Part shown: one piece after another, positions 1 to 64,000 of the stretch
Numbering within the stretch: position 1 is the stretch's first letter
How the letters are laid out: each line of letters starts with the position of its first letter
From: Desulfofarcimen acetoxidans DSM 771
GTDB lineage: Bacteria > Bacillota > Desulfotomaculia > Desulfotomaculales > Desulfofarciminaceae
NCBI RefSeq assembly: GCF_000024205.1
Contig: NC_013216.1
Span: forward strand, 310,001 to 374,000
Direction: 5' to 3'
DNA length: 64,000 nucleotides
The notes under the pieces: model-generated
What the model was told of the DNA's origin: nothing
What the model saw: the letters and a program-made list of their open reading frames with translations, nothing else
Databases searched by the model: none
Made by a program: the position numbers and the translations under genes

Positions 1-1294
1 ATTTAAAAATAAGGGAGTGCAGCCCCTGCTGGACGCTATTGTGGATTTTCTTCCGGCCCCTACCGATATTCCCGCCGTATACGGGGTAGACCCGGAGTCA
101 GGTGAGGAAGACAATCGTACGGCCGGCGACGAAGAACCGTTTTCGGCGTTAGCCTTTAAAATCATGGCAGATCCTTATGTTGGTAAGCTGACTTTCTTTC
201 GGGTGTATTCCGGACACCTGTCCTCCGGTTCATATGTATATAATTCAACCAAAAATCGTCGTGAGCGTATTGGACGAATACTGCGCATGCATGCTAATCA
301 CCGTGAGGAAATAAGCGAAGTTTTTGCAGGTGATATAGTAGCGGCCGTAGGGCTTAAATCAACCACTACCGGAGATACGCTTTGTGATGAGGAGCACCCG
401 ATAATATTAGAGTCTATGGAATTTCCTGAACCTGTTATTGATGTCTCTATTGAACCAAAAACTAAAGCGGATCAGGAAAAAATGGGATTGGCTTTACAGA
501 AGCTGGCCGAGGAAGATCCTACTTTCCGTATTTCCACAAATGACGAAACGGGGCAGACAATTATCTCGGGTATGGGTGAACTGCACCTGGAAGTCATAGT
601 GGATCGGCTTCTAAGAGAATTTAAGGTAGCTGCCAATGTAGGACGGCCGCAAGTAGCTTTTAAAGAGACTATAACTAAAACTGTTAAAGCTGAAGGCAGG
701 TTTGTGCGCCAGTCAGGCGGGCGAGGCCAATACGGGCATTGTATGATTACCCTTGAACCTATGCCGCACGGTGACGGCTATGAATTTGTAAATAAGATTA
801 TTGGTGGAGTTATACCTAAAGAATATATACCTGCTATAGATTCGGGAATCCGTGAAGCTATGACTACCGGGCAGCTAGCCGGCTATCCGATGGTCGATAT
901 ACGTGCCACTGTTTATGACGGTTCCTTCCATGATGTTGATTCATCCGAAATAGCGTTTAAGATTGCCGGTTCAATGGCTCTTAAGAATGGTGCGCAAAAA
1001 GCCGCGCCAGTGCTAATGGAACCGATTATGAAGATCGAAGTAGTAGTAATGGAAGAGTATATGGGTGACGTTATAGGCGACATCAGTTCTCGCAGAGGCC
1101 GTATTGAAGAAATGGAGCCAAGGTCTAATATGCAAGTAATACATGGTTATGTTCCCTTGGCTGAGATGTTTGGTTATGCAACTGAGTTGCGCTCCAGAAC
1201 ACAAGGCAGAGGAACATATACAATGCAGTTTAGCCATTATGAAACAGTGCCGCAGAATATAGCTGAAGGCATAATCGCTAAGCGGCGGGGTTAA
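1..1294 (+). CDS. fusA: Translation elongation factor G, 3' part (N-terminus outside window)
   Basis: EF-G is the GTPase that drives ribosomal translocation. The frame is open from base 2 and covers about 430 of the usual ~690 residues. It begins at the conserved stretch at the end of the G domain ([13 protein letters not shown]) and contains domains II to V, with the domain IV signature [11 protein letters not shown] near base 715 and the domain V end around [14 protein letters not shown]. The GTG at 17 is an internal valine codon, not a start. The GTP-binding motifs lie upstream of the window. It sits ahead of tuf as in the usual str operon, 259 bases away. Confidence 0.97.
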
Positions 1295-1412
1295 CTTTAT
1301 ACTCTAGGAAATTATGCTTATGCATAGATATATATGAATAGCTGTAAGATTATTCCCGGTGATAATTCGGATTAGCTAATAGAAAATTTGTGTCCGCATG
1401 ATTTTTTTTGAG

Positions 1413-1460
1413 CACGAGTGCCTATGGCTGTCTCAAAAGTCGCTTAAGCGGCTTTCTCGT
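1413..1460 (+). repeat. Structured repeat, copy 1 (three-stem element)
   Basis: An outer stem ACGAG/CTCGT (1414-1418 with 1456-1460) encloses a GCC-TAT-GGC hairpin (1420-1428) and an AGTCGC-TTAA-GCGGCT hairpin (1438-1453). A second copy with compensating outer-stem changes lies at 25431-25478. It sits between fusA and tuf. The rest of the fusA-tuf gap (1295-1553) shows no ORF. The element could be a folded RNA in the tuf leader or a REP-like repeat; only two copies were seen. Confidence 0.55.
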
Positions 1461-1553
1461 ATATAATTATTGGCTAAAGCCAGTAAATATGCCAGTCTTA
1501 TGTACATTACAGTTTTGTTTGTTTCAAGTTGATAATTGAAGGAGGAAGAACCA

Positions 1554-2756
1554 ATGGCAAAAGCAAAATTTGAGCGGACTAAACCGCACGTTAACATTGG
1601 CACAATCGGTCACGTAGACCACGGCAAGACCACATTGACAGCGGCAATAACCGTATGTTTAGCTACAGTAGGCCAGGCTACAGTTAAGAAATATGACGAA
1701 ATCGATAATGCTCCCGAAGAAAGAGAACGCGGCATCACCATCAACACAGCGCACGTAGAATATGAAACCAGCCAGCGCCACTATGCGCACGTAGATTGCC
1801 CGGGACACGCCGACTATGTAAAGAACATGATTACCGGAGCAGCGCAAATGGACGGAGCAATCCTGGTAGTGTCAGCGGCGGACGGCCCGATGCCGCAGAC
1901 CAGAGAACACATCCTCTTATCCAGACAGGTAGGTGTGCCCTATATCGTAGTATTCCTGAACAAGGCTGACATGGTAGATGATCCTGAACTGTTGGAACTG
2001 GTAGATATGGAAGTAAGAGAGCTTCTTTCCATGTATGAATTTCCCGGAGATGATACACCGATCATCGCAGGTTCCGGCTTAAAAGCATTAGAATGTGCCT
2101 GTGGCAAAAGAGAATGCGAATGGTGCGGCAAAGTATGGGAACTGATGGATGCGGTAGATGAATACATTCCCACCCCGATGCGCGATAAAGATAAGCCTTT
2201 CTTAATGCCGGTAGAAGACGTATTCACCATTACCGGACGCGGTACAGTGGCCACGGGAAGAGTGGAGCGCGGCCAGGTGAAAATCGGTGATGCCATAGAA
2301 ATCGTTGGTTTGCAGGATGAGCCGAGAAAGACAGTAGTAACCGGCGTAGAAATGTTCCGCAAATTGCTCGACTACGCAGAAGCGGGTGACAACGTAGGTT
2401 GTTTATTGCGCGGTGTGGACAGAAAAGAAATCGAACGCGGTCAAGTACTGGCTAAGCCGGGCAGCATCAAGCCCCACACCAAGTTTAACGCGGAAGTGTA
2501 TGTGCTTAGTAAAGAAGAGGGTGGCCGCCATACTCCGTTTTTCAACGGCTACAGACCTCAGTTTTATTTCCGTACCACTGATGTGACCGGTATTGTGAAA
2601 CTTCCGGAAGGCGTAGAGATGGTAATGCCGGGAGACAATATCAAGGTGGATATTGATTTGATTACGCCGATTGCTATTGAAGAAGGCTTGCGCTTTGCTA
2701 TTCGTGAAGGCGGCAGAACCGTAGGCGCCGGTGTTGTTACCGGTATCAATGCGTAA
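1554..2756 (+). CDS. tuf: Translation elongation factor Tu
   Basis: EF-Tu carries aminoacyl-tRNA to the ribosome as a GTP complex. The ATG at 1554 follows GGAGGA at 1541-1546; an upstream in-frame TTG at 1536 would add six residues and put the ribosome site inside the gene. The product is 400 residues with the P-loop GHVDHGKT (19-26), the DCPGH switch II motif, NKAD, and beta-barrel domains II and III. Odd: residues 181-191 hold four cysteines (C181, C183, C188, C191) in an insertion after the GSGLKAL motif at the end of the G domain, which could bind a metal. I recall similar insertions in Peptococcaceae EF-Tu. Confidence 0.97.
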
Positions 2757-2866
2757 TGATGGCAGGACAGGGCAATACCGGGGGGCAAGCAAGGTAAACG
2801 GCCTTCTCCTCCCTTCTTGATTGCCCGTTTGGTTTCGCTTATACCAGGCGGAAAAGGAGGGTTAAA

Positions 2867-3175
2867 ATGAAGAATCAAAAAATCCGGATCAGGTTGAAGG
2901 CGTACGACCACTTTATGCTGGATCAATCTGCCAAGAAGATTGTTGAAACAGCTAAGAGAACCGGCGCACAAGTAGCAGGGCCTATTCCCCTGCCGACAGA
3001 AAAAAATATATATACTATTCTGCGCTCACCTCATGTAAACAAAGATTCCCGTGAGCAGTTTGAGATGAGAACGCATAAGAGATTAATTGATATTTTGGAA
3101 CCCACCCCTAAAACAGTAGATTCCTTGATGCGCCTGGATTTACCTGCCGGTGTGGACATTGAGATTAAATTATAA
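2867..3175 (+). CDS. rpsJ: 30S ribosomal protein S10
   Basis: S10 is a head protein of the 30S subunit and also NusE in antitermination complexes. The 102-residue product has the family length and motifs ([10 protein letters not shown] at the start, GPIPLPT in the middle, [20 protein letters not shown]). It opens the S10 operon, 110 bases after tuf, with AAAAGGAGGG ahead of the ATG. No separate promoter stands out in the gap, so co-transcription with tuf is possible. Confidence 0.97.
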
Positions 3176-3227
3176 AAGGTTTTTTGTTTAGCATGACATT
3201 CGAGAAGGCGCAGGAGGTGTTTATTAG

Positions 3228-3857
3228 ATGCCGAAAGGAATATTAGGTAAGAAAGTCGGTATGACCCAGATATTTACCGAGGATGGCCGTGCGCTTCCCG
3301 TAACTGTAATCGAAGCCGGTCCTTGTGTGGTAGTTCAAAAGAAAACTCCCGAGCAGGATGGCTATGCTGCGGTTCAACTGGGATTTGGTGAAAAGCGCGA
3401 ACGACTTTTTAATAAGCCTTTAAAAGGTCACTTTAAAAAATATGGTGTTACGCCTATGAGATATTTAAAGGAATTGCGCGTGGAAGATATTGATTCCTAT
3501 GAAGTCGGTCAGGAGATCAAAGCTGATTTGTTCTCCAAAGGCGACAAGGTGGATGTAGTCGGAATTTCTAAGGGTAAAGGTTTTGCCGGCGGGATCAAAC
3601 GCCACAATTTCCATCGCGGCCCCATGGCTCATGGCTCCAAGTATCACCGCAGGCCCGGTTCACTGGGTGCTAAAGGCCCGGCACGAGTATTTAAGGGTAG
3701 AAAATTACCTGGACATATGGGTGTTGAAAGGGTGACTGTGCAGAATTTAGAGATAGTTAAGGTGGATGCGGAAAGAAATATCCTGGCAGTTAAAGGAGCC
3801 ATACCTGGCAATAAGAACGGCTTGGTTATGATACTAACCAGCAAGAAGGCCAGGTAA
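3228..3857 (+). CDS. rplC: 50S ribosomal protein L3
   Basis: L3 is an early assembly protein that reaches the peptidyl transferase centre. The 209-residue product starts [12 protein letters not shown] and carries the late motif [14 protein letters not shown] and the loop [17 protein letters not shown]. It has AGGAGG ahead of ATG 3228 and lies between rpsJ and rplD as in all Firmicutes S10 operons. Confidence 0.97.
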
Positions 3858-3885
3858 CAAAGCGCTGTGGAAAGGAGGAGCGATA

Positions 3886-4506
3886 ATGCCTACAGTAGCA
3901 CTGTTTAATATAAAGGGTGAGCAGGTCGGCGAAGTAGCTTTAAAGGATGAAGTATTTGGCATAGAAGTTAATGAATCTGTACTGCATGATGCAGTGGTCA
4001 TGCAATTGGCAGGCCGACGTCAGGGAACCCATGATACAAAGACCAGAGGCGAAGTACGTGGCGGTGGTAAAAAACCTTGGCGCCAGAAGGGAACAGGACG
4101 TGCCAGGCACGGTACAATACGTTCACCCATATGGCGGGGCGGTGGGATTGTGTTTGGACCCCATCCCAGAACTTATAAATATAAATTACCTAAAAAAGTT
4201 CGCCGCTTAGCTTTAAAGTCAGCTTTATCCTCTAAGGTTTTGGCTGGCAATATCAAAGTTTTGGATGCCTTAAGTATGGAAATGCCAAAAACCAAAGAGA
4301 TGGTGGGCATTTTGAAAAACCTGCAGGTGGATAAAGCATTGTTGGTAATTGCTGATAAAGATATGAATGTTATTAAGTCAGCCCGTAATATTCCAGGCAT
4401 TAAGCCGGTGGGAGCAGCAGGCGTAAACGTATATGACCTTTTAAAGCATACTACTTTGGTTATAACCAAGGATGCGGTGTCCAAAGTAGAGGAGGTGCTG
4501 TCATAA
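3886..4506 (+). CDS. rplD: 50S ribosomal protein L4
   Basis: L4 lines the exit tunnel and in some bacteria represses its own operon. The 206-residue product has the extended loop signature [24 protein letters not shown] (residues about 45-68) and [19 protein letters not shown] precedes ATG 3886. Its stop overlaps the rplW start by one base (TAATG), which indicates translational coupling. Confidence 0.97.
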
Positions 4507-4790
4507 TGGAAGCCAGAGATATTTTGAGAAAACCGATTGTGACAGAAAAAACCATGGCTTTGTTGGAAGACAATAAATATAGTTTTCTGGTTGATATAAA
4601 AGCTAATAAAAGTGAAATTAAAAAAGCCGTGGAGCAGATATTTAAGGTGAAGGTTGAGAAAGTTAATACCTTAATAGTTAAGGGAAAACCCAAGCGAGTA
4701 AGAAATTCAGTTGGCAGAACCTCTGATGTAAAAAAAGCTATCGTCAAGCTTAGAGAAGGTGACAAGATAGAGCTTTTTGAGGGTATCTAG
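4506..4790 (+). CDS. rplW: 50S ribosomal protein L23
   Basis: L23 sits at the tunnel exit and is the docking site for trigger factor and SRP. The 94-residue product has the family opening ([17 protein letters not shown]) and the [13 protein letters not shown] segment. It overlaps rplD by one base; its ribosome site GGAGG lies inside the end of rplD. Confidence 0.96.
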
Positions 4791-4818
4791 TAGGTCGGGT
4801 AATTAAGGAGGGAAGCTC

Positions 4819-5646
4819 ATGGCAGTAAAGAAATTTAAACCGACGTCACCCGGCAGGCGGTTTGTGACAGTATCCAGCTTTGAGGAAATTACTGCTGATA
4901 AGCCGGAAAAGTCTTTGCTGCGCCCCCTAAAAAAGACCGGTGGCCGTAACGCCCAGGGCAGATTGACGGTGCGCCACCAGGGGGGCGGACATAAAAGAAT
5001 GTACCGGATCATCGACTTTAAGAGAGATAAAGATGGTATACCGGCAAAGGTAGCGACCATTGAGTATGATCCTAATCGTTCAGCCAGAATAGCATTATTG
5101 CATTATGCCGATGGGGAGAAGCGCTATATTATTGCACCTGCGGGAGTAAAACCCGGCATGGTTTTAGAGTCCGGTCCGCAGGCTGACATTAAAGTCGGCA
5201 ATGCCCTGCAGCTAAAGAATATGCCTGTAGGTACAATCATTCATAATCTTGAACTATATCCCGGACATGGCGGTCAATTAGTGCGTTCAGCAGGGACATC
5301 AGCACAGTTGATGGCTAAAGAAGGCAAGTATGCACACGTCAGAATGCCTTCCGGTGAAATGAGATTATTTTTACAGGAGTGCCGGGCTACTATCGGCCAG
5401 GTCGGCAATCTGGAGCATGAAAATATAACAGTAGGTAAGGCCGGACGCTCACGCTGGTTGGGTATTCGCCCGACAGTGCGCGGTGTTGTAATGAACCCGG
5501 TTGACCACCCGCACGGCGGTGGTGAGGGACGCTCACCTGTGGGACGCAACCCTGTAACACCTTGGGGTAAGCCTGCTCTGGGAGCTCGTACCAGAAAGAA
5601 AAAGAACAGCGATAAACTTATCGTTAAGAGGCGGAACAAAAAATAA
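4819..5646 (+). CDS. rplB: 50S ribosomal protein L2
   Basis: L2 is a core 23S-binding protein needed for subunit joining and peptide transfer. The 275-residue product has the central KOW-like fold and the C-terminal signature [19 protein letters not shown] with its conserved histidine near residue 230. AAGGAGG precedes ATG 4819. Position after rplW is standard. Confidence 0.98.
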
Positions 5647-5690
5647 TTATTAGGACTTAAGGCGCCGTGTATGCGAAAGGAGGCGTAAAT

Positions 5691-5975
5691 ATGGGTCGCT
5701 CCTTGAAAAAGGGACCTTATTGTGAAGAACGGCTGTTATCTAGGATTGAAAAGATGAACGAAACCGGTGACAAGAAAGTTATCAAAACATGGTCCCGTCG
5801 TTCCACAATTTTCCCGCAGATGATCGGTCATACAATAGCAGTGCATGACGGGAGAAAGCATGTGCCTGTATATGTAACTGAAGATATGGTTGGTCACAAA
5901 CTTGGGGAATTCTCACCAACCAGAACATTCAGAGGACACGGATCACACACCGAAAGATCTACATCATTGAAATAG
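5691..5975 (+). CDS. rpsS: 30S ribosomal protein S19
   Basis: S19 is in the 30S head with S13. ATG 5691 gives 94 residues starting [10 protein letters not shown], the family start, after AAAGGAGGCG at 5677-5686; an upstream in-frame ATG at 5667 lacks a site and would add eight odd residues. The [17 protein letters not shown] and [12 protein letters not shown] motifs are present. Confidence 0.97.
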
Positions 5976-6008
5976 ATTTTAGAAAACTGCTCGAAAGGGG
6001 GGCTTGTG

Positions 6009-6350
6009 ATGGAAGCCAGAGCTGTTGCCAAATATATCAGAATCGCCCCGCGGAAAGTGCGCCAGGTCGTTGATTTGATTCGTGGCAAACAGGTAGCGGA
6101 AGCCTTGGCAATTTTAAAGTATATTCCTAACCGGGGTTCAGTGGCGGTGGCAAAGGTTGTAAAGTCTGCGTCAGCCAATGCTGAGCATAATAATGATGCA
6201 AATAAAGATAACCTCTATGTAGCCGAAGCTTTCGTGGATCAAGGTCCGACATTAAAGCGTTTTAATCCTAGAGCTATGGGAAGAGCGGATCTGAAGCGCA
6301 GGAAAACCAGCCACATAACAATTGTGGTAAGGGAAAAGAAGGAGGGATAA
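6009..6350 (+). CDS. rplV: 50S ribosomal protein L22
   Basis: L22 has a long hairpin lining the exit tunnel. The product is 113 residues starting [19 protein letters not shown] 6009 is directly preceded by an in-frame GTG at 6006, so the start could be one codon earlier; the AAAGGGGGG site at 5993-6001 fits either. The hairpin segment [22 protein letters not shown] is typical. Confidence 0.97.
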
Positions 6351-6351
6351 C

Positions 6352-7014
6352 GTGGGGCAGAAGGTTAATCCCAAAGGCTTGCGGATTGGCATAATCAAAG
6401 ACTGGGAAGCCAAATGGTTTGCTGATAAAAAGAATTTTTCCGGCCTTTTGCTGGAAGATGTAAATATTAGAAAACACATTAAGAAGAAGTTATACCCGGC
6501 CGGTGTTTCCCGGATTCAAATAGAGCGGGCTGCCAACAGGGTTAAGATATCTATCCACACAGCTAAACCGGGTATTGTAATCGGTCGCGGCGGTACTGAA
6601 GTTGAATCTCTGAGAAAGCAACTGGAAAAGCTGACCGGCAAACAAGTTAATATTAATATAGTTGAGATTAAGGTACCGGAAATCGAATCGCAATTGGTTG
6701 CTGAGAACATTGCACAGGCTATTGAAAAGAGAATAGCTTTTAGAAGAGCAATGAAGCAAAATGTATCACGCGCCATGAAAATGGGTGCCAAAGGCATCAG
6801 AATAGCTTGCAGCGGCAGGTTGGGCGGTGCCGAAATAGCCAGAGCGGAGTGGTATAGTGAGGGCAAGGTTCCTCTACATACTTTAAGAGCTGATATAGAT
6901 TACGGTTTCGCCGAGGCCGATACGACCTACGGTAAAATCGGCATAAAAGTATGGATTTATAAGGGAGAAGTTTTGCCGGAGGCTAAAAAAGCTGACGCAA
7001 AAGGAGGCGAATAG
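6352..7014 (+). CDS. rpsC: 30S ribosomal protein S3
   Basis: S3 helps form the mRNA entry channel. The 220-residue product starts with GTG and has the KH domain ([18 protein letters not shown], about residues 72-89) and the C-terminal domain with [19 protein letters not shown] lies just before the start inside the end of rplV, one base apart from the rplV stop. Confidence 0.97.
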
Positions 7015-7018
7015 GTGA

Positions 7019-7450
7019 ATGCTGATTCCAAAGAGGGTAAAGTACCGTAGACCACACAGAGGCGGTATTAAAGGGAAAACTAAAGGCGGCAAAGAAGTAA
7101 ACTTTGGCGAATTTGGATTGCAGGCGCTTGAGGCATCTTGGATCACCAACCGCCAGATTGAGGCAGCACGTATTGCCATGACCAGATATATCAAGAGAGG
7201 CGGTCAGGTTTGGATTAGAATTTTCCCTGATAAACCTATTACAGCTAAGCCGGCTGAAACACGTATGGGCAGCGGTAAAGGTTCACCTGAGCACTGGGTG
7301 GCTGTAGTTAAGCCTGGCAGGATTATGTTTGAATTGGCTGGGGTATCCGAGGAGATAGCGCGTGAAGCCATGCGGTTGGCATCGCATAAACTGCCTATTA
7401 AAACCAAGTTCGTTAAGCGCGGGGAAGTAGGTGAGGCCAATGAAGGCTAA
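7019..7450 (+). CDS. rplP: 50S ribosomal protein L16
   Basis: L16 is a late assembly protein near the A site. The product is 143 residues, starting [15 protein letters not shown], with the arginine that is hydroxylated in some bacteria in the MGSGKG-PEHWV segment. ATG 7019 lies four bases after the rpsC stop, with AGGAGG inside rpsC. Confidence 0.97.
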
Positions 7451-7649
7451 GGATAAAGCTAAAGAGTTGCGGGAAATGACGGAAGATGAATTAAATAGAA
7501 AACTCACGGATTCAAAAGATGAGTTGTTTAAACTGCGTTTTCAGTTGGCTACCGGACAATTAGATAACCCTATGAAATTAAAAGAAGTACGCCGCAGAAT
7601 GGCTAAAGTAAAAACAATTATACGTGAGCGTGAACTAGGCATAAGGTAG
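7440..7649 (+). CDS. rpmC: 50S ribosomal protein L29
   Basis: L29 is at the tunnel exit beside L23. ATG 7440 gives 69 residues ([18 protein letters not shown]). An in-frame GTG at 7431 would also be possible but would cover the AGGTGAGG site. The gene overlaps the end of rplP by 11 bases, so translation is coupled. Confidence 0.95.
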
Positions 7650-7675
7650 GGCTTTACTGCAGAGGGGGTAAGTGC

Positions 7676-7939
7676 ATGGAAGAACGTAACAACCGCAAGA
7701 TTCGTGTGGGCCGGGTTGTTAGTAATAAAATGGATAAAACAGTTGTAGTATCGGTTGAAACAATAACACCGCATAAGCTGTATAATAAAACCATACGAAC
7801 ATCAAAAAAATTTAAAGCCCATGACGAGGAAAACAGTTGCCGGACGGGTGATACTGTTCGTATCATGGAAACAAGACCACTCTCTAAGGAAAAGAGATGG
7901 AGAGTTATAGAGATATTGGAAAGAGGCAAGCAGATTTAA
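7676..7939 (+). CDS. rpsQ: 30S ribosomal protein S17
   Basis: S17 is a primary 16S rRNA-binding protein with an OB fold. The 87-residue product has the family motifs [16 protein letters not shown] and [30 protein letters not shown] lies ahead of ATG 7676. Confidence 0.96.
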
Positions 7940-7982
7940 CGAGGACGTCTCGTAAATCTACTGCTTAAAGGGGGTAAGGCAA

Positions 7983-8351
7983 GTGATTCAAGCTGAAACC
8001 AGGCTTAATGTAGCAGATAACACGGGAGCGCGCAAACTGCTTTGTATCCGCGTACTGGGCGGTGCTCATCGTAAATATGCCAGAATAGGTGACACGATAG
8101 TTTGTTCTGTTAAAGAAGCTACACCTGGCGGCGTTGTTAAGAAAGGCGATGTGGTTAAAGCTGTCGTGGTTCGCACTAAAAAAGAACTAAGGCGGAACGA
8201 CGGAACCTATATCAAGTTTGATGAAAATGCCGCTGTAATTATTAAAGATGATAAAAGTCCTCGTGGGACACGTATTTTTGGACCTGTAGCCAGAGAGCTC
8301 AGAGATAAGGATTATATGAAAATTGTTTCACTGGCACCCGAGGTAATTTAA
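7983..8351 (+). CDS. rplN: 50S ribosomal protein L14
   Basis: L14 forms an intersubunit bridge. The 122-residue product starts with GTG ([18 protein letters not shown]) after AAAGGGGG and ends in the family signature [20 protein letters not shown]. Length and context are standard for the spc operon. Confidence 0.97.
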
Positions 8352-8413
8352 GTCTTTATTTATAGCTAAACTAAAAATTACGGCAAATGTAATTTGTTCG
8401 GGAGGTGTAACAT

Positions 8414-8734
8414 ATGCCTAAAGTACATGTCCGGAAAGGTGATACCGTATTGGTTTTGAGCGGCAAAAGTGAAGGCAAAAAAGGTAAAATAATATCCGTT
8501 TTGCCTAAAAAAGAGCGAGTTATTGTTGAAGGACTTAATAAAGTCAAAAGACATACCAAGCCCACTCAAACTATGCCTCAAGGTGGTATCGTGGAAAAAG
8601 AGGCACCTATTCACAGCTCCAATGTGATGCTTATTTGTAATAGATGCAGCAAACCAACCCGCATTGGCAAGCGTGTACTGGATGACGGAAAAAAAGTGCG
8701 CACATGTAAAAAATGTGGTGAGGTAATTGATTAG
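8414..8734 (+). CDS. rplX: 50S ribosomal protein L24
   Basis: L24 is an assembly initiator with an N-terminal KOW motif ([19 protein letters not shown]). The 106-residue product ends in a CNRC...CKKC segment, so it is the four-cysteine form that may bind zinc. Its ribosome site is GGGAGG, nine bases before ATG 8414. Confidence 0.96.
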
Positions 8735-8761
8735 CGCTTTTGGGAAAGGAGGTAAGAAACT

Positions 8762-9304
8762 TTGGTCAGGTTGAAGGATAAGTATAATAATGAAATTGTA
8801 TCAGCAATGCAAAATAAATTCGGCTATAAAAATATTATGGAAGTTCCCAAGCTGGAGAAGGTAGTAGTCAATATGGGTGTAGGTGAGGCAGCCCAGAATT
8901 CAAAAGCGATTGATGCCGCTGTTGGAGATATGGTTAAGATTACAGGGCAGAAGCCGATAGTTACCAAGGCTAAAAAATCTATCGCGGCTTTTAAATTGCG
9001 TGCCGGTATGCCGATAGGCTGCAAGACTACTTTACGAGGCGAGCGCATGTACGAATTTGCGGACAAATTAGTCAGTATTGTTTTGCCCAGAGTCAGGGAT
9101 TTTCGCGGGGTATCTCCCAAATCTTTTGACGGCAGGGGCAACTATACATTAGGCTTGCGCGAGCAGATTATCTTTCCGGAAATTGAATATGATAAGGTTG
9201 ACAAAATAAGAGGTATGGACATTATATTTGTTACCACGGCCAAAACTGATGAAGAGGGACGTGAGCTCTTACGTCTCATGGGCATGCCTTTTAAGGCCAA
9301 CTAA
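8762..9304 (+). CDS. rplE: 50S ribosomal protein L5
   Basis: L5 binds 5S rRNA and contacts the P-site tRNA. The 180-residue product starts at TTG 8762 after AAAGGAGG; no ATG or GTG in frame gives the conserved start ([14 protein letters not shown]). The motifs [14 protein letters not shown] and [18 protein letters not shown] are present. Confidence 0.96.
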
Positions 9305-9333
9305 GAAGGCAGCCTAAAAAGGAGGTACTTTAA

Positions 9334-9519
9334 TTGGCTAAAACATCCATGAAAATCAAGGCACAGCGGGCATCCAAGTTTAAAGTTCGTGATCACAACA
9401 GGTGTAAGCTTTGTGGTCGCCCGCATGCGTATTTGCGTAAATTCGGTATTTGCCGGATATGCTTTCGTGAACTAGCTTATAAAGGTGAAATTCCGGGCAT
9501 AAGAAAGGCCAGTTGGTAA
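9334..9519 (+). CDS. rpsN: 30S ribosomal protein S14, zinc type
   Basis: S14 is a 30S head protein. This is the short 61-residue type Z form with the zinc ligands [20 protein letters not shown]. It starts at TTG 9334 after AAAAGGAGG. Position between rplE and rpsH is standard. Confidence 0.97.
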
Positions 9520-9539
9520 GCAGGAAGGAGGTAGTTTTC

Positions 9540-9938
9540 ATGGTTATGACCGATCCGATTTCCGATTTCTTGACACGTATTCGCAATGCTAATATGGTTT
9601 TCCACGATAAAGTGGAAGCACCCGCATCGAAGGTAAAACGTGCTATCGCCAATATTCTGAAAGAAGAAGGCTTTGTCAGAGATGTTGAGTATATTGAGGA
9701 CGGAAAACAGGGAATAGTTCGGGTTTATTTAAAATACGGAACAACCAAAGAAAGAGTTATAACCGGTTTGAAGAGAATCAGCAAGCCTGGCTTAAGGGTA
9801 TATGCCAGAAAAGATCAGGTTCCCAGAGTTTTAGGTGGTCTTGGTATTGCTATTATTTCCACTTCGAATGGTATAATGACCGATAAAAAAGCAAGAAAAC
9901 AAGGTTTAGGCGGAGAAGTCGTTTGTTATATCTGGTAG
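9540..9938 (+). CDS. rpsH: 30S ribosomal protein S8
   Basis: S8 is a central 16S-binding protein and in some bacteria the repressor of the spc operon. ATG 9540 gives 132 residues ([18 protein letters not shown]) after GGAAGGAGG; an extended frame from 9513 would overlap rpsN and hide the site. The C-terminal [20 protein letters not shown] motif is intact. Confidence 0.97.
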
Positions 9939-9965
9939 ACGCCGCACGTAAGGAGGTGTAACAGT

Positions 9966-10508
9966 ATGTCGAGAATTGGTAAGCTGCCTATTGCCGTGCC
10001 GCAAGGAGTCGATATTTCTATAGAGGGTAATAAGGTAAAGGTTAAGGGACCCAAGGGGGAATTGGAACGGCAACTGCATAAAGACATGATTCTGAAAAAA
10101 GAAGATAATGTTGTTACAGTTGAACGACCGTCCGAAGACAAAAAGCATAAATCTTTGCATGGCTTAACCAGAACCTTGCTCTTCAATATGGTTACAGGCG
10201 TAACCCAGGGCTATCAGAAAACCTTGGAACTGGTCGGCGTAGGGTACAGAGCGAGTTTACAGGGGAAGAAACTGGTGTTGGCCGTAGGTTACTCACACCC
10301 TGTGGAGTTTGAACCGGCTGACGATTTGCAAATAGAGGTTCCTGCTAATAACAGAGTTATTGTTAAGGGCATTGATAAGGAAAAGGTCGGCCAATTAGCA
10401 GCCAAGATAAGGGCTGTGCGTGAGCCTGAACCTTACAAGGGTAAAGGTATTAAGTATGAGGGCGAGTATGTTCGTCGTAAAGCAGGTAAAGCGGGTAAAG
10501 CCAGATAA
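9966..10508 (+). CDS. rplF: 50S ribosomal protein L6
   Basis: L6 is near the sarcin-ricin loop where elongation factors bind. The 180-residue product has the two L6 domains and the C-terminal signature [28 protein letters not shown] precedes ATG 9966. Confidence 0.97.
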
Positions 10509-10551
10509 GCCTGCGGGTTTTAAGCAGTAGCGGGGAAAGGAGTGACATAAG

Positions 10552-10920
10552 GTGATTTCCAAAATTGACCGTAGTGTAGAACGGGAAAAACGGCGCAGAC
10601 GTGTACGTAAAAAAGTATCAGGTACTGGCAGCCGTCCTAGATTAAATGTTTTTCGCAGTTTGAATCATATTTATGCTCAGATTGTTGATGATGAAAAAGG
10701 AATTACCTTAGCAACAGCATCGTCACTTGAGCCTGAAGTGAAGAGCAAACTGGATTCATATGGGAATGTAGTGGCTGCGTTGGCAGTTGGCGAACTGATA
10801 GCTAAGAAGGCACTGGAAAAAGGAATTAATACTGTGGTTTTTGACCGGGCCGGGTATCTTTATCACGGGCGGGTTAAGGCGTTGGCGGAAGCAGCCAGAA
10901 AAGGCGGCTTGGAATTTTAG
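10552..10920 (+). CDS. rplR: 50S ribosomal protein L18
   Basis: L18 binds 5S rRNA with L5. The 122-residue product starts with GTG 10552 after AAAGGAG and has the motif [20 protein letters not shown] and the C-terminal [25 protein letters not shown]. Confidence 0.97.
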
Positions 10921-10942
10921 GACAAGGGGGGATATAGTTAGA

Positions 10943-11443
10943 ATGGCAGCGATTGATCCCAATAAGCTGGAGCTCTCTGAGAAGATTGTATACATTAACC
11001 GTGTTGCTAAAGTAGTAAAAGGTGGACGCAGGTTTAGTTTTTCGGCACTTGTTGTAGTAGGTGATGGCAACGGTCACGTGGGAGCCGGGCTGGGCAAGGC
11101 CGGAGAGGTGCCGGAAGCTATTCGCAAAGGTATTGAGGATGCTAAGAAACATTTGATTCGGATTCCTCTGTCAGGCACGACGATACCGCATGAAGTAATA
11201 GGGCGGTTTGGCGCCGGCAGAGTTTTGCTGAAACCCGCTTCAGCCGGTACCGGTGTAATAGCCGGAGGCCCGGTTCGCGCGATTCTTGAGTTGGGCGGAG
11301 TAAGAGATATTCTTACCAAGTCGCTTGGCTCCAATAACGCAAACAATATGGTGCATGCTACTATGGCAGCTATTGAGAGTTTGAAAACACCTGAAGAAGT
11401 TGCCCGTAGCAGGGGGAAAACACTGGAAGAACTGCTAAGTTAG
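10943..11443 (+). CDS. rpsE: 30S ribosomal protein S5
   Basis: S5 takes part in decoding accuracy and mRNA unwinding. ATG 10943 gives 166 residues; a longer frame from 10841 would overlap rplR by 80 bases and is not credible. The N-terminal double-stranded-RNA-like domain ([24 protein letters not shown]) and the C-terminal [14 protein letters not shown] segment are typical. Confidence 0.97.
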
Positions 11444-11454
11444 GGGGGAAGGCT

Positions 11455-11634
11455 GTGGCCGACTTAAAGATTACCTTGGTCAGAAGTTGCATCGGCAGGC
11501 CTCAGAAACAGCGGGACAACGTGAGAGCCCTTGGTTTGAGGAAGCTGAACAGTAGTGTAGTAAAAAAAGATACACCTATCGTACGAGGTATGATTAATAA
11601 GGTTTCCCATTTATTAAAGATTGAAGAAGTATAG
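11455..11634 (+). CDS. rpmD: 50S ribosomal protein L30
   Basis: A 59-residue frame from GTG 11455 to TAG 11634 encodes L30: [20 protein letters not shown] at the start, then [16 protein letters not shown] and [28 protein letters not shown] precedes the start. It lies between rpsE and rplO where Firmicutes carry rpmD. Confidence 0.96.
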
Positions 11635-11646
11635 GGGGTGTAAGCG

Positions 11647-12087
11647 TTGTTTTTACATGAAATAAAGCCTAACCCCGGCGCCAGAAAAGAACCTAAGCGC
11701 AAAGGGCAGGGCATAGGTTCCGGTAACGGAAAGACTGCCGGGCGCGGACACAAAGGACAGAACGCCCGTTCCGGCGGTGGTGTAAGGCCCGGTTTTGAAG
11801 GTGGTCAAATGCCTTTACAGCGTCGCCTGCCTAAAAGAGGTTTTAATAATATTTTTGCTAAAGAAATTGCCGCTATCAATGTAGACGATTTGAACCGTTT
11901 TGAAAACGGTGAAACAATAACACCTGAAATGTTAAAAGAGTGCCGGCTGATCAGAAAATTTAAGGACGGCGTAAAAATATTGGGGCATGGAGAATTAAAA
12001 AAGTCACTTACTGTACAGGCAAATGCTTTTAGTAAAGCTGCTGTTGAGAAGATTGAGGCAGCCGGCGGCAAAGCAGAGGTGATTTAA
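11647..12087 (+). CDS. rplO: 50S ribosomal protein L15
   Basis: L15 is a late 50S assembly protein. The 146-residue product starts at TTG 11647 ([21 protein letters not shown]) after AGGGGGTG. The glycine-rich RNA-binding region [35 protein letters not shown] is typical. Confidence 0.96.
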
Positions 12088-12088
12088 T

Positions 12089-13354
12089 TTGCTAAATGGC
12101 CTGCAGAGCGCTTTTAAAATAGGTGAACTGCGCAATAAGCTTCTTTTTACACTGGCTATGTTATTTGTCTTTCGGTTGGGAGCGCACATACCCGTACCCG
12201 GTGTAAATCCCTCGGTTATAGCTGATTTAATTAAAAGCGGTGCGCTATTCGGATTCTTTGATGTAATTTCCGGTGGTGCTTTTAAGAACTTTTCTATACT
12301 GGCTATGAGTATCACACCGTATATTAACGCATCAATTATTATGCAGCTTTTAACGGTTGTCATACCCCATTTGGAAAAATTAGCTAAAGAGGGCGAGGAA
12401 GGCAGGCGTAAAATTACCCAGATTACTCGTTACACCACTGCTGTTTTAGCCTTCATTCAGGGTATAGGAATGGTTTTTGCCCTTCGCAATAAAGGAATTC
12501 TGTTGCACCCCAATGTCACCTCATATCTTACGGTGGCCATAAGCCTAACGGCTGGCACGGTATTTCTGATGTGGCTAGGCGAACAAATAACGGAAAAGGG
12601 CATCGGTAACGGTATATCACTATTGATTTTTGCCGGTATAGTATCCAGAGTTCCTGCCGGAATTGTAAATATCGTACAGTATTTTAAAACAGGAACTATT
12701 AATATATTCAGTGTACTAGGCTTAATAATCATAGGTGCGGCGGTAATTGCGGCTATCGTGGCAGTACAGGAAGGGCAAAGGAGAATCCCGGTTCAGTACG
12801 CTAAGCGTGTGGTAGGTCGCCGGGTATATGGCGGTCAAACAACACATATACCTTTAAAAGTGAACCAGGCAGGTGTTATACCTGTAATCTTTGCTTCATC
12901 AATTCTTTTGTTCCCGCAAACAGTTGCTGGCTGGTTTGCAGGTCACGCGGTGGCTGATTGGTTTTTAAGCGTCTTTACGTGGGGCAGTTTCTTGCATACA
13001 GTTTTCTACGCTCTCTTAGTTATTGGCTTCACTTATTTTTATACGGCTGTAATTATGAATCCGATTGACATTGCCGATAACATAAAAAAATATGGCGGGT
13101 TCATACCCGGACTAAGACCGGGAAGGCCAACAGCCGAGTATATTGGCCGGGTGATGAGCAGAGTCACTTTGGCCGGAGCAGTATTTTTAGCTATAATTGC
13201 TATATTGCCTAACTTTGTACTGCTGGCTACCAGAATACCGAATATCTATTTCGGAGGCACGGCGCTTCTAATTGTTGTGGGCGTAGCTTTAGATACCATG
13301 AAACAGGTTGAATCACACCTGTTAATGAGGAGCTACCAGGGTTTTATAAAATAA
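12089..13354 (+). CDS. secY: Protein translocase channel subunit SecY
   Basis: SecY forms the membrane channel for protein export with SecE and SecG. The 421-residue product has about ten hydrophobic segments, the plug region after the first segment (HIPVPGVNP), and the cytoplasmic loop with QEGQRRIPVQYAKR. It starts at TTG 12089, one base after the rplO stop, with AGAGGTG as site. adk, usually the next gene, is absent here; map follows directly. Confidence 0.97.
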   Translation: MLNGLQSAFKIGELRNKLLFTLAMLFVFRLGAHIPVPGVNPSVIADLIKSGALFGFFDVISGGAFKNFSILAMSITPYINASIIMQLLTVVIPHLEKLAKEGEEGRRKITQITRYTTAVLAFIQGIGMVFALRNKGILLHPNVTSYLTVAISLTAGTVFLMWLGEQITEKGIGNGISLLIFAGIVSRVPAGIVNIVQYFKTGTINIFSVLGLIIIGAAVIAAIVAVQEGQRRIPVQYAKRVVGRRVYGGQTTHIPLKVNQAGVIPVIFASSILLFPQTVAGWFAGHAVADWFLSVFTWGSFLHTVFYALLVIGFTYFYTAVIMNPIDIADNIKKYGGFIPGLRPGRPTAEYIGRVMSRVTLAGAVFLAIIAILPNFVLLATRIPNIYFGGTALLIVVGVALDTMKQVESHLLMRSYQGFIK

Positions 13355-13373
13355 AGGTTTTTGAGAGGGCTTT

Positions 13374-14123
13374 ATGATTACATGCAAATCCGAAAGGGAG
13401 TTAATGTACATGCGGGAGGCCGGTAAAATTGCTGCTGAAGCACTGGCTAAATTAGCAGGTGCCGTGCAGCCCGGTGTTACTACAAAAGAACTCGACCGGC
13501 TGGCGGAGGAGTATATCAGAAGCTGTGGCGCAAGACCGGCATTTAAAGGTCTATATGGGTTCCCTGCTACTATCTGTTCGTCTGTGAATGAGGAAGTGGT
13601 GCATGGTATCCCTGGTTTAAGAAAGCTGGAAAACGGTGATATTATAAGTATAGACATTGGCACGGAGGTAAACGGTTATTTTGGGGATTGTGCGGTTACT
13701 TTGGCGGTAGGCAAGGTGTCCGATGAAGCCTGGCGGCTGATTAAGGTTACTGAGGAATCATTTTATGCCGGAATTGCCAAGGCCAAAATCGGCAACCGGC
13801 TCTCTGACATATCGAATGCTGTTCAGAAATATGTAGAGGAACATGGTTTTTCAGTTGTTCGTGATTATGTGGGCCATGGAATAGGAAGCAGCATGCACGA
13901 GGAACCTCAAGTACCTAACTTCGGTAAGCCGGGCCGGGGGCCCAGGTTGCAGGCTGGCATGACATTAGCAATAGAACCTATGGTAAATATGGGTACTTAT
14001 GAAGTGCGTACTTTACCCGATAATTGGACAGTAGTTACCAAGGACCGTAAACTGTCGTCACATTATGAGCATACCATAGCTATTACTGATAATGAGCCTG
14101 AGATATTAACCAGGCTCAAATAA
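13374..14123 (+). CDS. map: Methionine aminopeptidase, type I
   Basis: Removes the initiator methionine from new proteins. The 249-residue product has the pita-bread fold ligands in order: D in [16 protein letters not shown] (two aspartates), H in [11 protein letters not shown] in AIEPMVNMG, and E in the YEHTIAIT segment. It follows secY after 19 bases with GAGAGG ahead of the ATG. The usual adk between them is missing. Confidence 0.97.
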
Positions 14124-14165
14124 GGCTATGAATGTGATAATTGTGCAGGGGGGTTTCACTTATAA

Positions 14166-14447
14166 ATGAGTGGTAAACTCAAAATCGGCCAATTAGTTCA
14201 GTCAGTATCAGGCCGGGATGCGGGTAAATACTACTTGGTTTGGGATGTGGCAGATACATCCAGAGCCTTATTAGTGGATGGACTGGGACGCAAAGCAGAC
14301 CGTCCAAAAAAGAAAAATGTGAAACACCTAAAGGCATACCCTGTTATTATAGATGAGATAGAAAAAGAACTTCTTGCGGGCCAAAGAGTGTCTGACTTAG
14401 AGGTGCATAAGGCTCTAGAGATCTTAATAAAGAACCGAACTCGATAA
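14166..14447 (+). CDS. KOW-domain RNA-binding protein (L14e-like)
   Basis: The 93-residue product begins with a KOW-type segment ([23 protein letters not shown]) and a basic stretch [20 protein letters not shown], a pattern seen in small L14e-like RNA-binding proteins. Such genes lie between map and infA in many Firmicutes; their function is not known. The start ATG 14166 follows a GGGGGG stretch 12 bases upstream. It is likely co-transcribed with infA, 49 bases away. Confidence 0.85.
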
Positions 14448-14496
14448 AAGCCATGCAAAAAGTTTTTTCGTAAGTAAGGGGGTTGGGTTAGAACTA

Positions 14497-14715
14497 ATGT
14501 CAAAGCAAGATGTAATCGAAGTTGAAGGTAAAGTTATTGAGCCGCTGCCCAATGCAATGTTCCGAGTTGAATTAGATAACGGACATAAAGTGCTGGCACA
14601 TGTATCTGGAAAAATAAGAATGAATTTTATCAGAATCCTGGCAGGGGATAGGGTGATGGTTGAGTTGTCACCATATGATCTTACCAGGGGGCGGATTATC
14701 TACAGGTATAAATAA
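14497..14715 (+). CDS. infA: Translation initiation factor IF-1
   Basis: IF-1 is an OB-fold protein that binds the ribosomal A site at initiation. The 72-residue product has the family sequence ([52 protein letters not shown]). AAGGGGGTTGGG precedes ATG 14497. Confidence 0.97.
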
Positions 14716-14745
14716 GTATATTAACCCGTCAAGGGAGGGGTTACA

Positions 14746-14859
14746 GTGAAAGTAAGAAGCTCAGTTAAAGCCATATGCGAAAAGTGTAAGATTATTCGTA
14801 GAAAAGGCAAAGTCATGGTTATATGTGACAACCCCAAACACAAGCAGGTTCAGGGGTAG
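14746..14859 (+). CDS. rpmJ: 50S ribosomal protein L36
   Basis: A 37-residue frame from GTG 14746 to TAG 14859 encodes L36 in its zinc-binding form: [15 protein letters not shown], then [21 protein letters not shown], with ligands C11, C14, C27 and H32. GGGAGGGG precedes the start. It sits between infA and rpsM as expected. Confidence 0.97.
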
Positions 14860-14880
14860 AAACGGAGGTGCAATGCTTAT

Positions 14881-15252
14881 ATGGCCAGAATTGCTGGTGT
14901 TGACCTGCCCAGGGAAAAACGTGTGGAAATAGGTTTAACTTATATATATGGCATCGGTAAAAAGACATCGCAGAAAATCATCGAGAAAACCGGGGTTAAC
15001 CCGGATACACGTATTCGTAACTTAACTGAAGATGAAATAAACAAGTTAAGAGAAGAAATTGAAAAGAACTGTAAAATTGAGGGTGACTTGAGACGTGAAA
15101 TTGCTTTAAATATTAAGCGTCTAATCGAAATAGGCTGCTACCGAGGCCTTCGTCACCGTCGTGGGTTGCCGGTACGTGGGCAGAAAACTAAAACCAATGC
15201 CCGTACTCGCAAAGGCCCGAAGAGGACAGTAGGCGTACGCAGAAAAAAGTAG
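14881..15252 (+). CDS. rpsM: 30S ribosomal protein S13
   Basis: S13 contacts the P-site tRNA and forms bridges to the 50S. The 123-residue product begins [25 protein letters not shown] and ends in the basic tail [28 protein letters not shown] precedes ATG 14881. Confidence 0.97.
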
Positions 15253-15269
15253 CGTAGGGGGGATAAGAT

Positions 15270-15659
15270 GTGGCTCGACGCACAGTAAGAACCAAACGTC
15301 GTGAACGAAAAAATATAGAGCAAGGTGTTGCCCATATTAAGTCGACCTTTAATAATACTATCGTAACCATAGCCGATATTAAAGGAAATGCTATTTCATG
15401 GGCTAGCGCGGGTGGCGTTGGTTTTAAAGGTTCCCGTAAGAGTACGCCATTTGCCGCTCAACTTGCAGCTGAAACAGCAGCTAAAGCTGCCATGGAACAT
15501 GGCTTGAAAGAAGTTGAAGTAATGGTTAAGGGCCCCGGAGCCGGAAGAGAAGCAGCTATTCGCTCATTGCAGGCAGCCGGTTTAGAAGTAAACCTTATAA
15601 AAGATGTTACTCCTATTCCGCATAATGGCTGTCGTCCACCGAAGCGCCGGAGAGTCTAA
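15270..15659 (+). CDS. rpsK: 30S ribosomal protein S11
   Basis: S11 lies on the 30S platform. The 129-residue product starts at GTG 15270; an out-of-frame ATG overlaps at 15268. Family motifs: [31 protein letters not shown] and the C-terminal [18 protein letters not shown]. Site: AGGGGGG. Confidence 0.97.
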
Positions 15660-15678
15660 AGGAGGAATCAACCAAACT

Positions 15679-16305
15679 ATGGCAAGATATACAGGCCCTC
15701 AATGTAAACTTTGTCGCCGTGAAGGCTTGAAGTTATATTTAAAAGGTGACCGTTGTTACTCTGACAAGTGCGCCATTGATCGGAGAAGTTATCCTCCCGG
15801 CCAACACGGGCAATCCAGACGAAAAGTGTCTGAGTACGGTACACAGCTCAGAGAAAAACAAAAAGTGCGCCGTATCTACGGTGTGCTGGAGAAGCAATTC
15901 CGTACCTATTTTGACAGAGCCGATCGCCAGCAGGGTATTACCGGTGAAAACCTGCTCCGGCTTTTAGAAAGACGTATGGACAATGTAATATTCCGTATGG
16001 GTTTAGGTGCATCAAGAGTGGAAGCAAGACAGCTGGTAACTCACGGTCACTTTACTGTTAACGGCAGAAAAGTTGATATACCGTCATTCCTGGTAAAAGT
16101 CGGCGATGTAATCGGCATTCGGGAAGGCAGCAAAGATTCTCCCAGGATAAAGGAATTAATGGAACGGGCAGCAGAAAAGACACGTCCGGCATGGCTGGAA
16201 TATGACAGTGACGCGGCTCAGGGCAGGATTGTAGCATTGCCGAGGCGGGATGAAATTGACGCACCGGTTCAGGAACACCTGATTGTAGAACTCTACTCCA
16301 GGTAA
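15679..16305 (+). CDS. rpsD: 30S ribosomal protein S4
   Basis: S4 is a primary 16S-binding protein and a likely autoregulator of its operon. ATG 15679 gives 208 residues ([16 protein letters not shown]); a longer in-frame extension would overlap rpsK. The N-terminal zinc finger is present (C9, C12, C26, C31) and the S4 RNA-binding domain covers [15 protein letters not shown] to [22 protein letters not shown] lies at the rpsK stop. Confidence 0.97.
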
Positions 16306-16358
16306 GTCGGCGGTCTGATACAGGCAAATCCGGCTAAAGGAGGGTTATCGAAAGAAGT

Positions 16359-17306
16359 ATGCAAATTGAGAAACCACGTATTGAGTGTGTTGAAACAAAT
16401 GAAGACAATACTTACGGTAAATTTATCGTTGAACCGCTGGAGAGGGGATACGGTATTACGCTGGGTAATTCCTTACGGCGTATATTGCTTTCCTCTTTGC
16501 CAGGGGTGGCGGTAACTTCGGTAAAAATCGATGGAGTCTTACATGAGTTTTCAACCGTGCCGGGGGTTAGAGAAGACGTTACCGACATTATCCTGAATCT
16601 GAAAAGCCTGCGTTTGAAAATGCATGGCGAAGCTGATGAAAAAATCTTACGGATAGAAGCTCAGGGTGAAGGTGAAGTGAGGGCCGGTGACATAGTTCCT
16701 GACAGTGACGTGGAAATATTAAATCCGGATATGTACATTGCTACCCTGGCTGCTAACGGTCGTCTATCTATGGATATAACTATTGCGAGAGGTAGGGGCT
16801 ATTTTTCGGCTGAACGAAATAAGAAGGGTGAGCCGATAATAGGTGTTATACCGATAGATTCTATCTTTACACCTGTCTATAAAGTAAATTATTCAGTGGA
16901 AAATACACGTGTCGGTCAGCGTACTGATTATGACAAACTTTCTATTGAGATATGGACAGACGGAAGTATTCATCCTGATGAAGCAGCCAGTCTGGCAGCT
17001 AAAATTATGAGTGAACATCTGCAGTTATTTATAGGACTGACTGAAGAAACCAAAGATGTTGAAATAATGGTGGAAAAAGAAGAAGAGAAAAAAGATAAGA
17101 TCATGGAAATGACTATTGAAGAACTCGATCTTTCTGTTCGCTCATATAATTGCCTGAAGAGAGCATGTATTAATACAGTAGAAGAATTGATTCAACGTAA
17201 CGAAGAAGATATGATGAAAGTTAGAAACCTGGGTAAAAAGTCATTGGAAGAGGTTATTCAAAAACTCAATGAACTAGGTGTGTCCTTGAAGGAATCTGAA
17301 GAGTAA
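16359..17306 (+). CDS. rpoA: RNA polymerase alpha subunit
   Basis: Scaffold for core polymerase assembly and contact point for UP elements and activators. The 315-residue product has the N-terminal dimerisation domain ([20 protein letters not shown], about 30-50) and the C-terminal DNA-binding domain after residue ~245 ([39 protein letters not shown]). AAAGGAGGG precedes ATG 16359. Confidence 0.98.
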
Positions 17307-17319
17307 GGGGGGAATACGG

Positions 17320-17658
17320 ATGGGATACCGCAAGTTGGGGTTGCTTTCCAGTCATAGAAGAGCAATGTTTCGTAGTTTGGTAACTTCACTTTTAGATAAA
17401 GAAAAAATTACAACTACAGAGGCCAGAGCTAAGGAAATCAGGCGTATTGCTGAGAAGCTGATCACCCTGGGTAAGCGCGGCGACCTGGCTGCCCGCCGGC
17501 AGGTATTGCAGTATGTTTGGGACGAAAAAGTCGTAGGTAAACTTTTTGACACTATTGCTCCTAAATATTCTGAGAGGCAAGGCGGTTATACCAGAATAAT
17601 TAAGCTGGGTGCCAGACGTGGTGACGCGGCAGATATGGTAATACTGGAACTCGTATAA
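17320..17658 (+). CDS. rplQ: 50S ribosomal protein L17
   Basis: L17 lies near the tunnel exit. The 112-residue product starts [25 protein letters not shown], with the family RRAM..SL segment, and ends [22 protein letters not shown] precedes ATG 17320. It ends the alpha operon proper, but the ECF genes follow after only 16 bases. Confidence 0.97.
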
Positions 17659-17674
17659 TTAGTATCGGTTTATT

Positions 17675-18508
17675 TTGCAGAAGGTATTGTTTCAACTGAA
17701 TGACCTTTGCTTTAGTTACTTCCAAAGGACTATCGAAAAACAGGTTCTAAATTTTATTAATAAGCAAGTCCGTGCAGGTGAATATTTGGCTTTGATTGGC
17801 GGGAATGGTTCGGGGAAAACCACTCTGGCCAAACACCTAAACGGGTTGTTGCTTCCTACGAGCGGAAGTTTGGCGGTTGACGGTATGGACACGGCCAATC
17901 AAAATAATCTGTTAGCAGTCAGACAAACAGTAGGTATGGTGTTTCAGAATCCCGACAACCAGATAGTTGCGTCAGTTGTAGAAGAAGATGTAGCTTTTGG
18001 TCCGGAAAATTTGGGAGTAGATGCGGCCGAAATTAAACAAAGGGTAGTAATGGCTTTAGAAACTGTTGGATTGGCAGGCTATCGCAACTTCACACCTGAT
18101 TTTCTGTCAGGTGGTGAAAAGCAGAGATTAGCCTTAGCCGGGGTACTGGCTATGAAACCAAAATGCTTGGTTTTAGACGAGGCTACTTCTATGCTGGATT
18201 GTGCGGGTCGCTATCGTTTATTGAAAATAATATCCAATCTGCACAAGGAAACAGGTTTAACAGTTGTAAATATAACGCACGATATGAACGAGGCAGCCTT
18301 GTCAGATAGGATATGGGTTTTAAACAAGGGCCAAATAATACTGGACGGGCCGCCGAGAAAAGTTTTTCAACAAAGAGAACTTTTGCACGAATGCGGCTTG
18401 GATCTTCCTGATATACCTGAGATTTGCCGGAGGCTGAGTATTTCCGGGCTAGCTGTACCTTTAGATTTGCTTGACTCAGAGGATCTGGTGAATTATCTAT
18501 GTCAATAA
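17675..18508 (+). CDS. ecfA1: ECF transporter ATPase A1
   Basis: One of two ATPases energising a shared ECF module that serves several vitamin- or metal-specific S components. The 277-residue product has Walker A GGNGSGKTT (about 42-50), the ECF-type Q-loop VFQNPDNQIVASVVEEDVAFGPENLG, LSGGEKQRLALAG and Walker B CLVLDEAT. The TTG start at 17675 has no clear ribosome site, so it may be coupled to rplQ. No S component lies nearby. Confidence 0.92.
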   Translation: MQKVLFQLNDLCFSYFQRTIEKQVLNFINKQVRAGEYLALIGGNGSGKTTLAKHLNGLLLPTSGSLAVDGMDTANQNNLLAVRQTVGMVFQNPDNQIVASVVEEDVAFGPENLGVDAAEIKQRVVMALETVGLAGYRNFTPDFLSGGEKQRLALAGVLAMKPKCLVLDEATSMLDCAGRYRLLKIISNLHKETGLTVVNITHDMNEAALSDRIWVLNKGQIILDGPPRKVFQQRELLHECGLDLPDIPEICRRLSISGLAVPLDLLDSEDLVNYLCQ

Positions 18509-19350
18509 TAGAATTTTGTTCCGTAGATCAAATTTATCATGCCGGCACATCAATACAAAAGAAATCATTATCCGCTGTTAGTTTTAACGTTGAGCAGGGT
18601 GAAATGGTTGCGGTTGTCGGTGCTACCGGGTCAGGCAAGTCTACTTTAGTGCAACATATTAACGGTATTTTACTGCCTTATAAAGGCCAGGTACTGGTGA
18701 AAGGTGTAGCTACCTCAGAAAAAAAACACCGGCGTTCTCTTTGGCGTATGGTAGGTTTGGTATTTCAGTACCCGGAAAACCAACTTTTTGAAGATACAGT
18801 GTATAAAGATGTAGCATTTGGACCACGTAATCTCAAACTGCCTAATACTGAGGTTGATAGGCGTGTAAGATATGCACTTAAAAAGGTTGGTTTAGATTAT
18901 GAATTTATAAAAGACGAATCACCATTAAATTTAAGTGGTGGTCAAAAACGCCGGGTGGCAGTTGCCGGTGTTTTGGCTATTGAACCGGAAATCCTGGTAT
19001 TGGATGAGCCTACGGCGGGACTGGAACCGAGGGTTGCCATAGATCTGTTGCGTCACTTAAAGGAATTGCAATTAGAAAATAATACAACTGTGCTTATAGT
19101 CACTCACAATCTTAAAGAAGTTGCTTCGATGGTTGATAGAGTGCTTGTACTGCATCAGGCTAAGGTTCTTTTTAGCGGTACACCGCGTGAATTATATTCC
19201 AGATATTATAATCTGCCTGGTTCGGGTTTGGCTTTACCGCCTGCGTTAGAGCTGATGTTGGGATTAGAAAAACGCGGTAAAAAGGTGCGTACCGATGTTC
19301 TGACAATTGACGAAGCAGTGGCGGAAATATTGAAAGCGTGTAAAAAATAG
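18499..19350 (+). CDS. ecfA2: ECF transporter ATPase A2
   Basis: The partner ATPase, 283 residues, with Walker A GATGSGKST, Q-loop VFQYPENQLFEDTVYKDVAFGPRNL, signature LSGGQKRRVAVAG and Walker B ILVLDEPTAGLEP. It overlaps ecfA1 by 10 bases, so the two are made in equal amounts, as expected for a heterodimer. Confidence 0.93.
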   Translation: MSIIEFCSVDQIYHAGTSIQKKSLSAVSFNVEQGEMVAVVGATGSGKSTLVQHINGILLPYKGQVLVKGVATSEKKHRRSLWRMVGLVFQYPENQLFEDTVYKDVAFGPRNLKLPNTEVDRRVRYALKKVGLDYEFIKDESPLNLSGGQKRRVAVAGVLAIEPEILVLDEPTAGLEPRVAIDLLRHLKELQLENNTTVLIVTHNLKEVASMVDRVLVLHQAKVLFSGTPRELYSRYYNLPGSGLALPPALELMLGLEKRGKKVRTDVLTIDEAVAEILKACKK

Positions 19351-19367
19351 TACGTGGAGGATTAGTT

Positions 19368-20156
19368 TTGCGTGAGGGTATTTCTTTTGGCAGGTATTTG
19401 CCCGGCAATTCATTTATCCATTTTTTAGATCCACGGGCTAAACTTATTGCATCCTTATTTATAGGAGCATCCGTTTTTTTAGCTGAGAGCTGGTTTAAGC
19501 TTATAGCATTGTCAGTAATATCAATCGTAATTGTATATTTGTCGGAGATACAACCGAAAATAATTCTCAGAGCTTGGTCAGCTTTGTGGCTGTTTATGAT
19601 TTTTCTACTGATTTTTCAGTTACTGTTTACACCGGGCTCAATTATCATTAAGTGGGGTTGGTTCAAAGTTACGAGGGAGGGTATTAGCCTGGGTGGCATG
19701 TTGCTGTTGCGCATGACTCTGGTAATGACTCTTGCTTCTGTTCTAACTTTTACAACATCACCGGTGAGTATAGCCGGGGCTATGGAAATGCTTCTTCAGC
19801 CCTTAAAAAAAATAAAATTTCCGGTACATGAGCTTTCTTTAATGATGACTGTTGCCATTAGGTTTCTGCCTACTATTTATGGTGAGGCCGTGAGGATAAT
19901 TAACGCGCAGAAATCCAGGGGCGCTGCCGGTGGGCAAAGTGGTATAGCCGGAATATATAAGACTGTTATTCCCATTATAGTGCCGTTGTTTGCCGGTGTT
20001 TTTCGCAGGGCGGAAGAGCTTGCTCTGGCCATGGAGGCACGGTGCTATCATGGTGGTGAAGGACGCAGCAGTTATATTCAGTACAAATATAATAAAAAGG
20101 ATTATATTGTGATTAGTGTTGGTTTGTTGATACTATTCCTGGCGGTGTGGAAATAG
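19368..20156 (+). CDS. ecfT: ECF transporter transmembrane T subunit
   Basis: EcfT couples the ATPases to the substrate-binding S component. The 262-residue product has several hydrophobic segments and the two coupling-helix motifs near residues 180-225 (INAQKSRGA and LAMEARCYHGG; the second is ARC rather than the classic ARG). It starts at TTG 19368 after GGAGG. The module order A1-A2-T followed by truA is the standard Firmicutes one. Confidence 0.92.
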   Translation: MREGISFGRYLPGNSFIHFLDPRAKLIASLFIGASVFLAESWFKLIALSVISIVIVYLSEIQPKIILRAWSALWLFMIFLLIFQLLFTPGSIIIKWGWFKVTREGISLGGMLLLRMTLVMTLASVLTFTTSPVSIAGAMEMLLQPLKKIKFPVHELSLMMTVAIRFLPTIYGEAVRIINAQKSRGAAGGQSGIAGIYKTVIPIIVPLFAGVFRRAEELALAMEARCYHGGEGRSSYIQYKYNKKDYIVISVGLLILFLAVWK

Positions 20157-20174
20157 AACGGAGGCTGAGGCAGG

Positions 20175-20927
20175 ATTAACCGTGGTAGAAATATCAAAGT
20201 TATTTTAGCTTATGATGGCACAAATTATCACGGTTTTCAAATACAGAAGGGCAAGCGGTTGCCTACAATACAAGGTGTCTTGCAGCGGGAACTGAGCCAT
20301 TTGGCCAAGGAGACCATTACTGTTACAACTGCTGGACGTACAGACAGCGGTGTTCATGCCAGAGGTCAGGTTTTTAACTTTTTTACTGGCAATTGGCAAA
20401 TTCCTGTAGATCGTGTGATTTATGCCTTAAACAGTGTATTACCGCCTGATATAAGAGCGCTGTCGGCTGAAGAAGTGGATTTGGGTTTTCATGCCCGTTA
20501 TTCGGCTTTAGCTAAAACCTACTGCTATTATATAAGCAGAGATCAGATAGTATCCCCCTTTACCAGACTGTACAGTTATCAATACAACTATCCTCTGGAT
20601 TTGGATGATATGCGCCAGGCTGTTTTGCATATTACCGGAGAGCATGATTTCAAGTCCTTTATGGCCAGTGGCAGCCTGGTTAAATCAACAATAAGGACAA
20701 TCTATCAGATAGATTTAATAGAAAAAGATAAAATGCTTATCTTTACTTTTCGTGGCAATGGTTTTTTATATCACATGGTAAGAATCATTACAGGCACACT
20801 GCTTCAGGTTGGTACCGGTAAAATTCACTACAGTGAGATAGAAACAATACTAAAGAAATGTGATAGAAAATCGGCCGGCGCTACAGTGCCCGCCCTGGGT
20901 CTGTTTTTGGAGCGGGTGGAATACTGA
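20175..20927 (+). CDS. truA: tRNA pseudouridine synthase A with apparent ATT start
   Basis: TruA makes pseudouridine at positions 38-40 of tRNA anticodon arms. The catalytic aspartate is in AGRTDSGVHARG. The conserved N-terminal strand (NIKVILAYDGTNYHGFQIQ) is encoded from 20178 on, but the only codon after the in-frame stop at 20166 that can serve as a start ahead of it is ATT 20175, 10 bases after GGAGG at 20160-20164. The first standard in-frame start (TTG 20259) would remove the conserved strand. Either ATT is used, or the assembly has an error here. The rest of the 250-residue product is normal. Confidence 0.88.
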   Translation: MNRGRNIKVILAYDGTNYHGFQIQKGKRLPTIQGVLQRELSHLAKETITVTTAGRTDSGVHARGQVFNFFTGNWQIPVDRVIYALNSVLPPDIRALSAEEVDLGFHARYSALAKTYCYYISRDQIVSPFTRLYSYQYNYPLDLDDMRQAVLHITGEHDFKSFMASGSLVKSTIRTIYQIDLIEKDKMLIFTFRGNGFLYHMVRIITGTLLQVGTGKIHYSEIETILKKCDRKSAGATVPALGLFLERVEY

Positions 20928-20948
20928 TTATGTCGTTTGCAATCGGCC

Positions 20949-20977
20949 TTGACACTGGAAATCCTTTGTATTAAAAT
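20949..20977 (+). promoter_or_regulatory. SigmaA-type promoter of rplM-rpsI
   Basis: TTGACA at 20949-20954 and TAAAAT at 20972-20977 are separated by exactly 17 bases, a near-consensus housekeeping promoter. About 75 transcribed bases follow before rplM; this stretch has several GC-rich arms (ACCGGCAGTCC, GCCCCGTGTTGCCG) and may hold an L13-type autoregulatory leader, which I could not confirm. Confidence 0.75.
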
Positions 20978-21057
20978 AACTTTATGTGACCGGCAGTCCA
21001 CATGCCCCGTGTTGCCGTGTACATAGCTTGTTTTGCCGATTTAAGGAGGGAAAATGT

Positions 21058-21504
21058 TTGAAAACCTTTATGGCCAAGTCCAATGAAATAAAGCGTAAGT
21101 GGTGGGTTATTGACGGAGAAGGCAAAGTGCTCGGTCGTTTGGCAGTTGAAGTTGCGAAAATTTTAAGAGGAAAACACCATCCACTGTATACACCGCATGT
21201 GGATACAGGTGATAACGTAATTATTGTTAATGCCGACAAGGTTATTTTAACCGGCAAGAAAATGCAGCAAAAACAGTATATACGTCATTCAGGCTACCCA
21301 GGCGGTATTAAAATGACCAATTATGAAACCATGATGCAAAAAAATCCTGAGTTAATGGTAACTAAAGCAGTTAAAGGAATGTTGCCGCACAACAGCTTAG
21401 GCCGCAGCATGATTAAGAAGCTCAAGGTATATAAGGGTAGCGAGCACCCGCATGAGGCTCAGAAGCCAGAAGTTTGGCCGCTGTCGTCGGAAGGGGGAAT
21501 ATAA
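21058..21504 (+). CDS. rplM: 50S ribosomal protein L13
   Basis: L13 is an early 50S assembly protein. TTG 21058 gives 148 residues ([21 protein letters not shown]) eight bases after AAGGAGG; an overlapping ATG at 21054 is out of frame and a longer frame from 20986 would cover the promoter leader. Family motifs [18 protein letters not shown] and [13 protein letters not shown] are present. Confidence 0.96.
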
Positions 21505-21897
21505 GTGGCCCAGGTGCAATTCTATGGAACAGGTCGGAGAAAAAATGCTGTTGCCCGCGTTTATTTATTGCCGGGTGATGGGAAATTTAATGTAAATAAT
21601 CGCTCTATGGAAGAATATTTTGGCCGGAAGTCACTATTAAAAGTAATTGGCCAGCCGTTGGAATTAACAGGTACCACCGGCAAGTTTGATATAAAAGTTA
21701 TGGTTATAGGCGGCGGTGTTAGCGGTCAAGCAGGCGCGGTTAAAATGGGTATTGCCCGTGCATTGATTCAGGCGGATCCTAACCTAAGACCTGTATTAAA
21801 GAAAGCAGGTTTCTTAACCCGTGACCCGCGTATGAAGGAAAGAAGAAAGTACGGTTTGAAGAAAGCCCGTCGTGCACCTCAGTTTTCCAAACGTTAA
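21505..21897 (+). CDS. rpsI: 30S ribosomal protein S9
   Basis: S9 reaches the P site with its C-terminal tail. The 130-residue product begins [20 protein letters not shown] and ends with the basic tail [17 protein letters not shown]. It starts with GTG directly after the rplM stop, with GAAGGGGG inside rplM, and ends the operon. Confidence 0.97.
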
Positions 21898-21906
21898 TAA
21901 AAAACA

Positions 21907-21929
21907 GGAAGGGATGCCCTTCCTTTTTT
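21907..21929 (+). terminator. Intrinsic terminator after rpsI
   Basis: GGAAGGG-ATG-CCCTTCC (7 bp stem) is followed by six T. It closes the rplM-rpsI unit and with it the ribosomal block. Confidence 0.92.
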
Positions 21930-22106
21930 ATTTTCTGAAATTAAAATAATTCAAGAAGTCGCATATGTGGTATTGCTGCATTTAGGATTGAGCATGAGTT
22001 TATAATTATACAAAGGTTTAGTATAATAGCTTTAAGCAATAAATTTGCGTATATTTTATCTTAACCCGGCGTATCTTTATTTAGATAATACCGGGGGGGT
22101 TCTAAT

Positions 22107-22847
22107 GTGGCCAAAAATATAATCAGAGTGTTTAGGTTTAAGAGGAAAAATATTTTTCTGTTTACAGTAGGAATTGTATTAGCCGCAGTTATAATTAATT
22201 TATATAATATATATGCTGAGAACAGGTACATTGCTGCCTTGTCCTGGACAGTGGCCGGCAGAATAATTGTTATTGATCCGGGACACGGAGGTATTGATCC
22301 TGGAGCAAAAGGGAAAAACGGAGGAGTGGAAAAAGAAATAACCTTGGAAGTAAGCAAACGTTTGGCTGATTTATTTACACAGGCGGGGGCAAAAGTGATT
22401 CTCACACGCCAAAATGATACGGATTTAAGTGACCCGGGCAGTGGAAGTCTCCTGGCCCGGAAGAGGCAGGATTTAATCAGGCGGGTGGCTATGGCCAATG
22501 AAAGAAATGCTGATTTATTTTTGAGCATTCATGTCAATAGTTTTGTTTCAGATCCGGGACAAAAAGGTGCTCAGACTTTTACTCAACCTGGTTCTGTTGA
22601 GAGTAAGGAAATAAGTGAAGTGATTCAGGCTGAATTATCCAGTTTTTTGCATAACAGCAAAAGGAAAGCTAAAGAGGTGGATTATTTTACTACCAGAATA
22701 GCCAGAGTTCCTGCAGTGATTGTTGAGATCGGTTTTGTCAGTAATCCTCAGGAAGAGTCAGCCATGGTAAAACCGGATTACCAGAGCAAGATAGCCTGGA
22801 CAATATACAGTGGTGTAGTAAAATATTATGCACAAAAAGCATCCTGA
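22107..22847 (+). CDS. cwlD: N-acetylmuramoyl-L-alanine amidase CwlD
   Basis: Zinc amidase that cuts the peptide side chains of peptidoglycan; CwlD is needed to make muramic lactam in spore cortex, so the gene supports a spore former. The 246-residue product has one N-terminal membrane anchor (about 15-35) and the Amidase_3 domain: zinc ligands in DPGHGG, the E of GVEKEITLEVSKRL and SIHVNSF, and the catalytic glutamate in PAVIVEIGFVSNPQE. GTG 22107 is used; an ATG two bases upstream is out of frame. GGGGGGG lies ahead. Confidence 0.9.
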   Translation: MAKNIIRVFRFKRKNIFLFTVGIVLAAVIINLYNIYAENRYIAALSWTVAGRIIVIDPGHGGIDPGAKGKNGGVEKEITLEVSKRLADLFTQAGAKVILTRQNDTDLSDPGSGSLLARKRQDLIRRVAMANERNADLFLSIHVNSFVSDPGQKGAQTFTQPGSVESKEISEVIQAELSSFLHNSKRKAKEVDYFTTRIARVPAVIVEIGFVSNPQEESAMVKPDYQSKIAWTIYSGVVKYYAQKAS

Positions 22848-22866
22848 TATTATTTCAGGATTTTTT
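22841..22866 (+). terminator. Intrinsic terminator after cwlD
   Basis: ATCCTGA pairs with TCAGGAT (22841-22847 with 22855-22861) and runs into a T tract. The stem contains the cwlD stop codon. Confidence 0.85.
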
Positions 22867-22976
22867 ATTTTAGCAGGAAATCCATAAATAATACAGAACA
22901 TAGAAATAGAGCTATAATGAAAAATCAGAGAATAATTTTTCGGAAATTTGATAGCCGCTCATATTGGGGGTATTAC

Positions 22977-23798
22977 ATGGACAATGCAACAATATTTACA
23001 ACAGCACTATTGGTGGGTTTTTCCGGAGCTATCATGCCGGGTCCTTTGTTGACTGTAACTATTATGCAAACAGTTGTTAAAGGATTTAAAGCCGGGCTGC
23101 TGATTGTGTTGGGCCATGCTATACTGGAAGCTTTGCTGGTTGCCGCTTTAGTTTTGGGATTAGCCTCTTTCTTGGTTCAATCAGAAGTAAAGTCTCTTAT
23201 TGCAGTAGTCGGTGGGGTGTTTTTAATATATCTGGGTTTTAGTATGGCCCGCTCTTCTCGCGTCAGCTTTAATGCTGTAAACCCGTCACTAAAAATAGAA
23301 AACATTTGGCAGCAAAATGTTGCCGGTGAATATGACAAGCAATGCAAACTAAGAAATGAGCATTATGAAGAATCTTTACCATCTAACAATGGCGGTCCTG
23401 AGAAGGAGCGACTGAGTCATCATGATAGCCGGTATAACTCTGAGACATCATTTAGCGGGAATATAAAAGCAGGTGGTCTCCACGGTGTCTCAATGCATCC
23501 TGTGCTTGCCGGGATACTGGTATCATTGTCCAACCCGTATTGGTCTATCTGGTGGGCCACACTGGGATTAAGTTATATTACACTGGCCCTGGAAAATGGA
23601 ACAGCCGGCCTGCTTTCTTTCTTCAGCGGTCATATACTGGCGGATTTTATCTGGTATGCACTGGTCGCAGCAGCTGTTGCCGGGAGTCGAAACTTTATAA
23701 AACCTGCAATATATAGGGTTATAGTTCTGATCTGTGCTGTATTTCTTGTTGTTCTGGGAGGCTATTTTATACACAGTGGAATATGGGTGCATGTCTAA
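22977..23798 (+). CDS. LysE/RhtB-family exporter with a large hydrophilic insert
   Basis: LysE-type proteins export amino acids or other small solutes. The N-terminal half (LVGFSGAIMPGPLLTVTIMQTV, then GHAILEALLVAALVLG) and C-terminal half (LSNPYWSIWWATLGLSYI, FFSGHILADFIWY) match the family. ATG 22977 is chosen after TTGGGGG; an in-frame ATG at 22917 would add 20 polar residues. The product is 273 residues against about 205 for the family, because a charged loop of roughly 75 residues lies between the third and fourth membrane segments (after residue ~100). The substrate is unknown. Confidence 0.8.
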   Translation: MDNATIFTTALLVGFSGAIMPGPLLTVTIMQTVVKGFKAGLLIVLGHAILEALLVAALVLGLASFLVQSEVKSLIAVVGGVFLIYLGFSMARSSRVSFNAVNPSLKIENIWQQNVAGEYDKQCKLRNEHYEESLPSNNGGPEKERLSHHDSRYNSETSFSGNIKAGGLHGVSMHPVLAGILVSLSNPYWSIWWATLGLSYITLALENGTAGLLSFFSGHILADFIWYALVAAAVAGSRNFIKPAIYRVIVLICAVFLVVLGGYFIHSGIWVHV

Positions 23799-23836
23799 GA
23801 ATGATTCCGAAGAGAAGAAGTATATTAAAGTATAAA

Positions 23837-23865
23837 TTCTGTTATGCTAAATTTGCATAACAGAA
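23837..23865. terminator. Perfect 11-bp hairpin after the LysE-type gene
   Basis: TTCTGTTATGC pairs with GCATAACAGAA around a seven-base loop. There is no T tract on either side, so it may be a processing or weak termination signal, or an operator. Confidence 0.5.
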
Positions 23866-23966
23866 GATTAGTATCCTGATGAAAACGGATAAATAACAGA
23901 TCAAAGTCTATTTTCTCATTGAATCCTTAAGTCACTAATGAAATGTGCGAAGGGAAGTGTTTTTAT

Positions 23967-25370
23967 ATGTCACTGGTTTATAGTGCAGTGTGTCCTCACC
24001 CGCCTATAGTTGTCCCGGAAGTTGGAGGAAAGGAAGCCGCTCAGGTTAAAAACACGGCGGAGGCTATGTTGGAAATAGGCAGGAGAATTAAAAGCAGCGG
24101 TGCTGAAATATTAATCATGATATCACCTCACAGCCCGGTGTTTGAGGATGCGATAGCTATTCACGGCAACAAGACTTTGCATGGAAACTTGGGACGGTTT
24201 GGCGCTTCACAAGTGGCGTTTACTTTAACCTGTGAGACCGGCCTGGTTGAACAAATTATAAAAACGGCCAATGAAAACGGGATACTGGCAGTTGAGCTCA
24301 ATCAGCAGCTAGCGGGTAAGTATAAAATCAGTTTGGAACTGGACCACGGCTTAATGGTTCCACTGTATTTTCTGCGACAGTCAGGAGTGGAACTGCCTGT
24401 GGTAGCAATTGCTGTGGGATTACTGCCTTTTGAAGAACTATATGCCTTTGGTATAGCTGTCCAAAGAGCAGTGCAGAATTATAGCAAAAAGGCTGCTCTT
24501 TTGGCCAGCGGAGATATGTCTCATTGCTTAAAAAAAGGTGCTCCTTGCGGCTATGATCCCAAGGGCGAGGAATTTGACCGGGCGATTGTACGTCTGACCG
24601 CTGCTGCTGATGTCGAAGGAATAATCGGGATGCAGCCGGAACTGTTAGAGAGAGCCGCTGAGTGTGGCTTTCGCCCGCTGCTGATGCTGCTTGGCGCATT
24701 AGACGGCTATAAAATCAAATCGGAAGTTCTTAGTTACGAAGGCCCGTTTGGTGTGGGTTATATGGTTGCCTCTCTGGCACCGCAAGAAATATCGTTAGAT
24801 AGAAAATTCAGCCACAGGTGGTTGGAAATAAGAGAAGAACAAGTAGCGCTGCGCCGCAGTAATGAGAGTTATTTGGTGCAGCTTGCCAGAAACAGTTTGG
24901 AAAGTAATATATTGGGTAAGTCTATGGATATGGATACAGGGCAGGCGCCGCCCGAATTTAGAAAAAAGTCCGGAGTTTTTGTCTGCATCAAAAAAGAAGG
25001 TCGCCTAAGAGGTTGTATTGGTACAGTTTTTCCCCAGCAAAAGAGTATTGCCGACGAGGTAGTTGTCAACGCGGTGAGCGCCGGTCTGCACGATCACCGT
25101 TTTCCACGGGTGCAGCCAGAGGAACTGTCTGATCTGGTTTACAGCGTGGATGTATTGACTGAACCTGAAGCTATAAGCAGTATTAAACAGCTTGATCCCG
25201 CGAAATACGGTGTAATAGTTCGCAGCGGGCATAAGTCAGGATTGTTATTGCCTAATTTGGAAGGCGTGGACAACGTGGAACAACAGGTGCAAATAGCCAG
25301 AGAAAAAGCCGGTATTCGGGTTGATCAAGATGTTTCACTGGAACGCTTTGAAGTAATTAGATACAGTTAA
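23967..25370 (+). CDS. Fused AmmeMemoRadiSam protein B (MEMO1) and A (AMMECR1)
   Basis: The 467-residue product is two domains in one chain. Residues 1 to ~265 are MEMO-like, a fold related to extradiol dioxygenases, with the metal-site candidates CPHPPIVVPEVG, SPHSPVFED, DHGLMVPLYFLR and SGDMSHCLK. Residues ~285-467 are AMMECR1, with its hallmark LRGCIG near residues 346-352. Genes for these two and a radical SAM enzyme form the AmmeMemoRadiSam system in anaerobes, found as separate or fused genes; the reaction is not known to me. ATG 23967 follows AAGGGAAG; an upstream ATG at 23943 lacks a site. The radical SAM partner is next. Confidence 0.9.
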   Translation: MSLVYSAVCPHPPIVVPEVGGKEAAQVKNTAEAMLEIGRRIKSSGAEILIMISPHSPVFEDAIAIHGNKTLHGNLGRFGASQVAFTLTCETGLVEQIIKTANENGILAVELNQQLAGKYKISLELDHGLMVPLYFLRQSGVELPVVAIAVGLLPFEELYAFGIAVQRAVQNYSKKAALLASGDMSHCLKKGAPCGYDPKGEEFDRAIVRLTAAADVEGIIGMQPELLERAAECGFRPLLMLLGALDGYKIKSEVLSYEGPFGVGYMVASLAPQEISLDRKFSHRWLEIREEQVALRRSNESYLVQLARNSLESNILGKSMDMDTGQAPPEFRKKSGVFVCIKKEGRLRGCIGTVFPQQKSIADEVVVNAVSAGLHDHRFPRVQPEELSDLVYSVDVLTEPEAISSIKQLDPAKYGVIVRSGHKSGLLLPNLEGVDNVEQQVQIAREKAGIRVDQDVSLERFEVIRYS

Positions 25371-25430
25371 GTTCTATACGGCACCGGAGCAGCTGCTGTC
25401 CGAATATTAATCGTCATAATTTTCAACGAC

Positions 25431-25478
25431 CACAAGTGCCTGTGGCTGCTCAAAAGTCACTTAAGGCGACTCTCTTGT
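25431..25478 (+). repeat. Structured repeat, copy 2 (three-stem element)
   Basis: Same plan as 1413-1460: outer stem ACAAG/CTTGT (25432-25436 with 25474-25478), inner GCC-TGT-GGC hairpin and an AGTC...GACT hairpin. Compared with copy 1, the outer stem changed G-C to A-T on both sides, so pairing is kept. A T-rich tract follows, so it may also act as a terminator before the radical SAM gene. Confidence 0.55.
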
Positions 25479-25514
25479 TTATTTATTTTTTAGACGGTGG
25501 ATGTGAGAATAATT

Positions 25515-26516
25515 ATGCGGGAAGCAATGTATTATGAAAAAAAAGAAAATAATTTGGCAGCCTGTCGTCTCTGTCCTAAGCTTTGCACCATAAGGGAAAA
25601 CAGGACAGGCTTCTGCCGGGCGCGAAAAAATATCGGAGGTACACTTTACTCTTTAAATTATGGGGAGTGTTCTTCACATGCTATCGACCCTATTGAAAAA
25701 AAGCCGCTTTACCACTTCTATCCCGGAACAAATATACTTTCACTGGGTACTTTTGGCTGTAACCTGCGCTGTGGTTTTTGCCAGAACTGGTCTATTGCTC
25801 ACGAAACCCCTCATACTGTAGGGATAACTCCGGAGCAGGTGCTAGATATCTTCCGGCAGCAGGCAGCTGATGTTAACTGTATCGGTTTGGCCTATACTTA
25901 TTCTGAGCCTCTCATGTGGTATGAGTTTGTCCTTGATACAGCAAAACTGATTCATGCTGCGGGATTTAAAAATGTCCTGGTTACTAACGGGTATATTGGG
26001 GAAGAACCTCTTAGAGAAATAATACCATATATTGATGCCATGAATATAGATATAAAGGGATTTACTGAAGAGTACTACCATAAAACCTGTATCGGCAATT
26101 TGTCCCCGGTTTTGCGTACTGTGGAGATAGCTGTTTCACAAAATTGCCATGTTGAACTAACCACTTTATTAATCACAGGCTTAAACGACAGTGAAGAGGA
26201 AATAAGTAATCTTGTGAACTGGATAGCGGGAGTAAATAAGAATATACCGCTGCATTTCTCAAGATATTTTCCTAATTACCAAATGAATTTACCGGCAACG
26301 CCACTGGAAACACTTAAAATAGCCTGCAGTATGGCAAAAGAGAAGCTTAACTATGTGTATGCCGGTAATGCTGCGGAATTAAATGTGAGTAATACCGTGT
26401 GTCCCCAATGCGGTGAAGTAATAATCAGTCGCTTAGGTTACAGAACAAGGATTGAAGGGCTAAAGGATAGCAGGTGCATGCACTGTGGGGAAAAAATATA
26501 TATTGTGCAGGATTAA
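25515..26516 (+). CDS. amrS: AmmeMemoRadiSam system radical SAM enzyme AmrS
   Basis: Radical SAM enzyme of the same system as the preceding gene. The 4Fe-4S motif CNLRCGFC uses cysteines near residues 82, 86 and 89. There are further cysteine clusters at both ends (CRLCPKLC near residue 15; CPQCGEV and CMHCGE near the C-terminus), typical of the family and of PFL-activase-like relatives. ATG 25515 gives the family start MREAMYYEKKE; GTG 25497 in frame is an alternative. The product is 333 residues. Confidence 0.9.
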   Translation: MREAMYYEKKENNLAACRLCPKLCTIRENRTGFCRARKNIGGTLYSLNYGECSSHAIDPIEKKPLYHFYPGTNILSLGTFGCNLRCGFCQNWSIAHETPHTVGITPEQVLDIFRQQAADVNCIGLAYTYSEPLMWYEFVLDTAKLIHAAGFKNVLVTNGYIGEEPLREIIPYIDAMNIDIKGFTEEYYHKTCIGNLSPVLRTVEIAVSQNCHVELTTLLITGLNDSEEEISNLVNWIAGVNKNIPLHFSRYFPNYQMNLPATPLETLKIACSMAKEKLNYVYAGNAAELNVSNTVCPQCGEVIISRLGYRTRIEGLKDSRCMHCGEKIYIVQD

Positions 26517-26603
26517 TTGTAAAAGCACAAAATTAGTACAATTACTTATAATAGTAGTATAAATGCTAACGCAATAATGCAGCAGTAGCTAAGGAGTGGG
26601 AGA

Positions 26604-27260
26604 ATGATTCCCTTAAAAGATGATATCCCTTCAAGCCGGTTTCCTCTGGTTAATATATCTTTAATCATAGTTAATTTAGTTATATTTGTATATTTGGTTT
26701 TAAATAATAATTTGGATGTTTATATTATGACACATGGTGTGGTACCGAAAGATTTTTTTAGTGATTTTTCCCCTTTTACACAGTTTTATTTGTTTACCAT
26801 TGCTATATTCCTTCACGGCGGATGGTTGCACGTGCTGGGAAATATGCTGTATTTATGGATATTCGGTGATAATGTCGAGGATCGTATGGGGCATTTTCGC
26901 TATCTGATTTTTTATATGATTTGCGGTTATACAGCTACACTGGCGCATGTGTTGGCAGATCCGCTTTCTACTATGCCTATGGTTGGTGCCAGCGGTGCCA
27001 TTGCGGGTGTATTGGGAGCATATTTGGTATTGTTTCCGCGGGCCAGAGTTTTAACATTGCTGCCGATTTTTTTCTTTATAACCTTTATTCGTATTCCGGC
27101 CGTATTGTTTCTGGCCTTTTGGTTTATTCTACAAATATTCAATGGTATGGTTAGTGGTTCTGCCGGAGTGGCCTGGTGGGCCCATATCGGAGGATTTATT
27201 GTAGGCATGCTTTTAGTGAAATTCATGGAAAAAAAGAAGAACAAATATTTTTTCTCTTAG
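26604..27260 (+). CDS. Rhomboid-family intramembrane serine protease
   Basis: 218 residues with about six membrane segments. The catalytic serine is in GASGAIAGVLGAY (about residue 130) and the catalytic histidine in WWAHIGGFIVG (about residue 195); the family HGGWLHVLGNMLYLWIFG motif is near residue 72. Rhomboids cleave membrane proteins; the substrate is unknown. Site: AAGGAGTGGGAG before ATG 26604. Confidence 0.92.
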   Translation: MIPLKDDIPSSRFPLVNISLIIVNLVIFVYLVLNNNLDVYIMTHGVVPKDFFSDFSPFTQFYLFTIAIFLHGGWLHVLGNMLYLWIFGDNVEDRMGHFRYLIFYMICGYTATLAHVLADPLSTMPMVGASGAIAGVLGAYLVLFPRARVLTLLPIFFFITFIRIPAVLFLAFWFILQIFNGMVSGSAGVAWWAHIGGFIVGMLLVKFMEKKKNKYFFS

Positions 27261-27273
27261 AAAAAAAATAGTA

Positions 27274-27440
27274 TTGAAAACAGGGAAGGAATTTTATAGA
27301 TTATGGAGAATATATTTTAAAATAGCGGTACGAAGCCGTGCGAGATAGAATTAAAGGAAAATGAGTGTTTGTTAAACTTAATAAGCATATTTTACCATGA
27401 AGGTTTAACTCTCAGTAGAGAGTTGTTTCATGGTTTTTTT
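27274..27440 (+). promoter_or_regulatory. Dual AYGAA-hairpin leader A, upstream of methyltransferase and ABC operon
   Basis: Promoter TTGAAA (27274-27279) with TAGATT 17 bases on, or TATAGA at 15. Hairpin 1 is GCGGU-ACGAA-GCCGU (27325-27339, loop ACGAA). Hairpin 2 is ACC-ATGAA-GGT (27394-27404). Its ACCATGAA (27394-27401) can instead pair with TTCATGGT (27427-27434) to form a terminator with inner stem AACTCTC/GAGAGTT and a T7 tract. The two folds exclude each other. The promoter spacer block AACAGGGAAGGAATT recurs at 63349. The regulated gene starts at 27468. Confidence 0.75.
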
Positions 27441-27467
27441 ATTTTTAAACAAGAGAGGAAGATAAAA

Positions 27468-28340
27468 TTGCAAATATCACAAGTAAGGAGCCGTGAGTTT
27501 TGGGAAAACGCTTGGAAAGAAGCCAGGGACAACTCACCGATGGTACGCAGGCGCTGCCGCATTGAACAGGAAATGGTAGATAACTGGAACCGGCGTGCCC
27601 AGTGGTTTGCCCGGCGTACAAGCGGTGCGAGGGGCGAGCAGAGGCAGAAAGCAGTATTTGATATGCTGGAACAGCAGGGTGTTTTAAATTCAGAGGTTAA
27701 GGTTTTGGATGTCGGGGCAGGTCCGGGTAATTTTGCTGTTCCTATGGCTCGCTTGGTCAGGGAGGTTACCGCTTTAGAACCCGCTCAGGAAATGATTAAA
27801 ATCATGGAAGACAGGGCCAGTACCGAAGAATTAAGTAATATTAATATAATCCAGCGCACCTGGCAGGATATAAATGTAGAGGAAGACGGTTTGGCAGGAG
27901 GTTTTGATTTGGTATTTGCCTCAATGACACCTGGGGTTCAGGATCCGGAAACACTGCAAAAACTAATTGCCGCATCAAAGAAATACTGCTATTACAGTTC
28001 TTTTTCCGGTAATCGCTGGAGTAAAGCCTATCATGATCTCTGGCGGTGTTTTTTCAATGAGGATATGGGTGATAATCCGGGGGACATCATTTATCCCTTG
28101 AATTTACTCTATGCTTTGGGTTACCGGCCCAGCCTTCACTTTTTTACCAACCGGCAGGTGCAGGAACAGCCGGCGGCGGAAGCAGTTGAAGAGCTGCTAA
28201 AATTTTTCTGGAGTTATATTGACATTACTTCAGAGGTCAGACAGGTAGTAGAAGAGTATGTGCAGAAAAACGTTCAGGATGGTATCCTTTGCCAATCAAC
28301 CACCGTTAGTTACGGTATGTTGCTGTGGCGGGTTGATTAA
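27468..28340 (+). CDS. Class I SAM-dependent methyltransferase
   Basis: 290 residues. Motif I is VLDVGAGPGNFAVPMARL (about residues 79-96), followed by an acidic strand end (TALEPAQEMIKIM). The start is TTG 27468 after GAGAGGAAG; the longer frame from 27369 runs back through the leader terminator and is not credible. It is the first gene of an operon with an Opp/Nik-type importer, so it may modify the imported compound or make a metal-binding one; the substrate cannot be read from the sequence. Confidence 0.8.
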   Translation: MQISQVRSREFWENAWKEARDNSPMVRRRCRIEQEMVDNWNRRAQWFARRTSGARGEQRQKAVFDMLEQQGVLNSEVKVLDVGAGPGNFAVPMARLVREVTALEPAQEMIKIMEDRASTEELSNINIIQRTWQDINVEEDGLAGGFDLVFASMTPGVQDPETLQKLIAASKKYCYYSSFSGNRWSKAYHDLWRCFFNEDMGDNPGDIIYPLNLLYALGYRPSLHFFTNRQVQEQPAAEAVEELLKFFWSYIDITSEVRQVVEEYVQKNVQDGILCQSTTVSYGMLLWRVD

Positions 28341-28531
28341 GGTTTCGGGTAATAAAAGTAAGGTTTCAAATGCGGCAGAGTACGCTTTAGAGGTTAATTC
28401 TAATGGAAGGGGTGAAAAGTCGGATTTGGTAATACCGGGAAGATGTTAATTATTTATGCAATAGTTTGTTAATGAGCCCGGTCAATTCAGTACATGTCAA
28501 GATTAAGTATGTTATGAAAGTAGGTGCAGTA

Positions 28532-30154
28532 ATGTTCAGGAAAAATTTATTAATAAAAATTGTCCTGACCTTGCTTTTTTCACTCAGTTTGCTCCTGTCG
28601 GGTTGTGGCACGGATAAATCAGGGAATGTCAAAGAAACTAATGCAGATGGGGGAGAAGCACAGGTAGACCTTATTAAGTTGGGCGGAGGGGACTGGGGTT
28701 ACCCGACTCCATATGCTCATTATCCCAGGGGTCCCGGTTCATTTAAAATGGCTATGATTTTTGATAGTCTTTTAGAGCGGGATGAAAAAGGACTTATTCC
28801 CTGGCTGGCTGAAAAATATGAAATTAAGGAAGACGGCAAGCAATACTTGTTTACCGTTAGAAACGGTGTCAAGTGGCAGGATGGGAAACCTTTGACCGCT
28901 GAGGATGTTAAGTTTTCTATTGAATATGCAAGTAAGTATCCTATGGTGTCGTCGGATATTGGAAGTAAAGACATTGAAAAAGTAGAGACGGCAGGGGAAA
29001 AGCAAGTTTTGGTGACGGTAGCGCAGCCCTCCGCCGGAATGCTCTATAATTTGGGCCATACCCGTATCATTCCCAAGCATATATGGGAAAAGATTGATAA
29101 GCCCAAGGAATTTACTCAACCGGAGGCAGTTATTGGCAGCGGGCCTTACCGTTTAACAGACTACAATAAGGAACACGGTACCTATCGTTTTGAGGCTTTT
29201 GAGGATTTCTGGGGACCAAAGCAAAGAGTTAAAGTGGTTGAATTTGTACCTGTCAGTGAGAGTATTCTGGCTTTTGAAAACGGTGAAATTGATTTAGCAG
29301 GCGTTACACCTGATGTATTGTCTCGTTTTCAAAAGGATCAGCAGTATAAAATTGTAAAAAGCCCTGGTTTCTGGGGATATCGTTTGCTCTTCAATATGAA
29401 AGATAATCCCATATTACAGCAAAAGGAACTGAGACAAGCAATCAGCTATGCTATGGATAAAAACGAACTGATCGAAAAGGTTGCCCGTGGGGCTGCTATT
29501 CCCGGCAGCGCAGGCATTCTGCCTCCTGATCATGTAATGTACAATCCTAAGGCTAAACAATATGAATTGAATCTTAAAAAAGCGGAAGAATTATTGGTTC
29601 AATTGGGTTATGACAGTTTGGATGAAAAAAGTATTCGTAAAAATAAAGATGGTTCCAGTCTTTCTTTCAACCTGTTGGTTGGCGGTGAAGTTAGACTGGC
29701 GGAAGTACTAAAAGAACAGTTGGCTAAAGCAGGTATTGGATTAAAAGTACAAAGTGTAGACAGCAAAAGCCGGGATGCTCGAGTGCTGAAGAATGAATAT
29801 CAGCTTGCTGTTACCGGACATGGCGGATGGGGTGGCGATCCTGATTACTTGAGCGAAAGATTTACCAGCGTGTCTAAGGGAGCAAGTTCCCCTTCTGCCG
29901 CCGCGCTGCGTGGCTACAATAATGTTGAGTTGAATACTTTATTAGAAAAACAGAACCTGGCAATGGATGAGCAGAAGCGTAAGAAATTAGTTTTTGATAT
30001 TCAAAATATTTTAGCTGAAGATGTACCGGAAATCCCTATCTACTATACTACCGGTTATTCTGTCTATAAACCGGCCAAGTATGATGGGTGGATGTTTATG
30101 TTTGATCACCATGAATTATCACACAGCAAGCTTTCTTACCTGGAAAGGAATTGA
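28532..30154 (+). CDS. ABC transporter substrate-binding lipoprotein (SBP_bac_5 family)
   Basis: Lipoprotein receptor of an oligopeptide/nickel-type importer. ATG 28532 gives 540 residues with a signal peptide and lipobox LLSGC (Cys25); the longer frame from 28466 puts 22 residues before the signal. A short conserved segment after the anchor, GDWGYPTPYAHYPRGPG, recurs in the paralogue at 45018 but not in the receptor at 54217. The cargo could be a peptide, a metal chelate or an opine-like compound. It follows the methyltransferase after 191 bases without a visible terminator. Confidence 0.88.
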   Translation: MFRKNLLIKIVLTLLFSLSLLLSGCGTDKSGNVKETNADGGEAQVDLIKLGGGDWGYPTPYAHYPRGPGSFKMAMIFDSLLERDEKGLIPWLAEKYEIKEDGKQYLFTVRNGVKWQDGKPLTAEDVKFSIEYASKYPMVSSDIGSKDIEKVETAGEKQVLVTVAQPSAGMLYNLGHTRIIPKHIWEKIDKPKEFTQPEAVIGSGPYRLTDYNKEHGTYRFEAFEDFWGPKQRVKVVEFVPVSESILAFENGEIDLAGVTPDVLSRFQKDQQYKIVKSPGFWGYRLLFNMKDNPILQQKELRQAISYAMDKNELIEKVARGAAIPGSAGILPPDHVMYNPKAKQYELNLKKAEELLVQLGYDSLDEKSIRKNKDGSSLSFNLLVGGEVRLAEVLKEQLAKAGIGLKVQSVDSKSRDARVLKNEYQLAVTGHGGWGGDPDYLSERFTSVSKGASSPSAAALRGYNNVELNTLLEKQNLAMDEQKRKKLVFDIQNILAEDVPEIPIYYTTGYSVYKPAKYDGWMFMFDHHELSHSKLSYLERN

Positions 30155-30160
30155 TTTTCT

Positions 30161-31141
30161 TTGAACAAGCAAAGGGTCACCAAACTGGCGGAATATGTTT
30201 TTACTGTTTGGATTATAGTGACTATCAATTTTATGCTTCCCCGGTCTATGCCAGGTGACCCCTTTTTGCACTTGTCAGCTGATGAAGGTGAGGAGATTAC
30301 GGTATTTTCGGAAGAACAAAGGAAATACTATCTTGCCTATTATGGTTTGGATCGTCCTGCCGGTGAACAGTATCTTTCCTATCTTTCTGAATTGCTGCAA
30401 GGAAATATGGGCTACAGTCTCTATTACAATGAACCGGTAAGCACGATTATTTTGCGCAGGCTGCCGTGGACAGCCTTTTTGGTAACGGCAGCAGTGGCTT
30501 TAAGTACTGTTATAGGCGCTTTTTTAGGCAGCATATCGGCCTGGTACCGGGGAAAGTGGGCCGATAAGTTCTTGTTTTTTAACTTAATTTTATTATCAGA
30601 GATTCCTGCTTTTCTACTGGCGCTTATCTTACTTTTTACCCTGGCTGCAGGTTTAGGCTTATTCCCTTTATCGGGTGCTATGACACATTTTGCAAATTAT
30701 GATAGCTGGTTGGAAAAGCTTTGGGATATAATACACCATGTTTTTTTGCCCACTATGGCCCTGACAGTCACCAGGTTGGGCAGTATGTATTTGCTTTCCA
30801 GAAACAGTATGATAACTGTATTGGCAAAGGATTATCTGCGTACTGCCCAGGCTAAGGGGCTTTCCCGGAAGCGCATTATTTTTAGCCATGCTTTGAGAAA
30901 CTCCCTGCTGCCCATAGTAACAAGAGTCTTTTTAAGTCTTGGTTCCTTGGTAGGAGGGGCGATTTTGGTGGAAAATGTATTTGCTTATCCTGGATTGGGA
31001 CATCTAATGAGAGAAGCGGTGATGTTTCACGATTACCCATTGGTTCAGGGAATTTTTTTAGCGGTTACTGTGTGTGTTTTAACGGCTAATTTTTTAGCTG
31101 ATTTAATTTATAGAAAGATTGACCCGCGGATTGCCGGTTAA
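30161..31141 (+). CDS. ABC transporter permease, OppB/NikB type
   Basis: 326 residues, about six membrane segments, with the BPD_transp_1 EAA-like loop (RTAQAKGLSRKRIIFSHALRNSLLPIV) near residue 225-250. The N-terminal MPGDPFLHL segment is typical of OppB/DppB. It starts at TTG 30161, seven bases after the receptor gene, with AAAGGAA ahead. Confidence 0.9.
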   Translation: MNKQRVTKLAEYVFTVWIIVTINFMLPRSMPGDPFLHLSADEGEEITVFSEEQRKYYLAYYGLDRPAGEQYLSYLSELLQGNMGYSLYYNEPVSTIILRRLPWTAFLVTAAVALSTVIGAFLGSISAWYRGKWADKFLFFNLILLSEIPAFLLALILLFTLAAGLGLFPLSGAMTHFANYDSWLEKLWDIIHHVFLPTMALTVTRLGSMYLLSRNSMITVLAKDYLRTAQAKGLSRKRIIFSHALRNSLLPIVTRVFLSLGSLVGGAILVENVFAYPGLGHLMREAVMFHDYPLVQGIFLAVTVCVLTANFLADLIYRKIDPRIAG

Positions 31142-31163
31142 GCAAAGCACGGAGAGGATAAGA

Positions 31164-32072
31164 TTGAGGAGAGCACAGGAGTTGCTTGTAAAAACATTTA
31201 AGCACAAATGGAAGTCGTCTGGATTTCCATTAAAATCTTTACCCGGGTTTTTGTCCAAACTTTCTTGGTCGGGGACAGCCGGTATAGCAGTGATTTTAGC
31301 GGTTCTGTTAATAGCTGTTCTTGCACCCTGGATTGCTGTCTACCCGCACAATCTTTCTTCCGGTGCACCTCTTTTACCGCCTGGTAAAGAACATTTTTTA
31401 GGCACCGATGAATTAGGTGTTGATCTCTGGGCCCAGATATGTTTTGGAGCCAGGGTCAGCCTGCTGGTGGGGCTGGGCACAGCTTTGCTGGCGGCTCTGG
31501 GTGGTGGTCTGATAGGCATTGCAGCAGGATATTCGGGTGGCTGGATCGATAAGCTGTTAATGAGATTAATAGATATTATGATTGTATTGCCTGATTTGCC
31601 GGTAATGATTGTTCTGGCAGCCTTTATCGGTCCCAGCCTGACGAACATTATTTTAGTGCTGGCTCTGTTTTCCTGGGTTTTTCCGGCCAGGATTGTGCGT
31701 TCCCAGGTACTGATGTTAAAAGAACAGAATTATATTAAGTCAGCGGAGACCTATGGAGCGGGTACCTGGTATCTAATACGGAGGCATTTTCTTCCCGAGC
31801 TTTTTCCTTTGCTGGCTGTGAATATGATCAGGCTTACGGGAAGAGCAATTGTTGCTGAAGCAGGACTTTCTTTTTTAGGGCTGGGAGATCCTACTTCAAA
31901 AAGTTGGGGTTTGATTTTACATCACGCTACCAGTTTTCGAGGAATCTATTATACCGATTTTTGGAAGTGGTGGCTTTTGTATCCCTGGCTGGCTCTGATG
32001 CTGATGGTAACTTCTCTGGCTTTTATCAGCCGTGAGCTGGAACGGATAGTTGATCCTCGTATGGGAAGGTAA
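31164..32072 (+). CDS. ABC transporter permease, OppC/NikC type
   Basis: 302 residues with the OppC landmarks HFLGTDELGVDLWAQICFGAR, the EAA-like loop SAETYGAGTWYLIRRHFLPELFP and the late GLSFLGLGDPTSKSWG motif. TTG 31164 after GGAGAGGA is preferred over an in-frame start at 31119 that overlaps the upstream gene. Confidence 0.88.
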   Translation: MRRAQELLVKTFKHKWKSSGFPLKSLPGFLSKLSWSGTAGIAVILAVLLIAVLAPWIAVYPHNLSSGAPLLPPGKEHFLGTDELGVDLWAQICFGARVSLLVGLGTALLAALGGGLIGIAAGYSGGWIDKLLMRLIDIMIVLPDLPVMIVLAAFIGPSLTNIILVLALFSWVFPARIVRSQVLMLKEQNYIKSAETYGAGTWYLIRRHFLPELFPLLAVNMIRLTGRAIVAEAGLSFLGLGDPTSKSWGLILHHATSFRGIYYTDFWKWWLLYPWLALMLMVTSLAFISRELERIVDPRMGR

Positions 32073-32099
32073 ATTGGTTTTTCAAAAGGGGATAGAACA

Positions 32100-33821
32100 G
32101 TGACTGCAGATGTAAAGTATTTGCTGGAAATAAATGATTTGTCGGTAACTTATGATACTGTGCACCCTCCGGTGACAGCTGTTGACGGTATTTCCCTTCA
32201 GCTTAGAAAAGGGGAAAGTCTGGGAATTATCGGCGAATCAGGCTGTGGAAAAAGTTCTTTAGCTTTGGCAATTATGGGCTTGATAAAAGAGGGTAGAGTT
32301 ACTGGTAATATAGTTTTTAAAGGTCATAATTTAACAGGTTTGTCGGAAAGTGAACTGCGCAAATATCGTTGGGACAATATTGCCATGGTATTTCAGAATT
32401 CGCTGGAGGTTCTCAATCCCGTGCTCAGCATTGGGAAGCAAATAGGAGAGCCTCTAAAGAGCCACTATGGCTTAGATTCAGCAGAGATTAACCGCAAAGT
32501 TATTGAATTATTAACTGCAGTAGGTCTGGAACCTGAGTGGAGAAACTGTTATCCGCATCAATTGTCAGGAGGTATGAGACAGAGGGTTCTCTTAGCCATG
32601 GCTTTAGCCTGTGAACCGGAATTGTTGCTTGTGGACGAACCTACCACGGCGTTGGATCCTTCAAGTAAAAATGAAATACTGTATCTACTTAAAAAATTAC
32701 AGAAAAAACTTAATTTTACCATGATTTTAATCTCTCACGATTTGGGAACTATTAAAAAGCTCACCTCCAGGGTTATGACCATGTACTGCGGTCAAGTGGT
32801 TGAAGCAGGGATTACTTCAGAGGTAATCAAAAGCCCTATGCATTGCTATACCAGGGGTTTGATGAATTCTTCCCCCAATTTTTTTAAATATAAAGATTTG
32901 TGGGGTATTGGCGGGGAACCACCTTCGGGAAGTATAGCGGAGGGCTGTACCTTTTATTCACGGTGCTGCCAGAGGGAAGAAACCTGTTCTCAGTCCAGGC
33001 CTTCTCTGGAATACGTGGCTCTTGAACGACTGGTGGCCTGTCACAAGGGAGGCATTGAAACCTTACTTAAGGCTGAAGGGATTAGTAAAAAATATACTTT
33101 GATCAACAAAGAAATTGAAGCGGTTAAAGGAGCCAGCCTGGAAATCAGAAGTGGTGAGGTAGTAGCGTTGGTGGGAGAATCCGGTTCAGGCAAATCTACA
33201 CTTGCTCATATTTTAGCAGGTGTTTTGCCGGTTGATGCGGGCCAGGTATTCTTTAAAAACAGAAAAATTGAAGGAAGATGGTCCACTAAAATGATAGGCG
33301 GGATGCAGATTATTTTTCAGGATTCTTTTTCTTCCACCAGTCACCGTATGAAGGTTTTGGAGGTTGCCAGGGAGCCGTTGGATATAATCAAATGGGGCAG
33401 TAAGAAAGAAAGAGAACAGGCAGCGACAGAGGCTTTACAGACAGTGCAGCTTCCGGTTTCCCCTGAATTCTTGCAGCGGTATTGCTGTGCTTTGAGTGGA
33501 GGACAGAGACAGCGTTTGGCTATAGCCAGGGCACTGTCAACAAAACCAAAGTTATTGATTGCAGACGAAGTAACGTCGATGCTGGATCCTTCAACTCAGG
33601 CCAATCTTTTAAGAGAACTCAAGTGGCTGCAAAATAGCTGTGGTTTTGCCATGCTGTATATTACTCATGATTTGCACCTGGCCAGAAAGATATCTGATAG
33701 GGTATATGTTATGTACCAGGGTGAAATTGTGGAAACGGGCGCAGCCTTTGAAATATTTGAGAATCCTGAGCATGTGTACACTAAGCAGCTTTTGCAAGAT
33801 GCTTTCAGTGATTTGGTTTAA
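32100..33821 (+). CDS. Fused double ATPase of the Opp/Nik-type importer (OppD-OppF in one chain)
   Basis: 573 residues with two complete ATPase domains. Domain 1 (about 8-250): Walker [36 protein letters not shown], then the oligopeptide C-terminal cysteine segment ([14 protein letters not shown]...RLVACHKGG). Domain 2 (about 320-573): Walker [36 protein letters not shown]. In domain 2 the usual DEPT is DEVT; the catalytic glutamate is kept. No stop or frame change lies between the domains. GTG start 32100. Confidence 0.9.
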
Positions 33822-34514
33822 TGTCAGCCGGAGAACAGCAAGAAGGAATTGTAATATCATGTGCCGATAGAAGGATAAAACTGTGAGTGATAAAGAGAAG
33901 AATTAATCAACTATGTTCGAACATATGAGTTTTAAATTGGTTATTCTTTTGAGGGACTATGATGTATCCAATAAGAGAAAAATGATAGTTAAAGCCGGAG
34001 CTGTTTTTAACAACAGATTCCGGCTTTATAAACTAATAGAGTCAAATAATGAATTTCGAAATTTGATAATTATGTCCAATAATCGGATCAATACATGTTT
34101 GCATTTTTATTTACATTAATATTGGTGCTCAATAAACTTTTAGACTATATAAATTTTTAGCATATGTATGTATTGAAAGTCCTGTCAATTAACCCATCCT
34201 ACTACAAAACCAGTTCTTGGGCCAAAAGCCTTCCAAATAAACTTAATAATATCTTTGTGACCGGAAGCTCGAATAGCTGCTGCTGAACCAAGAAAAAAGG
34301 ATCCTCCTATTTCAATTATCTGTAGAAATACTATGCCATAGATAATTGTTTCATTTGATAAACTAAAAAACTTTGTTATACCTATTGACATATAATAGAA
34401 AAAAATATATAAATAATATTAGTTATTAATCAAGAATAATTACTATTTAATATATGCACATAAAGATATTAGCAATTACTAGTATAATAATTTCTAGTGG
34501 TAATATAAATTAGT
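33822..34514. other. Long intergenic region between ABC operon and Fur-family gene
   Basis: It holds a hairpin TAAAGCCGGA/TCCGGCTTTA (33990-33999 with 34019-34028) whose arms and flanks recur at 41541-41578, and a minus-strand remnant of an amino acid permease (34185-34391). An ORF at 33913-34119 looks random. Otherwise AT-rich with nothing I recognise. Confidence 0.5.
34185..34391 (-). pseudogene. APC-type amino acid permease fragment
   Basis: A 68-codon minus-strand frame ends in GSAAAIRASGHKDIIKFIWKAFGPRTGFVVGWVN and then a stop. The IIKFIWKAFGPRTGFVVGW segment resembles the second-helix region of APC-superfamily permeases. Only this N-terminal part remains of a family of ~450 residues, so it is a decayed gene. 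The family assignment is from motif memory only. Confidence 0.45.
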
Positions 34515-34535
34515 AAATAATAATAATTATTATTT
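34515..34535. promoter_or_regulatory. Perfect 10-1-10 palindrome, likely Fur-family operator
   Basis: A 21-base perfect inverted repeat (AAATAATAAT, one centre base, ATTATTATTT) lies 12 bases before the start of the Fur-family gene and next to its AGGAG. Its AT-rich form resembles Fur/PerR/Zur boxes. It suggests autoregulation; the metal is not shown. Confidence 0.65.
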
Positions 34536-34547
34536 AGGAGATGAATC

Positions 34548-34988
34548 ATGAAGGAAGCTTTTGAGCTATTACGAAAAAATGGATACAAAATTACACCCCA
34601 GCGACAGGAGATATTAAATACTATTATCGATACTGATAATAAAACCCCCCTAAGAGCTGAAGATATTTACCGAAAGGTTATCAAAAGGTATCCCAACGTT
34701 AGTGTTGATACGATCTACCGTAATCTGATTATCCTTTTAGATTTAGGAATTATCAAAGAAATAAATTTTAGAGATAGTAAAAGTCAGTATTACGAATTAA
34801 ATTTAGCAGATCACCACCATTATCTTATATGTTTAGGGTGCGGTGTTACGCAATCAATAGATTGTCCGCTTAAATCAGTGGATGAAGAAAAAATTGCTGA
34901 AGAAAAAAATTTTGAAATCAAAAAGCATAACCTTGAACTCTATGGGTATTGTGTCTTATGCCGGGAAAAAACCGAGGATAAATCATAA
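34548..34988 (+). CDS. Fur-family metal-responsive repressor (Zur candidate)
   Basis: 146 residues: winged helix with YKITPQRQEILNTI (about 12-25) and the recognition region NVSVDTIYRNLIILLDLG, then the dimer domain with the metal site DHHHYLICLGCG and two CxxC pairs (CLGC, CVLC) for structural zinc. It lies ahead of a ZnuABC-type operon, so a zinc sensor is the best guess. PerR or Fur function cannot be excluded from sequence alone. Confidence 0.88.
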   Translation: MKEAFELLRKNGYKITPQRQEILNTIIDTDNKTPLRAEDIYRKVIKRYPNVSVDTIYRNLIILLDLGIIKEINFRDSKSQYYELNLADHHHYLICLGCGVTQSIDCPLKSVDEEKIAEEKNFEIKKHNLELYGYCVLCREKTEDKS

Positions 34989-35223
34989 AATGAAATATTA
35001 TGATTTTTGAGAGGGGGGGATAATTTCTTATGGTATAAAGTATAAGCTTTTAGGAGGTGGCAGCTTAATCATTCTGTTGGAAGTAGAGATATGTCGGTTA
35101 TTAAAAGCATTAGCATTATGCAACCAGACATATATTTGATTATTGGGGTAGTTGGGCAGTAATTATGAGACCGGATTCAAGAATGTTCCGCATGGAAATA
35201 TAATAATTAGGAGGGCTGGCTAA

Positions 35224-36132
35224 ATGCGTAAAAATGTATTATTGATCACAATATTAGCAATTGTTTTTACTGTTTTTTTATCGGGTTGCCAGGTACAACC
35301 TACTATGGCTCCGGGAAAAACAGAAGCTAACAAAACACTTAACATTGTCACATCATTTTATCCTATGTATATAGCAACTATTAATGTTGCCAATAATATA
35401 CCAGGTGTAAAAGTTATTAATATGACACCACCTATGACCGGTTGTTTGCATGATTATCAATTAAGGCCTGATGATTTAAAAACACTTAGTGATGCTCAGA
35501 TATTCGTTATAAACGGCGCCGGCATGGAGGCATTTATGGATAAAGTAGTAAGTCAACAACCAAATTTAAAAATTGTTGATGCAACCAAGGGTATACAACT
35601 TATTAAAGGCCACGGAGAGGAAGGCGATAATCCTCACGTATGGGTAAGTATAACAAACGCTATGCAGCAGGTAAAAAACATTGGCTTGCAATTGGCTGCT
35701 CTTGATCCGGAGCATGCTGCTCAGTATAGTGCTAATACCAACATTTACACAAATAAGCTTGAGGTTCTCCGTGTTAAAATGCACCAGGCAATAGATGGAG
35801 CTAAAAACCGGGATATTATTACTTTTCACGAAGCATTTCCCTATTTTGCCCAGGAATTTAACCTCCGCATTGTATCTGTTATAGAAAGGGAGCCAGGTTC
35901 AGAACCAAGCGCTGCTGAATTGGCAGATACCATTGAAATCATTAAAAAATCCAATATTAAGGCACTTTTCTCTGAGCCCCAGTATTCTGTTAAAGCTGCT
36001 GAGACTATTGCCAACGAAACCGGGGCAAAAATGTATACTTTAGATCCAGCGGTAACCGGTCCCATGGAACCGAATGGGTATATAAAAATAATGGAATCCA
36101 ACATGGAAATCTTACAAAAGGCGTTGAATTAA
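35224..36132 (+). CDS. znuA: Zinc/manganese-type ABC transporter binding lipoprotein (ZnuA-like)
   Basis: 302 residues, signal peptide with lipobox FLSGC (Cys22), then the cluster A-I receptor fold. Metal ligand candidates are H in GCLHDYQLRP, H in NPHVWVS, H in TFHEAFPYF, and E/D in LFSEPQYS and YTLDPAV. A short HGEEGDNPH loop replaces the long histidine-rich loop of many ZnuA. Site AGGAGG before ATG 35224. Neighbours support zinc; manganese is possible. Confidence 0.87.
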   Translation: MRKNVLLITILAIVFTVFLSGCQVQPTMAPGKTEANKTLNIVTSFYPMYIATINVANNIPGVKVINMTPPMTGCLHDYQLRPDDLKTLSDAQIFVINGAGMEAFMDKVVSQQPNLKIVDATKGIQLIKGHGEEGDNPHVWVSITNAMQQVKNIGLQLAALDPEHAAQYSANTNIYTNKLEVLRVKMHQAIDGAKNRDIITFHEAFPYFAQEFNLRIVSVIEREPGSEPSAAELADTIEIIKKSNIKALFSEPQYSVKAAETIANETGAKMYTLDPAVTGPMEPNGYIKIMESNMEILQKALN

Positions 36133-36951
36133 ATGACTTCTACCGGCATTATAGAGCAATTAAATAGAAAAAGTTGTGGTTTGTGTTGCACCAAGTTAAA
36201 AAACTTTGGAGTAACTGTAGGCGGAAAAAAAATCATACATGATATAGATATCCATATTCATTGTGGTGAATTAACGGCATTGATTGGCCCCAATGGGGCC
36301 GGCAAAACTACGTTATTAAAGGCCATTCTTGGTGAAATTCGTTATACCGGTGAATTATTATTCCTTGATGCTGATAATTGCCGCAGGAATCCCGTTGTAG
36401 GCTATGTACCCCAAAAGATTGATTTTGATGCCAGTGCGCCAATCAGTGTACTGGATTTGTTTGCAGCAAGTATGTCAGCTTGGCCGGTTTTCCTCGGCTA
36501 TTCTCGCCGGTTTCGGGAAGATGTGGCTGCAAGCTTGACTGGTGTTAACGCGGAACACTTATTGGACAGGCGCCTTGGTGAGTTATCGGGAGGAGAACTG
36601 CAAAGGGTTCTCCTTGCCATGGCTCTCAATCCTAATCCTGATCTTTTATTGCTCGATGAGCCGATTTCCGGTATTGATGTACGGGGCAGAGAATTATTTT
36701 ATGAACTGGTTTCTAATTTACGTCAAAATTATGACTTGTCTATTATATTAGTATCGCATGATTGGTCATTAATGTCACAATATGCAGATCGTATCGTTTT
36801 CCTTGACCGGACAGTTCAGTTCTGTGGTAAACCGGATGAGGTCTTTGCCAATGAAAACTTATTGCGTTATTGTGGACCGGTTCTTATTAATAGTATCAAC
36901 CAAAACCGCCTAAAACCAAAAATTTTTTCCAGATATGGGGATCTTGTATGA
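36133..36951 (+). CDS. znuC: Zinc/manganese-type ABC transporter ATPase (ZnuC-like)
   Basis: 272 residues with Walker A GPNGAGKTT (about 56-64), [15 protein letters not shown] and LLLLDEPISGID. The start ATG 36133 follows the receptor stop directly. An N-terminal extension of about 20 residues carries SCGLCCTKL, two close cysteines unusual for the family. Confidence 0.88.
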   Translation: MTSTGIIEQLNRKSCGLCCTKLKNFGVTVGGKKIIHDIDIHIHCGELTALIGPNGAGKTTLLKAILGEIRYTGELLFLDADNCRRNPVVGYVPQKIDFDASAPISVLDLFAASMSAWPVFLGYSRRFREDVAASLTGVNAEHLLDRRLGELSGGELQRVLLAMALNPNPDLLLLDEPISGIDVRGRELFYELVSNLRQNYDLSIILVSHDWSLMSQYADRIVFLDRTVQFCGKPDEVFANENLLRYCGPVLINSINQNRLKPKIFSRYGDLV

Positions 36952-37799
36952 TGGCAATATGGTATAATATGGTTGATTATGTTTTGCCCTTTGCCTGGGC
37001 ACATCATATCTTTATGAAGAACGCTTTGTTGGCAGTATTATTGGTTGGTCCCATGTTTGCTATTATAGGAACAATGGTTGTAAGCAATAGGATGGCTTTT
37101 TTTTCTGATACAATAGGACATTCTGCTTTGACTGGCATCGCTATAGGTGTAATTCTGGGTTACCAGGATCCGTTGTGGATTATGACGTTTTTTTCTATAT
37201 TTCTGGCTATTGTTGTTTCAATATTAAAATCTGTTTCTTCTGTTTCCACTGATACAATTATAGGGGTGGTTTCTGCTACCATGGTATCTTTGGGAATTGT
37301 TATTCTCTCTCGCGGAGGTGGTTTTAACAAGTTTTCACGCTTTCTAATTGGCGATTTATTGAGTATTACCCCCAGAGAGGTATTATTGTTGGCGCTTACG
37401 CTTGGTGGAGTCATTCTTCTTTGGTTTATCATGTTCAACAAGTTCTTAATGGTCAGCATAAACCACTCCCTGGCGCTCAGCAGAGGTATTCCGATCCGCT
37501 TGATAGAAATTCTATTTTGTATTGCAACTGCGGTTATTATAACTATTTCGATTCAATGGGTTGGTGTTTTAATTATCAATTCACTATTGATTTTACCGGC
37601 TGCTGCAGCACGTAATATAGCAGAAAATATGCGACAGTACCATATAATTGCCATACTGATAAGCATTATTTCAGGAATAGCAGGACTGATATCATCATAC
37701 TACTTATCAACAGCAACAGGAGCAACCATAGTGTTGTTTGCAGCGATGTTTTATATAGGTACGTTTTTACAAAAATTTAGGCTATTTAAGTTTAGGTAA
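36948..37799 (+). CDS. znuB: Zinc/manganese-type ABC transporter permease (ZnuB-like)
   Basis: 283 residues, about eight membrane segments, ABC-3 family. Landmarks: VSNRMAFFSDTIGHSALTGIAIG near residue 45 and LLILPAAAARNIAENM near residue 215. It overlaps the ATPase gene by four bases (ATGA). Confidence 0.88.
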   Translation: MMAIWYNMVDYVLPFAWAHHIFMKNALLAVLLVGPMFAIIGTMVVSNRMAFFSDTIGHSALTGIAIGVILGYQDPLWIMTFFSIFLAIVVSILKSVSSVSTDTIIGVVSATMVSLGIVILSRGGGFNKFSRFLIGDLLSITPREVLLLALTLGGVILLWFIMFNKFLMVSINHSLALSRGIPIRLIEILFCIATAVIITISIQWVGVLIINSLLILPAAAARNIAENMRQYHIIAILISIISGIAGLISSYYLSTATGATIVLFAAMFYIGTFLQKFRLFKFR

Positions 37800-37883
37800 T
37801 AGCAGCTATTATGATAAACAATAAAATGCTAAAGTCTCGATTACATAATTTAATAATAACCGGTTTTTTTTATAAGGAGTTTT

Positions 37884-38927
37884 ATGATGTATCAAACGGC
37901 GACAATAAAGCGAAGCCTAAAATGCTTTTTCTTTGTTTTTGTTTTTGTATACCTGATAATATTGTTGGGTCCACAAACTCGACTGATATTTAATGCAATT
38001 CAGAAAGAGACTTTTAGCAATTTGCATTTGATTTTTTTTAGCATCATCGTGGAAGCTCTGCCTTTTGTAATATTAGGTGTTATAGGTTCTATGCTTCTTG
38101 AAACATTTGTTTCCCCGGATTTAGTCCGCAGATTATTACCCCGGACCTGGTTATTAGGCATACTTGTTTCCGGATTATTGGGTATTCTGTTTCCGTTTTG
38201 TGAATGTGGTCTTGTGCCTATAGTTCGCCGGCTTATGGAAAAAGGCGTTCCTGCACCTTTGGCTACGGTTTTTCTTTTGACGGTGCCTGTTATAAACCCT
38301 GTGGTTGGAGCAGCAACCCACTTTGCTTTTTTTAACCGGCCGGATTTTATGTACTGGCGGCTCGGAGGAGCATATATTATAGCAATCACTGTTGGTTTTA
38401 TAATTCTTCGTACCTGGAGAGGGAAAAACCCTTTAAAACAAAGCAATTATTATCATTCCTGTGGCTGTGGTTGTGAGTATGGTTATTCATATAAAATTAA
38501 TAGACCTCTTGGAAATCGATTAGTGGGTGCTTTTGAGCATGCGCAGCAAGAATTCTTCAGTATTATGCAATACCTGATCATCGGAGCTTTTTTAGCGTCG
38601 TCCGCTCAAGTATTTTTACCGAGATTGTGGCTGACCGCAGCAGGTTCACACCCTGTCGGCTCTGTCGGTGTAATGATGGGACTGGCTTTTTTCCTGTCAA
38701 TTTGCTCCGGCGCAGACGCATTTGTCGCCAATACCTTTGTAAATATTTTTACACCTGGATCTTTGGTAGCTTTCATGGTTTTTGGTCCAATGGTTGATCT
38801 GAAAAATCTTATGATGATGTTATCAGCCTTTAAAGTGAGATTTGTGGTAAGGTTGGTTTTCTCTGTAACAATACTGGCGCTTACCCTTGGGGTTATGATA
38901 AACAAAATGGGGGTGATAGCCAGATGA
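37884..38927 (+). CDS. YraQ/UPF0718-type permease
   Basis: 347 residues with about eight membrane segments. Family landmarks: FPFCECGLVPIVRRLMEKGVP near residue 110 and the LTVPVINPVVGAATHFAFF repeat; a second similar region is near SICSGADAFVANTF. A cytoplasmic loop holds a cysteine cluster (CGCGCEYG). The function is unproven; such permeases often sit next to DUF1980 proteins and metal genes. Two adjacent in-frame ATGs (37884, 37887) both fit the AAGGAG site. Confidence 0.85.
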   Translation: MMYQTATIKRSLKCFFFVFVFVYLIILLGPQTRLIFNAIQKETFSNLHLIFFSIIVEALPFVILGVIGSMLLETFVSPDLVRRLLPRTWLLGILVSGLLGILFPFCECGLVPIVRRLMEKGVPAPLATVFLLTVPVINPVVGAATHFAFFNRPDFMYWRLGGAYIIAITVGFIILRTWRGKNPLKQSNYYHSCGCGCEYGYSYKINRPLGNRLVGAFEHAQQEFFSIMQYLIIGAFLASSAQVFLPRLWLTAAGSHPVGSVGVMMGLAFFLSICSGADAFVANTFVNIFTPGSLVAFMVFGPMVDLKNLMMMLSAFKVRFVVRLVFSVTILALTLGVMINKMGVIAR

Positions 38928-39730
38928 AGTCTCTTGTTCGTTTACTGGCCCTGTTAATCTTAAACTATACTTTATTAAAACTTTTAAAAACAGAGCAGAT
39001 CACATATTATATAAACCCCCGCTTTATTCCCTTAACAAAGTTTGCGCTGGTATTTTTAATGATTTTATCTTTGTTTACTTTAAATGATTTACTCCGTGCA
39101 TTTAAATCAAAAGAGAATGGTTTTTGGTCCCTAAAAGGTGTTCCCTTTTTATTGCTGCTGGCTGTTTTGACCCCCTTAGCTTTTTCCCCAAAGGTTTTGG
39201 ACAGTTCCATGGCTAACCAGAAGGGTATGATTTCATATCAACAGGGATCTCAAGATCAAGCACAGGATAATAGTATTAATAGAACGAGTACATCGCCAAA
39301 CGAGAACGACCTGCAAAGTGTTCAACAATTAGACGATAGCAGCAGTAAAAATCGAGCGACCCAGACCGGCCCGGTAGCCAGTACTAACGGAGTTTTTCAA
39401 CTTAATGATAACAACTACTATATATTCATAGGTGACCTGTATAATAACAAGGACAAATATATTGGCAAAGAAATTGAGGTCGACGGGTTTATCATGCACA
39501 TAGATCTACTGGGGCCCAATCAGTTTCTGGCGGCTCGTTATTTAATGGCATGTTGTGCAGCAGATGCTTCCGTTATTGGGTTTGCAGTTGAGAGTAAAGC
39601 TCCATATCCTGATAATACATGGGTTAGGGTACGAGGTAAGCTGACAAAAATAGATGATAACGGTCCATATCTAAAGCTGACTAAAATACAACGGATTACG
39701 CAACCTGCTGATCCGTATATTTATCCATAG
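38924..39730 (+). CDS. TIGR03943/DUF1980-family membrane protein
   Basis: 268 residues: two to three N-terminal membrane segments, a polar linker rich in Gln, Asn and Ser (about 105-150), and a C-terminal OB-like domain with the family motif RYLMACCAADASVIGF. It overlaps the YraQ-type permease gene by four bases, the usual pairing for this family, so the two probably form one transport unit. Confidence 0.85.
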   Translation: MKSLVRLLALLILNYTLLKLLKTEQITYYINPRFIPLTKFALVFLMILSLFTLNDLLRAFKSKENGFWSLKGVPFLLLLAVLTPLAFSPKVLDSSMANQKGMISYQQGSQDQAQDNSINRTSTSPNENDLQSVQQLDDSSSKNRATQTGPVASTNGVFQLNDNNYYIFIGDLYNNKDKYIGKEIEVDGFIMHIDLLGPNQFLAARYLMACCAADASVIGFAVESKAPYPDNTWVRVRGKLTKIDDNGPYLKLTKIQRITQPADPYIYP

Positions 39731-39782
39731 CTACAGTAAAAATATGTAATTATTTAGACTTATTGTAAGGAGGGTGAGCTTA

Positions 39783-40784
39783 ATGGGTAAGAAAATTCCT
39801 GTTACTATTATTTCAGGTTTTTTGGGAGCAGGTAAAACAACTTTGATTCAAAAACTGTTGGAGGAATGTTTTCAAGGCGAAAGAATTTTTTTATTGGAAA
39901 ATGAATTTGGACGGGTAGGCATAGATGGTTCTTTACTTTCTCAATATAAAGTGGAGATGAGAGAAATATATTCAGGTTGTATATGTTGTTCCTTGAAGGG
40001 TGATTTTACTAACGCATTGATTGATGCACTGGACAAAGTAAAACCCCAAAGAATTTTAATTGAGCCCACCGGAGTAGGTAAACTTTCAGAAATCATTAGT
40101 GTTTTGGAACAATCCATATTTCAAGATAAATTAGCAATAGACCAGATCATCACGGTAGTTGATGCCCAAAAGTCCCTGAGCTTTCTTAAGAACTTCGGTG
40201 AATTTTTTAAAGACCAAGTGCGTCGTGCCAAAACCCTGATTTTAAGCAAAACACAAAAGGTAGCCTGGCAAGAGGTCCAGACACTGATACAGGAGCTTCG
40301 TATTTTAAATTCGGAGGCCTTATGTGTGACTACTCCCTGGAACCAATTAACCGGAACACAAATTCTCTCCAAGGGCACCTCTTTAGAAAAATATTTAAAT
40401 CTTGTAAATTCACCAGTCTCGGCAAAACCCACGTTTCGTATAAAATTTGGTACCCAGCACAGAAGTGGACACTCCGGTGTAGCCCACACAACAAAAGAAG
40501 CTTTCCAGAGTTGGTCCTGGGAAAGCCCAAAGGTTTTCAAAGAAGCTGCCTTAGAAAAATTATTGTCAAGGCTGGAAAAGGAGACGAGCTTCGGAACGGT
40601 TATACGTGCTAAAGGATTTGTGCCGGGATTGAATGGATGGTTGCATTTCGAATATGTCAGCGGCGATTGGAACATTTCTACCGGGTCCCCGCAGTCTATC
40701 GGACGGGCAGTTGTTATTGGTCAAGGTTTACAAGAGGAACGCTTGAAACATCTCTTTGGAGGCGCGGTTTATGAGGGTTGTTGA
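39783..40784 (+). CDS. CobW/ZNG1-family GTPase (metal chaperone type)
   Basis: 333 residues: Walker A GFLGAGKTT, the metal-binding hallmark GCICCSLKGDF (CxCC), and EPTGVGK switch region, followed by a CobW C-terminal domain. Members in zinc operons hand zinc to essential enzymes under shortage. ATG 39783 after AAGGAGGG is preferred; GTG 39774 is in frame but overlaps the site. It overlaps the next gene by 14 bases. Confidence 0.88.
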   Translation: MGKKIPVTIISGFLGAGKTTLIQKLLEECFQGERIFLLENEFGRVGIDGSLLSQYKVEMREIYSGCICCSLKGDFTNALIDALDKVKPQRILIEPTGVGKLSEIISVLEQSIFQDKLAIDQIITVVDAQKSLSFLKNFGEFFKDQVRRAKTLILSKTQKVAWQEVQTLIQELRILNSEALCVTTPWNQLTGTQILSKGTSLEKYLNLVNSPVSAKPTFRIKFGTQHRSGHSGVAHTTKEAFQSWSWESPKVFKEAALEKLLSRLEKETSFGTVIRAKGFVPGLNGWLHFEYVSGDWNISTGSPQSIGRAVVIGQGLQEERLKHLFGGAVYEGC

Positions 40785-41397
40785 TATAGTTCAGGGTTTT
40801 CTTGACTCCGGTAAAACTACATTAATTGATGTTTTGATTCGAGAGGTATTATCCAATGAAACCATTCTGGTTATCCAAACTGAGTGTGGTGAATGCCAAC
40901 TCCCCGATTATGGCTCACGCGTGAAGGTTGTATCTTGGGATTGGGAAAAGGGGTTTCCCTTGACTGAAATGCGTAAGCTGGTGCTTATGCCTGGTTTTAA
41001 CCGGGTTATCTTTGAAGTAAACGGGATGGCTCCGGTAGAAGAATTGCTTGACAGTCTGGAGGTTATGCAAAGACGGGGCGAAATTACTATTGGCGGACGC
41101 ATGGCTGTTTTTTACGGTCCTATATGGCAAGTGATGGGTAAGCCTATGGAGGATCTTTTTCGCCGTATGGCTTTATCTTCCCAAGGGTTTTGGCTAAGGG
41201 AGGGAAGCAATGATCTTTATAATTTTATTTCGCAGGTTCAACCCAAAGGGTGCAAAACTTCCGGTGGCGAATGGTTATCCTGGTATTACAGTACCGTTGA
41301 TTCTGACCGCTATTTCCCGGTTAAAAAAATAGCTAAGGCGGCGGCAATTGTTGTAGGAATGCTTCTTTTTTATGGATTTCTTTATCTCAAGATTTAA
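40771..41397 (+). CDS. Small CobW-like P-loop protein with C-terminal membrane anchor
   Basis: 208 residues: P-loop GFLDSGKTT at the start (CobW has GFLGAGKTT), a TECGECQLPDYG segment in place of CxCC, and a single hydrophobic C-terminal helix (about 186-206). It lacks the CobW C-terminal domain. Gene overlap with the full CobW gene suggests that both act together, here at the membrane. I do not know a studied member. Confidence 0.75.
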   Translation: MRVVDIVQGFLDSGKTTLIDVLIREVLSNETILVIQTECGECQLPDYGSRVKVVSWDWEKGFPLTEMRKLVLMPGFNRVIFEVNGMAPVEELLDSLEVMQRRGEITIGGRMAVFYGPIWQVMGKPMEDLFRRMALSSQGFWLREGSNDLYNFISQVQPKGCKTSGGEWLSWYYSTVDSDRYFPVKKIAKAAAIVVGMLLFYGFLYLKI

Positions 41398-41659
41398 TAA
41401 AAAACTGAGTAATGTGTGTAAACAGCTTAAAAAATACTGTTGATAAACAGGTAAGGTGTTTTATAAATATAGATAGTAAATATAGCGATAAGTTTGAAGG
41501 AAAAATGTGTGCTTGTCAAAACTTAATAGATGTATTTTTATAAAGCCGGAGCCGATGTTATAACAGGTTCCGGCTTTATAAACTGGCTGGTTTTTGACAA
41601 TTTAGATGGATGCTCGTTAATTCTGCAGAATTAAATATTTTAATCTGTCAGCACTGTTA
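41398..41659 (+). other. Orphan leader-like element D (promoter plus hairpin, no gene behind)
   Basis: TTGATA (41440-41445) and TATAAA (41462-41467) at 16 bases, with spacer AACAGGTAAGGTGTTT, closely match the promoter blocks of leaders A and C. The transcribed part shares 'aaggaaaaatg' and 'aaaacttaata' with leader A. It ends in a TAAAGCCGGA/TCCGGCTTTA hairpin (41541-41578) with only a weak T tract. The next gene is on the other strand, so this may be a small RNA gene or a decayed leader. Confidence 0.45.
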
Positions 41660-42802
41660 CTATTTAACTTCCTCCATTATGCCAAGCTTAATCAAAGGAT
41701 TTACTCCCGCTGCTTGGAGTGCTGTAAGTTCCTCTGCACTGGCAACGTTAAATTGTTTCAATGTTGAAACCATGATTTCCGGCTGATTTACATAATCCAT
41801 CATGGTTAACGCGGTTTTTAGTTTCACAAAAGGACCCGCAGCGTTTTGCACCCCTGCCAATTCACTGGCTTTATCAAAGTCAAAAGCCAGAACCAACCCG
41901 CTTCCGGTATTTGTTTTTGCGTCCCAGCGAATGTATATTCCGGCAACTCCTTTGGCATTGTCAGGAAGCATTTTCTTCTGTTCTTCAGTCAGATCGCTTG
42001 CAAACATACCCTTTTTCCCGACCGTTGCATCATATATTACCTGTAGAGCGTCATCTTTGCACCAGGATGGGACAGCAAAAATTTTATATGATTGTCCTTG
42101 TTGTAAAGGTAAATTCTTATCCAAATATTTACTTATTAAATACCCGCTGTTCACACCCGGGCAGATATGATTATGAAATTGGGCGGCCTGCAAAAAATCA
42201 AAGGTGCATTTGGGGTGTGCCCAAATACTGGCGATGCCTATTAAGCTTGATTCATTTCCACCGAATACTTTGTTATTTATTTTTTCATTCCATTTATCAG
42301 GATTATTATATAAGTCATCTAACTTTATATTTTCTTTGGCAATAATATTAAATATCTGGTTGTCGGCAAGTTTATTAAGTTCATCTACGGATTTATTAAC
42401 AACTGCGCTGTTTACTTGCAGGTAGATAAAATCTCTGGTGTCTTCCTTGAAAAAAGCAAACCAAAGAGGCAGTTCTTTACTGCGGTGAATCATCAATAAA
42501 TTGCTCCCGCCTGTGGTACATCCTGAAGCGGCTATTACACCGTCAATACATTTTTCGGTAGTTTGACCGCTAATAATCGAATAACCGGCATCAGTCATGG
42601 CCAGTACATTAGCATCGCCTTTAGTAAAGGATAACTGCTGCATTGCAATATTTGTCGCTTTGACGCCTAATAAATGCAGGGAGGTTACCTTTCCTTTACC
42701 AACTAAATTTTCTATATCCGCTGTTGTCCCCTGGGCTAAAACAAGGCCCGGGAGAACAAAAAGCATGCACAGCAATACACATACTGCTGTTGTTTTTCTC
42801 AT
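41660..42802 (-). CDS. Secreted FmdE-domain protein
   Basis: 380 residues with a clear signal peptide (cleavage after VLAQG, about residue 24). The FmdE domain hallmark FHNHICPGVNSGYLISKYL is near residues 208-226; it is the metal site of subunit E-like proteins of molybdenum/tungsten formylmethanofuran dehydrogenase. Two further segments (GCTTGGSNLL, CKDDALQVIYD) carry cysteines. Extracytoplasmic FmdE proteins are of unknown role. It is the last gene of the CooC-TrmO-FmdE unit. Confidence 0.82.
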   Translation of the reverse strand: MRKTTAVCVLLCMLFVLPGLVLAQGTTADIENLVGKGKVTSLHLLGVKATNIAMQQLSFTKGDANVLAMTDAGYSIISGQTTEKCIDGVIAASGCTTGGSNLLMIHRSKELPLWFAFFKEDTRDFIYLQVNSAVVNKSVDELNKLADNQIFNIIAKENIKLDDLYNNPDKWNEKINNKVFGGNESSLIGIASIWAHPKCTFDFLQAAQFHNHICPGVNSGYLISKYLDKNLPLQQGQSYKIFAVPSWCKDDALQVIYDATVGKKGMFASDLTEEQKKMLPDNAKGVAGIYIRWDAKTNTGSGLVLAFDFDKASELAGVQNAAGPFVKLKTALTMMDYVNQPEIMVSTLKQFNVASAEELTALQAAGVNPLIKLGIMEEVK

Positions 42803-42844
42803 TGACTCATACTCCTTTCCGATTTAAATAGTATACCTAATCTG

Positions 42845-43297
42845 TTATTGTTTGGCTGACTGTACTGATTCCAGCCATCCTATACACGCGTCTGGAACCA
42901 TATCTACCTTATTGCTGTAAGGTTTTATGTCCAAAAGAGGACTTTGATCCAACGCATCAACGCCCTTAACTTTCAATATATTGTCCTTTACTTCCAATAA
43001 TTGTGCCACACAAACAGCTACCGGATTAGGACGGTTTGGGGAACGACAAGAAAATACACCCCGCGGTTCTTCACCAAAAGGGGTTTTAGCCAGCAGTGTT
43101 TCGCGGTCACTTAAGTGCCCCCAATACAATACGATGATGTGAGATACTGTTTCAATATCTTTTAAACCGGCCATGTATTCCTGATTTATTTCCAGATAAG
43201 AGATATTCTCTTTAAAACGACCCTGAAAAGGCGCCTGGCTTTTTTCCTTATAATCGCTGATTATTCTGCCGATTGGTTTTAAAATATAGTTTACCAT
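42845..43297 (-). CDS. TrmO/TsaA-family protein
   Basis: 150 residues. The family signature GVFSCRSPNRPNPVAVCVAQLL and the following GVDALDQSPLLDIKPY are intact. TrmO methylates N6 of t6A37 in tRNA in Enterobacteria, but many members sit next to metal or cofactor genes and may methylate other compounds. It overlaps the CooC-like gene by seven bases. Confidence 0.85.
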   Translation of the reverse strand: MVNYILKPIGRIISDYKEKSQAPFQGRFKENISYLEINQEYMAGLKDIETVSHIIVLYWGHLSDRETLLAKTPFGEEPRGVFSCRSPNRPNPVAVCVAQLLEVKDNILKVKGVDALDQSPLLDIKPYSNKVDMVPDACIGWLESVQSAKQ

Positions 43298-44070
43298 ATT
43301 TCCCTCTCCAAATATGCCTGAATGTCCTTAACAGCTTCTATCGCTGTATCACCTTCCACCGGAGTGCCGTTTAAACAAGCTTCCGCCACAGCTTGATCAA
43401 ATGGGATAACTCCAATCGGCATAATGCCCCTTTTTTTCAACTCTACCTGCATGGACGGCACAACATTTGGGTTAGCTTTACTGATAACTGCCTGGCAAGG
43501 AATATTTGCCTCACTTGTCATAGCAAATACTTTCTCGGCCAGCAATACGGATTCGAAAGAAGGTTCTATACTAAGCAGAACCATGTCTGCCGCTGCATCA
43601 ATGCCGCGACCCAGGTGCTCAATACCGGCTTCGGTATCTACCAGTACCAGCTGTTTTTCTCCCGGTATCTTAGAAAAAAACTCGCGAGCTACAACACCCA
43701 TCGGGCAAGCGCAACCTTCTTTGACATGGTGCACTTTTCCTACAACCACCATCGATATGTTTTTGCCGTCAGAACTGATGCAATCAGGATCTATTGATTC
43801 TGTACTGCTCAACAATGAAAACTCCACTTCTTTCTGCTGCTGGGACAAAGCTGCTCTTAATTTGCCGCCAACCTCCTTTTTGCCGCCAAGATAATCCAAT
43901 AAGGATTTTTCCGGCATGGGTATGCCAAGCATTCGTGAAAGCCCTAGATTTGATTCATCAGCATCAACTATCAGCACCTGATACCCTTTGTCCGCAGAGA
44001 CTTTCGCCAGAAGAGTTGTCAAAACACTTTTTCCACTACCGCCTTTTCCGCATACGACAATTTTAGGCAT
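43291..44070 (-). CDS. CooC-like MinD/NifH-family ATPase
   Basis: 259 residues with the deviant P-loop GKGGSGKSVLTTLLA at the N-terminus, then DADESNLGLSRMLG and VDTEAGIEHLGRGID, both typical of CooC, the nickel-insertion ATPase of carbon monoxide dehydrogenase. A CACPMG motif near residue 118 matches the CooC metal site pattern. ATG 44070 after AAAGGA is preferred; ATG 44079 is in frame. No CODH gene is in this window, so the client is open. Confidence 0.85.
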   Translation of the reverse strand: MPKIVVCGKGGSGKSVLTTLLAKVSADKGYQVLIVDADESNLGLSRMLGIPMPEKSLLDYLGGKKEVGGKLRAALSQQQKEVEFSLLSSTESIDPDCISSDGKNISMVVVGKVHHVKEGCACPMGVVAREFFSKIPGEKQLVLVDTEAGIEHLGRGIDAAADMVLLSIEPSFESVLLAEKVFAMTSEANIPCQAVISKANPNVVPSMQVELKKRGIMPIGVIPFDQAVAEACLNGTPVEGDTAIEAVKDIQAYLEREIW

Positions 44071-44186
44071 GTAAATCATCCTTTCCCTTTTTGTAATAAT
44101 GTATATTTACTCCTTTTGAGCAAATAATCTTATCTTATCAGTCCAGTTATTAGTTGAAACTGTTCTTTAAAGAGCTAAATGCAAAT

Positions 44187-44321
44187 AAAAAACCATGAAA
44201 GACATTGTCTTATCCCAACAAGACAATGACCTTCATGGTCATTAATTGATCTTTAATCTTTGTAAATTAAGATTTTAAACTAAATTGCAATTATCTTACA
44301 TAAAATACCTTCATGGTATTA
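44187..44321 (-). promoter_or_regulatory. Dual AYGAA-hairpin leader F, upstream of the CooC operon
   Basis: Read on the minus strand: hairpin 1 AATACC-ATGAA-GGTATT (44320-44304), then hairpin 2 AATGACC-ATGAA-GGTCATT (44243-44225, 7 bp). The ACCATGAA of hairpin 2 can instead pair with TTCATGGT (44199-44192) in a long terminator whose inner stem is CATTGTCTT/AAGACAATG, followed by six T. The CooC-like gene starts 117 bases further on. Confidence 0.75.
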
Positions 44322-44618
44322 TGTTATCATATAAATAGTATTCTACATTTTTATAAATAATCCTTTAGCCAATAATAATTTTTTGTTGGTTAAATAAACT
44401 ATGGGTATTTCTCATCCTAGTTCGCATTGATTGCTAATGCTTTTTTGCGGTCCATGATTACTCAGATTCCGTACCCTTGACTTACTGAGTTTAATGATGT
44501 GTGTTTTGCTGCCGCAAAACAGGTTCACGACTTAAAACTCGATCATTTCTTCCAACCAAGCCTGTATAGAGCCTGGATCGGCATGGATAAATAAAAAATT
44601 GGCAGTTGAAGATACGGG
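44322..44618. other. Intergenic region between divergent leaders F and G
   Basis: No complete gene. On the minus strand a frame open from about 44640 to a stop at 44532 reads ...ANFLFIHADPGSIQAWLEEM-IEF, which looks protein-like and may be the end of a decayed gene, but I cannot name the family. The rest is AT-rich. Confidence 0.35.
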
Positions 44619-44776
44619 TTGTCTTTTATTAAGAATTGTTGTAAAATTCTATAATAGAAGCAGCATGAAGCTGCTTCTATTATAGAATTTCTTAGTGTCC
44701 TTAGTGTCAATTGAATATTAATAATTAGACCATGAAGGTTATGTCGCTTTAGCGGTATTTTTTCATGGCCTTTTTT
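44619..44776 (+). promoter_or_regulatory. Dual AYGAA-hairpin leader G, upstream of the second ABC operon
   Basis: Promoter TTGTCT (44619-44624), 17 bases, TAAAAT (44642-44647). Hairpin 1 is a perfect 21-bp inverted repeat with loop ATGAA (arms 44644-44664 and 44670-44690, inner pairs GCAGC/GCTGC); its left arm begins inside the -10 box. Hairpin 2 is ACC-ATGAA-GGT (44729-44739). Its CCATGAA can pair with TTCATGG (44762-44768) in a terminator with inner CGC-TTTA-GCG and a T6 tract. The ABC receptor gene starts at 45018; about 240 bases lie between, without another recognised feature. Confidence 0.78.
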
Positions 44777-45017
44777 ATGTGCTTTTTAAAGATTATGTAA
44801 CTATTCAGCAGGGTGTAGGATGTGCTATGGTTATTCTAAGACAAAATGAAAGCTGCACAAAAACTAATGCTGCAATAAGGCAATAAAAGCATTATGCGCA
44901 TCAAGGGGTTATCAGTTCGGTCCACAGTCCGTCTTAGGGCCGTCCTGTGCGAAGCACGGAACAAGAATCTATGAAGCTGAATACTTACAAGATTATTTTT
45001 GAAGGGGGAAATGTTTT

Positions 45018-46631
45018 GTGGATGCAAAACAAAAATGGCTCAGGCAGTTAATTACACTATTACTTATGCTGGGCCTAACAGTGGTTGTGCTGTCAGGTTG
45101 TGGCACAAACCGGGCTGTCGAGAAAAATGCCGGCGGGTCAGGTGAAGTTGCTGTTTATACTATCGCCGATTCAACGGGTGACTGGGGTTTTCCTTCTCCT
45201 TATACTCACTATAACCGGGGACCTGGCTACGTAAGAATGAGTTTTCTCTTTGACACACTGGTGTGGAAAAACGATCGGGAGTATCTGCCTGGTCTGGCCG
45301 AAAAATGGCAATACCTGACGCAGGAAAATGCTTATTTGTTTAACCTGCAAAAAAATGTTACCTGGCATGACGGGGAAAAATTTACTTCCGGAGATGTGCT
45401 GTTTACGTATAATTATGTTAAAGCCCACCCTTATCAATGGGCCGATGTCGGCATGATTAAGAAAATCGAGGCTTTGGACGATTATACTGTAAAGATGTAT
45501 TTAAACAAACCCTATGCTCCGTTCTTGGATACCGTGGTTGGCAGCATGCCCATTTTGCCCGGGCATATTTGGAAAAATGTGCAAAATCCAATGCAGTTCC
45601 AGAAGGAGGAGGCATTAATCGGGACCGGTCCTTATAAGCTGTTGGATTACAATAAAGAGCAAGGTACATACCTATATGAGGCCTATGATAATTATTACCT
45701 GGGAAAACCCCGGGTGAAGCAGTTAAAGTTCATTAAAATTAGCAATGAAATGGTGGGGAATGCTTTAAAACAGAAACAGGCTGACGCGGCGCAAGTTCCG
45801 CCGGAACTGGCCAGTCAAATGGAAAAAGAAGGATTTAATATTTTAAAAGGTTCTCACGATTCGGTAGTCAAAATACAAATAAACCACCGGAAAGAGCCCC
45901 TGTCCAATAAAGAATTCCGGCAGGCGCTGGCTTATGCCGTAAACCGCCAGGAACTGTTGGATACTACCCTGCGGGGTTATGGTCTGGTAGGCAATCCGGG
46001 CTTGGTGCCGCCGGATAACAGCTGGTATAATCCTCAAGTGGAACAATACTCTTATAACCCGGTCAAAACGGGGGAAATACTTGCCAAACTGGGATATGTT
46101 AAAAAAGGAATGTATTTTGCGAAGGACGGAAAACCGCTGGAACTGGAGCTTTTAATCAGTGGGGCAGGTTCAGCTAATACTCCGGGAGTGCGCCAGGGCG
46201 AAATGATTAAGGAGCAGTTGGAAAAGGCGGGCATAAAGGTAAATTTGCGCAGCCTGGATCCCAAGACACTCGACAGCATGGTGGGAGAATGGAAATTTGA
46301 TCTGGCTTTAATCAGTCACGGCGGAATGGGCGGGGAACCTAAAGTATTAAACACAATGATTACAGATAAAAGCTTTAATAGTGCCAGGTATCTGAAAAGT
46401 GAAGAACTCAACAGTCTTTTGCAGCAGCAATTGGAGAAAATAAACCAGCAGGAGCGTAGAAAACTAATCAATAGAATTCAGGAAATTTATGCTCAGGAAA
46501 TGCCTTCTTTACCTCTTTATTATCCTAGCAGCTATTGGGTTTATGATAATCAGGTGAAACTTTTTTATACTAAACAAGGTATTGGTATCGGCGTTCCAAT
46601 TCCTGCTAACAAAATGTCTTTTGTGAAATAA
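45018..46631 (+). CDS. ABC transporter substrate-binding lipoprotein, paralogue of the one at 28532
   Basis: 537 residues, GTG start after AAGGGGG, lipobox VLSGC (Cys28). The segment GDWGFPSPYTHYNRGPGYVR matches GDWGYPTPYAHYPRGPG of the first receptor, and later segments (IGTGPYKLLDYNKEQGTYLYEA against IGSGPYRLTDYNKEHGTYRFEA) are also alike, so the two are close paralogues and may bind related cargo. Both are behind the same leader type. Confidence 0.88.
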   Translation: MDAKQKWLRQLITLLLMLGLTVVVLSGCGTNRAVEKNAGGSGEVAVYTIADSTGDWGFPSPYTHYNRGPGYVRMSFLFDTLVWKNDREYLPGLAEKWQYLTQENAYLFNLQKNVTWHDGEKFTSGDVLFTYNYVKAHPYQWADVGMIKKIEALDDYTVKMYLNKPYAPFLDTVVGSMPILPGHIWKNVQNPMQFQKEEALIGTGPYKLLDYNKEQGTYLYEAYDNYYLGKPRVKQLKFIKISNEMVGNALKQKQADAAQVPPELASQMEKEGFNILKGSHDSVVKIQINHRKEPLSNKEFRQALAYAVNRQELLDTTLRGYGLVGNPGLVPPDNSWYNPQVEQYSYNPVKTGEILAKLGYVKKGMYFAKDGKPLELELLISGAGSANTPGVRQGEMIKEQLEKAGIKVNLRSLDPKTLDSMVGEWKFDLALISHGGMGGEPKVLNTMITDKSFNSARYLKSEELNSLLQQQLEKINQQERRKLINRIQEIYAQEMPSLPLYYPSSYWVYDNQVKLFYTKQGIGIGVPIPANKMSFVK

Positions 46632-46660
46632 GAAAAAGAACCGGGGAGGAGCGCCAGGCT

Positions 46661-47632
46661 ATGCATAAATCAAGTTTTGCAATTAATTATTTGATAGCCT
46701 TTCTCATTATTATCAGTGCTAACTTTGCTTTGCCCAGGTTAATGCCGGGTGATCCGCTGCAGGCCATTTACGGGGATGAAGCTTTGACGGCTATGACCCC
46801 GGAGTTAAAGGCGGAGTTAACCAGGCGGTTTTCATTGGATCAGTCCTGGAATGAGCAGTTCACTGCTTATATTGCTTCGCTTTTACGGGGTGATTTAGGG
46901 TATTCTTATTATTATAACACTCCGGTAACAAAGGTTATCCTTGGTTCTCTTCCCTGGACGTTTTTACTGGCAGGCCCGGCTCTGCTGCTTTCGACATTAT
47001 TGGGTCTTATTTTGGGTATTGAGTCGGGATACCGGCGGGGCAGGGTTTTGGACAAAACCCTGCTGGCGGGACTGATGTTTATCAGCGGTTTTCCTGATTT
47101 TTTTATCGGTATTCTAATGCTTCTTTTGTTTGGCGTAATGCTGAATTTAGTCCCTTTGGCCGGGGCATTGACACCTTATGCCGGAGAAACCGGCTTAGCT
47201 TTGGTGCTGGATGTTCTGTGGCACCTGGCATTGCCGCTGGCAGCTCTGCTGTTGGTCCGGTTGACATCTACTTATCTTTTTACGCGCAATACGGTAATTA
47301 CTACTTTAGGTGAGGCTTTTATACTGACAGCCAGGGCCAAGGGCTGCCCGTCAGGTGTTATTAAATACCGCCATGCCGGGCGGAATTCGCTTCTCCCGGT
47401 GGTAACGGCAGCTAGCCTGCAGTTAGCTCACTTAATAACGGGAACTTTGTTTATCGAAATTATTTTTTCTTATCCGGGAGTAGGCACACTGCTTTACAGT
47501 TCTTTGTTAACCCGTGATTACCCGTTGCTGCAGGGAATTTTACTAACTGTTACAGTTATTGTATTATTAATCAATTTCTTTATGGATTTATTATATAAAA
47601 AGTTGGATCCGAGGATAAATTATGCACATTAA
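46661..47632 (+). CDS. ABC transporter permease, OppB/NikB type
   Basis: 323 residues with the family N-terminus (ANFALPRLMPGDPLQAIYG) and the EAA-like loop TARAKGCPSGVIKYRHAGRNSLLPVV. It parallels the permease at 30161 (both have LGYS/MGYS-YYN-PV after residue ~85). GGGGAGGAG precedes ATG 46661. It overlaps the next gene by 11 bases. Confidence 0.9.
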   Translation: MHKSSFAINYLIAFLIIISANFALPRLMPGDPLQAIYGDEALTAMTPELKAELTRRFSLDQSWNEQFTAYIASLLRGDLGYSYYYNTPVTKVILGSLPWTFLLAGPALLLSTLLGLILGIESGYRRGRVLDKTLLAGLMFISGFPDFFIGILMLLLFGVMLNLVPLAGALTPYAGETGLALVLDVLWHLALPLAALLLVRLTSTYLFTRNTVITTLGEAFILTARAKGCPSGVIKYRHAGRNSLLPVVTAASLQLAHLITGTLFIEIIFSYPGVGTLLYSSLLTRDYPLLQGILLTVTVIVLLINFFMDLLYKKLDPRINYAH

Positions 47633-48485
47633 CTACTGGCGGGAAGTAAAACGGGACAATTTTGGCCGGATAGGAATTATAATATTTATTGTGCTGGTGC
47701 TGCTGGCTGTTCTGGCTCCTCTGCTGACCGGTTACCGGCCTGGTACTTACACCGGTTCTATTTTTAAACCACCGTCAGCGCAGTATTGGCTGGGAACCAA
47801 TGATGTGGGGCAGGATATTTGGACTCATCTTCTTTATGGCACGCGTACCTCACTGACGGTTGGCTGCGGGGTGGCCTTGCTGTCCGCTGTTTTCAGTCTG
47901 CTTATTGGTGGTACGGCTGCCTTGTTCGGCGGTTATTATGATCGTATTGTGATGCGTTTGGTAGATGCGCTGATTGTAATACCTCCGGTTATTATTGTAA
48001 TTCTGGCGGCAGCATATTTAAAACCAAACCTTTTTTTGTTAATATTATTATTATCTTTGTTAATTTGGCCCGGCGGAGCCAGGATAATCAGAGCCCAGAC
48101 GCTGGTCTTAAAAGATAGAATGCACGTAAAAGCAGCCCGCACTTTCGGGGCCGGATGGCTGCATTTATTGTCCCGTCATATTGTCCCGGATTTTGGACCG
48201 GTTTTGATTGCTGTTATGATCCAGGACGCTCGCCGGGCTGTTTTTATGGAAGCGGGGCTTTCTTTTTTAGGTATTTCCGATCCGGCTATGCTTAGCTGGG
48301 GTATAATGATCCAGCATGCCTTAAAATTTACTTATCTGAATGTCTGGCAGTGGTGGCTCTTGCCTCCCGGATTTGCTCTTTCACTGACAATAATGTCCTT
48401 AACTTTTATGGGTTTTGCTTTGGAAAAAATCTTGGATCCACGGCTGCGCAAACAAGAGGAGGGTGAAAAGCATGTTAAGCATTAG
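47622..48485 (+). CDS. ABC transporter permease, OppC/NikC type
   Basis: 287 residues with YWLGTNDVGQDIWTHLLYGTR, the EAA-like loop KAARTFGAGWLHLLSRHIVPDFG and GLSFLGISDPAMLSWG. It overlaps the ATPase gene by 14 bases, so all four genes of this unit are tightly coupled. Confidence 0.9.
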   Translation: MHINYWREVKRDNFGRIGIIIFIVLVLLAVLAPLLTGYRPGTYTGSIFKPPSAQYWLGTNDVGQDIWTHLLYGTRTSLTVGCGVALLSAVFSLLIGGTAALFGGYYDRIVMRLVDALIVIPPVIIVILAAAYLKPNLFLLILLLSLLIWPGGARIIRAQTLVLKDRMHVKAARTFGAGWLHLLSRHIVPDFGPVLIAVMIQDARRAVFMEAGLSFLGISDPAMLSWGIMIQHALKFTYLNVWQWWLLPPGFALSLTIMSLTFMGFALEKILDPRLRKQEEGEKHVKH

Positions 48486-50190
48486 TAACCTGAAGGTAAG
48501 GTTTGGTGAAAGATATATTTTGGATGGGATTAATTTAGAAATTCCGCCCGGGCAAATTTTAGCCCTCATTGGGGAATCAGGTGCCGGTAAAACAACACTG
48601 GGCCGGACAATTTTAAGGCTGCATGACGGTGTTATTGAAGGAAACATTAGCTGGAACGGTATAGAACTGGTTAACTTGCCGGAGGAAGATATGCGGCAAA
48701 TAAGATGGAACAGCATCAGTATGGTCTTCCAGAATGCCGGTGAAGCTTTAAACCCGGTCATAACTGTTTTAGAGCAGGTTGCAGAACCGCTGCTTGTTCA
48801 TGCGAGGCTGAAAAAAAAGGAGGCCCGGGCCAAAGCCAGGCTGCTTTTAGCTGAGGCGGGTTTGCCGCTTGACCGGGTTAACGCCTATCCTCCTCAATTA
48901 AGCGGGGGAGAAAAACAGCGGGCGGTTATAGCCATGGCTTTAGCCAACAGTCCCGAGTTAATAATCCTTGATGAACCCACTGCGGCCATGGACGGTTTAA
49001 CCCGCCGGGAAATTCTTGAACTGCTGAAAAGGACATCTGAGCATTGCGCTATGCTTTTGGTTACCCATGATTTATCTGCTGCCGCCGCATTGGCTGATCA
49101 CACGGCAGTTTTATATGACGGCAAAATTATCGAAGCGGGAGCAACCGGTGCATTGCTGGAACAACCCGGTCATCCCTATACCAGAGGCTTGTTGCGTTCT
49201 TATCCCAATATGACTACCACAAAAGATATGCAGGGGATTAAAGGCAAGCTGGAACACTGCGGCAGCGGCTGCCGGTTTGCTAACCGCTGTACGCAAGCCA
49301 GAGAAATTTGCGCTTCTGCGGAGCCTGATCTAAATTATTATAATGACAGGCAGATTGCCTGTCACCGGGGCGGGATTGTACCTTTACTGCAAATAAGTAA
49401 TTTAGACTGTCATTTTGGTCCGGTTAAGGTGGTAGACGGAGTAAATTTAACGGTTTTTGAAGGGGAAACACTGGCCCTGGTAGGGCAGAGCGGTTCGGGT
49501 AAAACTACTCTGGCCGCGACAATAATGGGCATTTTGCAACCAAAGCGAGGAAATATTGTTTTTGATGAAATAAATATCGGCAAAAAAAGAGACAGATCAC
49601 TTTTTAAACAATTGCAGATGATCTTCCAAAATCCCTCTGAATCAATCAGTCACCGGGCAACCGTACTGGAAGCTGTCAGAGAACCTTTGGATATTCAAAA
49701 TATCGGCAGCTGTGAAGAACGAATAGAGAAAGTACGCCGGGTTTTGGAGGAGGTGCAATTGTCCTCAGACGATACCTTTCTGGGCAAATACCCGCATCAT
49801 TTAAGCGGCGGTGAGGCCCAGCGGGTGGCCATAGCCCGGGCCATGATTTTACAGCCCAAGCTGATAGTGGCCGATGAACCGACCTCTGCCTTGGATGCCA
49901 GTGTCCAGGCAAAGATTTTAAAGCTGCTGCTTCACCTGCAGGAAGAGAGAGGCTTAGCTTTATTGTTTATTACCCATGATATTGCTCTGGCCCGTAAAGT
50001 TAGTGACAGGATAGCCGTCATGAGATCCGGGAGAATTATTGAGGAGGGTCTCTCATCCAGGATTACTTCTCAACCTCAAAATGATTATACCAGAGAATTA
50101 CTGTCCGCCGCTCCCAGCCTGGAGAATTCATTAATTTTCGAGGAGACCGGCAGAAATAATATGGGATATCGGTACCGGTTAGGAATGTAG
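48472..50190 (+). CDS. Fused double ATPase, paralogue of the one at 32100
   Basis: 572 residues, ATG 48472 after GAGGAGGGTG. Domain 1: GESGAGKTT, LSGGEKQRAVIAMAL, ILDEPTAAMDG, then a cysteine segment (CGSGCRFANRCTQAREIC). Domain 2: GQSGSGKTT, LSGGEAQRVAIARAM, VADEPTSALDA. The two-in-one layout is shared with the first importer but not with the third, which has separate ATPases. Confidence 0.9.
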   Translation: MLSISNLKVRFGERYILDGINLEIPPGQILALIGESGAGKTTLGRTILRLHDGVIEGNISWNGIELVNLPEEDMRQIRWNSISMVFQNAGEALNPVITVLEQVAEPLLVHARLKKKEARAKARLLLAEAGLPLDRVNAYPPQLSGGEKQRAVIAMALANSPELIILDEPTAAMDGLTRREILELLKRTSEHCAMLLVTHDLSAAAALADHTAVLYDGKIIEAGATGALLEQPGHPYTRGLLRSYPNMTTTKDMQGIKGKLEHCGSGCRFANRCTQAREICASAEPDLNYYNDRQIACHRGGIVPLLQISNLDCHFGPVKVVDGVNLTVFEGETLALVGQSGSGKTTLAATIMGILQPKRGNIVFDEINIGKKRDRSLFKQLQMIFQNPSESISHRATVLEAVREPLDIQNIGSCEERIEKVRRVLEEVQLSSDDTFLGKYPHHLSGGEAQRVAIARAMILQPKLIVADEPTSALDASVQAKILKLLLHLQEERGLALLFITHDIALARKVSDRIAVMRSGRIIEEGLSSRITSQPQNDYTRELLSAAPSLENSLIFEETGRNNMGYRYRLGM

Positions 50191-50405
50191 GCGAAAATAA
50201 TTGCCTACTATATTTTTGCTATAATAGTTTGATATTCAAATAATATATCCTGTCTTTCCCAGATAATATTTGCCATTTAAATGTATTTAGGAGCATTTCT
50301 ATGCCGGGAGAGTGTTTCAAAAATCATAATTTTAAAAATTAACCACTATATATAACTTGTATAAGATTTTGCATCCGCACATTGTTTCGTTTGCATATAA
50401 CTTTT
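50191..50405. other. Gap between convergent ABC operons
   Basis: A weak hairpin TAGGC...GCCTA just after the fused ATPase stop is followed by a short T-rich stretch and may terminate the plus-strand unit. I see no gene here. Confidence 0.4.
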
Positions 50406-51368
50406 TTAACGAGTGCAGTATGGGCAGGCTACTTTATGTTTTTCTTTTAAGGAACTTAGTAATGGTGTTTGTTCACGGCAAAGGACGCTGGCTTTCTCAC
50501 ACCTGGTAAAATAGCTGCAGCCATAGCTGCCGTTTTCGCTAATAGCCGGCTCATCAAAACTTGAACTCAATTTCTTTCTGTGACGTGGGTGATCTGATAA
50601 CACAGAGGACAATAATTTGATACTATAAGGGTGCCGCAATTCATCTATTAATCTTATATCTTCGATTAACTCGACAACTTTGCCCATATACATCACTGCC
50701 AGTCTGTCAGATATATAATTTACTGCTAATATATCATGCGAAATAAATATATAGGAAAGCTTGAATTCTTCTTTTAAATCCAGTAAAAGGTTTAAAATCT
50801 GTGCTTGAACCGACATATCCAAACTGGCTACCGCTTCATCCAGCACAATTAATTTTGGTTTTAATGCGATTGCTCTGGCTATAGTTACCCTCTGTATTTG
50901 GCCACCGCTGAACTGGTGAGGATATTTGTCTATATCAGCAGGACTTAAGCCTACAATTTCCAAAAGCTCTAGTACCTGTTTTTTTTCTTCCGAAGGGGTC
51001 AGTTTCCGGTAGTTTCTGATAGGCTCACTGATTATTTTGCCAATTGGCAGCCTGGGATTAACTGCACTCAAGCTGTCTTGAAAAACCACCTGCAAGTTGC
51101 GGCGCAGTTCCTTAAGTTCCCGGCCGGTTGTTTGGTAGATGTCTTTGCCCAGAAAGAAAACTTCGCCCCGTTCAGGCTTTTCCAAACCGAGTATTATTTT
51201 ACCCAGTGTAGTTTTACCACAACCGCTTTCACCCACGATACCAAGACAACAACCTTCTTCCAGGCTTAAGGAAATATCCTTTACCGCGGCAATGCTTTGA
51301 TTGGTTTTCAAGAACTTGTTGCCGAGACTGAAGGTTTTGGTAATATTATTTATCTCAAGCAAGCTCAT
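50406..51368 (-). CDS. ABC importer ATPase, OppF/DppF type
   Basis: 320 residues: GESGCGKTT, a FSGGQIQRVTIARAI signature, VLDEAVASLDM (DEAV for DEPT), and the C-terminal cysteine segment CSYFTRCEKASVLC. It overlaps the OppD-type gene by 14 bases and ends the third importer operon. Confidence 0.9.
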   Translation of the reverse strand: MSLLEINNITKTFSLGNKFLKTNQSIAAVKDISLSLEEGCCLGIVGESGCGKTTLGKIILGLEKPERGEVFFLGKDIYQTTGRELKELRRNLQVVFQDSLSAVNPRLPIGKIISEPIRNYRKLTPSEEKKQVLELLEIVGLSPADIDKYPHQFSGGQIQRVTIARAIALKPKLIVLDEAVASLDMSVQAQILNLLLDLKEEFKLSYIFISHDILAVNYISDRLAVMYMGKVVELIEDIRLIDELRHPYSIKLLSSVLSDHPRHRKKLSSSFDEPAISENGSYGCSYFTRCEKASVLCREQTPLLSSLKEKHKVACPYCTR

Positions 51369-52350
51369 ATAGCACTACCTCTTGATTTGAAGCATATTTA
51401 AGGCAGCTTACAAAATGATCCGGGGCATACCGTGTTAAATATACCTTATATTCCAAACAAGCTTTATTTGCTTCATCGCATCTTTCGAAAAAAGGGCATA
51501 TGTCTTTTAAATCTATTAAGGCCGGCGGTTGACCCTTAATGGGTTTTAGCCTGGCTTTTTGCAAACCCGGCCTTGAAGCCAGCAGTGCACGGGTGTAAGG
51601 GTGCAGAGGATGATCAAATATTTTCATAGCAGGTCCTTTTTCAACAATATATCCACAGTACATAACTGCTACTTCATCTGCCATTTGGGCAATCACTTTC
51701 AAATCATGAGAAACCAACAATATTCCCGTATTATACTTCTCCTGAACTTTCACCAATTGACCCAGTATCCGCTGCTGCACTGTGACGTCCAGAGCAGTGG
51801 TAGGTTCGTCGGCAATTAAGACTGCTGGATTTGAAGCAATGGCTATGGCAATCATTACTCTCTGGAGCATTCCGCCGCTCATTTGAAAAGGATAACGGTT
51901 GAATAAGTCTTCGGGGCAAGGCAGTTCTACCTGCCGTAAACATTCAAGCGCCGTAGTTATGGCTTCCCTCTTTGTTACTTTTTTATGGTTTCTGATTGTT
52001 TCAATAAACTGCTGACCAATAGATACTATGGGATCGAAGCTGCTCATTGGATTTTGCATAATCATGCTGATTTCGTTTCCCCGTAATTTTCTTAATTCCT
52101 CAGTTGGCAAACTCAAAATATCCCTATCCTTAAGTCTTATTTTTCCCTTGATAATTTTCCCCGCACCGTTTAAAAGGCCTAAAACAGATAAACAAGTAAT
52201 GCTTTTTCCACAACCGCTTTCTCCCATCAAGCCCAGCACTTTACCGGGCCAGATCCGGAAACTGATACCGTTTACTGCTCTGATCGTCCCTGCAGCAGTA
52301 GGTATATGTGCATGTAAATTTTCTACAGATAAAACAGGCTGTAAAGTCAT
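51355..52350 (-). CDS. ABC importer ATPase, OppD/DppD type
   Basis: 331 residues: Walker [37 protein letters not shown], and the C-terminal segment [14 protein letters not shown]. It overlaps the upstream permease gene by four bases. Confidence 0.9.
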
Positions 52351-53198
52351 AATATACCCCCCTGTTTAAAATCCTTGGGGTCAAGGACGTCTCTCAAAGC
52401 GTCGCCTAATAAATTAAAGGCCAATACTACAATCAATATCACCATCCCCGGGTAAACCATCAGGGAAGGATTGCTCCTCAAAAATTGTCTGCCGTCATTT
52501 AACATAGCTCCCCATTCAGGTGTGGGAGGTTGTATTCCCAGGCCTAAAAAGGATAAGCCTGAAATACTGAGAATTATCCAGCCCATATCCAAGCTGGCCA
52601 GGACAATTATTTGAGATATAATGTTGGGTAAAATATGTCTCATGATGATTTGGGGTCCACCTGTACCGCACACTTTGGCCGCTAAGACAAAGTTGCTTTC
52701 TTTAAGACTTAATACCATCCCTCTGATCATCCTGGCATACCATACCCAATGAACTGCTATCATAGCAAGCATGACGTTAACCAGACTGGGTCCCAACATA
52801 CCGACAATGGCCAGTGCCAGTATGAGATTGGGAAAGGCCAGCAGAACATCACACAGGCGCATCAACAGATTATCCACCTTTCCACCCACATAACCGGAAT
52901 AAGTGCCAATCACCAGACTCACGGCAATAGTCAGAGCCATGACAATAAACGCAGTATTTAAAGATATTCCGGTAGCATAGATTAGCCTGGAAAGCAAACA
53001 CCTGCCCAGGTGGTCGGTACCCATGGGAAACTCTCTGCTGGGCGCTTCTAATTTTTGTTCTAAATTTACCAGATTGGGATCGTGGGGCGCTATAAGCGGC
53101 GCCAATATGCCCGTAAAAAACAAAAAGACAATTATTATTATACTTAGGATAGCCGGCTTATGCTGAAACAGCTTTTGCAGGTGGATTTGCATGAACAT
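52347..53198 (-). CDS. ABC importer permease, OppC/NikC type
   Basis: 283 residues with FPMGTDHLGRCLLSRLIYATG, the loop LAAKVCGTGGPQIIMRHILPNI and GLSFLGLGIQPPTPEWG. Nine bases separate it from the OppB-type gene. Confidence 0.9.
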   Translation of the reverse strand: MFMQIHLQKLFQHKPAILSIIIIVFLFFTGILAPLIAPHDPNLVNLEQKLEAPSREFPMGTDHLGRCLLSRLIYATGISLNTAFIVMALTIAVSLVIGTYSGYVGGKVDNLLMRLCDVLLAFPNLILALAIVGMLGPSLVNVMLAMIAVHWVWYARMIRGMVLSLKESNFVLAAKVCGTGGPQIIMRHILPNIISQIIVLASLDMGWIILSISGLSFLGLGIQPPTPEWGAMLNDGRQFLRSNPSLMVYPGMVILIVVLAFNLLGDALRDVLDPKDFKQGGIL

Positions 53199-53207
53199 TT
53201 TTTATAG

Positions 53208-54140
53208 TTACCTTCCTATTTTGATGCGCGGATCTAAATATACGTAGGCAATATCAACCAGGAGATTGCAGACAACAAATATTACAGCCATTAAACAAAC
53301 ATAGCACTGAATAACCGGGTAATCCCTGCTGAATATGGAAAAAACACAGTACCTGCCAACACCCGGCCAGGCAAAAATATTTTCCACTATGACAGAGCCT
53401 GCCAGTAAATGCCCCAGACTCATTCCGAAAGCAGTTATCATTGGCAGCAGTGCATTTTTAAAAACATGCTTACCGATAATGAGCTTCTCTTTAATTCCTC
53501 TGACTCTGGCGTACAATACAAAATCTTTATTTAAGTTCTCCAACATACTTGTCCTCAAGAGCCTGGTATATGTAGCCGCATATCCCAGTGCCAGAGTTAA
53601 GGATGGTAAAATAAGATGCAAGAAAGTTCCTCTTCCTGTAACCGGCAGCAAATCAAGCTTTAAAGAAAAAACATACAGCAGCAGGAATCCCAGCCAGAAG
53701 CTTGGCATAGATGCGCCTATAAATGCCAATATCCTGCTAAACTGGTCAAGCAAGCTGTCCTTGTATAAAGCAGCCCAAATGCCGAGGGGTATACTTATTA
53801 AGAACATGAGGAGTAAAGAACAAGCGGTTAGTTGTATTGTAGCTGGAATGTAATATAATACGGACGGCAAAACAGGTTGTCTTGTCACGAAGGATTTGCC
53901 GAAATCAAGATGAAACACTTTCCACAGCCAGTCAAAATACTGAATATATAATGGTCTGTCCAGTCCTAATTCGGATCTTACCAGAGCAACAGCTTCATCT
54001 GTGGGAGGAATTTGTGACAGCCTCAGGTAGACTTCTGCCGGATCACAGGGTACCATATGAATTAAGCCGAAGGTTATTACAGATATACCCAGCAGCACCG
54101 GTATTATGTTGAGTAATCGTCTGAAAATATACTTTTTCAC
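53208..54140 (-). CDS. ABC importer permease, OppB/NikB type
   Basis: 310 residues with the DppB-type start (RRLLNIIPVLLGISVITFGLIHMVPCDPAEVY) and the EAA-like loop YARVRGIKEKLIIGKHVFKNALLPMI. It resembles NikB/DppB more than the two permeases of the fused-ATPase systems. GGAGAAAAT precedes the start. Confidence 0.9.
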   Translation of the reverse strand: MKKYIFRRLLNIIPVLLGISVITFGLIHMVPCDPAEVYLRLSQIPPTDEAVALVRSELGLDRPLYIQYFDWLWKVFHLDFGKSFVTRQPVLPSVLYYIPATIQLTACSLLLMFLISIPLGIWAALYKDSLLDQFSRILAFIGASMPSFWLGFLLLYVFSLKLDLLPVTGRGTFLHLILPSLTLALGYAATYTRLLRTSMLENLNKDFVLYARVRGIKEKLIIGKHVFKNALLPMITAFGMSLGHLLAGSVIVENIFAWPGVGRYCVFSIFSRDYPVIQCYVCLMAVIFVVCNLLVDIAYVYLDPRIKIGR

Positions 54141-54216
54141 CTGATTTTCTCCCTGAGTGTCAGTATAATGGGGAAAGAAAATAATTCCAACCCCATTATA
54201 TGACTAATCAATAAAT

Positions 54217-55815
54217 TTACTTGATGTCAATATCAGTTAATGGTACATCATACTGAGTTGATAAGAATTTAAAACCGCTAAGATTCTTATGGTAAACAGC
54301 CATATTGGTCCTGTAAGAAATGGGAAGATAAACAGCCTGCTCATGTAACGTTTTCAGAATATAAGTATAAAGCTCCTGTCTCGTCTTTTCATCAGTGCTT
54401 AATAGAACCTCTTCTATTTTTTTATCGATTTCAGGCTTCATGGAGAGACCTGACTGAGCCTGATAATCGGCATGGGAAGGTTTTCTCATGGAAGAACACA
54501 ATGAATGTGGATCGTAGGGAACGCCCCAGGTCTCGCTGAAAATAAGGTTAAAGTTGCCGTCTTTTTGCCTTTGGTTATAGGCTTGACTTTCTTCGGCAAT
54601 TAGTTTTAGATTGATGCCGAGCTTTTTCAGATCACCTTGCATAGCCTCTGCAGCAGACTTTTGGATATTATCAGTGCTGTCAAAACATAATTCCAGTTCC
54701 AATGCTTGCCCGTTTTTTTCTCTGAATTCTTTTCCGTCTGCCTGTTTCCAACCGGCATTATCCAATAGTGAGGCAGCCTTTTCAAGATTATAATCATAGG
54801 GTTTTAATTTTAAATCGCAATAAGGCAGATTTGATGAAAAAAGTGTATCAGCTTTTTCTTCCGTGCCGTAAAATATTCCGTTGATTACAGCCTGTTTATT
54901 AATGCCATGCTGAATAGCCTGGCGAACCGGCAAATCCTTGGTGGCTCCTTTGTTGGAATTCATAGCTATAACTCTCGTTGAAAGAGGACCGGAGTTTTTA
55001 GTCTCATATTTGCCGGATTCTTTGAGCTGTTTAAAGGAATCCAGACTTATAACACCGCTGCCAAAGATTAAATCCAGTTCGCCCTTCTCAAAGGCAATTA
55101 CTCTGGTTTCACCATCAGGAATAATTTTAACAATAACTTTTTCTAGCTTGGGTTTGGTCCCCCAATAATTTTCATTCCTTGTGAATACAGCATATTCATC
55201 TTTTTTGTACTCACTCAACACCCACGGGCCTGTACCAATGGGTTTTTTAATGGCTTCGCTGGTTTGTCCATTCTCAGGAAAGCCCGTGGGAGCTAGGAAT
55301 CTTATCGGCCTAATCAGAGCAAATTCCTGCAGCGCCGGGTAATAGGCATTTTTAAAATAAACTTTTAAGGTATAGTCACCGGATACCTCAGTTTTTTCGA
55401 TTTGATTAATTAATTCCAACCATTCATGCCTTTGGGCATTAGCCAGTACTGCATCAAAGTTTTGTTTTGCCGCCGCAGCGTTAAACTCAGTGCCATCGGA
55501 GAAATTTACACCTTTACGCAGGGTAAAAGTTATTTCCCTGCCGTCGGGAGATGTATCCCACTTTTCCGCCAGACAAGGCTCAATTTTACCGCCTTCAGCG
55601 TAGGTTACCAGCGGTTCGTAGACCAGACCCTGAGCAAACATCTGAGCTGAATAATTATGCGGGTTCAAATCCCCGATATCTTTATTCCAGGAAAAAGTGA
55701 GTTCCTTAGCTTTTGTTTTTACACCAGTAGTTTTTTCTGTACTGTTGCCGCAACCGGTGAGGGATACAGAATATACTATTATTAGTAATAACGCTAAATA
55801 TATTAATTTTTTCAT
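54217..55815 (-). CDS. ABC importer substrate-binding lipoprotein (NikA/DppA-like)
   Basis: 532 residues, lipobox SLTGC (Cys22). The segments TFSWNKDIGDLNPHNYSAQMFAQGLVYEPLV and WNLIFSETWGVPYDPHS-type region are close to the nickel receptor NikA pattern, so nickel or a nickel chelate is a fair guess; peptides are possible. ATG 55815 after GAGGTGA is used; the longer frame from 55854 extends before the signal peptide. Confidence 0.87.
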   Translation of the reverse strand: MKKLIYLALLLIIVYSVSLTGCGNSTEKTTGVKTKAKELTFSWNKDIGDLNPHNYSAQMFAQGLVYEPLVTYAEGGKIEPCLAEKWDTSPDGREITFTLRKGVNFSDGTEFNAAAAKQNFDAVLANAQRHEWLELINQIEKTEVSGDYTLKVYFKNAYYPALQEFALIRPIRFLAPTGFPENGQTSEAIKKPIGTGPWVLSEYKKDEYAVFTRNENYWGTKPKLEKVIVKIIPDGETRVIAFEKGELDLIFGSGVISLDSFKQLKESGKYETKNSGPLSTRVIAMNSNKGATKDLPVRQAIQHGINKQAVINGIFYGTEEKADTLFSSNLPYCDLKLKPYDYNLEKAASLLDNAGWKQADGKEFREKNGQALELELCFDSTDNIQKSAAEAMQGDLKKLGINLKLIAEESQAYNQRQKDGNFNLIFSETWGVPYDPHSLCSSMRKPSHADYQAQSGLSMKPEIDKKIEEVLLSTDEKTRQELYTYILKTLHEQAVYLPISYRTNMAVYHKNLSGFKFLSTQYDVPLTDIDIK

Positions 55816-55903
55816 TTTATCACCTCGTGTATGGGATTTTAAATCAATTTCCATTTATCTTTTGCTTTATATAAACTATAATCACCCCCTGAAACTATAA
55901 AAT

Positions 55904-56023
55904 AAAAAACCATGAAAGATATTATCTTGCTTCTACAAGAAAATTACCTTCATGGTCTATAATTGATTTTAACTTTTTATACCCTTGTCTTTGAATAAAA
56001 TACCTTCATGGCACTTTATTATA
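55904..56023 (-). promoter_or_regulatory. Dual AYGAA-hairpin leader H, upstream of the NikA-like operon
   Basis: On the minus strand a TATAAT box (56023-56018) lies just before hairpin 1, GUGCC-AUGAA-GGUAU (56014-56000, two G-U pairs). Hairpin 2 is ACC-ATGAA-GGT (55956-55946). Its ACCATGAA can pair with TTCATGGT (55916-55909) in a long terminator (inner arms near TTATCTTG/CAAGA) with six T. The receptor gene starts 89 bases later. The stretch between hairpins shares TCAATTA-AGACC with leaders F and G. Confidence 0.75.
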
Positions 56024-56176
56024 ATAGTGTTAATATTCGATGTTTTTTTGATTATTCCTTTAAGTTAAAAAAAATTTTACATTGCAGTGTATGGATTTAT
56101 ACCGTAAATCTTCCCACCAGAGTATTCAATTCATCATAAATTTGTGGGTGTTATTAAAATAAGGCTGTTGATAATA

Positions 56177-56349
56177 TTGACAAATTGTTCTTTCCTGCTG
56201 TAAGATGAATAACATCAAAATTAAATTGGCGGCATGAAGCCGTATAAAATTCTGATCTATCTTTATTCCAAAATTTAAAGCTGTCAAAAAATATACCACG
56301 AAGGTATTTGCCGTTAATTTGCGGCATTGACCTTGTGGTATTTATTTTT
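56177..56349 (+). promoter_or_regulatory. Dual AYGAA-hairpin leader B, upstream of methyltransferase and exporter-fold ABC pair
   Basis: Promoter TTGACA (56177-56182), 18 bases, TAAGAT (56201-56206). Hairpin 1 is GCGGC-ATGAA-GCCGT (56229-56243), the same stem position as in leader A with U to C in the closing pair. Hairpin 2 is ATACC-ACGAA-GGTAT (56293-56307). Its TACCACGAAGGT can pair with ACCTTGTGGTA (56330-56340, one bulged base) in a terminator with inner GCCG/CGGC and a T-rich tail. The regulated gene starts at 56511; the gap after the terminator holds nothing else I recognise. Confidence 0.75.
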
Positions 56350-56510
56350 CGCTTAGCCGTTTTGAGCTACCTCCTTAATTCTTATCGGAACTGTGGGTTA
56401 CATCTGCTCGCAGTTCCAGCATTTTTTCAAGAGTTTGAAGCAGTTATGACGTGACAGTTATTTACTATTACTTATCAAGGACTAAAATATTTTTGAAAGG
56501 AAGATGATTG

Positions 56511-57260
56511 ATGCAGATTCAGCAGCGTATTGAAAACTACTGGCAGGGGGCTGCTTCTCGTTACAGCAACAACATTTGGAAGGAAATGAATAGCTTTAAA
56601 AAAGACGCCTGGGCAGCTTTGATTGATGAACATCGATCAGCGGGTGAGTCTCTAAAAGTCTTGGATATCGGTACCGGACCAGGCTTTTTTGCCATGCTAC
56701 TGTCCGGTATGGGCCATACTGTAACCGCCATCGACTGTACCGAAAATATGCTGGTAGAAGCAGGATACAATGTCCAAAAGGTTGGTTTTCATGTGCAATT
56801 TTATAAAATGGATTCTCATGTACTGGATTTTCCCGAGGGTACTTTTGATTTAATTGTATGCAGGAATCTGACCTGGACCTTGAGGGATCCGGTTCAAGCT
56901 TATCGTGAGTGGCACCGGGTGTTAAAGCCTGGTGGGAAGCTTATGGTATTTGATGCCAATTGGCATTTGAGACTGTTTGATCCGGAAATGGACAGACTTT
57001 ACCGGGAGGATAAGGAAAGAGCCAGGCAAATGGGTATACCGGATAGCCATGATCAGAGCAACATGGAGGAAAGTGATAAAATAGCCCGTCAACTCTATCT
57101 CAGCAGCCGCCGGCGCCCCGATTGGGACGAGTCAGCATTGCTGGAAGCAGGCTTTTGCAAACTTATTATTGACGAGGATATCAGCGGCAAAGTATGGGAT
57201 GCGCACGACAGGGTGCTGTACAGGTCAACACCTATGTTCATGCTTGTGGCCGAAAAGTAA
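56511..57260 (+). CDS. Class I SAM-dependent methyltransferase
   Basis: 249 residues. Motif I VLDIGTGPGFFAMLLSGMG (about 48-66), post-I acidic AIDCTENML, motif IV FDLIVCRNLTWTLRDP and the motif VI-like LKPGGKLMVFD. ATG 56511 after GAAAGGAAG. The first gene of a unit with two exporter-fold ABC proteins. It is a separate lineage from the methyltransferase at 27468 by its visible motifs. Substrate unknown. Confidence 0.83.
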   Translation: MQIQQRIENYWQGAASRYSNNIWKEMNSFKKDAWAALIDEHRSAGESLKVLDIGTGPGFFAMLLSGMGHTVTAIDCTENMLVEAGYNVQKVGFHVQFYKMDSHVLDFPEGTFDLIVCRNLTWTLRDPVQAYREWHRVLKPGGKLMVFDANWHLRLFDPEMDRLYREDKERARQMGIPDSHDQSNMEESDKIARQLYLSSRRRPDWDESALLEAGFCKLIIDEDISGKVWDAHDRVLYRSTPMFMLVAEK

Positions 57261-57314
57261 GGCTGGAAAAGTGATCTGTCATATCGTCAGATAAAAAGTG
57301 GAGATGAACGAATA

Positions 57315-59042
57315 ATGAATTTCTATTTGAGAATTTTTTCTCTGCTCAAGGGCTCCTATCTTCACATTGCCTGCAAAATTGCCATGGGGGTGCTTATTAC
57401 CGCTACCTATGTGGGGCAGGCGTTTGCCATAGCCGCCGGTCTAAAAGGCGTGTTTTATAAAAAAAGCCTGGAGGACCTGGGATTTGTTCTTTTATGTATC
57501 GGTTTGTTGGTGCTTTTGCGGGCGTTGCTTCACTGGTTGGACGAGATTTATGCCAAAAGGATAGCCTTTTGGGTGAAAAGCAGACTCAGGGAGCGGTTGT
57601 TCCAGCACGTTATGAACCTGGGACCAGGTTATCAGGAAAACTGCCGCAGCGGCAGCATTCAGGCGTTGCTCACAGACGGGGTGGAGTCTCTGGAACCGTT
57701 GCTGACTGGCTATATCCCCCAACTTTTGGTGGCTTTTTTCGGTTCCGGTCTTATATCGTTATATATTTTCAGTCTGGATCGAGTGGTAGGAATTATCGCG
57801 TTAACCGGCATTATCATAACGGTGTTATTTCCCCAGTTGATGAGCAAATATGTCGGGAAAATCATATTGGAATACTGGCAGTCGCACGCCCGGCTGAATT
57901 CCCAATATATTGATGCCATGCAGGGTATGGCTGCCTTGAAGATGTTTAATGCAGGGAAGAAAAAGGGCCAGGAACTGAGCGAGGAGGCCTGGGGACACTA
58001 TCGTCATTCCATGCAGGGCCTTGGTATTTCTTTGCTGGATTCAGCTGTGGTCAAATGGGCCGCCGCCGCCGGTTCAACGCTGGCTGCCGGTGTTGGGGCA
58101 CTGAGGGTGAGTAATGGCGAGCTGCCTCTGGCTGATCTATTCATCATACTTTTTCTGTCAGTTGAGTGTTTCAGACCTTTAAATGAATTAGTCATGTACT
58201 GGCACAGGAGTTTTCTGGGTATTGCTGCGGTCAGGGGTATATTTGCTATTTTTGATACCAATATAAGCATTCAGGATCAAGAGGATTTTAACGGGGATAA
58301 TAATGTTTGCCCTTACCCGGAGATAGACTTCAAAAATGTCACCTTTTCATATGCAGCAGGGAAAAGGCCGGCGGTGAAAAATGTGTCACTGCGGGTTAAT
58401 CCAGGTGAAACAGTTGCCATAGTGGGTAAATCCGGTTCCGGCAAGTCTACCATGGTGAACCTGCTATTGCGATTTTTTGAGCAGCAGGAAGGCAGTATAC
58501 TGCTTAATGGTCGGGATATCAAGGATTACCCATTGTCTTTTTTGCGCAGTCAGATAGCCGTGGTTTTTCAGGATACCTATCTTTTTTACGGTACTGTTGA
58601 GGATAACTTAAAAATAGCTAAACCAGGCGCAACCAGGGAGGAATTGGAGCAAGCGGCTAAGCTGGCAAATGCCCATGATTTCATAATGAATCTAAAAGAT
58701 GGTTACCGAACACATATAGGGGAGCGAGGGGTTCGTTTGTCCGGGGGGCAGAAGCAAAGATTGTCAATTGCCAGGGCTGTATTAAAAAATGCCCCACTCT
58801 TGATCCTGGATGAGGCAACTTCTAATGTAGACGGGGCAAGTGAAAAAATGATTCAGGAAGCTTTAGACAAACTGGTTCGTAACAGAACTACAATTATTAT
58901 TGCTCACAGGTTGTCCACTATTAAGGGAGCTGACCGCATCATTGTATTGGATGACCATAGGGTGAAAGAGACCGGTACCCACAGTGAACTGCTTGGTTTC
59001 GGGGGAATTTATGCGCAACTGGTTAGGTTGCAGCAAGGCTGA
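57315..59042 (+). CDS. ABC transporter half-molecule, exporter fold (YbtP/IrtA-like layout)
   Basis: 575 residues: six-helix membrane domain (about 1-310) and ATPase domain with Walker [25 protein letters not shown] and LLILDEATSNVD. Paired exporter-fold genes next to metal genes are known as siderophore or metallophore importers (YbtPQ, IrtAB), but lipid, peptide or drug export is equally possible by fold. The partner starts nine bases on. Confidence 0.85.
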   Translation: MNFYLRIFSLLKGSYLHIACKIAMGVLITATYVGQAFAIAAGLKGVFYKKSLEDLGFVLLCIGLLVLLRALLHWLDEIYAKRIAFWVKSRLRERLFQHVMNLGPGYQENCRSGSIQALLTDGVESLEPLLTGYIPQLLVAFFGSGLISLYIFSLDRVVGIIALTGIIITVLFPQLMSKYVGKIILEYWQSHARLNSQYIDAMQGMAALKMFNAGKKKGQELSEEAWGHYRHSMQGLGISLLDSAVVKWAAAAGSTLAAGVGALRVSNGELPLADLFIILFLSVECFRPLNELVMYWHRSFLGIAAVRGIFAIFDTNISIQDQEDFNGDNNVCPYPEIDFKNVTFSYAAGKRPAVKNVSLRVNPGETVAIVGKSGSGKSTMVNLLLRFFEQQEGSILLNGRDIKDYPLSFLRSQIAVVFQDTYLFYGTVEDNLKIAKPGATREELEQAAKLANAHDFIMNLKDGYRTHIGERGVRLSGGQKQRLSIARAVLKNAPLLILDEATSNVDGASEKMIQEALDKLVRNRTTIIIAHRLSTIKGADRIIVLDDHRVKETGTHSELLGFGGIYAQLVRLQQG

Positions 59043-59050
59043 GACGGGGG

Positions 59051-60814
59051 ATGACATTGAATACTATACTGGCAAAACTAAATCTCACAGGTTTTGCAAG
59101 GCTGCTTCTATATCTCCGTCCTTATTGGAAAGGGATGGCTATAGCCATAAGCAGCGGCACCCTGCATCATTTATTTGCCATAGCCGGCGCTACCCTAGCT
59201 GCCTATCTGGTGGGGCTAACTGCCATGGGAGGGGGGAAGGAGCAGATTTTGTCACTTTTGCCCGCGCTGGTTTTACTCATTAGCCTGCGAGTGGTAATGT
59301 ATTTTTCAGATATGTGGTTTGCCCATGAGGTTGCTTTTCGGATTTTGGTGGAGTTCAGGATTAAGATATATCAGTCGGTGGAGCGGGTGTCCCCGGCCTA
59401 TCTGTTGAACCGGCGTTCCGGCGAGCTGGCGTCCACACTCATGGCTGATATTGAAGTATTGGAGTGGTTTTTCGCCCACACTGCGGGGACTTTTCTGGTG
59501 GCGCTGTTGGTTTCCCTGATCACCTTAGGCTTACTGGGGTGCATCAATTGGTTGCTTCCTCTAGTAGTCACTCCCTGGATTATTCTATTGTTCAGCGTAC
59601 CTTTTTGGTTCAGCCGGAAAGCTGACCGGCAGGGTAAGGACACCAGAGAAAAGCTGGCCGATATTAATTGCGAGGCAGTGGACGGAGTGCAGGGGCTGCG
59701 GGAGATTATCTCTTTCAACTATGAGCGGGGTTTTTTAGACAGATTAAGGCTCTACTCGGATCGGTTGGGGCAAAGTCTGTACTTCTACGGCAGGAGACTG
59801 GGTTTTGAGGGGGCGTTGCTAAATATTTTTTCCTCCCTTACAATTATTTGTGTTTTGGGGGTTTCCGCTTATCTGATTGTCAGCGGTCAGATGGATTTTA
59901 GCTGGCTCCCTGTGACCGTAATACTGTCTGCCAATATGCTCACCCCTGTCCTGGAGATATCGTCCATGGCCAGAAATTTCGGGATTATACTGGCGGCAGC
60001 GGAGAGGGTATATACGGTGCTTGAGGCCAAAGAAACAGTGCAGGACGGAGCAGTTAGTTTGCCCGAAGGCACCATAAAGCCTCAAATATGTTTCAACAAT
60101 GTGTCGTTTCGCTACAGGGAAGACCTGCCTAACGTGCTTAATGATATAAGTTTTTCTGTGGGAGAAGGGGAAACGGTAGCTCTGGTGGGCCATTCAGGGG
60201 TAGGCAAGACTACATGTATCAATTTGCTGCAAAGGTTCTGGGATGTGAACAGGGGGCAGATTGCATTTGGAAGTATGGCAATAAAGGAATTGCCTTTGGA
60301 TTACCTGCGCAGTTTGATTACTATGGTGCCTCAAGATATTTATCTTTTCAACACCTCTATTCTGGAAAATATAAAGTTGGGCAAGCAGGGGGCTTCCAGG
60401 GAAGAAGTCAAGGCGGCTGCCAAGGCTGCTTACATACATGATTTTATAGCCGGTTTGCCGGAGGGTTACGATACAATTGCCGGGGAGAGGGGAGTAAAGA
60501 TGTCCGGGGGCCAGAAGCAGAGAATCGCTATTGCCAGAGCAATGCTGAAGAATTCTCCTATATTGATTTTGGACGAAGCACTTTCAAGCCTGGACACGGA
60601 AAACGAAAGATTATTACAGGAATCAATCAAAAATTTGCGCCGGGGACGAACCACCCTTATCGTAGCCCACAGGCTTTCCACCTTTCGTGACGCTGACAAG
60701 TTAGTGGTTTTAAAAAATGGTAAAGTAATTGAAATCGGCAGTCACGCGGAGCTTATGGAAAAAAGAGGATACTATGGTGAATTTGTCTCTTCTCAAGTTG
60801 CTGTTTCCGGATAA
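59051..60814 (+). CDS. ABC transporter half-molecule, exporter fold (YbtQ/IrtB-like layout)
   Basis: 587 residues: membrane domain, then Walker A GHSGVGKTT, MSGGQKQRIAIARAM and ILILDEALSSLD (an L where most have T). Together with the preceding gene it should make a heterodimer. The unit ends here; no strong terminator is visible after the stop. Confidence 0.85.
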   Translation: MTLNTILAKLNLTGFARLLLYLRPYWKGMAIAISSGTLHHLFAIAGATLAAYLVGLTAMGGGKEQILSLLPALVLLISLRVVMYFSDMWFAHEVAFRILVEFRIKIYQSVERVSPAYLLNRRSGELASTLMADIEVLEWFFAHTAGTFLVALLVSLITLGLLGCINWLLPLVVTPWIILLFSVPFWFSRKADRQGKDTREKLADINCEAVDGVQGLREIISFNYERGFLDRLRLYSDRLGQSLYFYGRRLGFEGALLNIFSSLTIICVLGVSAYLIVSGQMDFSWLPVTVILSANMLTPVLEISSMARNFGIILAAAERVYTVLEAKETVQDGAVSLPEGTIKPQICFNNVSFRYREDLPNVLNDISFSVGEGETVALVGHSGVGKTTCINLLQRFWDVNRGQIAFGSMAIKELPLDYLRSLITMVPQDIYLFNTSILENIKLGKQGASREEVKAAAKAAYIHDFIAGLPEGYDTIAGERGVKMSGGQKQRIAIARAMLKNSPILILDEALSSLDTENERLLQESIKNLRRGRTTLIVAHRLSTFRDADKLVVLKNGKVIEIGSHAELMEKRGYYGEFVSSQVAVSG

Positions 60815-61099
60815 GACTTGAAAGCTATTTCCAGGGGAGGTATTCTTTTTATATAACAGCAGGGTCGGCTCCCCAGAGGCATAGTTTTCTATAGTAGATA
60901 ATGTTTTTAATAATGTAGTCATTACTGTTAATCTGATTTTATATTGGTTTTATTTATACTTGATTTTTGGTCCGTTTATAAGTGTTGGAAATCGTCTGTT
61001 ATCTGTATTATATATTCTACAAAATATATTGGGATATCTGGCTGACAGAGTAACCGGAATGCAAAAATAAAACTAATAAACATTTTTATATTGAAATGA
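60815..61099. other. Intergenic region before the peroxiredoxin
   Basis: AT-rich, no ORF with a ribosome site, no repeat recognised; the promoter of the next gene follows at 61100. Confidence 0.5.
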
Positions 61100-61128
61100 T
61101 TGCAAATAAAAACAATGCCTGATATAAT
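61100..61128 (+). promoter_or_regulatory. SigmaA-type promoter of the peroxiredoxin gene
   Basis: TTGCAA (61100-61105), 17 bases, TATAAT (61123-61128). AGGAGG follows at 61161, ahead of ATG 61174. No clear PerR box was seen. Confidence 0.75.
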
Positions 61129-61173
61129 ATTTTAAATAATAAATTGATAAAATTAATTATAGGAGGTATAAAA

Positions 61174-61854
61174 ATGGATAGTATGTCCGAGAGCTTTAGA
61201 ATGCCCTTAATTGGTGACGATGCACCTGTGTTTACGGCAAAAACTACAATGGGGGATATTAACTTCCCTGCTGATTACAAGGGTAAATGGGTTATTTTTT
61301 TTAGTCACCCTGCCGATTTTACTCCTGTATGTACAACTGAATTTATGACCTTTGCAACGATGCAAGAAGAATTAAAAAAACTAAATACTGAGCTTATCGG
61401 TCTCTCAATTGACAGTATTTACGCGCATATAGCTTGGCTTAGGACAATCAAAGATAAGATAGAGTATAAAGGCATGAAAAATGTTGAGGTTCTTTTCCCT
61501 CTTATTGAAGATTTGAAAATGGATGTTGCCAAGAAGTTCGGTATGGTGCAACCAAATGCCTCAACAACACAGGCTGTAAGAGCTGTTTTTATAATTGATC
61601 CTAATTCAAAAGTAAGGGCAATTTTATACTATCCTCTGACAACCGGCAGAAATATGGAGGAAATTAAGCGAATGATTATTGCCATGCAAAAATCTGACAG
61701 TGACGGCGTGGCAACTCCAGCTAACTGGGTGCCCGGAGACGATGTTATTATTCCGCCGCCTGGTTCATGTGGGTCAGCTAAGGAAAGAATGGAATCACAG
61801 GAAGAAGGTAAATATTGTCTTGACTGGTTCATGTGTTTTAGGAAGGAAAAGTAG
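61174..61854 (+). CDS. Peroxiredoxin (AhpC/TSA family, 1-Cys/Prx6-like form)
   Basis: 226 residues. The peroxidatic cysteine is Cys53 in HPADFTPVCTTEF. The long C-terminal domain matches the Prx6-like group of archaea and anaerobes, with three more cysteines near the end (GSCGSAKER, KYCLDWFMCF). It reduces peroxides; the electron donor is not evident. ATG 61174 is chosen by its AGGAGG; the in-frame TTG-type start at 61144 lacks one. Confidence 0.9.
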   Translation: MDSMSESFRMPLIGDDAPVFTAKTTMGDINFPADYKGKWVIFFSHPADFTPVCTTEFMTFATMQEELKKLNTELIGLSIDSIYAHIAWLRTIKDKIEYKGMKNVEVLFPLIEDLKMDVAKKFGMVQPNASTTQAVRAVFIIDPNSKVRAILYYPLTTGRNMEEIKRMIIAMQKSDSDGVATPANWVPGDDVIIPPPGSCGSAKERMESQEEGKYCLDWFMCFRKEK

Positions 61855-61892
61855 AATAAATAGATCTCAATAGAGATCTTATGATACTAAAA

Positions 61893-61923
61893 GTAAAACC
61901 GGGTATAAAAACCCCGGTTTTAC
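61893..61923 (+). terminator. Intrinsic terminator after the peroxiredoxin gene
   Basis: GTAAAACCGGG and CCCGGTTTTAC form a perfect 11-bp stem with a nine-base loop, followed by TTTACTC. A second small perfect hairpin AGATCTC-AATA-GAGATCT lies at 61862-61879. Confidence 0.8.
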
Positions 61924-62044
61924 TTTACTCTTAGGTCAAAACTGTCAGTAAGAAATTCTTACTCTTCGATAGGTGATAAAATATAGTAACTATTCAGGTA
62001 CAAAATGCTGATTTATTGTTATGATCACCCCACTATGGTACCGG

Positions 62045-62290
62045 CTACTTAGCGCTCATACCATTATGCTCGGTTAACTGGCTGCCTATGTTGTCTACTA
62101 CCTGAATTTTTAATTCCAAAGCATTTGTTATTTTTACTAGGTTTTTTAAATTTGGAGAGTGACTTCTGTTTTCTAATCTCGATACTACTTGTTGGGTTAC
62201 TCCTGCTCTATCCGCTACCTCTTGTTGGGAAAGGCCTCTTTGTTTTCTAGCCTTAACTATTTGGGCTATTACCTCTAATTCTGTTTCCAT
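62045..62290 (-). CDS. XRE-family regulator, HigA-like orphan antitoxin
   Basis: 81 residues from ATG 62290, with the helix-turn-helix LSQQEVADRAGVTQQVVSRLENRSHSPNLKNLVKI (about 19-53). The frame stays open upstream to about 62369 and encodes FKSNIDKILKEKSKSDPEFEKDFRE, which resembles the N-terminus of HigA antitoxins, but no ATG, GTG or TTG is found there. Either a non-standard start is used or the 5' end is damaged. No toxin gene is adjacent. Confidence 0.75.
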   Translation of the reverse strand: METELEVIAQIVKARKQRGLSQQEVADRAGVTQQVVSRLENRSHSPNLKNLVKITNALELKIQVVDNIGSQLTEHNGMSAK

Positions 62291-62366
62291 CTCCCTAAAG
62301 TCCTTTTCAAACTCCGGATCACTTTTAGATTTTTCTTTTAGTATTTTATCAATGTTTGACTTAAAT

Positions 62367-62394
62367 AATCATACATCGAATTTGATGTATGATT
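62367..62394. promoter_or_regulatory. Perfect 11-bp palindrome, likely autoregulatory operator
   Basis: AATCATACATC and GATGTATGATT flank a six-base centre just upstream of the HigA-like frame. Antitoxins of this class bind such palindromes in their own promoters. Confidence 0.6.
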
Positions 62395-62559
62395 CAAGTG
62401 TTTTAAGCCTAAATAATTAGTGTTTTTAAAAAGTTACTATATCAATCAAAAACATATGAAGCTAGAAGGGGAGTAAAATTGAAAAAATAATTATTTTGAA
62501 ACTATAAATCATGATAGTGTTTTTTGAATTAAATTTTTACGTGTATGAAATACTATGTC

Positions 62560-62605
62560 TTGACATAAATGCATATAATGTATTATGATAACGATAATCA
62601 TTATC
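62560..62605 (+). promoter_or_regulatory. Promoter with overlapping Fur box
   Basis: TTGACA (62560-62565), 18 bases, TATGAT (62584-62589). GATAACGATAATCATTATC at 62587-62605 matches the classic 19-base Fur consensus at 18 positions and overlaps the -10 box, so bound iron-Fur would block the promoter. The DUF3793 gene starts 115 bases on. The remaining 62395-62559 stretch shows no gene. Confidence 0.85.
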
Positions 62606-62719
62606 AATAATTGTAAGTTGGCTTAAAATCTTAACTTAAGAATAATTGCTGCCCGGGAGAGGTACCAGGGAACAAATGTTTCTAAAATTATTTTTCTTAG
62701 GGAGGAAAAAAATAAACTA

Positions 62720-63328
62720 ATGAATAATTTACTTGTTAGTAAATTTTTAAAAAAAAGAAAAACATGGGATGACAAAAAATACTTGTTTGCTACAATAGCT
62801 TATCATATCGCTCCAACGATATCTAAACAAAAGCCGGCTTCTCTTCTTAATTTCACCAAAGGTATTCGTGATCTTCATGAGTTATGGGAAAAATATAAAC
62901 AGGACTTTATGGATAGTACGAGTTTGGAATGCTATGAAATTCGTAGAACAGAAAATAGTACTTTAGTATTGTTCTATGATTACAATAATTTAACTAAAGT
63001 GTTGTTTCAAAAAAATAACATAGATTTCCTTCAACAATTTGGTTATGGAAAGGAAAAAATATTAAATCAATATTTGGAAACATTAAAAAATCGTTTTGAA
63101 AGATCATGTGCCCATGAAGTTGGTATTTTCCTTGGTATGCCGGTAGAAGATGTAGTCAGTTTTATTGAGTGCAAGGGAAAAGATTATCTATTTTGTAGAT
63201 ATTGGAAAGTATATAATAATCCCAATAAAGCTTTAACTACTTTTAGAGTTTATGATAAAGCAAAATTTAGAGTATTGAATCAAATAATAAATAATATGGA
63301 GCCAAATCTATTACTTAATGTAAGATAA
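62720..63328 (+). CDS. DUF3793-family protein, iron-regulated
   Basis: 202 residues, soluble, function unknown. The family core CAHEVGIFLGMPVEDVVSFIECKGKDYLFCRYWKVYNNPNKA (about 134-174) is clear. GGGAGG precedes ATG 62720. The Fur box in its promoter suggests a role in iron limitation; I recall family members near flavodoxin and iron transport genes. Confidence 0.83.
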   Translation: MNNLLVSKFLKKRKTWDDKKYLFATIAYHIAPTISKQKPASLLNFTKGIRDLHELWEKYKQDFMDSTSLECYEIRRTENSTLVLFYDYNNLTKVLFQKNNIDFLQQFGYGKEKILNQYLETLKNRFERSCAHEVGIFLGMPVEDVVSFIECKGKDYLFCRYWKVYNNPNKALTTFRVYDKAKFRVLNQIINNMEPNLLLNVR

Positions 63329-63342
63329 TAATTTAAAAATTA

Positions 63343-63513
63343 TTGTTAAACAGGGAAGGAATTCTATAAATTATAGAGAATATGTTTATAACAACGACGA
63401 GAAGTCGTTTGCCGCGCATTCGAGGGAAATGTATGATGATTTATTAGAGTTTAATAGGGATATTTCTTACCACGAAGGTATGCCTGTAAAAAGGGTACAT
63501 TTCGTGGTTTTTT
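63343..63513 (+). promoter_or_regulatory. Dual hairpin leader C, upstream of a small ORF and IS end
   Basis: Promoter TTGTTA (63343-63348), 16 bases, TATAAA (63365-63370), with spacer block AACAGGGAAGGAATT as in leader A. Hairpin 1 is AACGAC-GAGAA-GTCGTT (63393-63409; loop GAGAA, an exception to AYGAA). Hairpin 2 is TACC-ACGAA-GGTA (63468-63480). Its ACCACGAA can pair with TTCGTGGT (63501-63508) in a terminator with T5. Between the hairpins it shares GGGAAATG and the TTTAATA stretch with leader A. Confidence 0.72.
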
Positions 63514-63633
63514 GTTTTTTGATCAAATAAGCAGAAAGCCGCTTGAAAGGAGTGAAGCAAGATTAGTTCCCCGAATCGCTGTTGTGGATGGTGTTTTATG
63601 TATTTAAAAGTTTTTGTAAGGAGTGATCTTAAA

Positions 63634-63741
63634 GTGCGATATTTTAGAAATTGCTTACCTATCTTGGCGCTAGCGGGAGTTTACGAATTATTAGAAACAG
63701 ATCCCTTCTATGCCAGCAATCACAAGGCATCGGAGGGATAA
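63634..63741 (+). pseudogene. Short ORF behind leader C, perhaps a gene start cut off by an IS
   Basis: GTG 63634 to TAA 63741, 35 codons, with AAGGAG 10 bases upstream. It reads RYFRNCLPILALAGVYELL, then ends near the IS end. I do not recognise it. It may be the broken 5' end of the gene that leader C once controlled, or chance. Confidence 0.35.
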
Positions 63742-63748
63742 AAGTGTA

Positions 63749-64000
63749 TTACCCACCAAGTGCATACTTCCCTATATCTAAAACCTCTAATAATCTCTTT
63801 TCTTCAGCAGATATTTTCGTTAATGAAAAACACTCCCTGTCCTTTTTTGAATTACCCTTCTTTGGATAAACGGTAATAACCTGTTTAATATCAGATAATC
63901 TTGACAGCATTTTGTTTATACTCATTTTAAGGCCATTTTCATGCAGAACGCGGTTTAACAAACAACAAAGTCTTAAGGCCAGCACGCAATAGAAAGCATG
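63749..64000 (-). mobile_element. IS4/IS1634-type transposase, C-terminal end (partial, runs off window)
   Basis: Minus-strand frame open to the window end (83 residues and stop). HAFYCVLALRLCCLLNRVL and MLSRLSDIKQVITVYPK...LTKISAEEKRLLEVLDI match the C-terminal tail of IS1634-like transposases from memory. The DDE motifs would lie outside the window. No terminal inverted repeat could be fixed on this side. Confidence 0.75.

Follow-up and report, generated by a model that had tools for sequence, protein, structure and literature searches.

We analysed a window of 64,000 nucleotides from the genome of Desulfofarcimen acetoxidans DSM 771; positions are those of the window, and all features of the two genes described here lie on the plus strand. 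At 23967..25370 the window carries a gene that fuses a LigB/MEMO-like domain to an AMMECR1 domain in a protein of 467 residues, encoded by one open frame (23943-25370). ATG 23967, where the homologues begin, is the likelier start and the in-frame ATG upstream at 23943 the less likely one. The N-terminal domain, of the class III dioxygenase/MEMO fold, occupies residues 1-270 (23967..24776) and matches Pfam LigB (PF02900) over residues 7-267 with 163.7 bits (cut-off 26.3). On the same polypeptide, residues 304-464 (24876..25358) form the AMMECR1 domain (PF01871, 150.9 bits, cut-off 25). An intergenic gap of 126 bases (25371..25496), for which no terminator-like sites are listed, separates the fusion gene from the gene for the radical SAM enzyme AmrS (25497..26516, 339 residues, with an alternative ATG at 25515).

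Three NCBIfam models, all above their cut-offs, together with the adjacency of the genes identify the locus as an AmmeMemoRadiSam system. The fusion protein matches TIGR04335 (protein A; 125.4 bits, cut-off 99) and, weakly and over residues 123-257 only, TIGR04336 (protein B; 31.1 bits, cut-off 26), and the second gene product matches TIGR04337 (radical SAM enzyme; 319.3 bits, cut-off 220). A sequence-only reading of this DNA had proposed just this, namely an AmmeMemoRadiSam system with a fused MEMO/AMMECR1 polypeptide beside a radical SAM gene, and the open frames and the Pfam and NCBIfam matches bear out both the identity and the coordinates. The system is known and widespread and the fusion is ordinary. 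As cited in PMC7159879, the system was already described by Burroughs et al. (2019, J Biol Chem 294:10211).

The genome of D. acetoxidans (a single contig of 4,545,624 bases) holds one copy of the fusion and, by profile search, no match to Pfam Memo (PF01875). A fusion homologue is present in 38 of 40 relatives, including all 37 of high quality. From at least 581 relatives picked up by two search patterns, we fetched the 80 best loci for comparison, and 79 of them encode the same fusion in a single frame. The uninterrupted frame in nearly all fetched loci and the homologue in every high-quality relative argue that the fusion is not a product of chance. AmrS lies on the same strand less than 1 kb from the fusion in 69/79 loci (median gap 18 bases), and 3.9-6.6 kb away in three more. 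At the remaining seven, no AmrS frame above 150 bits was found at the locus: three have a partial AmrS at the contig end, one contig stops 139 bases past the fusion, two (L103 and L121) have AmrS elsewhere in the genome, and one (L139) remains without. The fusion beside AmrS is the standard and very common arrangement in the relatives fetched and is not unusual.

In a sample of 199 genomes of the phylum, 155 contain AMMECR1 (TIGR04335) and 154 contain AmrS (TIGR04337, best E < 1e-30); 152 genomes have both, 2 have AmrS only, 3 have AMMECR1 only and 42 have neither. The three genomes with AMMECR1 and no AmrS match better than E 1e-30 are G021, G161 and G182.

Two further arrangements bear on cooperation. 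A Chloroflexi contig (L132) carries a split version, with three adjacent genes for AmrS, a LigB/MEMO-like protein and AMMECR1. In Segatella hominis (L213), a Pfam Memo domain (193.7 bits) is fused to AMMECR1 (166.5 bits) and followed by amrS, in what looks like a second, independent fusion event. That AMMECR1 has been fused to two different Memo-superfamily domains, each time next to this radical enzyme, argues for parts that work together. The sequence-only reading had gone further and proposed direct cooperation of the fused domains on one substrate. Cooperation is well supported by the co-inheritance, the adjacency in 69/79 loci, the split version and the Segatella fusion, while the single substrate is inferred.

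The Segatella fusion and its amrS (L213:3077-5494) are on a 317-kb record filed as a plasmid; in a collection of 10 plasmid records, which supplied the Segatella and HpaD sequences, none has a place covering 80% of the fusion. A draft genome of Candidatus Subteraquimicrobium (L103, L201, L204, L208) has separate contigs for the fusion, for a canonical Memo and for two copies of AmrS, possibly through contamination.

Next, we investigated the N-terminal domain, which had been called MEMO1 in the sequence-only reading. By profile and fold it is not a plain MEMO1, lying instead between MEMO and the LigB-type dioxygenases. The window protein has no match to PF01875 at E<=0.001, a level at which 34 of 60 aligned fusion members (alignment A3, the window plus 59 of the 80 loci) do match. 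Profile searches of the PDB returned TK2203, HpaD and aminophenol dioxygenases, and human MEMO1 was not among the 15 matches listed. The predicted structure of the fusion protein (mean pLDDT 94.3, pTM 0.86) is closest to TK2203 (5hee; Z 33.9, rmsd 2.9, 260 aligned). Other extradiol dioxygenases score Z 22-30 (aminophenol dioxygenases about 29-30, HpaD 29.2, LigB 25.0) and human MEMO1 scores Z 19.9 (rmsd 3.0, 230 aligned). An hhalign comparison with HpaD gave E 3.4e-16 over 249 columns. By both sequence and fold, the domain thus has more in common with class III extradiol dioxygenases than with MEMO1.

For the MEMO side of the comparison, the reference was a canonical Memo (L201), which itself aligns with human MEMO1 at E 3.8e-17; when the N-terminal domain was compared with the Memo domain of Segatella by hhalign, the match lacked significance (probability 3%). 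The phylum also has standalone Pfam Memo proteins (L142-L153), which were rejected as references: a usable frame was obtained for 4 of 12, all four with lipoprotein-like signals (by eye), and a PDB search with one of them returned only weak unrelated matches and no MEMO1. Four standalone Memo-like proteins (L146, L149, L150 and L153) carry lipoprotein-like signal sequences and, by eye, no MEMO1 cysteine motif; they probably form an extracytoplasmic Memo branch.

Residues of the predicted metal pocket were counted in an 80-row alignment of fusion sequences (the window plus 79 loci, the split L132 being left out). Two histidines are predicted metal ligands: His11 (codon 23997..23999), conserved in 79/80 with a gap in the remaining sequence, and His55 (24129..24131), conserved in 80/80. 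Their equivalence to MEMO1 H49 and H81 is drawn from order and motif only, as the significant hhalign stretch starts after both. His127 (24345..24347), a MEMO-type residue equivalent to MEMO1 H131, is found in 75/80. The active-site motif Asp183-x-Ser185-His186 (24513..24524; MEMO1 D189/H192) is present in 80/80, a count biased by the search, as the patterns contain D183, S185, H186 and SYEGPFGV and their conservation is partly by construction. H11, H55, H127, E232, C233 and C350 are outside both patterns. Glu232-Cys233 (24660..24665) supplies two candidate third ligands, the glutamate at the dioxygenase position and the cysteine at that of MEMO1 C244. Cys233 is invariant (80/80), and the residue before it is Glu in 74 sequences, Gln in 5 and Val in 1. 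The six MEMO-type residues occur together in 74/80 sequences, and together with Glu232 in 68/80.

According to PMC11081632, iron in human MEMO1 is held by H49, H81 and C244, and dioxygenases use His, His and Glu. In the fusion protein, His127, Asp183, His186 and Cys233 align with Memo His, Asp, His and Cys (hhalign to L201). Glu232 aligns with the dioxygenase glutamate in both the PDB profile and the HpaD hhalign, and the Memo and HpaD alignments differ by one residue on which of the pair is the ligand position. The 2-His-1-Glu set of H11, H55 and E232 is there, yet the invariant residue is the adjacent cysteine. The sequences thus predict a metal-binding site with MEMO-type residues and a mixed Glu-Cys position inside a dioxygenase-like fold.

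A first alternative is that the N-terminal domain functions as an extradiol dioxygenase and cleaves an aromatic ring with oxygen. The best Pfam match (LigB), the HpaD alignment, the dioxygenase structures and Glu232 at the dioxygenase glutamate position all favour it, but HpaD has Tyr, Ser and Gly in place of His127, Asp183 and Cys233, and the protein is linked to a radical SAM enzyme, and such enzymes are usually sensitive to oxygen. The genome survey also argues against it. A strong COX1 match (E<=3.3e-146, a cut-off set after the table was inspected) was obtained for 15 genomes, none of which has AMMECR1, against 155/184 others that do (Fisher p 1.7e-11, with related genomes not independent). 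Among all 31 genomes with any COX1 match, AMMECR1 is found in 14, all of which fall among the 16 weaker matches, and these may be other members of the heme-copper family. The genome of D. acetoxidans, a strict anaerobe, has no COX1 match. AMMECR1 was matched in the archaeal controls Haloferax and Sulfolobus, which we take to be aerobes; in Haloferax volcanii neither AmrS nor Memo was matched. Most hosts in the phylum appear to be anaerobes, and the role of the system there is likely oxygen-independent. We therefore regard a ring-opening dioxygenase as very improbable.

A second alternative would make the fused protein a metal or redox handler, an iron or copper binder for which AmrS would be a client or have a separate function. 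For human MEMO1, PMC11081632 and PMC11918410 report binding of iron and copper and no dioxygenase activity on the substrates tried, in line with such a role. The conservation of pocket residues beyond the ligands and the near-complete co-inheritance with AmrS are nevertheless better explained by an enzyme, and we consider a pure metal handler unlikely.

The C-terminal domain resembles archaeal AMMECR1 structures (1vaj, Z 18.7; 1zq7, Z 18.4; 1wsc, Z 16.3). Its motif Arg348-Gly-Cys350-Ile-Gly352 (25008..25022) is nearly invariant, with R, G, C and G in 80/80 sequences and I in 79/80.

The second gene product, AmrS, has a confidently predicted structure (mean pLDDT 95.5, pTM 0.93), and its closest solved fold is the pyruvate formate-lyase activating enzyme 3cb8 (Z 23.9, rmsd 2.3, 227 aligned), followed by NifB (Z 18.1) and QueE (Z 16.8). 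Conservation was counted over 72 sequences (the window plus 71 frames, those under 250 residues being dropped); alignment A4 holds the window and 42 of these 71 frames. The radical SAM motif C88-x3-C92-x2-C95 (25758..25781) is invariant (each cysteine 72/72), and an N-terminal site of four cysteines, C23, C26, C30 and C40 (25563..25616), is nearly so (each 71/72). A C-terminal CxxC...CxxC ribbon (26400..26486) is optional in the family (48-50/72). D185, K187 and H253 are likewise invariant (72/72), and D185-x-K187 aligns with the D-L-K of PFL-AE; we take it to be the SAM-binding D-x-K, from the role assumed for that motif.

The resemblance raises the possibility that AmrS is an activase, which, in the manner of glycyl-radical activases, would place a radical or other modification on the fused protein, the modified protein being the working enzyme. 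Besides the fold and the aligned D-x-K, the best non-self NCBIfam match of AmrS is the glycyl-radical activase model PflA (TIGR02493), and a protein partner is adjacent nearly always. The PflA match, however, is far under its cut-off (64.5 vs 231.75 bits), the fold of the fused protein is not that of a glycyl-radical enzyme, and some genomes have AMMECR1 without AmrS. Because of the AmrS fold match we keep activation in consideration, as a rather unlikely explanation.

Taken together, we lean, somewhat cautiously, towards a joint mechanism in which the fused protein and AmrS act on one substrate, AmrS performing a radical step and the fusion a metal-dependent step. In such a scheme, the N-terminal domain would bind Fe(II) through His11, His55 and Cys233 and/or Glu232, with His127, Asp183 and His186 around the pocket. 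With its invariant RGCIG region, the AMMECR1 domain may aid substrate binding or supply the missing part of the active site. AmrS, with a [4Fe-4S] cluster and SAM, would generate a 5'-deoxyadenosyl radical for one step on the shared substrate, and the metal domain would carry out the other step, presumably without oxygen as co-substrate because the hosts in the phylum seem to be mostly anaerobes. Against the joint mechanism stands the presence of AMMECR1 without AmrS in 3 of the 155 sampled AMMECR1 genomes and in the control Haloferax volcanii. A more speculative proposal, which we hold to be distinctly unlikely, is that the fused domain survives as a link between extradiol dioxygenases and MEMO, with a metal site that holds the glutamate of the former and the cysteine of the latter. 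It would run an oxygen-free metal reaction in anaerobes and would be activated or fed by AmrS through a radical on the protein or the substrate.

Genomic context was considered as a clue to the substrate and rejected, the recurrent neighbours in the 80 clustered loci being housekeeping synteny: cwlD (30 loci and the window), argC (14, with further arginine genes) and cdaA (10). Other neighbours shared with the window, named by eye, are genes for ribosomal proteins L13/S9, truA and ABC/ECF transporter genes. A gene for a LysE-type exporter (22917-23798) lies directly upstream of the fusion gene and has relatives in 7/80 loci. The exporter has 293 residues here and 210-304 in its relatives, apparently owing to an internal loop of variable length. 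The rhomboid gene downstream of the pair recurs in none of the 80 loci. For the Memo clade, Burroughs et al. (2019) are said to have proposed nucleobase or isoprenoid modification, and gene context in the phylum speaks neither for nor against it.

The sequence-only reading had stated that the reaction was not known; our literature search, which most subscription papers were outside, found no published reaction for the system and no enzymology assigning one. MEMO1 and AMMECR1 are conserved across archaea, bacteria and humans, and the literature searched gave no reaction for either protein. PMC5502304 links AMMECR1 to a developmental disorder in humans. The fused bacterial protein with its single adjacent partner offers a compact system for finding the MEMO1/AMMECR1 reaction. 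A specific and testable handle is the Glu232-Cys233 pair, conserved within a dioxygenase-like site in hosts that seem to be mostly anaerobic.

Finally, we compared the locus with known systems. It differs from the AmmeMemoRadiSam system as defined by TIGR04335, TIGR04336 and TIGR04337 in that proteins B and A form one polypeptide, of which the B part is barely over its cut-off. The Segatella hominis locus is like the window in order, a B-A fusion followed by amrS, but has an unambiguous Pfam Memo domain at the N-terminus where the window protein has LigB. Human MEMO1 (3bcz, 7kq8) has the same fold, with pocket residues that match through the canonical Memo L201. In structural alignment, however, it shares only 15-16% identity with the fusion and scores below the dioxygenases; its chain has no AMMECR1 domain, and the fusion has Glu232 next to the cysteine. 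TK2203 of Thermococcus kodakarensis and the HpaD and aminophenol dioxygenases are the closest folds, and PF02900 is common to HpaD and the fusion, but the HpaD tested has no AMMECR1 match and lacks the MEMO-type His, Asp and Cys. On the radical side, the pyruvate formate-lyase activating enzyme (3cb8, 3c8f) is closest in fold to AmrS, which additionally has the N-terminal site of four cysteines and often also the ribbon at its C-terminus.

Follow-up and report, generated by a model that had tools for sequence, protein, structure and literature searches.

In acetogens, sulfate reducers and other anaerobes, the enzymes that depend on nickel include hydrogenases, lactate racemase and CO dehydrogenase/acetyl-CoA synthase. 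RNA-level control by nickel or cobalt is exemplified by the NiCo (czcD) riboswitch, whose four-helix aptamer switches on export at high metal levels. Uptake systems such as NikABCDE and NikMNQO/NikKMLQO are targets of NikR, which works on DNA, at the initiation step. Among the NikABCDE-bearing genomes in a survey of 540 bacteria, fewer than half had NikR, from which NikR-independent regulation was suggested (PMC2667541). In layout, the closest described systems are the ANTAR antiterminators (EutV at eut, NasR at nasF and AmiR at amiE), in which two like-looped hairpins precede the genes, the 5' arm of the second doubles as that of an intrinsic terminator, and one regulon is served by many leaders. 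The leader described here resembles ANTAR antiterminators in the way it works, without belonging to them: ANTAR leaders carry A1/G4 hexaloops and serve a nitrogen regulon, whereas this one has (N)NGRA loops, a long free linker and metal-uptake genes behind it. We consider it fairly probable that it belongs to a widespread family of transcription attenuators that controls nickel uptake, and that a dimeric protein in its metal-free form holds the antiterminator hairpin.

The window, meaning the whole 64-kb stretch of DNA that was analysed, contains six copies of the leader (Table 1). In the first of them (leader A), ACCATGAA pairs either with the adjoining 3' GGT or with TTCATGGT at 27427-27434. 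The first fold is P2, a hairpin of 3 bp (ACC at 27394-27396, loop ATGAA, GGT at 27402-27404) with a computed energy of -0.8 kcal/mol. In the second fold, ACCATGAA/TTCATGGT forms the outer half of a two-part terminator stem of -19.5 kcal/mol, with AACTCTC (27407-27413) and GAGAGTT (27418-27424) as the inner stem and a run of seven T at 27434-27440. The initial annotation had described these exclusive folds, and its bases and coordinates for 27394-27440 can be read directly in the sequence. It had also placed the same exclusion at five other sites, and all five have it; two of them (44192-44239 and 55909-55956) are minus-strand copies, and the copy given as 44730-44768 starts one base earlier, at 44729. 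At each of the six sites, an 8-nt arm, ACCAYGAA, can pair with GGT (P2, pentaloop AYGAA) or with a downstream TTCRTGGT before the T-run, with a one-base bulge in the terminator stem of the copy at 56294. The combination of P2, complementary arm and T-run occurs six times in the window and not once in 100 dinucleotide-preserving shuffles.

Table 1. Leader elements and associated genes, in window coordinates.
Feature	Position	Strand	Basis or remark
Sigma-H-like promoter AGGAATT-n-GAGAAT (predicted), ahead of leader A	27287..27311	+	pattern match
P1 of leader A, GCGGT-ACGAA-GCCGT	27325..27339	+	
P2 (antiterminator) of leader A, ACC-ATGAA-GGT	27394..27404	+	
Intrinsic terminator of leader A, excludes P2, T7	27394..27440	+	folding energy
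SAM methyltransferase, first gene behind leader A	27468..28340	+	start inferred
ABC operon after the SAM methyltransferase: NikA-like binding protein, permeases, double ATPase	28466-33821		
FmdE, behind leader 44186..44239	41660-42802	-	
TrmO, behind leader 44186..44239	42845-43297	-	
ParA/MinD-like ATPase, behind leader 44186..44239	43291-44079	-	
P2/terminator, leader of 43291-44079	44186..44239	-	
P1 AATACC-ATGAA-GGTATT, leader of 43291-44079	44304..44320	-	
P1, 21 bp, loop ATGAA	44644..44690	+	
P2/terminator, leader of ABC operon starting 45018 (SBP_bac_5)	44728..44776	+	
NikA (TIGR02294 equivalog, 734 bits)	54217-55854	-	behind leader 55903..55956
P2/terminator, leader of 54217-55854 and ABC operon down to 50406	55903..55956	-	
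P1, 11 bp, loop ATGAA	55994..56020	-	
P1 GCGGC-ATGAA-GCCGT	56229..56243	+	
P2/terminator with one bulge, leader of methyltransferase 56508-57260 and two ABC exporters (57315-60814)	56294..56350	+	
Sigma-H-like promoter (predicted)	63357..63381	+	pattern match
P1 AACGAC-GAGAA-GTCGTT	63393..63409	+	
P2/terminator	63468..63513	+	

The two folds differ greatly in stability. Across the six copies, P2 has computed energies of -0.8 to -8.3 kcal/mol and the terminator -15.1 to -29.5 kcal/mol (z -3.4 to -7.0). The stem of the small hairpin spans 3-8 bp, where the initial annotation had 3-7; folding both states, a calculation proposed there, puts the terminator ahead of P2 by more than 10 kcal/mol. Since the terminator outweighs P2 to this extent, read-through would need a factor that holds P2. 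Comparative evidence bears on both folds. In an alignment of 64 divergent homologues, pairing holds in 99.6% of cells for the terminator stem and in 94.9% for P2, with 24 double-sided changes in each, and sliding the pairing partner abolishes it in both. Furthermore, the GG on the 3' side of P2 is invariant, yet the modelled terminator stem leaves it unpaired. Because both structures are paired with double-sided changes and the GG that serves P2 alone does not vary, both are kept by selection. The energies and these conserved bases together support the earlier claims that the two folds exclude each other and that something must hold the weak hairpin.

All six window copies have a second hairpin upstream, P1, whose loop resembles that of P2. 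Under a strict rule (at least 5 bp, loop (N)NGRA closed by C-G), P1 was found at 93 of 201 sites, compared with 0.9 in shuffled sequence; the remaining 108 have no match to the rule, some of them with hairpins just outside it and some with none. When any loop was admitted, the most frequent upstream loops were C-AGAA-G, C-TGAA-G, C-CGGA-G, C-CGAA-G, C-ATGAA-G, C-AAGAA-G and C-ACGAA-G. The loop and its closing C-G are conserved while the stems are free (69 distinct 5-bp stems among the 93), as expected if the loop is the part that is read, and the linker to P2 varies from 13 to 100 nt with a median of 44. Promoters were assessed with a two-box test, a plain count of TATAAT before P1 being uninformative in AT-rich DNA. 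Strong -35/-10 pairs precede P1 in 26 of the 93 leaders, compared with 3 in shuffles, and the -10 box mostly ends 7-15 nt before P1; P1 is therefore at the very start of the transcript or close to it. In addition, sigma-H-like promoters (AGGAATT-n-GAGAAT) stand ahead of 11 of the 93 leaders, several of them in the genome that holds the window, compared with 0.5 in shuffles, and might link nickel uptake to stationary phase or sporulation.

How widespread is this leader? A covariance model of P2 and the terminator finds about 22 copies in the genome that holds the window, copies in 29 of 60 relatives, and motif-positive genomes at 66 of 398 in a phylum sample; under its strict filters the model misses real sites, for example in genome G132, so that counts of motif-negative genomes are upper bounds. 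A search for the exact pattern across 84,980 species genomes gave at least 117 stretches, and among those listed are Clostridia, Desulfotomaculia, Syntrophomonadia, Sporomusa and several Desulfobacterota. The searched literature, which comprised open-access published papers, yielded no description of nickel attenuators of this sort, of DUF4198 in connection with nickel, or of DUF3842. Some copies have unusual settings. Two complete leaders stand in tandem before one gene at genome positions 487635/487737 (L009) and in three other genomes (G001:C17, L077; G018:C58, L058; G057:C51, L065). Strong copies at 462046 (+) and 971760 (+) of the own genome (L016, L017) have no obvious same-strand gene behind them, and the latter reads as a terminator on both strands.

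The genes behind the leader are mostly nickel/cobalt uptake systems of the NikKMLQO/CbiM and NikABCDE kinds. First genes in other genomes (n=91) include 22 for DUF4198 (NikK-type), 14 for CbiM/NikM, 9 for NikB-type permeases, 7 for NikA-type binding proteins, 7 for ECF S components, 6 for FmdE and 5 for DUF3842. The leader also precedes or adjoins the genes for LarE and LarC, which act in synthesis of the nickel-pincer cofactor. In the window, the targets are the NikA operon, two more operons with family-5 binding proteins, the ParA/TrmO/FmdE trio and methyltransferases; elsewhere in the genome they are CbiM/NikM with neighbouring transporter genes, Peripla_BP_2, a tetrapyrrole methylase and others. 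For the last leader in the window, the next same-strand gene encodes a family-5 binding protein and is reached past a minus-strand ORF of 570 aa (genome 373749-375461), which is probably a transposase. Genes for nickel transport and insertion thus stand behind the leader, as membership of a nickel regulon demands, together with genes that are not necessarily linked to nickel (ZnuA-like, CN_hydrolase, fumarase and DUF1835). Cobalt is hinted at by the annotation of CbiM as a cobalt transporter and by one tetrapyrrole methylase behind a tandem leader. Judged by gene content, the regulated set would be in the main a nickel regulon, and cobalt may also be sensed. CCAYGAAGG with a terminator, and an NGRA hairpin upstream, offer a sequence handle for predicting nickel genes, which extends to genes of unknown function such as DUF3842.

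NikR would do the same job on the same targets, but it almost never co-occurs with the P1-P2 RNA. Of 59 motif genomes, 54 lack any NikR_C match, and the other five show only partial-length matches of 22-27 bits. A strong NikR is present in 1 of the 66 motif-positive genomes of the phylum sample, as against 50 of the 332 others, a motif-negative count that is an upper bound (p=0.001). The RNA thus appears to stand in for NikR, and for the studied genomes with P1-P2, most of which have no NikR, it is a concrete and testable answer to how nickel uptake is controlled. The initial annotation did not extend to how large the family is, to its nickel regulon or to the absence of NikR.

These features can be combined into a mechanism. 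The transcript would start at or just before P1 (loop C-[N]NGRA-G), continue through the variable linker, and then reach P2 (ACC-AYGAA-GGT), whose 5' arm is also that of the terminator. With no factor bound, the terminator would win. When nickel is scarce, an RNA-binding protein, probably dimeric and metal-free, would bind the two like loops and hold P2, so that RNA polymerase reads into the nickel-uptake genes; when nickel is present, the protein would let go and transcription would stop. The two like loops suggest a dimer by analogy with ANTAR systems (PMC3369931), and the metal-free form should be the binder, since it is under nickel scarcity that uptake genes have to be read. The initial annotation had left open whether a protein or a ligand is bound. 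We lean towards a protein: P1 and P2 have the C-[N]NGRA-G loop in common whereas their stems and the linker are free to vary, and a metal ion that stabilised P2 would turn on uptake just when it is not wanted. The family would then point to an undiscovered RNA-binding metal sensor. The broader proposition, that the main nickel switch of anaerobic Bacillota and Desulfobacterota consists, in place of NikR, of a new class of RNA together with RNA-binding nickel sensors of a new family, seems to us evenly balanced.

Direct sensing by the RNA, with Ni2+, Co2+ or a nickel cofactor as the ligand and no protein, is unlikely, even though CCAYGAAGG is strongly conserved, the regulon consists of metal uptake and no universal partner protein was found among the families tested. 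Conserved sequence is scant outside the two loops and the linker is free; with P2 stabilised by its ligand, uptake would be on at times of abundant metal; and in the window and 17 motif loci no Rfam 15 family, the NiCo riboswitch included, rises above its gathering cut-off, the only matches being at chance level (E about 1).

With a protein preferred, the best co-occurring family among those tested is DUF3842 (PF12953), a small Rossmann-like protein. It is present in 58 of 59 and in 65 of 66 motif-bearing genomes versus 116 of the 332 others (p=1e-24), is absent from the motif-free genomes of family f3 that were tested, and lies in 22 motif loci next to nickel transporters (e.g., L102:1337-1777 and L022:928-1368). 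However, two motif genomes (G079 and G096) are missing it, seven genomes with strong NikR have it and just one of these has the motif, and its predicted fold is Rossmann-like, with malate dehydrogenase or UbiX-like proteins as the nearest matches and none among RNA-binding proteins. DUF3842 is often itself behind the motif and may be a regulon member only. It is therefore a weak candidate and is doubtful as the binding factor, which is more likely encoded elsewhere. FmdE was also considered as a universal factor and rejected; it is dispensable, since G046 and 9 of 50 further genomes lack it.

An ANTAR protein of the EutV/NasR/AmiR kind would account for the two small like-looped hairpins, the second overlapping the terminator (PMC3369931), and the own genome encodes two ANTAR response regulators. 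The loops, however, are tetra- or pentaloops (N)NGRA closed by C-G and not A1/G4 hexaloops, the linker of 13-100 nt (median 44) compares with 5-12 in E. faecalis eut, and ANTAR (PF03861) is dispensable, being absent from 8 of 35 motif-bearing genomes, whose completeness is unreported, including isolates of Tepidibacter, Fervidicella, Desulfobacter vibrioformis and Syntrophaceticus. ANTAR membership is rejected on these three grounds; it is largely refuted and we regard it as very improbable. Equally remote is attenuation by a leader peptide, or by plain partial terminators that answer to no specific signal: some own-genome linkers hold an ATG, but linker ATGs are rarer than in shuffles (41 versus 53) and a ribosome site with a start occurs in just 4 of 93 linkers, on which counts the peptide is rejected, and plain terminators would leave P1 and the GG of P2 unconserved.

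The protein-bound attenuator remains our preferred reading, and several observations in its surroundings can be added. The two ANTAR response regulators of the genome lie within 3929311-3936407 (L001, L002), about 4 kb apart, one of them beside a probable glutamate-synthase gene. In the window, a Fur-family regulator followed by a ZnuA-type binding protein, an ABC ATPase, an ArsP-type permease and a CobW-type protein occupies 34548-41397, with no P1-P2 leader ahead of it, and a Fur-box-like palindrome, TGATAACGATAATCATTATCA, is found at 62583-62610 upstream of a DUF3793 gene (62720). SAM methyltransferases recur as the first genes behind the leader, in company with Nik-type ABC transporters, both in the window (27468-28340 and 56508-57260) and at other loci (L014, L020, L079 and L082); these methyltransferases perhaps serve a metallophore or metal-related methylation.
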